Source: a virus. From it: a stretch of 28,284 nucleotides of DNA. The translations under genes and the position numbers were made by a program. The notes beneath the pieces were generated by a model. It worked only from the letters and a program-made list of their open reading frames with translations. It was not told the origin of the DNA and did no database searches. Numbering within the stretch: position 1 is the first letter of the stretch; every line of letters starts with the position of its first letter. Positions 1-28,284 of the stretch are shown here, piece after piece. The stretch covers positions 1-28,284 of the IMG/VR virus record IMGVR_UViG_3300009164_000277. The stretch is one strand, 5' to 3'.

Positions 1-86
1 CTTTGCTCGGGGGTTTCATTTATATACCCCCTTGATAAGAAAAGCCTACTCTCATCATTTAACCAATAATATTTTTCTTTATTCAT
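1..86 (-). CDS. nrdA: Ribonucleotide reductase large subunit NrdA, N-terminal fragment (cut by window edge)
   Basis: An ATG at 86-84 opens a reading frame of 28 codons that runs off the left edge without a stop. The peptide begins MNKEKYYWLNDESRLFL and continues SRGYINETPEQ, which resembles the N-terminus of class I ribonucleotide reductase alpha chains (tyrosine/tryptophan, then a fl-x-rGYi-x-x-x-TPEq pattern). It starts 12 bases after the nrdB stop codon on the same strand, as expected for the partner subunit that holds the nucleotide-reducing site. The upstream sequence is A-rich with no Shine-Dalgarno. The identification rests on 28 residues plus the neighbour, so it is good but not certain. 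Nothing can be said about the active site or about inteins further on. Confidence 0.75.
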   Translation of the reverse strand, partial: MNKEKYYWLNDESRLFLSRGYINETPEQ

Positions 87-98
87 TTTGTTTGTTTT

Positions 99-2057
99 TT
101 AAAATAAATCATCTTCTGTTATGCTCTTGCTTTTCTTATTATAATCCACCGATTTTTTATAGAAAAAATCCCCCTCCTTTGTTGATAAAATCTCCACATC
201 AAACCATAACGTCTTCTCAATCTCTGTAAAATCAACCTCAAATACTGGCTTCATTCCAATTCTATTTAATGAATTGTTAAATCTATTTTGAATGAAATGT
301 TTAATTGTATCTTTTGATAAGAAACTTAACTCTCCATTCTCAAATATCCAATCTAGTATTCCACATTCAGCAGCATATGCTTTATGGCAAGCAGAAACAA
401 TCAGTTGCTCAAATTCATCATCAAACCATTCTGGATTTTCTTCCTTAATAATATTAATAAGTTCTGATCCAAAATTACCATGAATTTCTTCTTCCTTTGA
501 TGTGGCTTCAACCACATTTGAAATACCCTTGAATAGATTTTTCTCCTTATTAAAGGACATCATAATCAAGAACTGGCTAAATAAACTCACATGCTCAATA
601 AACAATGAAAATAATAATACAGACTTTGTGTACATTTTATTCTCCTTACTCCTTGTTCCATCCAAATATTTTGATAGATAACCAATTCTATTCTTTATGG
701 CAGGAATTTCAATAACTGTCTGAAACTCATTTTCCAATCCAAGAATTCTTAATAATTGCGCATAAGCATCCTTATGTCTTACTTCCGAATTTCCTGAAAT
801 TAAAACTTTATCATTATATCTAGTTACAATACATCCAGTTGGAACTGTGACACAATAAATATTACCATCATAATCCTCAATAGTTGGTCTGTATGTTATT
901 GAGGAATAAGGTTCTACATTTACAAAATTAATAGCATAAACATCTTTATAAGAATCTTTCCTATTATCTACTGAAGTCCCCATATTAGCCCTATATCCTG
1001 CTAGAAATCCTATTGCCTGAACCTTATCAGCACATGATTTATTAGTGGTTGAATATCTAATAAGACAATTCTTGGCATTACCCTTACCTTCTAATCTAGT
1101 CCCATCCCATTCAATCAATTCTTCAATAAAGGAATTACACCACTTTTCAGACTTATCAGATAAATCAACCCAATCAAATTGTTTAAGATCATAATCAATA
1201 GGAAAGTCTATCTCATATTTAACATATTCAGGTCTTGATGTATTATACTCTCTATAAGTTAATCCAGACTCTAAAATAAGGTTTTTAAGCCTAGTTTTTT
1301 TCCTTTCTTTTTTAACCCCAATTTCATATGTATTAGTATTTGAATCTGAACCCCTTCTTACTTTCTCACCATTTTTATCCCAGAATCTAGCAGAACCATC
1401 GGCTTGAATGGCAATTCTCAATCTTTCAATAGTTGTTAATTCATCAACACCCTCATTAACAAATTTACCAGAAAAAGGTAGTTTCATATCACTACTAAAA
1501 GCATTAATATCTTTAATAGCCCTTTTTATAATATTACCACTCCTAGTTTTGTAGTAAATGTTATGGTTGGGGGTAAGCAATGCACTATAAGTTTGGTTCT
1601 CAATCCTGTGCATTTTTCCCTTGTAAGGTTCATTTATAACATTACTTGGTAAAACAGATGTCATTGTATTGGTTTCTAAATCATATTGAATAACTTCTGT
1701 ATTAGTATCAATATCTTTAAAGTTAACCCAGCCTTTTGGTGTTAATATTTCTGTACCTTCACCATGACACTCGGCAAATGTCATACCAACATCACCAATT
1801 TCAGTTATGGGCATTCTCTTATACAAGTCAGCCCAGAATGTTTTTACATTAACCTCAATTTGTGCAATTGCCAACATTGACCTCTTAATAACTTCCCTCT
1901 CCTCATTTGATATTTTTGTCTTATAATCATCAATATCAGTGGTGAAATTGAACTCGGAATGAATCCAGTATGAGTGCCTAATAGCATCCTTATAAGCCAA
2001 TAAGGATGGATATTCATAAGGTAAAATATTTACCCTTTTTTCAAAAATGTTCTTCAT
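99..2057 (-). CDS. nrdB: Ribonucleotide reductase small subunit NrdB precursor, interrupted by an intein
   Basis: The product makes the diiron-tyrosyl radical used by NrdA to convert ribonucleotides to deoxyribonucleotides for phage DNA synthesis. The 652-residue precursor splits into an N-extein (1-96), an intein (97-423) and a C-extein (424-652). The spliced protein would be 325 residues, normal for class I NrdB. Class I features are visible: E68 in the first ligand helix, SEVRH at 424-428 (equivalent to the E115/H118 ligands of E. coli), radical tyrosine candidate Y432 four residues after H428, a glutamate in the LFIEHVSLF helix, and EEIH near 523-526. The C-terminus ends in TEDDLF, an acidic-hydrophobic tail of the kind that docks on NrdA. 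An ATATTTAT element lies 23 nt upstream of the ATG. nrdA follows directly. Confidence 0.93.
   Translation of the reverse strand: MKNIFEKRVNILPYEYPSLLAYKDAIRHSYWIHSEFNFTTDIDDYKTKISNEEREVIKRSMLAIAQIEVNVKTFWADLYKRMPITEIGDVGMTFAECHGEGTEILTPKGWVNFKDIDTNTEVIQYDLETNTMTSVLPSNVINEPYKGKMHRIENQTYSALLTPNHNIYYKTRSGNIIKRAIKDINAFSSDMKLPFSGKFVNEGVDELTTIERLRIAIQADGSARFWDKNGEKVRRGSDSNTNTYEIGVKKERKKTRLKNLILESGLTYREYNTSRPEYVKYEIDFPIDYDLKQFDWVDLSDKSEKWCNSFIEELIEWDGTRLEGKGNAKNCLIRYSTTNKSCADKVQAIGFLAGYRANMGTSVDNRKDSYKDVYAINFVNVEPYSSITYRPTIEDYDGNIYCVTVPTGCIVTRYNDKVLISGNSEVRHKDAYAQLLRILGLENEFQTVIEIPAIKNRIGYLSKYLDGTRSKENKMYTKSVLLFSLFIEHVSLFSQFLIMMSFNKEKNLFKGISNVVEATSKEEEIHGNFGSELINIIKEENPEWFDDEFEQLIVSACHKAYAAECGILDWIFENGELSFLSKDTIKHFIQNRFNNSLNRIGMKPVFEVDFTEIEKTLWFDVEILSTKEGDFFYKKSVDYNKKSKSITEDDLF
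789..1769 (-). mobile_element. Intein with LAGLIDADG homing endonuclease domain inside NrdB
   Basis: This in-frame insertion encodes 327 residues, precursor positions 97-423. It begins with the nucleophile C97 in CHGEGTEILTPKGWVNF, a typical splicing block A. Block B is visible as TPNH (T162, H165). The C-terminal splice region reads YCVTVPTG, then KVLISGN, followed by Ser+1 of the C-extein. The penultimate residue is Gly instead of the usual His, which occurs in other inteins but is the minority form. Two LAGLIDADG-like helices, LRIAIQADG (213-221) and FIEELIEWDG (310-319), mark a homing endonuclease. The acidic residue ending each helix (D220, D318) is kept, so the nuclease may be active. 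Both junctions were checked codon by codon: TGT at 1769-1767 and AAT at 791-789. Confidence 0.92.
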
Positions 2058-2080
2058 ATTCTTTTCTTTATTTGGTTAAA

Positions 2081-2090
2081 ATAAATATAA
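2081..2090 (-). promoter_or_regulatory. ATATTTAT element upstream of nrdB
   Basis: On the coding strand TTATATTTAT ends 23 nt before the nrdB ATG. It shares the ATATTTAT core with elements before the tail genes but lacks the preceding G. It lies inside a short GGTT...AACC inverted repeat. In DNA this AT-rich a chance match is quite possible. Confidence 0.25.
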
Positions 2091-2135
2091 AACCAAGAAA
2101 TAAAAGTATCAAATTTTAAATGTAAAATCATATTT

Positions 2136-3503
2136 TTATAAAAAATTATCTGTTTTCTTTGCTAATAATTCTTTAATCCTTTCTTTCTTTTTCTCAACTT
2201 GCTGTTCTTCAAAACCTAAGAATGTTGCCGTGGTATCCGTATCAATTTCAAGCATTTCATTGTCAAATTTGCAATTCTCAAATACAATGCCATCTTTTCC
2301 TATCCTCGATTTAGTTATCGCAACAGTTGCTAGGTTCATCTCTTTTTGTTGTAAACTCTTTGCTATACTAATGATAACATGACCTACTTGCGCTTTCTTT
2401 ATCGAACCCCCCATCTGGTCATTCGTTACCACTTGTGAAGATATTGATGACCTATTACCTTGTGTGCCAAGCCATCCAGCAATATTCAGTTCATGACACA
2501 TTGCCTCAAAATGACGTATAACAGATCCCTCGTTTTTCCACTCATCATTACCTTGTCTATCAGGTACAACACAATCAATATAATCCAAGACAACCAAGTC
2601 AAGTTTTATCCCATCAGCAATTACCTTTCTAATTTGATTCTTAATCTGATTCATAGTTAAAGTATCAGATGGCAATTTCTTTAGAATTAACTTATTAGTA
2701 TGATTTTCTTTTATTTTATTAACCGTATCATAAACTATATCCTTATGATTTGGTAACTCATCTGGGGATATCTTAGTCCAAAGAGTTAAATGCTTTCTTT
2801 GTATAATCTTGGGGTTATCCTCAAAGAATATATGCAAAACATTATAGTTGTTATTGAAAGCCGTATTTGCAACCAAGGTCAATAGAGTCGATTTGCCGAT
2901 GCCTGGGCCTGCGAATATAATACCAACCTCACCCTTGGCTAAACCCCCCTTTAAGAGGACGTCTATGCCCTTAACACCCATTGGTATGGGGTGTCTATAA
3001 TCCTCGTCAAGAACGTCAACCAAATCATTAAATACCTCAAACCCATTGGATTCTTTAACCCCCACTTGGAGGGCGTATCTTAATAATTCTTCTAGTTGGT
3101 CATAAGATTCAAAATCACCTTCATTAATAACCTTTTGAGCTTTCTCCAGAACAATCTTAACCTCTTCTTGTTTGCAGAATTTTAAAGCCTTGTCTTGAAC
3201 TATCTCAACACCATCAAGAGGCGCATTTCTTACTTTTGTAATAGTATCAATTACAATCTTTAATGCTAACTCTTGACTAATTTCAGATTTCGCAACAACT
3301 TCCAAAGTATCGAAGTTGGGGGAAGTTTCGTATTTTGAATAGTATTCTTTAATCATTTGTATGATTAACTTGAAATATTTATTATCAAAATAGGTAACTT
3401 TTATAAAATCAATTATTGCTCTGGCAAATTCTTTATCCAAAATAATTTGGTTAATTAATTGCAACTGGAACGTTTGTCCCAAGTAATCAAAATTTTTGGA
3501 CAT
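2136..3503 (-). CDS. 41: Replicative DNA helicase, gp41/DnaB family
   Basis: This is a hexameric 5'-3' helicase expected to unwind the replication fork and interact with the phage primase. The protein has 455 residues, close to T4 gp41 (475). It has a helical N-terminal part (about 1-150) and a RecA-like motor domain. Walker A is AGPGIGKST at 198-206 (K204), after GLAKGEVGIIF. Walker B is LVVLDYID at 303-310 (D307). A sensor-like GWLGTQGNRSS motif follows near 343-353 with Q348. Further on, QMGGSIKKAQVGHVIISI and AITKSRIGKDG match the end of the DnaB fold, including a candidate arginine finger. It starts at ATG 3503, 13 nt after the stop of the 151-residue gene, so it is probably cotranscribed with the recombination genes. 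Confidence 0.92.
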   Translation of the reverse strand: MSKNFDYLGQTFQLQLINQIILDKEFARAIIDFIKVTYFDNKYFKLIIQMIKEYYSKYETSPNFDTLEVVAKSEISQELALKIVIDTITKVRNAPLDGVEIVQDKALKFCKQEEVKIVLEKAQKVINEGDFESYDQLEELLRYALQVGVKESNGFEVFNDLVDVLDEDYRHPIPMGVKGIDVLLKGGLAKGEVGIIFAGPGIGKSTLLTLVANTAFNNNYNVLHIFFEDNPKIIQRKHLTLWTKISPDELPNHKDIVYDTVNKIKENHTNKLILKKLPSDTLTMNQIKNQIRKVIADGIKLDLVVLDYIDCVVPDRQGNDEWKNEGSVIRHFEAMCHELNIAGWLGTQGNRSSISSQVVTNDQMGGSIKKAQVGHVIISIAKSLQQKEMNLATVAITKSRIGKDGIVFENCKFDNEMLEIDTDTTATFLGFEEQQVEKKKERIKELLAKKTDNFL

Positions 3504-3516
3504 TTAAAATGATTTA

Positions 3517-3972
3517 TTAGTTAGATAATAAATTTTTCTCTAAATACTCGTGGGTTAGATTAGGACTAACTAACACCGATGTTAATTCTTTTAAATAATC
3601 TTTAATGAAAGGTCTAACATCAACTGTGTATCTAACTTTTGGAGGATACAATTTACCATCAATAATTCTATGAGAAACTAGTTGGTCTGCTATCTTAATA
3701 TAAATATTAAAATGTTCAACACCATCTGTTGAAGATGTATTCATAACATCTGGATCCATTGTAATAGTTGTTTGGTTTTCAGTCAAATACTGAACTGCTT
3801 TAGTTTTCAAAAACCAAGATAATTCTTCAGCAAAATACCTTACAGATTCGTATAACTCATAGGATTTCTTAACATTAGGATTAATGTTTTTTACATTCAA
3901 AAATCTTTGCACAATAATGTTCTCATTAAGCGTAAGTAAGAATTCAACTTTTGTTACATCAGTTTGTTTCAT
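3517..3972 (-). CDS. Unidentified protein between nuclease and helicase genes
   Basis: I do not recognise this 151-residue protein. It has no signal peptide, membrane segment or cysteine. It looks like a compact alpha/beta protein: a beta-type start (KVEFLLTLNENIIVQRFL), a helical middle with SYELYESVRYFAEELSWFL, a strand-rich part, and a C-terminal helix (PFIKDYLKELTSVL). It lies between the RNase H and helicase genes, with 21 and 13 nt spacers, so a role in replication or recombination is likely. In T4 the helicase loader gp59 and the transcription factor gp33 are encoded near rnh and 32, but I see no motif linking this protein to either. Confidence 0.75.
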   Translation of the reverse strand: MKQTDVTKVEFLLTLNENIIVQRFLNVKNINPNVKKSYELYESVRYFAEELSWFLKTKAVQYLTENQTTITMDPDVMNTSSTDGVEHFNIYIKIADQLVSHRIIDGKLYPPKVRYTVDVRPFIKDYLKELTSVLVSPNLTHEYLEKNLLSN

Positions 3973-3993
3973 CGTTTTTTTTTGTTTTAATTA

Positions 3994-4983
3994 TTAATTT
4001 TTTTTCTCTTTTCTACTCAATTTCATAAATGGTCTAATAAAATCGACCCAAGCATCATCCTTCTTTGGAAGGAATTTAAAGAACCCATCTTCATTCATTA
4101 ACTTCAATAAGTTCTTATAACTTCTATCAGTTGGGTCTAACTTATCTTTGCAAACCTCATTAACCATTTCTTTGCCATTATCCGTTATTAACGGATTTTT
4201 TAAATCAATTATTCTGCCAATTTTATCAAAAAATTCCTCCCCAACAAAACCAGATTTGCTAATACCTAATACCAAATTATCCAGAGATTTATTCTTTTTT
4301 TCTTCAAGTAAAACTTTCGCTTCATTTAATATTTCATCCAACTGGTAATCTCTCTTCTCAAAGTTTGGAAAAAATGCTTTTAACTTCTTCTCACCAAAAT
4401 TTGATATCCCATCAATATTATCGGAAGTATCCCCCACAATTACTTTATAAATATAGACATTATTATGTGGTATGTCAATATCCTTAAAATGAATCAAATC
4501 CCCATTCTTACTATACGTCTTTGAACTTGGTGAATATACTGTTACATTTTCTCCAATTAATTGGGTTAAATCTTTGTCCGCTGAAAATATAATCATCTTT
4601 TCACCTTCGGCTATCTGTGTATAATAAGCAATTAAATCATCTGCCTCGTTCTGATTCGCCTGGCATTGCCTAACAAAAACTTCTTCAAGATAACTTTTAA
4701 CTCTTTCTCTCTGGTATAAATAAGATTCATACTTGTGGTCATCCATAGAAATTTTACGGTTCTCTTTGTACTTGGGGTATATCTGTTTTCTTATTAATGA
4801 GTTTTCATTGCCATCCCAAAATACAACAACTTTATCGTGATTATGTTTTTCAAGAAATAATCTAATTGTATTTAAAAAATGGAAAACCCCGCCAATGTGC
4901 TTACCATCAGCGTAATATTCTCTTACTCCGTGGAAACCTATTGTAAATAAGTTGTTGCCATCAATTAGCAGGGTTTTCTTCAT
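3994..4983 (-). CDS. rnh: RNase H / 5'-3' exonuclease, FEN family (T4 Rnh-like)
   Basis: A flap/5' nuclease expected to remove RNA primers and short flaps from lagging-strand fragments. I place the start at ATG 4983, one base after the uvsX stop (TAA-c-ATG), giving 329 residues. A TTG at 4992 would add three residues but overlaps uvsX. FEN metal-binding acids appear in order: D8 (LLIDGNN), D57 (VVFWDG), E113/D115/D116 (NEADDLI), D136/D138 (FSADKDLTQL) and D185/D188 (GDTSDN). The DNA-binding helix-hairpin helix follows as DGISNFGEKK. The basic motif IYPKYKENRK (68-77) corresponds to the arch region. Length is close to T4 RNase H (305). Every expected catalytic acid is present. Confidence 0.93.
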   Translation of the reverse strand: MKKTLLIDGNNLFTIGFHGVREYYADGKHIGGVFHFLNTIRLFLEKHNHDKVVVFWDGNENSLIRKQIYPKYKENRKISMDDHKYESYLYQRERVKSYLEEVFVRQCQANQNEADDLIAYYTQIAEGEKMIIFSADKDLTQLIGENVTVYSPSSKTYSKNGDLIHFKDIDIPHNNVYIYKVIVGDTSDNIDGISNFGEKKLKAFFPNFEKRDYQLDEILNEAKVLLEEKKNKSLDNLVLGISKSGFVGEEFFDKIGRIIDLKNPLITDNGKEMVNEVCKDKLDPTDRSYKNLLKLMNEDGFFKFLPKKDDAWVDFIRPFMKLSRKEKKN

Positions 4984-4984
4984 G

Positions 4985-5989
4985 TTATTCAAAGATTATA
5001 GCGTCTTCATCGTCTTTTTCTGAAAAGGTAATATCGCCATCTCCAGACAAAATACCATTCCAATATTGTGAATATTCTTTTTTATATTTTTCAATGGCCT
5101 CTTTTGTATCTGGCAAATATCCTTGGGGTACAGCTAGTATCTTACCATCTTTATACGCAATACCTGTAACGTGGTTTTTCAATATTGAAACCTTTGTTCT
5201 AATAGCATAAGAAACAGTTCTTCCATTCTTTGTTGCCGTTATATGGTTAATACCAGAGTTCTTTTGATTTCCAAATAAGAATATTAAAGAAGATGCCAAC
5301 CAAAGTGCCTCACCACCTTTTGCCTTAATTGTCGGCTGGCCAAATGGTGAATCTGGTAATTCAACCCAAGGTTGATTGATTGCAATTAATGTATTGTGAT
5401 AAGGATAATCTTCCTTCTTTGATTTTGATATCCTAGAATGTATTCCCATACCAACCTTATCAGCTAAAACCGCTGCATTGTGCATCTTACCGCCTTTACC
5501 CTCGTATGTCATCTTACAAGGTATTGAACCAATACTATCAATTAGAAAGAGAATAGAGTATGGTAAATCGCCTTTTTCTTGCGTATCTAAAATTTCATTT
5601 ATAAATTCAGTCATTTGTTCAATATAATCAAATGAATCATTAAAAATAAAATCCCCATCCCATTCACCATCCTCATTTATTTGCGCACTCAAGCCCAATT
5701 CAACAGCATGTGCCCAATTCCATTTTTTCTCTGTAATAATAAAAACTGGTAAATGTCCTTTCTTTTGTGCGTCAGCAGCAGCCATTATCATAGCAGTTGT
5801 TTTACTAGTATTGGAATGCCCCAAGAACATACTTATCCCCCCCATAACAGGACCAGGCACACCACAAGCGTTATAAAAAGGCTCACCACAAGAATAATAA
5901 TCTTCTGGTTTATACTTTGTCTTTGTAGAAAACTTATCCTTAATAGCATCAATAGTATTTACCGATGCTTTTTTCTTTATTCCTGCCAT
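4985..5989 (-). CDS. uvsX: UvsX/RecA-like strand-exchange recombinase
   Basis: This recombinase is expected to form filaments on single-stranded DNA and drive recombination-dependent replication together with gp32. I choose ATG 5989, giving 334 residues (MAGIKKKASV...). The frame can be extended to a GTG at 6025, but that codon sits inside the leader stem-loop. Walker A is GHSNTSKT at 57-64 (K63), a variant like the divergent P-loop of T4 UvsX. Walker B is LFLIDSIGS with D151. LIAINQPW (201-208) matches the RecA loop that contacts DNA and senses nucleotide. The C-terminus is acidic. It abuts rnh by one base and follows gp32, matching the functional pairing seen in T4-like phages. Confidence 0.9.
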   Translation of the reverse strand: MAGIKKKASVNTIDAIKDKFSTKTKYKPEDYYSCGEPFYNACGVPGPVMGGISMFLGHSNTSKTTAMIMAAADAQKKGHLPVFIITEKKWNWAHAVELGLSAQINEDGEWDGDFIFNDSFDYIEQMTEFINEILDTQEKGDLPYSILFLIDSIGSIPCKMTYEGKGGKMHNAAVLADKVGMGIHSRISKSKKEDYPYHNTLIAINQPWVELPDSPFGQPTIKAKGGEALWLASSLIFLFGNQKNSGINHITATKNGRTVSYAIRTKVSILKNHVTGIAYKDGKILAVPQGYLPDTKEAIEKYKKEYSQYWNGILSGDGDITFSEKDDEDAIIFE

Positions 5990-6015
5990 ATATTTTTTTG
6001 ATTTAAGAAGAGATA

Positions 6016-6058
6016 TTTTTTGCACAAAGTACCATAAAACAATACTTTGCGCAAAAAA
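6016..6058 (-). promoter_or_regulatory. Long stem-loop in the uvsX leader
   Basis: Arms 6016-6031 (TTTTTTGCACAAAGTA) and 6043-6058 pair over 16 positions with one mismatch around an 11-nt loop. It lies between the gp32 stop and the uvsX start. In the mRNA direction the U-run is on the 5' arm and the A-run on the 3' arm, so it does not look like an intrinsic terminator. A role in RNA stability, processing or translational control is more likely. Confidence 0.55.
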
Positions 6059-6073
6059 TCTATTTTAGTTTAA

Positions 6074-6934
6074 TTAAAATGGTAAATCATCATCAGCATA
6101 GTCCGCATCATCAACAATAACACTTGATTTTTGAACTGTTGCATTTTTTGCAACGGTTGCCCCACCACCAAAAGAATTGTCATCACTTGTTGTGTTTAAA
6201 TACACAAATTTACCTAGATTATTATCCCATTGTGGGGTCTCCCCTCTGCCAATAGCTTCTAAATATTCTTTTGGTTTTTTTGTATAAACATCTTTCCAAG
6301 TCGATTCATCGTTTGACCATTTTTTAACTAACTCCGCATCAGTCGATAATGGCGTTGGGTCATCAAACATAATTGTTGAAACTGTTGTATATTCTTTACC
6401 TTTTGGGGTTTTAGTTTTAACTAAATCAATAATTAAATCTCTACCATTATCTATATCGGTAATATCCCCCTTTGTTCTGATAATTGGAATAATCTTATCT
6501 AAGATACCATCTTTCTTGTAGTTATGCTTAAATCTCCAATACTTCGGACCATCTTCCTCGTGGTCTCTATCAATCACCTTTAACACATAGAATAATCTTG
6601 GCTTATATTCTTTAGCCATTTCTTCATCTTCCTTTTTACCAGTTGCTCTTAGAGTGTTGTAAATGTCAGTTAATGGTGAAGCTTCATTGTCATTCAAACC
6701 TGGGTCATAAAATTTTTGAGTGTAACCTTTAACTCTAACTTCGTGGAAATGAGCCTCTTTAAAAGGAGTGCTACCATCAATTGTCGGTAAAATTCTAATT
6801 CGTCTCTGTCCAGTAGTTTCTTTCTCGCTTAGTAATAATGTAAAATACCTCTTCATCCTCTCCTCTTCCGTTAATTGGGTCTTCCCCTTTTGATTTTTGT
6901 CATACTGCGCCATAATGGCATCTAAACTTCCCAT
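6074..6934 (-). CDS. 32: Single-stranded DNA-binding protein, gp32-like
   Basis: Coats single-stranded DNA and organises the replication and recombination proteins encoded downstream. I set the start at ATG 6934 (MGSLDAIMAQYDKNQKGK), giving 286 residues (T4 gp32 has 301). A longer frame to 7009 would run back through the intergenic promoter region and into the terminator, so I reject it. The N-terminal part carries a basic stretch, then TGQRRIRILP as the start of the OB-type core. The C-terminus is acidic and ends DDADYADDDLPF, like bacterial SSB tails. No cysteine is present, so the zinc site of T4 gp32 (one His, three Cys) is missing. The identification rests on overall pattern, size and position before uvsX. 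Confidence 0.8.
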   Translation of the reverse strand: MGSLDAIMAQYDKNQKGKTQLTEEERMKRYFTLLLSEKETTGQRRIRILPTIDGSTPFKEAHFHEVRVKGYTQKFYDPGLNDNEASPLTDIYNTLRATGKKEDEEMAKEYKPRLFYVLKVIDRDHEEDGPKYWRFKHNYKKDGILDKIIPIIRTKGDITDIDNGRDLIIDLVKTKTPKGKEYTTVSTIMFDDPTPLSTDAELVKKWSNDESTWKDVYTKKPKEYLEAIGRGETPQWDNNLGKFVYLNTTSDDNSFGGGATVAKNATVQKSSVIVDDADYADDDLPF

Positions 6935-6988
6935 ACTTATGTTTTTTGATTTATTATTTAATACTACAAGTATAGGAAACTTTATGAC
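6935..6988 (-). promoter_or_regulatory. Likely promoter/leader region of gp32
   Basis: This gap follows a strong terminator and must hold the gp32 promoter. On the coding strand TTGTCA and TAGTAT are spaced by 18 nt, an acceptable sigma-70-like arrangement. TATACTTG resembles the Bacteroidota TAnnTTTG box but has no well-spaced partner. The ATATTTAT element of the tail genes is absent. The exact promoter is uncertain. Confidence 0.35.
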
Positions 6989-6989
6989 A

Positions 6990-7020
6990 AAAAAAAAGGG
7001 GTTATTCACCCCTTTTTTTT
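6990..7020 (-). terminator. Intrinsic terminator between the tail module and gp32
   Basis: A near-perfect hairpin has eight A, GGGGT, a 5-nt loop, ACCCC and eight T on the plus strand, giving a 13-bp stem. Read on the minus strand it is a GC stem followed by a T-run, right at the stop codon (7021-7019) of the 237-residue gene. It could work in both directions. It cleanly separates the tail genes from the replication block. Confidence 0.85.
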
Positions 7021-7732
7021 AAAATTTCATACCAAATGAATCGTCATCCTCATAATCTTGATTAAAGCTATTTTTAACCTCGTCAGGATTTATATCTATG
7101 ACATCATCAGATGTTAGAATATATTCGTTCTTACCGCTTTTTTCCATGTCTTGTTTTTTGTCATCAAAGAAATCAGACAACTTTTGATTAAATGGATATG
7201 AATCATAAGTCCTTAACTCTAATTTCTCTTCTGGTGTTTTTTCTCTATACTTCTCAATCTTAGTTTCCATTGCTGTTAACTTATCAAAAATCTTATCCAT
7301 TTCACTCAACTTTGTTTCTAACTTATTTAATTGTCCAAATAAATTATCAAAGTATTCGCTTTGCTTAGTTTCCATTGTTTTTTGTGAAGTAACCAAATCT
7401 GTGATATCTAACTCTTCAGAACCACCACCTTCATCGCCACTTTCTTCATTGCCACCTTCATCGTCAATTGCGGTAACATCATCATCCATATTAACATCAA
7501 TAACCTCTGGCTCTGCTGTACTTAATGGATCCACGCCCCCTGGTTCTGTTGGGGGGATAGGTGAAACCTCACCAGGAGGTGTAACTGATGCATTTGGCAA
7601 ACCACCTGCTGCTGGGTCTAGTTCATCACCTGGAGGTGGAGGTGGGGGTGGGGGTGCAGCTTGCTCAATAATATAATTATTTATCTTGTGATAACGATTA
7701 ATTTCATTTAATATTTTCTGATCTATCTTCAT
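7019..7732 (-). CDS. Acidic, proline-rich protein with coiled coil; possible virion or prohead-core protein
   Basis: I do not recognise a family in this 237-residue protein. Residues 1-23 form a short amphipathic helix ending in YIIE, followed by QAA and eight consecutive prolines. Residues about 35-115 are low-complexity and rich in Pro, Gly, Asp and Glu. Residues about 118-175 are a heptad-like coiled coil (NLFGQLNKLETKLSEMDKIF). The C-terminus is acidic, ending DDDSFGMKF. The I-I-E triplet before a disordered region resembles the (L/I)-x-E cut site of T4-type prohead proteases in capsid-targeting peptides, so an internal or scaffold role is possible. The proline run would need EF-P for efficient translation. 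It follows the 74-residue gene and ends in the terminator. Confidence 0.7.
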   Translation of the reverse strand: MKIDQKILNEINRYHKINNYIIEQAAPPPPPPPPGDELDPAAGGLPNASVTPPGEVSPIPPTEPGGVDPLSTAEPEVIDVNMDDDVTAIDDEGGNEESGDEGGGSEELDITDLVTSQKTMETKQSEYFDNLFGQLNKLETKLSEMDKIFDKLTAMETKIEKYREKTPEEKLELRTYDSYPFNQKLSDFFDDKKQDMEKSGKNEYILTSDDVIDINPDEVKNSFNQDYEDDDSFGMKF

Positions 7733-7750
7733 TTTTTTTTATTTTAAAAC

Positions 7751-7975
7751 TTAGTCATTTAATAGTTCTTTTAAACCGCCATTGGTTTTAACTTTAACAT
7801 TTCTATTTGCAACTCTGTTAATATCATTACGCTCAATCAATCCATCTTTTTCTTTAACAACAAAACACTCTCCAGTTATTAAATCACAAACTTCATGTGA
7901 ACCATCATCTAGTAATGAATTTTTTTTGTTTTTTGTATCATCTAAGTAATTATTTAGATTTTCAATAATGCTCAT
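7751..7975 (-). CDS. Small unidentified protein
   Basis: The 74-residue protein starts at ATG 7975 and is preceded 16 nt upstream by an exact copy of the AGATATTTAT element, which supports it as a real, separately promoted gene. The sequence has an N-terminal helix (MSIIENLNNYLDDTKNKKNS), two cysteines in EVCDLITGECFVV, and a basic-to-acidic C-terminal half ending GGLKELLND. It is probably soluble, with no membrane segment. It is cotranscribed with the acidic proline-rich gene 18 nt downstream. I cannot assign a function. Confidence 0.65.
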   Translation of the reverse strand: MSIIENLNNYLDDTKNKKNSLLDDGSHEVCDLITGECFVVKEKDGLIERNDINRVANRNVKVKTNGGLKELLND

Positions 7976-7991
7976 AATTATTATTTTTATT

Positions 7992-8001
7992 ATAAATATC
8001 T
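7992..8001 (-). promoter_or_regulatory. Candidate late promoter element (AGATATTTAT) before the 74-residue gene
   Basis: An exact AGATATTTAT on the coding strand lies 16 nt before ATG 7975 and 17 nt beyond the hub stop. The same ten bases occur before the tail tube and tail sheath genes. Confidence 0.5.
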
Positions 8002-8017
8002 TAAATGTTAAAATAAT

Positions 8018-11000
8018 CTATTCAAGTTCAGGATATAACTTTAATTTTGTATATTTAGCATAATAATAATTTATACTAAACTGTGAAATAGGGATAATCT
8101 CTACTATAATCTTATCATCTTTATCATAATTTTGTGAAGATTTAATCTTATTTTCTAAATCAACCACCGTTGTTTGATTTGGTGTTTTACCCCCCAATAT
8201 TTTTATACCAGTATATGGTAACCCAGTTGATTCTTTAATGTCAGCAATAAATGTTATATCATAACCAGTTGAACCTGATTTAACAATGACATCAAATTTA
8301 ACAATTTCTGGATTAATATTTGAAGCATATATCTTAATTAAAGCATTTTCAATTTCTTTTACAACATTTTCAGTATAAAATAATTCCTCAGTTTTCTTGG
8401 CGCTATATTTAATTGTAATATTATATGGAACTGTTATCACACCTATCGACATACTTGTCACAACATTTGGTGCTTTATATGAAAAAATACAACCTTCTTC
8501 AACTGTTGTTATCTTCTTCTCCTTATTTAAGGAATTTTCCACTTTAACATAATTTTCTACTTCTTTCTCAAATGCTTTTGGATTTATTGCTTTTATACTA
8601 TCCCCAGCGGCTTTTGTTTTTAACTTTAATTTATCATAATATCCGCTAGCATTCAATTTAGCATAAGTATTTGAAGCATTAACTTCACCAATTGAATCCT
8701 CCCCATATAACCAAGATATTATATAAGCATCAACAATAGGCGCTCTGGTAGCATCAACCTCATTAACTTGCTCATAATAATCTAATTTCCCATAAACTCT
8801 GTCAATAACCCTAGCCATATAATCAATATATGAATCTAATGATGGGAAAATTGCATACGGTTGCTCGCTTGATGTAATCAAATTTTTTGAGCAAAAGAAT
8901 TGTTCAATATTTTGATTATAATTAGTTATAGTACCTCGATTATAGGTTAACCAAACATTACCAAAATTATAATGATTAGCCTTGAAATTATTATTATCAA
9001 ATGATGCCAAATATGAAATAATATAAATTAAATTAGAATAATTTGTATTTGGAACTTTTGCTGTTATTGCAGCATATAATTCTTTTGAAGATAATGTTTT
9101 AATATTAATTTCATTATTTTGTGTAAATCCAGTATATGTTGAATATAATAGAATACCACAACCACTACTGCTTGTTGGTACGCTCTTTCCACTTTGGTTG
9201 TTATTTGTTGGGGTATCCGTACCTATTATATCAGTCTTTATTGTTTTTGAAAACTGACTTTGTATCTTTGTTAATAAATTTTCATTAATACTCGCCAGAT
9301 AAGTATCTATCGTTGGGGGTGCATATATGCTTTGCCTAACCCCTTTAAATACCGTTTCAAAAGCACCGGGGCTTATTGTGTGACTAACCTCGGTAATGAA
9401 ATAAGGTCCTTCAAACATAGGTAAATGTTGCAATTTAAAATACATAGTTGGTTGAATTAACGCGTTACCCATACTTCTTATGGTTGCGGTATAACTCAAA
9501 TTTTTATATAAATTAAACATAGAAACATTTTGTGTTGCCACACCTCTGTTCGATACGGAATTTCTTATATTCTCAATCATTTGTAATGATTCTGCGGTAG
9601 CTGCCCCATTGTTTTGGTCAACATCAACACCATGAAATATTGCTTGATTTTGAACCCCAACATCAACAAGAAAGCTAACACATTTATTTGATTGCGACCA
9701 ATCTGTTTTGTTTGTCTGATCCTCCAAAAAAGGAATTTCTTGTGACCTATCCCAATCAAAAGAATCATCGTGAAATCTAAAATCTCTATTTCCTTTTAAT
9801 GTTGTAGAATCCCTACCAGAATAAACGCAAACCAATTTAGGTCCTGACTTTCTGTAATCAACGTCAGTAAATGTTCCCCAAGTATCATTAGCCACCTCTG
9901 TTGCACTTTGCACAACATCATTTATAGAATCCCCTGGTGATAACGCACCATAAAAATTAACATATGATGGCATTGGGAAAATATTAAAATTATTCTTCCT
10001 TAGAATACCCCCAATAAAATTAAAGATGGGCATATTAAGATTTATATTCCTATCGTTAAAAATCTTTTTTAAATCAAAAATATCAGCATAATATAAATCC
10101 CCTATATTCCTCGAACCTCTATCCAAGAATAATACATCCTCAAACAAAGTTCTGTTCTTATAATCCGATCCTGAAATCCATTTATCATTTATTGCCTTAA
10201 ATGTCTCATATAAATCATACTTGGATAATTTACTATCAACAGCCGTGTCCACAACATTAATTTGAGCAATCTCAACATTGCTAACTTTTTTCTTAACTTC
10301 TATCAAAGTTTGTGTTAAAGTATCTGACACCAGACCCAATAAAATATCTTGATTCGTTTTCAAACTAGAATAAAATCCATTTGATGTTAACTGGGGTAAT
10401 TTTAATTTTTGAGTTGCATACATTTTTATAAAATGCGAAAACTTAATTACATTAGATTCAGTAAACTCAATACTATTATCAATAAAGAAATCTGTAATAT
10501 AAGAACCCGTATCATCATACTTTAATTCATCTATTGTTGAAAACCCAACATGTAATTTAATCGCCTTCCAAGCTGCTGGATTTATTGCTTCTGAGGTTAA
10601 TAAAGAAACATCTTTAGGTAAACTATTCTTAACATATGGTCTGAAAGTTAGGGGGTTTGATATATTAGACTTGTTGCTAATATGTTTCATTAACGAATTA
10701 TATGTTATATTATTGTATTGCGTTGGATTACCAAACTTAAATAACACATCATAATCTAACAACCCAGATATAATCCTTTTAACATTGGTATCTTGATATG
10801 TCGCTGATTGAGTAATAAAATCAATATTAGTATTAAAGTTAGGGGGAACTTCCATTAGTTGCCTAAATAATAATTGGAAATTCCTATATTGTGTATTTTC
10901 ATCTTGATAATCTAAACCAAGTAAACTTATTTGTGCATCATCTTCAACATAATTAATATCATATATTGACTTGCTAAATTCCAAAAACTCCTTCTCAAAT

Positions 11001-14000
11001 AAGTTTAACGTATCATAGTCAAATACCGAAAAAATATCTTCAATACTACTATATGTGGTAGCCAAATCCATACCCAAAGTATAAGCATTATTTGTATCCT
11101 TTTGCGTATTTAGATATTCATTATAATTTGGTTTTTTTAAGTCGGTGAAATCAAAACTATTTACCTCGTCATTATACAATAATTTAATAGATCCATTATG
11201 CGCTACTTTTATTAAATCATCTTCTGTTAATGGTTGTGTTGTGCCTGATATTGTTTGTTTCCCAGAATTGAATGATGGTAATGTATAATAATTTGTATCG
11301 ACCCCATACTGGTTATCAAAACAATATCCAGAAAAAAATAACCCATCATAAATATTTTTTGGAACAAGTACGCTCCAATTGTTGAAGGTCAATCCACTAT
11401 AATTGTAATTATAATTATTTATAATTTTAAGCCCCCTATTCTGCAAATCAATTATTTCTTCCTTAGAATAATCCTTAAATAAATCAAAGCCATTTACAAA
11501 TACATTAAAATCATTCATTAACTTTGGATAAAATCCTGTATTAATGTTTTTATTATCTTTTAATGAGATTTTTTTATCCCCATTCACAAAATAATCAAAA
11601 TCTGGATTTGTATTATAATTTTGTTTATAATCAAAATCTTTCCAAACCTCATCCAGAATGTCAGTATTTGTGTTTACATAGTTTTTATACCTGTGCCATA
11701 TTGAACCGTATTTCAAAATCCAAGCATAAGGTAATTTATGAATAGCAGAATATTTTATAAACGATGCAAATAAAAATCCGTTTTTCTTATTTGTATTTTT
11801 ATTAATTAAAAAATCACTAAGATTAGATAATGGTAGCGAGTTTAAGAAAATATATGATGCTGCAATAAATGGATAATCAATATTAGACCTCCACTTCTGA
11901 ATACCAGAAATTATTGCATTTGTAAAAATAGGGGTGTTTAATAGAGATATCGTCTTACTAGATTCGTAGTTTTCTTGATATACATTCCCATACATTAAGT
12001 TATTATCAATAGGATCAGCAAAATACTTAAATGGTCTATTATTGATAATATCGTTTACATCCTTAAAATTAGTTATAACATTTCTACTAGAATTAAAAAA
12101 TACAGTATCCTTAGTATCATAAGAATCTGTTATATTGCTTATTTTAAAATTTAAATTTGTTTCAGTCCAAGCAGAATATGAGTAAGGGTAAAACCAATTA
12201 ATATTATCAATTATTGGTGCTTGTTTAATTTTATTCGATATTTCATCTATCTGGGACTTAGTTAATGTATTTATAAATTTATCACTTAATTTAGTAAATG
12301 TATCAATATTATATATTTGGCTGGGGTATGTTGCTAAATTATTTATGTAATTTGTGTTATAATAACCATCTAAATACCTCTGGTAGTTTTCTGAAACACC
12401 ATTAGATATTTGTAATAATAAATCATTATAATTATCCCCATTAAGTCCCCCATCTGAATTAAGATATTTTTGTAATTTTTGTAAAAACAAAATAGAATTT
12501 GATTCCAAACTTGTTTTAATATTATTTGATTCGTTTTTTGAAATAAATTTAATAATAGTTGTATCGCTTGTTTGGGGGATTAAGGCTAATCCAGATGTAT
12601 GTATTGAATAAAAATGCCTATCCCATATCTCATATAAAAATTGCGAATTTGATATTGAGAAATACGGTATATTACTAAATGGATATTCATTAGTGTTTAA
12701 AGTAAATCTAGTATTAATATATTCATCGCTATTCAGCACATCATTAATTGAGGGTGCATCAAAACTTTTAATCATACCCTTTAAATATTCTTCAACAAAT
12801 TCTACTTCGGGCCACTTATCATAGTAATATGCCTTTGTTGTTTGTATGATACTTGGATCCCCTGGATATATTAATTCATATTTATTAGCCTTTTCCTTAT
12901 TTGTTTCATAGAAAACTAGAGGCCAAGGAAATACAACTTTTTCTGCTTCTGGAATCTCTTGACTATCATCATTAATAACACTATTAAATCTATCTTTATC
13001 ATCCTTAACTGACCAAGCATTCTCATGTACATCTTCAAGTAATCGCAAAAACGCCTCCGTTGATGCCATAATAACAGCAATAATATTTTTAATCGTTGGA
13101 CTAAAACCTATACCCGTTTCTTTGTTTTCAATTTTCTTGGCTAATTCAAGACTTAATGTTCTTTCAATATTATTGTATTCTCTAATGAATGTTGATTCAA
13201 TATTATTTATTTCTTTTATAAATTTGTTCATTACAAAAAAAGGTGCAGTCTTCTTAACCCCATCTAATGTATAATCAATAAAAATTTTATTTCTAATATT
13301 TTTACAATACTCATTGGTGTTAACTGTTGGACTAATAAAGCCACCCCTAGATTCAAAACTTTTAGCACAGTCAATTTGGTCTTCTATTATTGTCGTAACA
13401 AGTAAATCGTATTTAATATTATTGTTTATTGAATGCGTTTTGTTTTCACCAAAAGTTTCATTCTCTAACAAAATTCTATTAAAATCATCAATAATCTTTT
13501 TTAATTCAGTTATTGCTAATTCTATTTTATTCTCCGCTGGATTTTTTGTTATATCATCTTTGAATGTGTAAATTAAATTTTCCTCGGTTGATATAGATGT
13601 ATTTTTCACATCAGTCTTTAATATAATAGGTCTTGAGTCAATATACTTAGTAAACCAAGACTTGGTATTACCCCTTATTGATTTATAGTAAAGTTCAATA
13701 TTTGATTTATATTTTTTACCATCAGTTAATTTTTGAACTTGGATTTTATTTAAAGAATTTAAAATGTTCTGCTCAAACATTTCTAATTTAAAAATTAATT
13801 GAGATAAAGTTAATTCTGGAAATGAGGGGTCTAGTAAATTTTTTGATTTATAATCTTTATATACTTCTATTACTTTTTGATATCCTAATTCAGTATTTAT
13901 TTCAAATTTTTCAATACTTTTGTTTGATGCTTTTTCAGTAGATACTTCGTACTTCTTAGTATACATGTGGGGGCAAGCCAATAAATGTCCAATACTAATA

Positions 14001-14698
14001 TCAGTTAAAACATTATACTTATAACCAAGGAATTCCAAATCAACCGAATAATCCCCAGATGAAGAATTAAACCTAGAATTAAACTTAATTAAAACTAATT
14101 CATATCTGACCGCCTTACCATAGTATCCCTTAATTGTTAAATAAAATGGTGGATATGGCAAATTAAAAAATGCTGAATATGGTGATTTATTACCTAAACT
14201 AAATAACGCCCTGCCTTGACTATCTTCCATAGTTATACTAACCGTTGGAATAAATGATGATGTCGTTTTTATTGATATATTCTTTATACCAAACAAACTA
14301 TTATCTTGCACATTAATAGCATCATTCTTAAAATAAGACCTATTCTCATCCACAACAACTTTAGATTCTTTTTGATTAACCCCATTGTTACTCATTGAGT
14401 TCCTACCTGTAAACTCATCATAATAACTAGCGGTGAAAAAATCATCCCCTGTATTAGGTTTTAAAAAATTAATACTAGCTAAAGATATTGTTCTAATATC
14501 ATCATTAACATTAGTACCAACTAATAATTTAGTTCTAGGTATTAGTTTAGTTTCGAGATTTGCATACATAACAAAATCTTCATGTCTAACACCCCTATCA
14601 TTAACCGTACCATCACTACTAACAATTTTATTTGGGTCAATATATATCACATTTTGGTAATCATATATAACCTTAATATCCCCTTGCTCATTTACCAT
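8018..14698 (-). CDS. Giant baseplate hub protein (gp27/gpD-like core with C-terminal lysozyme-like region)
   Basis: The 2226-residue protein is probably the central hub under the tail tube. Residues about 146-241 (ITMEDSQGRALFSLG ... YLTIKGYYG ... EFLGYKYNVLTDI) look like the first hub barrel of gp27/gpD/VgrG proteins. A long Asn/Tyr-rich insertion of about 1400 residues follows. Residues about 1680-1790 (IRSMGNALIQPTMYFKL, FEGPYFITEVSHTISPG, FKGVRQ) match the hub's second barrel. After a Ser/Thr/Asn linker near 1828-1845, residues about 1880-2040 (YNFGNVWLTYN, FPSLDSYIDYMARVI) resemble a GH73/lysozyme-like fold, but the usual catalytic Glu seems replaced. The last 130 residues are unassigned. 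It starts at ATG 14698, overlapping the gp53-like gene by 11 nt, so translation is probably coupled. T4 uses separate gp27 and gp5 for these jobs. Confidence 0.75.
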   Translation of the reverse strand: MVNEQGDIKVIYDYQNVIYIDPNKIVSSDGTVNDRGVRHEDFVMYANLETKLIPRTKLLVGTNVNDDIRTISLASINFLKPNTGDDFFTASYYDEFTGRNSMSNNGVNQKESKVVVDENRSYFKNDAINVQDNSLFGIKNISIKTTSSFIPTVSITMEDSQGRALFSLGNKSPYSAFFNLPYPPFYLTIKGYYGKAVRYELVLIKFNSRFNSSSGDYSVDLEFLGYKYNVLTDISIGHLLACPHMYTKKYEVSTEKASNKSIEKFEINTELGYQKVIEVYKDYKSKNLLDPSFPELTLSQLIFKLEMFEQNILNSLNKIQVQKLTDGKKYKSNIELYYKSIRGNTKSWFTKYIDSRPIILKTDVKNTSISTEENLIYTFKDDITKNPAENKIELAITELKKIIDDFNRILLENETFGENKTHSINNNIKYDLLVTTIIEDQIDCAKSFESRGGFISPTVNTNEYCKNIRNKIFIDYTLDGVKKTAPFFVMNKFIKEINNIESTFIREYNNIERTLSLELAKKIENKETGIGFSPTIKNIIAVIMASTEAFLRLLEDVHENAWSVKDDKDRFNSVINDDSQEIPEAEKVVFPWPLVFYETNKEKANKYELIYPGDPSIIQTTKAYYYDKWPEVEFVEEYLKGMIKSFDAPSINDVLNSDEYINTRFTLNTNEYPFSNIPYFSISNSQFLYEIWDRHFYSIHTSGLALIPQTSDTTIIKFISKNESNNIKTSLESNSILFLQKLQKYLNSDGGLNGDNYNDLLLQISNGVSENYQRYLDGYYNTNYINNLATYPSQIYNIDTFTKLSDKFINTLTKSQIDEISNKIKQAPIIDNINWFYPYSYSAWTETNLNFKISNITDSYDTKDTVFFNSSRNVITNFKDVNDIINNRPFKYFADPIDNNLMYGNVYQENYESSKTISLLNTPIFTNAIISGIQKWRSNIDYPFIAASYIFLNSLPLSNLSDFLINKNTNKKNGFLFASFIKYSAIHKLPYAWILKYGSIWHRYKNYVNTNTDILDEVWKDFDYKQNYNTNPDFDYFVNGDKKISLKDNKNINTGFYPKLMNDFNVFVNGFDLFKDYSKEEIIDLQNRGLKIINNYNYNYSGLTFNNWSVLVPKNIYDGLFFSGYCFDNQYGVDTNYYTLPSFNSGKQTISGTTQPLTEDDLIKVAHNGSIKLLYNDEVNSFDFTDLKKPNYNEYLNTQKDTNNAYTLGMDLATTYSSIEDIFSVFDYDTLNLFEKEFLEFSKSIYDINYVEDDAQISLLGLDYQDENTQYRNFQLLFRQLMEVPPNFNTNIDFITQSATYQDTNVKRIISGLLDYDVLFKFGNPTQYNNITYNSLMKHISNKSNISNPLTFRPYVKNSLPKDVSLLTSEAINPAAWKAIKLHVGFSTIDELKYDDTGSYITDFFIDNSIEFTESNVIKFSHFIKMYATQKLKLPQLTSNGFYSSLKTNQDILLGLVSDTLTQTLIEVKKKVSNVEIAQINVVDTAVDSKLSKYDLYETFKAINDKWISGSDYKNRTLFEDVLFLDRGSRNIGDLYYADIFDLKKIFNDRNINLNMPIFNFIGGILRKNNFNIFPMPSYVNFYGALSPGDSINDVVQSATEVANDTWGTFTDVDYRKSGPKLVCVYSGRDSTTLKGNRDFRFHDDSFDWDRSQEIPFLEDQTNKTDWSQSNKCVSFLVDVGVQNQAIFHGVDVDQNNGAATAESLQMIENIRNSVSNRGVATQNVSMFNLYKNLSYTATIRSMGNALIQPTMYFKLQHLPMFEGPYFITEVSHTISPGAFETVFKGVRQSIYAPPTIDTYLASINENLLTKIQSQFSKTIKTDIIGTDTPTNNNQSGKSVPTSSSGCGILLYSTYTGFTQNNEINIKTLSSKELYAAITAKVPNTNYSNLIYIISYLASFDNNNFKANHYNFGNVWLTYNRGTITNYNQNIEQFFCSKNLITSSEQPYAIFPSLDSYIDYMARVIDRVYGKLDYYEQVNEVDATRAPIVDAYIISWLYGEDSIGEVNASNTYAKLNASGYYDKLKLKTKAAGDSIKAINPKAFEKEVENYVKVENSLNKEKKITTVEEGCIFSYKAPNVVTSMSIGVITVPYNITIKYSAKKTEELFYTENVVKEIENALIKIYASNINPEIVKFDVIVKSGSTGYDITFIADIKESTGLPYTGIKILGGKTPNQTTVVDLENKIKSSQNYDKDDKIIVEIIPISQFSINYYYAKYTKLKLYPELE

Positions 14699-15011
14699 AA
14701 TAAAAAAAATGTGTTTCTACTTCTGTTTTATAATCCAATAATGATGTTTCTAAGGGGTACGGTATCTTCAACATCGCCCCATCATATATATTGGTTTCCA
14801 ATCCTCCAAACTGGGGGTTAGCAATTAATATTAACCACCCAAAGAAGGGGGTTTGATAATATTGTTGTGATATCTTGTCTAGCCTACTTATATTCTTCTT
14901 ATAAAAATAAACATTATCACTACTTTTACTTGGTAAAGTAACATAAGGAACTGTCTTATGTTCCCCGTTCACAGAGAATTGTGAATATCTATTATAATAT
15001 TTTAAATTCAT
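14688..15011 (-). CDS. 53: Baseplate wedge protein, gp53-like with LysM-type fold
   Basis: This 107-residue protein resembles the LysM-like core of T4 gp53, which joins baseplate wedges around the hub. The pattern is DKISQQYYQTPFFGWLILIA, then a short turn and GAMLKIP. This is the usual 'low-pitch helix, Tyr/Trp pair, Asn-Pro, G-x-x-L-x-I-P' order of tail LysM proteins. It is shorter than T4 gp53 (196). Its ATG directly abuts the stop of the 1565-residue gene (TAA-ATG), and its end overlaps the hub start by 11 nt. These three genes therefore form one tightly coupled unit. The LysM-like fold is clear. The gp53 assignment rests on position. Confidence 0.7.
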   Translation of the reverse strand: MNLKYYNRYSQFSVNGEHKTVPYVTLPSKSSDNVYFYKKNISRLDKISQQYYQTPFFGWLILIANPQFGGLETNIYDGAMLKIPYPLETSLLDYKTEVETHFFYYGK

Positions 15012-18000
15012 TTATTTTGATAATTTATTTTTAACTAAAATAAAATTGTTTTTATTCATATTCCAAGTTTTATGATTTGTAGAATCATAATCTAACTTAC
15101 TATTTAGATTAAACAAAGCATCTTTTATATTATTATCTGGGTTTTGTATAAATAAGTAAGAATATTTAAATTTATCTTCTGTAATTTCTATTCCTTTAAT
15201 TACATTAACACTTTTTGTTTTTTCTGAAACTAATGTTGTTTTATATGTAGATTCACCTTCAGATTTTAATGTATCATAATTACTAATCAAACTATTCCAA
15301 TAATCATCAAATATTTTTTTGATAGTATTATTATAAATAACATTATCATTAGATAGTGATTTTAATAAAATTTTAGTTTTAAAATCATTTAAATTTTCTT
15401 TATTCTTTAATATACCATAAAATAAAAAATATATTAAACTTTCTTGTTTGCTGTCTGATTTTATTGTATCTGGATTAACTTTTCCATTATTAATATAATT
15501 AATAATATTTTTAATTTCATTTTTGGCGCTACCTAATAAATCTTTAATAGGTTTTGGATCCATAGTCAATTTATAACTCTTACTATTACCATCTTTATCC
15601 AAATACCCATCATAACCTTCAGCACCTTGATATGTAGATGTAACAAACAATAATTTTGATACTACTCTTTGATAGTTTTCTTGTGCTTTTATTAACGAAT
15701 TAACAAATGAATTGACATCTTCTTTTAATTTACCAAATTCATCGTCAAGATATTTGATATAATTTGCACTTACCTCGGATTCTATTTCTTTTTTATTTTT
15801 AAATTCTATCTTTATTTTACTAATAAATAAATCACTACCATCTTGAATGGCCTTTTTAATCTCGTTTAATATACTATCTAAACTTGGTGAGTAACTAGTT
15901 GGAATACCTAATAACGAAAACGCATCACTAGAATTAGTTAAATACACACCAATACTATTATTAACAGTAGTTAGTATATATTTTATAAAATCAGAATTAT
16001 ACCTTTTTAAGTTTTCTTCCACAATTGAACTTATTGTCGATATATAGGCAATAGTTTCATCTTTCATTAATTTAGCAATAGTAGAATAATTAAGCATTCC
16101 AGATGTTTCATCTATCACACCAAAGCTAACTGACTCCTCTATTAGCCCAATAGTCGTATAGGAATTTGTTGTTTGGTCTGGATTATTATTTTCTTCTGCA
16201 ACTTTTTCTTTTTCTTTAATATAATCTAATATTTTTTTATCAGTATCATTTAAACTTTCATCGGTAACATCGGCTTTTGGGTCATATACTTCGGTATTAG
16301 CATAATAATTAAAGTTCAAAGCATTTTGTAATTTATCTATTGCATTTGCTAACCCATGTCCCCCCACAAATGTAAATCCTAAATTAACCTTTGCAATCAT
16401 AGGTTGAACCCCAATCCCTTCTGGGTTTAAATCCAGCTTTTCATAAGTAAGACCTAATGTGTTTGGTATTATTTTCGTATGGAAGAAGTCACCCACCCTT
16501 AATACTAATATTGGTGGAATACCAAAAGATGTATTTTTCGCATCTTTAAAATCTTTTACCCCATCCTTCTTTATTGTTGGTATAGTATTTCCTGGTCTAA
16601 CACATTGTTGCAAAAATGTTAATCTACCGTTTAACCCCTCTGGAGTTGTTGAATGGAATGCTGGATTAAAATACTTTAATTTTTCTTTTAAATTACTATA
16701 TAAGAAAGGGTCTGTTTCTTCAATTGTTTGAAAATAATCACATTCTGATAATAATTTTTGTAAAACTTTCTTAGATACATTCCTATATAATTTAGTTTCT
16801 ACCGTTGATATTTTTTTCTCCTTAGTTTGTCTTTTTATTAAAACATCTGATGATGTTGTCGTAGTAGTTGGTTCTTTTTTAGGTGGTTTTGTTGATTTTT
16901 TTGCAGTTATATTACTTATTAATGTTCTTCTACAAGCCATCGCTTGTTGACTATAAATCTTATCCCCTTTAAAATTTTCACAACTTTCAACTGTATAACT
17001 ACTACCCCCTCCAAAACTTTTAGCTGTAACACCTTTCCTTTCACCTTCAGAAACAATACTTCCAAATATTAACCTTTTATTGTTTTTAATTTGGGATAAG
17101 ATATAATCTGTAACAATTTTATTACGCCTATCACCTAATTTATCGTTATACTCAATGGTTTGCGGTTTAGAAGCCGACCCAATTAATTCAATTGTTATTT
17201 CATTATTAGGGTCTTCCAAAAATTTATTAGCCTTTTTAATAAATTCTTTAATAGCTAAAAAATTATTTTCAATATATAACTCTTTAAATTGTTTTAAATC
17301 CAATCTATTATTATAAGAAGCCTTTTTAATATATGCATCATATGTTTGTTCATAAGTCATAGTATTAGTTGTAAGTGGTATATCATTATCAAAATAAAAT
17401 GATAATGATTTATATTTATCAAATTCAGGGTCAGTTTCAACAACTCGCTCCTCAGTTTCATCCGTAGTTGAGGGGTCTTTACTTGTAATAAATGTTCTGT
17501 TTATTAATTCAACATCATCCTTTATTTCATAACTTTCTTGCACTTGTTTCTGTATCTCCTCTAATTCGGAAAGAGTCATCGTATTATATATTTTAGCTAA
17601 CTCATACAAATCATATTTTAGACATCCAGAAAAGAATGATTCTAATATACCATTAATTTGTTCAGCGTCACTTTGATTATCTAATATTCTGTTAGTTAAT
17701 ACATTTAAAACTGATGGATGATCCACAACAATACTAAATTCTAATGACCCCGTTCTACTAGTTGACTTATATGTATAAACAGGTTCTGGTCTTCCTAAAA
17801 ATTCATTTGGGCTAAAACTTGCTGTTGATGAATCTGAAAATTTCAAATCGTAAGGGGGAAACCACATTATTCTACCACCATTTGGTCCTTTCTCGCATTC
17901 AGGTAAATCCAAATATAGGCTAGATGTTCTCCAAGCCAAGTTCTCAATAGACAACATAAATTTTTTACTATCATTACCCTTTTTAGGATATATGCTCAAA

Positions 18001-19709
18001 TCGTATGTTTTATTTAAAACTGAATTTTTCATTTGTCTTCCCTCGCTAACTATACCATCTTTCTTCTGTAATCTGCTATATGTTAGAAAAGGAGTATCTT
18101 TTGTAAATAACCTACAATATTCTTCAAATGTACCGCCATTAACGTTTGGTGAGTATTTTCTAACCCTAGAACCTTTCGTTATTTCTTTATAACCATCATT
18201 AAAAACTTTACTAACTTGGTCTATTGCATTACCTACATGCTTTAACTTATTGCCATTATTTGGTTGTGATTCAACTAACTTCTGGGTATCATACATTATT
18301 GACCCAGGCTTCATATCATATTCAGTTGTTTCGGTAGTCTCAAATGTTGTTTGTTTGGTATTTGAATCCCCAAACACTTGACCATTTAATCCAACGTTCT
18401 TTCCTGCATTGTTTTTATATTTAGGTGACACCCAAGTCAACCCCCCCTCTATACTACCGCCATCTGTAAACGATTTACCATTTGCGCCTATCTTTGGGTT
18501 AAATGATTCCCCCTCATATAACTTTGATATCTCTGATGGCCCATAAACAGGAGTTTGTACTTTTCTACCAAATTGGTCTTCTGGTAAATCTTTCTGTGGA
18601 CTTAAAACATCTGTCGGATCCAAATCATAACTCCCAACATAATAACCATTTTTATTCTTTGTGAACAAATCAGTAAACCCACCTAATACACTATTTTTCT
18701 TATAGTTTGGTCTATATAAATTATATTCTATATTTGAAAATAATATTGATTTTTGTCCCTTACCTGTGTTATCGAAAAATAATTGGCTTCCTGTTTTTTT
18801 CTGCTGGAATATTCCCCCTAGAAAACCTTTAGTTCCTTTACCAGTTAAACTAATCGTGGGGTCAAAGTAACTTCCAACTATTGTAGGGAAAGGTAATTCT
18901 GCTCCAGCTAATTCTAAGGCTAATTGTGCTGCTCCAAATATAAAATTATTTGTCCTAGTTATCGTCCATATAGGTTCAATAATTGGTTTCGTTCCAGTTA
19001 TTAAGTTGTAAACATCTAAGGGGTCATTGATATCTGATATCGCATTTTCAAACCTTGTTAAGATATTGTACTTGTCAATAAATCTACCAATCCTATCTTC
19101 AAAATAACCACTTAATTTTTCCGCACCTAATCTAACAATATAAGAATCTTCTTTTAATTTTGATACCGTATTTGCATTCTCCGTAAAAATATCAAATGCT
19201 GTATATTCTGATGGCTTAAATGATGAACTACCATTTAACCAATAATATAATATATCTTTCTTTTTTAAATTTGTATCAAACCAATAATCATCGCTGTTTA
19301 TAAAAACACCAGCATCTGCATATATATCTTGACTAGTATTAACACCTGAATAAAAGTTATTTACAATGTTATCGTTTAGTTTAGGTAAGCTATTTACTAG
19401 TAAATTCGTTTTACTAAAGTTATATTCACCATAATTGGTCTTATCATTTTTTAATGTACCAACATCAGTAACCAATTGATAACCACCATCTCGACCATAC
19501 TGATTTAGCACATAAGCCTTATCTGCTAACACTTTTGTATCAATTAAGTAGTCTGGTGAATCTATAACAGAATAATCATTTAGAGGCGATACTTCATATG
19601 TAAATGGTGGAGTTTTACCATAGGGGGATTTACTATAAGGAACTAAATTCCTTAACATTAATTTTTTTCTAAATTCTTCACTATTTCCAAAATCTAAAAT
19701 ACTACGCAT
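15012..19709 (-). CDS. Large baseplate/tube-junction protein with OmpA-like domain
   Basis: The 1565-residue protein lies between tape measure and wedge genes, where T4 has gp48 and gp54, the platform for tube assembly. Residues about 610-665 (MWFPPYDLKFS, SPNEFLGRPEPVYTYKST, TGSLEFSIVVDHPS) look like a tube-initiator or adaptor barrel. Residues about 835-905 (IELIGSASKPQTIEYNDKL then GDRRNKIVTDYIL) match an OmpA C-terminal-like peptidoglycan-binding domain. The Arg pair is kept, but GSAS replaces the usual GHxD. A Thr-rich linker (about 935-950) leads to residues about 1000-1120 with IPPILVLRVGDFF, EGIGVQPMIAKVNLGFTF and VGGHG, again tube-junction-like. The last 400 residues are helical and coiled. 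A TGATATTTAT element lies 16 nt before the ATG. Confidence 0.7.
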   Translation of the reverse strand: MRSILDFGNSEEFRKKLMLRNLVPYSKSPYGKTPPFTYEVSPLNDYSVIDSPDYLIDTKVLADKAYVLNQYGRDGGYQLVTDVGTLKNDKTNYGEYNFSKTNLLVNSLPKLNDNIVNNFYSGVNTSQDIYADAGVFINSDDYWFDTNLKKKDILYYWLNGSSSFKPSEYTAFDIFTENANTVSKLKEDSYIVRLGAEKLSGYFEDRIGRFIDKYNILTRFENAISDINDPLDVYNLITGTKPIIEPIWTITRTNNFIFGAAQLALELAGAELPFPTIVGSYFDPTISLTGKGTKGFLGGIFQQKKTGSQLFFDNTGKGQKSILFSNIEYNLYRPNYKKNSVLGGFTDLFTKNKNGYYVGSYDLDPTDVLSPQKDLPEDQFGRKVQTPVYGPSEISKLYEGESFNPKIGANGKSFTDGGSIEGGLTWVSPKYKNNAGKNVGLNGQVFGDSNTKQTTFETTETTEYDMKPGSIMYDTQKLVESQPNNGNKLKHVGNAIDQVSKVFNDGYKEITKGSRVRKYSPNVNGGTFEEYCRLFTKDTPFLTYSRLQKKDGIVSEGRQMKNSVLNKTYDLSIYPKKGNDSKKFMLSIENLAWRTSSLYLDLPECEKGPNGGRIMWFPPYDLKFSDSSTASFSPNEFLGRPEPVYTYKSTSRTGSLEFSIVVDHPSVLNVLTNRILDNQSDAEQINGILESFFSGCLKYDLYELAKIYNTMTLSELEEIQKQVQESYEIKDDVELINRTFITSKDPSTTDETEERVVETDPEFDKYKSLSFYFDNDIPLTTNTMTYEQTYDAYIKKASYNNRLDLKQFKELYIENNFLAIKEFIKKANKFLEDPNNEITIELIGSASKPQTIEYNDKLGDRRNKIVTDYILSQIKNNKRLIFGSIVSEGERKGVTAKSFGGGSSYTVESCENFKGDKIYSQQAMACRRTLISNITAKKSTKPPKKEPTTTTTSSDVLIKRQTKEKKISTVETKLYRNVSKKVLQKLLSECDYFQTIEETDPFLYSNLKEKLKYFNPAFHSTTPEGLNGRLTFLQQCVRPGNTIPTIKKDGVKDFKDAKNTSFGIPPILVLRVGDFFHTKIIPNTLGLTYEKLDLNPEGIGVQPMIAKVNLGFTFVGGHGLANAIDKLQNALNFNYYANTEVYDPKADVTDESLNDTDKKILDYIKEKEKVAEENNNPDQTTNSYTTIGLIEESVSFGVIDETSGMLNYSTIAKLMKDETIAYISTISSIVEENLKRYNSDFIKYILTTVNNSIGVYLTNSSDAFSLLGIPTSYSPSLDSILNEIKKAIQDGSDLFISKIKIEFKNKKEIESEVSANYIKYLDDEFGKLKEDVNSFVNSLIKAQENYQRVVSKLLFVTSTYQGAEGYDGYLDKDGNSKSYKLTMDPKPIKDLLGSAKNEIKNIINYINNGKVNPDTIKSDSKQESLIYFLFYGILKNKENLNDFKTKILLKSLSNDNVIYNNTIKKIFDDYWNSLISNYDTLKSEGESTYKTTLVSEKTKSVNVIKGIEITEDKFKYSYLFIQNPDNNIKDALFNLNSKLDYDSTNHKTWNMNKNNFILVKNKLSK

Positions 19710-19725
19710 TCCAATTGTTTAATAT

Positions 19726-19735
19726 ATAAATATCA
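19726..19735 (-). promoter_or_regulatory. Candidate late promoter element before the 1565-residue gene
   Basis: TGATATTTAT on the coding strand, followed by ATATTAAA, ends 16 nt before ATG 19709. It shares nine of ten bases with the tube and sheath elements, and its spacing is the same as that of the 74-residue gene. Confidence 0.5.
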
Positions 19736-19748
19736 AATTTATTTTTAT

Positions 19749-21581
19749 TTAACCCATTGCCCTAAGATCCATGGTATGACTAATTTTGTTAGTCAGATTT
19801 TGTGTATTATTATGATTAAAAACTTGGGTTATAAGTTTTTTGTCAATAAATTGCCCTGATTCATTTTTAAAATTAAGTTCAACATTAACAGCCAATTGAC
19901 TTGGTGGTTGATTGTTAGAACTATTTGAACTCCCCTTTATTTTTTCATTCAAAGACTCCGGGTTATTTATTGCTTTATATGATATTGCACCAACTTTTGG
20001 TTCTGGAGATAAATTGACTCCTTTACCTATAATATCAGTTAAGTCACCAAAAAGAGTATTAAGTTGAATCATATATTTTTCAAAATTCAGTTCACTACCA
20101 ATCCTAGATTCTTTCACCCCCCTAGCAATATTATTCGGAATTTCTTGTATATAACCCCCAACCGCTTGAAATATTTTTACCATTTCTTCACCAAAATCTC
20201 CACCTTTATACATTTGACCAACTGGGTCAGCAACACCTCTTATTGTTTTTCTAGCCACATCAGCATTTGGAATACCTTTGTATAATATATCACCTAAGTC
20301 ACCAGCAACTGTTCTTGCACCCTCTTGGAATTTACCAACAACTGATTGCTCACCAACAAAACCAAATAGTAATTTATTTTTAATTGCATTAGCATCATTT
20401 TGTATTAATTGTTGTATATTCATTGAATCTCTAGTTAAATCCTCTAATGTTTTTGGTTCTTCTTTTGATAATTCATTTAACTTATTAATTTGTTTATCTG
20501 TCAAATCTTTTACTGCCGTGGCAATACTTTCACCTGTTTTCTCATCAGTAACTTTTATTTTATATTCATTATCAGCATCTAAATAAGCTAGATTGGCAAT
20601 AAACATTTTTTGGTCATCACTCAAATTAAACTTAATATCAATTTCACTAGCCCTAGCATTAAATTCAGCCAAATTTAATGACATTTTTTTAAATTCACCA
20701 ACACCTACACCAGCCGCTTCAGCCAAAGCCTTCATTTGACCCATAGCACTTGGATTTATTTCAAATCTGCCAGCCTCTTCATTAAATTGTGTAAATTTTT
20801 CACCTGCCGAAGCTAAGTTCATTATTAACCCTTCTGGGTCATTTAATGACTTATTCATTAAAGTAAAAGGATCTGCTAAATCGCCCACAAATACCCCCAG
20901 ACGTTGGAACGCTGCTGCGGTCTCTATTGCACCCTCTGGCTCAAAAACTTTGTCTGCAAACGAAGCTATGTCCCTCATACTAACTTTAATGATGCTTGCT
21001 TGCGCTGCCATTTTTGTAAAACCCTCAACGCCATCTTTAAATGAAAATCTATTCAATAAATCTGTATTATCAACAACATCACCTATGACAGTTCTAGCAT
21101 CAACACCAACAGTTCTAACATATTGTAATGATTTTTCTAAATTTTCCCCAATTTTAGAAGTCATAATACCAGCCTCGGAAAAATTACGAATAAGAGTTTC
21201 AGTACCCTTACCTAATAATTGTTGTGCTGCAAATAATTTTTCATAAACTTCTGGTTCAAATATAACATTTCTCCCCATAGCAGAAGTAGAGTCATTAATA
21301 ATGTCAACAACATTTTGTAAATTTCCCCCTAATTTGGCAACCAAAGGTGCTGTATCTGCAATTGCTAATTTAAACTCACTTATTCTTGTTCTTGAAAGTA
21401 CTAACTGATAATTTACTGCTGACGCTCCTTTCTCTAATTCATTAAAAGCCGTTTTAAAATCAAAAAAATTTTTTGTTATACTCTTTAAATCAACATCAAA
21501 AAATTTAGTTAATTCATTTAATGTGTTCCCAACCCCACTTAAAATACCTTTACCTTTTTCTTTATCTTTATCGTCTACCAT
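19749..21581 (-). CDS. 29: Tail tape measure protein
   Basis: The 610-residue, mostly helical protein follows the tail assembly chaperone gene and precedes the baseplate junction gene, the standard place for the tape measure. Its length is near T4 gp29 (590). It is Ala/Gly/Lys-rich with few aromatics and no cysteine. Stretches such as SVVGKFQEGARTVAGDLGDI and MKALAEAAGVGVGEFKKMS are typical of tape measures. A Ser/Asn/Pro-rich segment (about 545-562) precedes a beta-rich C-terminal part (QLAVNVELNFKNESGQF). At about 0.15 nm per residue it would set a tail of roughly 90 nm. No separate domain such as a peptidase is visible. The start is ATG 21581, 15 nt after a variant late element. Confidence 0.82.
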   Translation of the reverse strand: MVDDKDKEKGKGILSGVGNTLNELTKFFDVDLKSITKNFFDFKTAFNELEKGASAVNYQLVLSRTRISEFKLAIADTAPLVAKLGGNLQNVVDIINDSTSAMGRNVIFEPEVYEKLFAAQQLLGKGTETLIRNFSEAGIMTSKIGENLEKSLQYVRTVGVDARTVIGDVVDNTDLLNRFSFKDGVEGFTKMAAQASIIKVSMRDIASFADKVFEPEGAIETAAAFQRLGVFVGDLADPFTLMNKSLNDPEGLIMNLASAGEKFTQFNEEAGRFEINPSAMGQMKALAEAAGVGVGEFKKMSLNLAEFNARASEIDIKFNLSDDQKMFIANLAYLDADNEYKIKVTDEKTGESIATAVKDLTDKQINKLNELSKEEPKTLEDLTRDSMNIQQLIQNDANAIKNKLLFGFVGEQSVVGKFQEGARTVAGDLGDILYKGIPNADVARKTIRGVADPVGQMYKGGDFGEEMVKIFQAVGGYIQEIPNNIARGVKESRIGSELNFEKYMIQLNTLFGDLTDIIGKGVNLSPEPKVGAISYKAINNPESLNEKIKGSSNSSNNQPPSQLAVNVELNFKNESGQFIDKKLITQVFNHNNTQNLTNKISHTMDLRAMG

Positions 21582-21596
21582 TATTACATTTTATAT

Positions 21597-21604
21597 ATAA
21601 ATAG
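21597..21604 (-). promoter_or_regulatory. Variant late promoter element before the tape measure gene
   Basis: CTATTTAT followed by ATATAAAA on the coding strand ends 15 nt before ATG 21581. It is one base off the ATATTTAT core and directly follows a perfect hairpin. Confidence 0.4.
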
Positions 21605-21635
21605 AATAAGGAATGATTTTTAATCATTCCTTATT
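21605..21635 (-). terminator. Perfect 14-bp hairpin upstream of the tape measure gene
   Basis: Arms AATAAGGAATGATT and AATCATTCCTTATT are perfectly complementary around a TTT loop on the plus strand. On the minus strand it lies just after, and overlapping, the stop codon of the +1-frame ORF (21626-21624), and it is followed by a T-rich stretch. A weak, GC-poor terminator or an RNA-stabilising end is likely. It could also be a structure that tunes tape measure expression. Confidence 0.6.
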
Positions 21636-21800
21636 ATCTTCAATCCATTTATTTATTAAAAATTTTCTTATAAAGATTGGCATTGCTAAGAAGTCAGAAT
21701 AGGATACATGTAATAACTTAGTTAAATAATAATATTCAGTTAGTTGACCTAATCTATATTCCGAAGAAAGGGCGAAAAAACTCCACCCCAAACCCAGCAT
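21624..21800 (-). CDS. Overlapping +1-frame ORF at the end of the gp26-like gene; candidate frameshift extension or separate small protein
   Basis: A 58-codon frame from ATG 21800 to TGA 21624 overlaps the last 47 nt of the gp26-like gene in the +1 frame and fills the otherwise empty gap before the tape measure. Its peptide looks protein-like: SSEYRLGQLTEYYYLTKLL, HVSYSDFLAMPIFIRKFL, ending INKWIEDNKE, with alternating aromatic and charged helix patterns. An in-frame stop lies shortly upstream of its ATG, so any read-through must shift within the overlap. The main frame there reads GAG TTT TTT CGC, where TTT could slip +1 to TTC, giving a 292-residue fusion (243 + 49). Many phages make the tail assembly chaperone pair by frameshifting at this position. 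Internal initiation at the ATG is the alternative. Confidence 0.6.
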   Translation of the reverse strand: MLGLGWSFFALSSEYRLGQLTEYYYLTKLLHVSYSDFLAMPIFIRKFLINKWIEDNKE

Positions 21801-22503
21801 ACACTGTGGTCATATCTCCTGATGGGGTCATTATATCTCTTTTTAAATCAAGTTTAGGCTCGTTATTACTCAAAAATTTCTTAATGAATTTTGAATCAGC
21901 AATTGGCATTCCTTCAACATATTTTGCAATATATGCCTTATCCTCACTACCATTAATACTAATAATCTCTTTGGATAATCTTAATGTTACTCTTGGCGCA
22001 GTTCTACCTTGGGGGTAGCTTTCAATAATATCATTTATTTGTAAAATTTCCCCGTAAGTTAAAGGCTTTAATTTTATTACATCCCCAGACTTAGGTAAAG
22101 CTAGTTCATATAAACCCTCAGAATTTGGAGGCGAACCAGTGATTATGGTTAACTCTTCCAAGCTAACATTAACTTTAAATCTATTATTTGTTTTGGGGTC
22201 AACTGCCATAAGTTCCATATCAGAACCAAATGAAGTATTTCTTAAAAAGATTAATATTGCTTCAATATCACCTTCTATCATTTCTTCAGGTCTTAAATCT
22301 GGTTCGTATATTTTATTCTTTAACAATTGTAATGTGAAATTCTTTGATGCACCTAGCAAAAGGTTTTCATCGGATGCTGTTAAATAACCAACTTTTACTG
22401 ACTTTTTTTTATTTTTATAAAAAATACCTCTTGATGGTAACTCTACTACATCGTGGGGTAAGTCAAAATTGGCTTGAGCATATTCGTATGTCTTATCTTC
22501 CAT
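21754..22503 (-). CDS. 26: gp26-like tail assembly chaperone / baseplate hub subunit
   Basis: The 249-residue protein is encoded between tail tube and tape measure, the slot used by tail assembly chaperones. It has the pattern LPSRGIFYKN (23-32), KVGYLTASDENLL, a run with EEMIEGDIEAILIFLRNTSFG (an acidic helix then 'LR-x-x-S-x-G'), and a second beta part (DVIKLKPLTYGEILQINDII). This fits the T4-type gp26/baseplate family as I remember it; T4 gp26 has 208 residues. The C-terminus GFGVEFFRPFFGI carries the T6 run where the overlapping +1 frame could be entered. The start is ATG 22503, nine bases after an ATATTTTTAT element. Soluble, with no membrane segment. Confidence 0.68.
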   Translation of the reverse strand: MEDKTYEYAQANFDLPHDVVELPSRGIFYKNKKKSVKVGYLTASDENLLLGASKNFTLQLLKNKIYEPDLRPEEMIEGDIEAILIFLRNTSFGSDMELMAVDPKTNNRFKVNVSLEELTIITGSPPNSEGLYELALPKSGDVIKLKPLTYGEILQINDIIESYPQGRTAPRVTLRLSKEIISINGSEDKAYIAKYVEGMPIADSKFIKKFLSNNEPKLDLKRDIMTPSGDMTTVYAGFGVEFFRPFFGI

Positions 22504-22512
22504 TTTTTTATA

Positions 22513-22522
22513 ATAAAAATAT
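22513..22522 (-). promoter_or_regulatory. Weak variant late element before the gp26-like gene
   Basis: ATATTTTTAT then TATAAAAAA on the coding strand, nine bases before ATG 22503. It differs from the core by one base and is closer to the start than the others, so this call is tentative. Confidence 0.25.
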
Positions 22523-22547
22523 AATTAAAAATAGTAAAATAAATAGA

Positions 22548-22580
22548 AAAATCCATATATTAAATTAATATATGGATTTT
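22548..22580 (-). terminator. 16-bp palindromic hairpin after the tail tube gene
   Basis: Arms AAAATCCATATATTAA and TTAATATATGGATTTT are perfectly complementary around a single central base. It lies about 20 nt after the tail tube stop and is followed on the minus strand by a T-rich tract. It probably ends or protects the tail tube mRNA. The near-perfect palindrome could also be a protein-binding site. Confidence 0.6.
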
Positions 22581-22600
22581 AAATTGAATAGAATATTAAA

Positions 22601-23089
22601 TTAATAAACAAGAATACATCTATCTGGTTGCATTGTTGCATCAATATCTACTAAATTATTATTAGAATAACCCAAAGCACCAAAATTAACATTTGTCAAT
22701 AGACAACCTTGTAATATCCATCTTTCAATAACAACACCCGTTGGGTCTAAAAGTTCCAAGTCAACATCTTTCTTATATCCAGCAGCGTAACCAGACCTAC
22801 CAGTAACAGATTCAGAATGAAGTCTAACCCACTCCATTAACGCTTGTGTTGCAGATGGACCAATAGGGTCTCTAAACTTTACATTAATAGTGTTCCATGT
22901 AAATCTACCAGAAACAAATGTTGATGTATTTAAGAATTGTATTTCAACTGGATCCATTTTAATACTAGGTCTCGAAGTTGATTCTACAAACCACTCATTT
23001 ATTCCCATACTAGAAGGAAACCTTAAAATGAACCTATTTTGCCTTTTTGGTTCATATGGTAAAGGCATTTTCATAAGTAAATCCGCCAT
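22601..23089 (-). CDS. 19: Tail tube protein, gp19-like
   Basis: The 162 residues match T4 gp19 (163) in size. The protein forms stacked hexamer rings that make the inner tube. The pattern fits the family: PKRQNRFILRFPSSMGINEWFV (residues 14-35, a strand then loop), RPSIKMDPVEIQFLNTSTFV, then TWNTINVKFRDPIGPSATQALMEWV with the 'R-D-P-x-x-P-S' turn, and DVDLELLDPTGVVIERWIL-QGC near the C-terminus. It has a long 5' leader: the AGATATTTAT element lies 46 nt before ATG 23089, unlike the 15-21 nt of its neighbours. It is separated from the sheath gene by about 2 kb holding the HAD and glucosaminidase genes, whereas in T4 genes 18 and 19 are adjacent. Confidence 0.92.
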   Translation of the reverse strand: MADLLMKMPLPYEPKRQNRFILRFPSSMGINEWFVESTSRPSIKMDPVEIQFLNTSTFVSGRFTWNTINVKFRDPIGPSATQALMEWVRLHSESVTGRSGYAAGYKKDVDLELLDPTGVVIERWILQGCLLTNVNFGALGYSNNNLVDIDATMQPDRCILVY

Positions 23090-23135
23090 AATATATTTTT
23101 TTAATTTTTTTTTAAACTATTTATTATTATATTTA

Positions 23136-23145
23136 ATAAATATCT
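23136..23145 (-). promoter_or_regulatory. Candidate late promoter element before the tail tube gene
   Basis: Exact AGATATTTAT on the coding strand, 46 nt before ATG 23089. The following A/T-only leader contains several long A runs, which may help ribosome access in a host without Shine-Dalgarno use. Confidence 0.5.
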
Positions 23146-23225
23146 ACTAATTAGAAAAAATGTTTATTTATTGTTTTTTTATATTATTTAAAAAAAATGT
23201 ATTTACTTTCTCTTTTTTAAAATTT

Positions 23226-23278
23226 AGTATTATAATATATTATTAATATAATAATTATATATAATATAATATTATACT
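23226..23278 (-). repeat. A/T-only inverted repeat at the end of the HAD gene
   Basis: A 49-nt stretch (23228-23276) has no G or C. Its ends, AGTATTATAATATATTA and its partner at 23262-23278, pair at 15 of 17 positions around a 19-nt loop. It overlaps the HAD stop codon. It may serve as a weak transcript end, or simply be an AT-rich spacer. The rest of the gap to the tail tube element (23146-23225) shows nothing I can name. Confidence 0.4.
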
Positions 23279-24075
23279 TTCTCTTTATTACCTTTATTTG
23301 TTGAATATATTGTTAATGCTGGTTTATTAACTTTATTTTTAATAGTTTCTATATTCTTTGGATCATCATCTGAAAAACCAATTGAAAATTTTAAATTCTT
23401 TAAAGCCTCTCCTTTAATATCATTTTTAAAAGAAAATGCTTTTTTTATTTTTTTAGCCATTGATTTACAATAATCATAAAATTCATTTAATGCTTTAACC
23501 TTTTCATCTTCAGGATTAGCAGCGCTGCCTGACCCAAATGATACAGGATAAAATTTACATAAATCTAAATAATCATCAATAATATTACCCTCACTTTCAA
23601 AGTCAGTTAAATCTCTATACTTTTTAAGGTTATGCATAACTCTTTTGTTACTTATCCCATTAAAATCATTATCAATATAAATTCTAACTGCTTTTTTTAA
23701 TGTTTCTGGGTTGTGTCCTCTTGCTGTTATAATTGAAAATATTGAACCATTATTAATTGCTTCTTTAAAATCTGAAAACGCTGGTCCTGTTTTTGCTATC
23801 ATAATGTCTTTCAAAAACTGCTCATCGCCTTCAACTTTAAATTGTCTAAATGGTAAATTGGCATAATTAACTATTGTTGTTCCTCTATATTTAAAATCTT
23901 TCTTACCAATATCCCCCCTATATTTAGCAAAATCATGGGTTGACATACCAACTTCTTCATCATTATTATCTAATAAAATTATTTCAGTAGGCATAAAAAC
24001 AATATTATCATCCCAATCAAATGCATAATATTTCATATCAGGAGTATTATTAATATCAAAACTTTCAACTATCAT
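23272..24075 (-). CDS. HAD-superfamily phosphohydrolase
   Basis: The protein has HAD motifs in order: motif I FDWDDN with the nucleophile D20 and D22, motif II SIITARG with its Thr, and motif III/IV GFSDDDPKNIETI with paired acids. It may be a nucleotidase or a phosphatase acting on nucleic acid ends or a small metabolite; the sequence does not say which. I place the start at ATG 24075 (267 residues, MIVESF). The in-frame ATG at 24102 sits just before the promoter-like GAATATTTAT, so it would not be in the transcript. The C-terminus is Lys-rich. It lies between the sheath and tube genes, an unusual place for an enzyme, and is divergent from the glucosaminidase gene. Confidence 0.78.
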   Translation of the reverse strand: MIVESFDINNTPDMKYYAFDWDDNIVFMPTEIILLDNNDEEVGMSTHDFAKYRGDIGKKDFKYRGTTIVNYANLPFRQFKVEGDEQFLKDIMIAKTGPAFSDFKEAINNGSIFSIITARGHNPETLKKAVRIYIDNDFNGISNKRVMHNLKKYRDLTDFESEGNIIDDYLDLCKFYPVSFGSGSAANPEDEKVKALNEFYDYCKSMAKKIKKAFSFKNDIKGEALKNLKFSIGFSDDDPKNIETIKNKVNKPALTIYSTNKGNKEKV

Positions 24076-24090
24076 AATTATTTTTTTATA

Positions 24091-24100
24091 ATAAATATTC
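24091..24100 (-). promoter_or_regulatory. Candidate late promoter element before the HAD gene
   Basis: GAATATTTAT followed by TATAAAAAA on the coding strand, 15 nt before ATG 24075. Its place between two in-frame ATGs (24102 and 24075) argues for the downstream start. Confidence 0.45.
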
Positions 24101-24167
24101 ATTTTTACTTAATTATTAAATATAAAATAGATTTACTGCAATATCTTTACTTATAAAGTATAAATTT

Positions 24168-24177
24168 TTATTTTTAT
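24168..24177 (+). promoter_or_regulatory. Possible promoter element of the glucosaminidase gene
   Basis: TTATTTTTAT followed by ATTAAA lies 13 nt before ATG 24191 on the plus strand. It resembles the region before the 1565-residue gene but is degenerate. The shared gap with the HAD gene must hold divergent promoters; this is the best candidate I see. Confidence 0.25.
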
Positions 24178-24190
24178 ATTAAATTTTTTA

Positions 24191-25024
24191 ATGAAAAGAA
24201 ATATACAAAAACCAGAAAAAAAAGGATTTGGTCTGTCTATGGTTATGGGATTCTGGGGGTTAATATTTATAGGTTTCCTATTCTCCCCAAAGAAACAATC
24301 CCCAGCGTTAATAGAAATGATTCCAATTATTAAAGTTGATACATTATATCTTGAATCTAAAATACAACCAAAAAAAGAAGAAAAAGTTTTAGTTGATAGT
24401 AAATCTAAAATAGATAAATATGCTTATGCTGGTAGGTCTTATGGTTATGATATACGTAATTTAAATAGAGTTCAATTAAAAGCATACCTTGAAAAGTATG
24501 GATTTAGAAATTTGAAAAATGCTAATCTATTTAAAATGAGAAGAATATGGATGGCGTTTAACTACGATGACATGCTTATGAATGTTCATCACTTAACTGA
24601 CTTTCCAATATCAATGATATACTCATTCTTTATAATTGAAGCGACAAACAAAGGTATTGAAACAAATCTATGGCGTATTCATGCTAATGCAGGTGGGGGT
24701 AAAGCAATAAAAGGTTTTGGTACGGTTACTTACAGAACAAGGGAAGTAATCAAAGGCAAAAATAAAATGATTAAAGATAAGTTTTATAGTGCTAGTTCAA
24801 CGGAATTAGGTATAGAGGCTTGGGCTAGAATATTAAATTCTGGTAGGTATTATGATTGTAAAAAGGCAAATTATAAGTTACCGAAGAAAGATTTATATGA
24901 AAGCATATGTAAATGCATTTACGAATCAGGTTATCATACTGACCCCAAGTATAAGTTCAGAGCAGAGTTTATGGCTGAATATTGGGAAATAAAAACAAAG
25001 AATTTCCCAATAGAAGAGTTCTAA
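24191..25024 (+). CDS. Membrane-anchored GH73-like glucosaminidase, probable endolysin
   Basis: The 277-residue protein is predicted to cut peptidoglycan. A Lys-rich start (KRNIQKPEKK) precedes one Gly-rich hydrophobic segment (about 13-31), consistent with a signal anchor that puts the rest in the periplasm. The hydrolase part (about 120-265) has the GH73/FlgJ-like order: SMIYSFFIIEATNKG with candidate catalytic E150, then NAGGGKAIKGFG, FYSASSTELGIEAWARIL, and the diagnostic ESGYHTDPKYKFRA (245-258). The anchor resembles signal-arrest-release endolysins of phages of Gram-negative hosts, though release is inference. It is the only convincing plus-strand gene and ends at a bidirectional terminator facing the sheath gene. 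A virion-associated role is possible but less likely with the anchor. No holin is visible nearby. Confidence 0.8.
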   Translation: MKRNIQKPEKKGFGLSMVMGFWGLIFIGFLFSPKKQSPALIEMIPIIKVDTLYLESKIQPKKEEKVLVDSKSKIDKYAYAGRSYGYDIRNLNRVQLKAYLEKYGFRNLKNANLFKMRRIWMAFNYDDMLMNVHHLTDFPISMIYSFFIIEATNKGIETNLWRIHANAGGGKAIKGFGTVTYRTREVIKGKNKMIKDKFYSASSTELGIEAWARILNSGRYYDCKKANYKLPKKDLYESICKCIYESGYHTDPKYKFRAEFMAEYWEIKTKNFPIEEF

Positions 25025-25028
25025 AACA

Positions 25029-25060
25029 AAACCCCCACCTCTAAGCTGAAGTGGGGGTTT
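25029..25060. terminator. Bidirectional terminator between convergent glucosaminidase and sheath genes
   Basis: AAACCCCCAC (25029-25038) pairs with GTGGGGGTTT (25051-25060) around a 12-nt loop. It lies a few bases after the glucosaminidase stop and is flanked by A and T runs that suit both directions. It is the strongest GC hairpin on the right side of the window. Confidence 0.88.
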
Positions 25061-25118
25061 GTTGTAAAATTACATCATTACACCCTATTATAAGGCTCAA
25101 TGTTGGATATATCCATCA

Positions 25119-28100
25119 TTATATATCTTCAAACGAAGCACCAGTAGGTGTTATCACAAATTCCAACGAGATAAATTCAAGACTGCGAGTCGGCTTAATG
25201 TATATTTTACCGCTCATTGTATTTCTATCAATATCTTCTGGGTCAGATGAAACTGTAACACGGAAATCAGTTAAGCCACGATCCCTTCTGATAGCGTCTA
25301 GGATTGGATTTACGGTGTCCAAAAACTGTTGGCGGACTATCTGGTCATTTTGTTCAAAAAGTAATCTCACGGCAACCGCAGAGATTAATTTACGTGCTTG
25401 CAATAGTAACCTTCTAACGTTAAGTCTATTTAATGCAGACTCTCTAACTTGTAATGTTTTATTACCCCAAATTACGGTATTCACATCAGAGAATGTTGCA
25501 ATAGGATTTATTCTACCTTGGTATAACACATCTCTTTCGTCTTGTGTAAGTTTAAGTCTTGCTTTTACTGAATTAACCAAACCTCTACTATAACCAGCAG
25601 ATGCAAACCAAGGGAATGCCACGTTATCAGTTAATGCTAAGTTTCTACAAACTTCTCCTGTTGGTGGAATATAAACTTGTGTGTTGTTTGTTGTATCTCT
25701 AACCAAAATCCAAGGGTAATATGTTGCGGTATAATTTGAATCAATATTTGTTTCCTCCAAAGAAACAATTGATTCTTGTGGATATATATATGCTTTTGTA
25801 TTTGTATCTAATAAATCAGCATCTGGCGTTGTTGTTATATAAATTGAATCTGCTCTATCGTTTTCAACCATATCAATAGCTGCCTCAACCAAATTACTAT
25901 TATTAACATAATCAATACCTGGGGTAACGAATACATTAATATTAACTGATTCTGGGTTTTTATATGTTAAAACACCTTTTAAGTAAGCATAATAATCTGT
26001 TGTTGCAAAATCAATAGAATTATCACCTTCAGCAATTTGTTTAAAGGTACCTTGACCAGTAGCCGCAGCATAATTTCCTGATACACTTTTGGCTCCCCTC
26101 ATATAACCTAATCCACCAAGAATGTACTCATCGCCATTTGTTCTTCTTTCAGAATATATATCCCAACCATCAAAACCACCTTCAAATAGAAGAGTGAATT
26201 TTCTTGAGTATAAATAGTAGTAAGGATTATCATTGGTATCTGGCTCAGAACTAAATTGACCTGCTCCTACCTCAAAAGCAGTTTGTCCGCTAGATAAATA
26301 TGAATTACCAATTGTAACAATTGATGCTCTTGAATCCATATGGAAACCTTTTGTTATTATATTCCATTCACTACCATCTGATATGATGTTTGTAGGATTT
26401 TGTTTTCCTTTGTATTGTAAGAATGAATTATCATAACCATAATTTGTTGAAAATCCCAAATATGTTCTCTTTATATTATCTGCATTAACTGTATTACTTG
26501 TTGCGAAAGGTTGATTATAAACAACTTGATTGTTGTAATAGTATTGATTCTTATATAAAATGCCTGGTGTTTTGGCTGCACCATATTTTCTATGTGGATA
26601 CCCAATAAAACCACAAGGTAACGCATCGTTAGGAAACTCATCAGACATTTCAATCATAATATACTTTGATATTAAATTGTACTCCCCATCATTTGTTCCT
26701 ATTTTTTTGGCTATAAAGCTATTTGAATTACTATCCAAAGTACAATTTGTATACTTTTCAAGTATAACTGGTGCAGAATCACTATCATAAAAACTCCTAA
26801 CTAAAACATCAAAAGTTCTATTTTTGAATGAAACATTAACAATTGAAATTTTAACTTCAGCGTTAGCATTTGAACCATCTGAAATTGAGATAAATTTAAA
26901 TAAATTATATACTTTATTACCTCTCAATTCTGATACAACATATGGTGTTTTAGGTGATTGGTATCTTTCTAAATACCAACCTATCGAACTTGAATTACCG
27001 CTTCTAGCTTGACTAGTGTATGTTAAATCCAATCTTAATCCCCTTATGTATCCTTTTTGATACATTTGTTTCAATAAATTTGGGTAATGTTCTTCAATAA
27101 AGATAGGCGTCTCTTCTTTCGGTTTTTCAAAATTACCAGCACCTAAAACATTTGTTATATAATTTGAATTGGTATCTAACATAGATACATTAAATGTAAA
27201 GTTTTTATTTTTTGTAGTATTGCCACTTAATATAAAATCACCAAAAGGATTGTTTGTTATATTTGAACTATTGCTTGAATCAATTTTTAAAGAATTATTT
27301 AATAATTCATATACTTGACCATGTTCTGTATTAGAATAACTTGTTAAACCTCTTGACCTAATTGTTGCAATTACAACATTATCGTAATCTGAATATGTTA
27401 AACCAGAAAATTCATATATCACACCAATTGCGTCAACTTTGGTTTCAATTTCATTTTTTTCAAATTTTGTTATATAATAATAAAATGAATATCCACTATA
27501 TCTACCATTTAATAAATTTGTAAATGTGCCATAAAACCAAGGGAAATTCTCTGATTTTGGCGTTCCATTAGTGTTAAGTGGAATTATAGTATTAAAATGG
27601 TTTGTGATTCCAGATGTTGAAGATTGAGTAATATTGTTATTATATATTTCTGGGGGTATTGATCCATAATATTGTGTTTGTGCTGATAGTGAACTATCTA
27701 AAGGTACACCATTTACTAAATCTTTAAAATCGTCAAAATATGTTGAGAATACACCATTTGGTTTTTGGCGTATAGTTTCTGTAAAATCAGCATAACTTAT
27801 GTATCTATTATTAGATAATACAAGATTTTCAGTATCACTTGTTTCAGTATATTTTATTGAGAAACTTTGACTATCTCCTATATATTTAATTGTTGTTGTC
27901 TCACAATTACCAATAGTTTTTATTGACCATGATGGACCAGCATCATAACCAGACAATCCTAAAATTCTAGTAACATACATCTGGTTTGATTGTTGTAAAT
28001 ATGACTTAGCTATATACGCTGATTCATATTTTGGAATTTGTGTGTTTACATATTTTTCTGGAGATGTTCCGCCAAAATATGTTTGATATTCATCATAATT

Positions 28101-28247
28101 TGATATAAATATAGGTTCGAAAGCTGGCCCTTTTAACGTTTCACCAACCATCCCTAATGTAGTAACACCAACACTTTGCGAAACAAATGTTAAATCTGTT
28201 TCTGAAGTATATACACCTGGTGATACAAATACTTTTTGATTTGCCAT
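25119..28247 (-). CDS. 18: Tail sheath protein, gp18-like, enlarged
   Basis: This forms the contractile outer tail. The N-terminus (FVSPGVYTSETDL ... GVTTLGMVGETLKGPAFEP ... DEYQTYFGG, residues 7-60) and the C-terminus (about 835-1042: YYPWILVRD, FPWFASAGYSRGLV, LTQDERDVLY, VIWGNKTLQV, RRLLLQARKLISA, FISLEFVITPTG) match the conserved sheath core. At 1042 residues it is far larger than T4 gp18 (659). The excess lies between the conserved ends, mainly about 110-640, a Ser/Asn/Thr-rich, beta-type region that should face outward. The segment FVTPGIDYVNN...AAIDMVENDRAD (about 775-805) rejoins the core. It starts at ATG 28247, 21 nt after an AGATATTTAT element, and is probably transcribed alone up to the terminator. 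Confidence 0.93.
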   Translation of the reverse strand: MANQKVFVSPGVYTSETDLTFVSQSVGVTTLGMVGETLKGPAFEPIFISNYDEYQTYFGGTSPEKYVNTQIPKYESAYIAKSYLQQSNQMYVTRILGLSGYDAGPSWSIKTIGNCETTTIKYIGDSQSFSIKYTETSDTENLVLSNNRYISYADFTETIRQKPNGVFSTYFDDFKDLVNGVPLDSSLSAQTQYYGSIPPEIYNNNITQSSTSGITNHFNTIIPLNTNGTPKSENFPWFYGTFTNLLNGRYSGYSFYYYITKFEKNEIETKVDAIGVIYEFSGLTYSDYDNVVIATIRSRGLTSYSNTEHGQVYELLNNSLKIDSSNSSNITNNPFGDFILSGNTTKNKNFTFNVSMLDTNSNYITNVLGAGNFEKPKEETPIFIEEHYPNLLKQMYQKGYIRGLRLDLTYTSQARSGNSSSIGWYLERYQSPKTPYVVSELRGNKVYNLFKFISISDGSNANAEVKISIVNVSFKNRTFDVLVRSFYDSDSAPVILEKYTNCTLDSNSNSFIAKKIGTNDGEYNLISKYIMIEMSDEFPNDALPCGFIGYPHRKYGAAKTPGILYKNQYYYNNQVVYNQPFATSNTVNADNIKRTYLGFSTNYGYDNSFLQYKGKQNPTNIISDGSEWNIITKGFHMDSRASIVTIGNSYLSSGQTAFEVGAGQFSSEPDTNDNPYYYLYSRKFTLLFEGGFDGWDIYSERRTNGDEYILGGLGYMRGAKSVSGNYAAATGQGTFKQIAEGDNSIDFATTDYYAYLKGVLTYKNPESVNINVFVTPGIDYVNNSNLVEAAIDMVENDRADSIYITTTPDADLLDTNTKAYIYPQESIVSLEETNIDSNYTATYYPWILVRDTTNNTQVYIPPTGEVCRNLALTDNVAFPWFASAGYSRGLVNSVKARLKLTQDERDVLYQGRINPIATFSDVNTVIWGNKTLQVRESALNRLNVRRLLLQARKLISAVAVRLLFEQNDQIVRQQFLDTVNPILDAIRRDRGLTDFRVTVSSDPEDIDRNTMSGKIYIKPTRSLEFISLEFVITPTGASFEDI

Positions 28248-28268
28248 AATTTTATTTATTTTATTTAT

Positions 28269-28278
28269 ATAAATATCT
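28269..28278 (-). promoter_or_regulatory. Candidate late promoter element before the tail sheath gene
   Basis: Exact AGATATTTAT on the coding strand ends 21 nt before ATG 28247. The extended sequence TATTTATATAAATA is a perfect palindrome and also contains TATAAATA, the T4 late promoter core, on the coding strand. Confidence 0.55.
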
Positions 28279-28284
28279 AAAAAA

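Follow-up and report, generated by a model that had tools for sequence, protein, structure and literature searches.

Tail assembly chaperones produced by frameshifting are already known from lambda and other phages (reviewed in PMC5009743). The lambda proteins gpG and gpGT, encoded between the tail tube and tape measure genes, are a short form and a rare, frameshifted long form, and the haloarchaeal myovirus HSTV-2 provides a very likely +1 case (PMC5009743). Two further papers (PMC10885494, PMC12846349) credit Vladimirov et al. 2022 with treating gp26 and gp51 as the tail assembly chaperones of T4-like phages, encoded by a short and a long gene, and also with poly-T −1 sites in T4-like phages. 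A poly-T slippery site also lies in the tail chaperone gene of SPP1 (17.5/17.5*) and of the Vandenendeviridae, but the shifts described there are −1 (PMC6316719, PMC12846349), unlike the +1 shift proposed here. The lambda shift is −1 as well, whereas the gene described here is a member of the T4 gp26/gp51 family; its likeness to gpG/gpGT lies in position and arrangement.

The window, a 28,284-nt stretch of viral DNA, encodes UvsX-, gp32- and DnaB-like proteins as well as tail proteins (a sheath and a gp19-like tube), profile matches that mark it as a fragment of a T4-like myovirus. Within its tail region, the following features were delineated:

22601..23089, minus strand: neighbouring tail tube protein gene (phrog_4542, E = 1.2e-28)
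21754..22503, minus strand: short form (TAC-N), a gp26-like tail assembly chaperone of 249 aa in the zero frame (phrog_150, E = 4e-11; PF12322)
21624..22503, minus strand: putative long form (TAC-NC), a gp51-like fusion of 292 aa (translation through a +1 slip, alignment with T4 gp51, C-terminal profile comparison)
21798..21800, minus strand: ATG in the +1 frame, neither conserved nor needed (19 of 60 close loci have no ATG before the site)
21775..21780, minus strand: slippery TTT TTT, with the second codon (21775-21777) as putative P-site codon, followed by C21774 (all 136 distinct loci have the second TTT with T or C after it)
21772..21774, minus strand: zero-frame A-site codon CGC (CGY in the close group, for the most part TGG in the distant group)
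21624..21773, minus strand: C-terminal extension in the +1 frame, 49 codons and TGA (open in all loci; dN/dS 0.17; homology)
21605..21635, minus strand: terminator-like hairpin with a 14-bp stem over the extension stop, ahead of the tape measure gene
19749..21581, minus strand: neighbouring candidate tape measure gene, assigned by position alone, as in the Immutovirus and LIS04 gene order

The short form scored 32.1 bits against PF12322 (T4_baseplate; cut-off 24.5), and both this family and phrog_150 also take in T4 gp26 and gp51. Its AlphaFold model (pLDDT 85.5) resembles predicted T4-like baseplate hub assembly proteins, while a fold search of the PDB gave no match; the fusion, modelled by single-sequence AlphaFold, reached a pLDDT of 31.7 and this model was set aside. 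The local gene order (tube, gp26-like gene, extension, tape measure) places the gp26-like gene between the tail tube and a tape measure assigned by position, as in G/GT-type chaperones. In Immutovirus and LIS04, the next gene after the same arrangement is an annotated tape measure; the putative tape measure of the window had no significant match of its own among PHROG and Pfam profiles. Terminator-like hairpins such as the one at the extension stop are expected 0.7 times in shuffled sequences, against the one found.

The gp26-like gene ends in GTG GAG TTT TTT CGC CCT TTC TTC GGA ATA TAG. An earlier note on this DNA, made from its letters and open reading frames, had placed the end of the gene at 21754 and had proposed that a +1 slip from TTT to TTC on GAG TTT TTT CGC gives a 292-residue fusion; the coordinates and sequence of the gene (21754-22503, 249 aa) are correct, and the site reads as described. 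The ATG-started +1 ORF that it had reported (21800..21624, 58 aa, 47-nt overlap with the gp26-like gene) is likewise present, but the open stretch of this frame begins earlier, at 21809, and runs down to the TGA at 21624-21626 (61 codons, 56-nt overlap), and the ATG is not conserved and probably irrelevant. Positions 21754-21773 of the extension would be read in both frames.

This arrangement very probably reflects a +1 programmed ribosomal frameshift by which the tail assembly chaperone is made in two forms, a short one of 249 aa and a long one of 292 aa. Most ribosomes would stop at 21754 and release the short form. In a fraction of them, peptidyl-tRNA-Phe, paired in the P site with the second UUU of GAG UUU UUU CGC ahead of a slow A-site codon, would slip by +1 and re-pair from UUU to the overlapping UUC. 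The shifted ribosomes would then read the +1 frame to 21624, producing the 292-aa form with its gp51-type C-terminal domain. By analogy with lambda gpG/gpGT, the N-terminal part common to both forms would serve to coat the tape measure, and the C-terminal domain to bring in tail tube subunits. Sequence comparisons show the arrangement and its conservation, the +1 frame and the homologies; from these we infer the occurrence and rate of the shift and the roles of both products.

Three scans of IMG/VR returned 13, 80 and 80 loci, from which removal of identical copies left 60 close (group A2) and 76 distant (group A3) sequences; among these 136 distinct sequences are the window itself and two records of cultured phages or megaphages, and 167 loci were tested altogether. 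All 167 loci present the same arrangement: towards its end, the gp26-like gene has a TTT in frame with T or C as the next base. The site reads TTY TTT Y in 135 of the 136 distinct loci (with TTC as the codon before the slip TTT in eight) and AAC TTT C in the remaining one (L018); the latter, reading AAC TTT CTA, is also the only one of the 136 without CC two codons past the slip TTT. The homopolymer is T6 in the window and T7 in most distant loci. Outside this core, the GXN1 site is GAA TTC TTT C and that of Immutovirus AGC TTT C, while the LIS04 site (TTT TTT A) is compatible only with a slip of the first UUU. Along the gene, synonymous codon conservation is highest over the final codons and at the site (0.83 versus a median of 0.57).

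The distribution of stop codons in the +1 frame changes at the site. Over the 40 codons upstream, the +1 frame contains 297 stops in 2400 codons in the close group and 258 in 2960 in the distant group, the nearest lying 3 codons upstream of the site, whereas the 46 codons from the site onward contain none in the 134 full-length loci of both groups. The constraint on the +1 frame therefore starts at the site. Over the extension, the other two frames carry stops in 60/60 and 60/60 close loci and in 69/73 and 73/73 distant loci, and shuffling puts the probability of an open extension frame below 1% per sequence. The extension lies in the +1 frame in both groups, and the −1 frame of the Kyanoviridae type was not encountered in either. 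A distant gp26-like gene, that of Stenotrophomonas phage RAS14 (L019), carries a −1-frame extension, at AGT TTT TTT ATC, and the direction of the shift therefore varies within the wider family.

On its substitution pattern, the extension is under purifying selection in the close group, with a dN/dS of 0.17 that equals that of the gene body. In the distant group the extension has a dN/dS of 0.57 versus 0.13 in the gene body, a higher value that is probably due in part to variable tails. The open +1 frame is thus more than chance. The earlier note had proposed three comparisons among related phages, all of which turned out in its favor: the T6-C site is retained in every one of the 136 distinct loci as a TTT with T or C after it, the +1 extension is free of stops (0/60 close and 0/73 distant loci with one), and its dN/dS in the close group is like that of the gene body. 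Site, open frame and dN/dS thereby lend support to its reading of the locus as a probable frameshifted tail chaperone between tube and tape measure.

Profile comparison revealed homology between the extensions of the close group and those of the distant group (E = 5e-10); the two sets combined are also homologous to the extensions of SP-15, LIS04 and GXN1 (E = 5e-10). An hhalign comparison of the fusion alignment (A4) with single T4 gp51 or gp26 sequences was uninformative before families were pooled. The pooled +1 extensions matched the C-terminus of gp51 and its cyanophage equivalent (E = 7e-7, probability 92%, score 35.4), with column-shuffled controls scoring at most 15.4. The extension of the close group alone does not reach gp51, the link running via the distant group. 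The conserved part of the extension starts at the slip site. Because of these C-terminal homologies, the 292-aa form can be considered the counterpart of T4 gp51 and the 249-aa form that of T4 gp26, which bears out the gp51-like character that the earlier note had attributed to the extension, as the gp51 C-terminal domain, but not its alternative of a separate small protein as a general mechanism. Some extensions in the alignment of window positions 21627-21773 with relatives (A6) also weakly match PF20546 (DUF6760; best E 0.0079), phrog_634 (hub assembly catalyst) and phrog_32580 (tail assembly chaperone).

Other routes to the same products were weighed against these data. A −2 shift, as reported for phage Mu, would end in the same frame as a +1 shift, and the TTT TTT C of the window permits re-pairing after −2 too. 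The two are separated by the variants TTC TTT C, TTC TTT T, AGC TTT C, AAC TTT C and GAA TTC TTT C: a −2 shift would bring tRNA-Phe to UCU at the TTC TTT sites, to GCU in Immutovirus and to ACU in L018, whereas +1 pairing is intact in all of them. Cognate re-pairing (UUU to UUC or UUU) is kept by +1 alone across all site variants, and we consider a −2 shift very unlikely.

The extension might instead be a small gp51-like protein in its own right, initiated within the gp26-like gene at the ATG at 21800, in line with cyanophage annotation: P-SSM2, S-PM2 and HTVC008M have a 'gp51' or 'hub assembly catalyst' of 45-57 aa annotated right after gp26, and the Immutovirus record annotates a 36-aa ORF. 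Yet no ATG, GTG or TTG precedes the site in the +1 frame in L012, in 6 of the 60 close loci and in 39 of the 76 distant loci, and the extension frame of HTVC008M has no start codon ahead of the gp26 stop. Because so many loci lack such a start codon, a separately initiated small protein, the alternative raised in the earlier note, is excluded as the general mechanism. The +1 stops reaching down to 3 codons upstream, the onset of conservation at the slip site itself and the fusion of the extension domain to a gp26-like body in T4 gp51 also stand against independent initiation, which is in our view highly improbable.

Slippage of RNA polymerase on the T run, with the long form translated from an edited mRNA, would find a homopolymer of T6, or of T7 in most distant loci. 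Six Ts are nonetheless short for efficient polymerase slippage, loci with TTC TTT C and AAC TTT C keep the arrangement with runs of three Ts, and the codon phase of the run is fixed by selection, leaving little credit for this explanation. A sequencing error or a decayed gene, in which a recent indel split one ORF, is refuted by the comparative data and has next to no probability: homopolymers are prone to error, but the phase is identical throughout, both in the 136 distinct sequences, which come from many samples, and in complete genomes of cultured phages, and dN/dS is 0.17 on both sides of the site in the close group.

A +1 ribosomal shift at this site invites comparison with T4 and the cyanophages. 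T4 gp26 and gp51 share their N-terminal family (PF12322, phrog_150) with the present gene, and the C-terminal domain of the T4 long form is homologous to the extension, but in T4 the two forms are encoded by two genes on opposite strands, whereas here there is one gene and an overlapping +1 frame. Two phrog_150 matches are found in T4, and one each in a 55-kb relative (G001) and the complete Immutovirus; the latter two agree with the single copy in the window, itself a fragment, in showing no T4-type two-gene arrangement. On a phylogenetic tree, T4-type gp26 and gp51 group together, apart from the frameshifters (100/100), in a topology where long branches meet and no outgroup fixes the root.

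The Kyanoviridae (P-SSM2, S-PM2, HTVC008M) resemble the present locus in their overlapping other-frame extension, in its C-terminal domain and in a TTTTTTC or T7 junction. Their phrog_150 matches fall into two overlapping pieces, gp26 and a −1-frame piece that shows homology with the C-terminus of gp51 (E = 2e-10), joined at AGT TTT TTC, TCT TTT TTC or AGT TTT TTT. Cyanophages thus appear, from these junctions, to make their longer form by a −1 slip: in the phase ..T TTT TTC the extension is in the −1 frame, whereas here the same heptamer in another phase (TTT TTT C) leads into a +1 extension. In these three cyanophages/pelagiphages (L204, L205, L206), the small 'gp51' is probably no gene of its own but the extension of gp26 reached by a −1 frameshift. 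Two genes in T4, a −1 shift on U UUU UUC in cyanophages and a +1 shift on UUU UUU C here look like three routes to one protein pair. A broader scenario, in which mostly uncultured large T4-like lineages use the +1 UUU-Y site, the cyanophage −1 heptamer is re-phased and duplication replaced recoding on the T4 branch, is in our estimation as easily wrong as right.

Examination of the surroundings of the site for stimulatory elements disclosed no conserved RNA structure (fold z = −0.64; a weak 6-bp hairpin and no covarying pairs). In the window, a GGAG lies 3 nt ahead of the slip codon, the spacing seen in prfB, but this Shine-Dalgarno-like sequence was rejected as a conserved stimulator because it is missing in two loci (L007 and L013). 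Separately, all 60 close loci have, without exception, a GGGG that lies 12 to 9 nt ahead of the slip codon (21786-21789 on the minus strand); it takes in the wobble position of a Gly codon, a base that the protein does not require, and is a possible cis element.

None of the annotated public records examined, including those of Immutovirus, LIS04, P-SSM2, S-PM2 and HTVC008M, annotates a shift. As far as could be checked, it appears to be new that the gp26/gp51 family has a +1 UUU-Y site, that this site occurs so broadly, and that it differs in phase from the −1 site of cyanophages. These findings place a putative recoding event, conserved and unannotated, in T4-like phages that form a common aquatic group, would explain the small 'gp51' and 'hypothetical' ORFs beside gp26 as the C-terminal part of a long chaperone, and make it testable how the long/short pair switched among a −1 shift, a +1 shift and two genes. 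A UUU-UUY site with neither a conserved Shine-Dalgarno sequence nor RNA structure would also be a useful object for studies of +1 shifting, the more so since the hosts appear not to use Shine-Dalgarno initiation.

Most genes in the window have A-rich leaders without Shine-Dalgarno motifs, and because of these leaders a Bacteroidota host is suggested; a cultured relative with the same arrangement, Immutovirus immuto, infects Flavobacterium (sp. LMO8). The tail region also contains two giant ORFs on the minus strand, 8018-14698 (2226 aa), with no Pfam match, and 15012-19709 (1565 aa), with no PHROG match. In the tail sheath protein (25119-28247, minus strand, 1042 aa), sheath domains match residues 750-1033 only, and the protein therefore has a large additional N-terminal part. 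The ribonucleotide reductase small-chain gene (99-2057, minus strand) contains an apparent intein at about residues 97-423 (CHGEGTEILTPKGWVNF...VLISGN|S), with the reductase profile matches lying mostly downstream of it; inside it are matches to PhoH, thymidylate synthase and ribonucleotide reductase phage families, which can share inteins.
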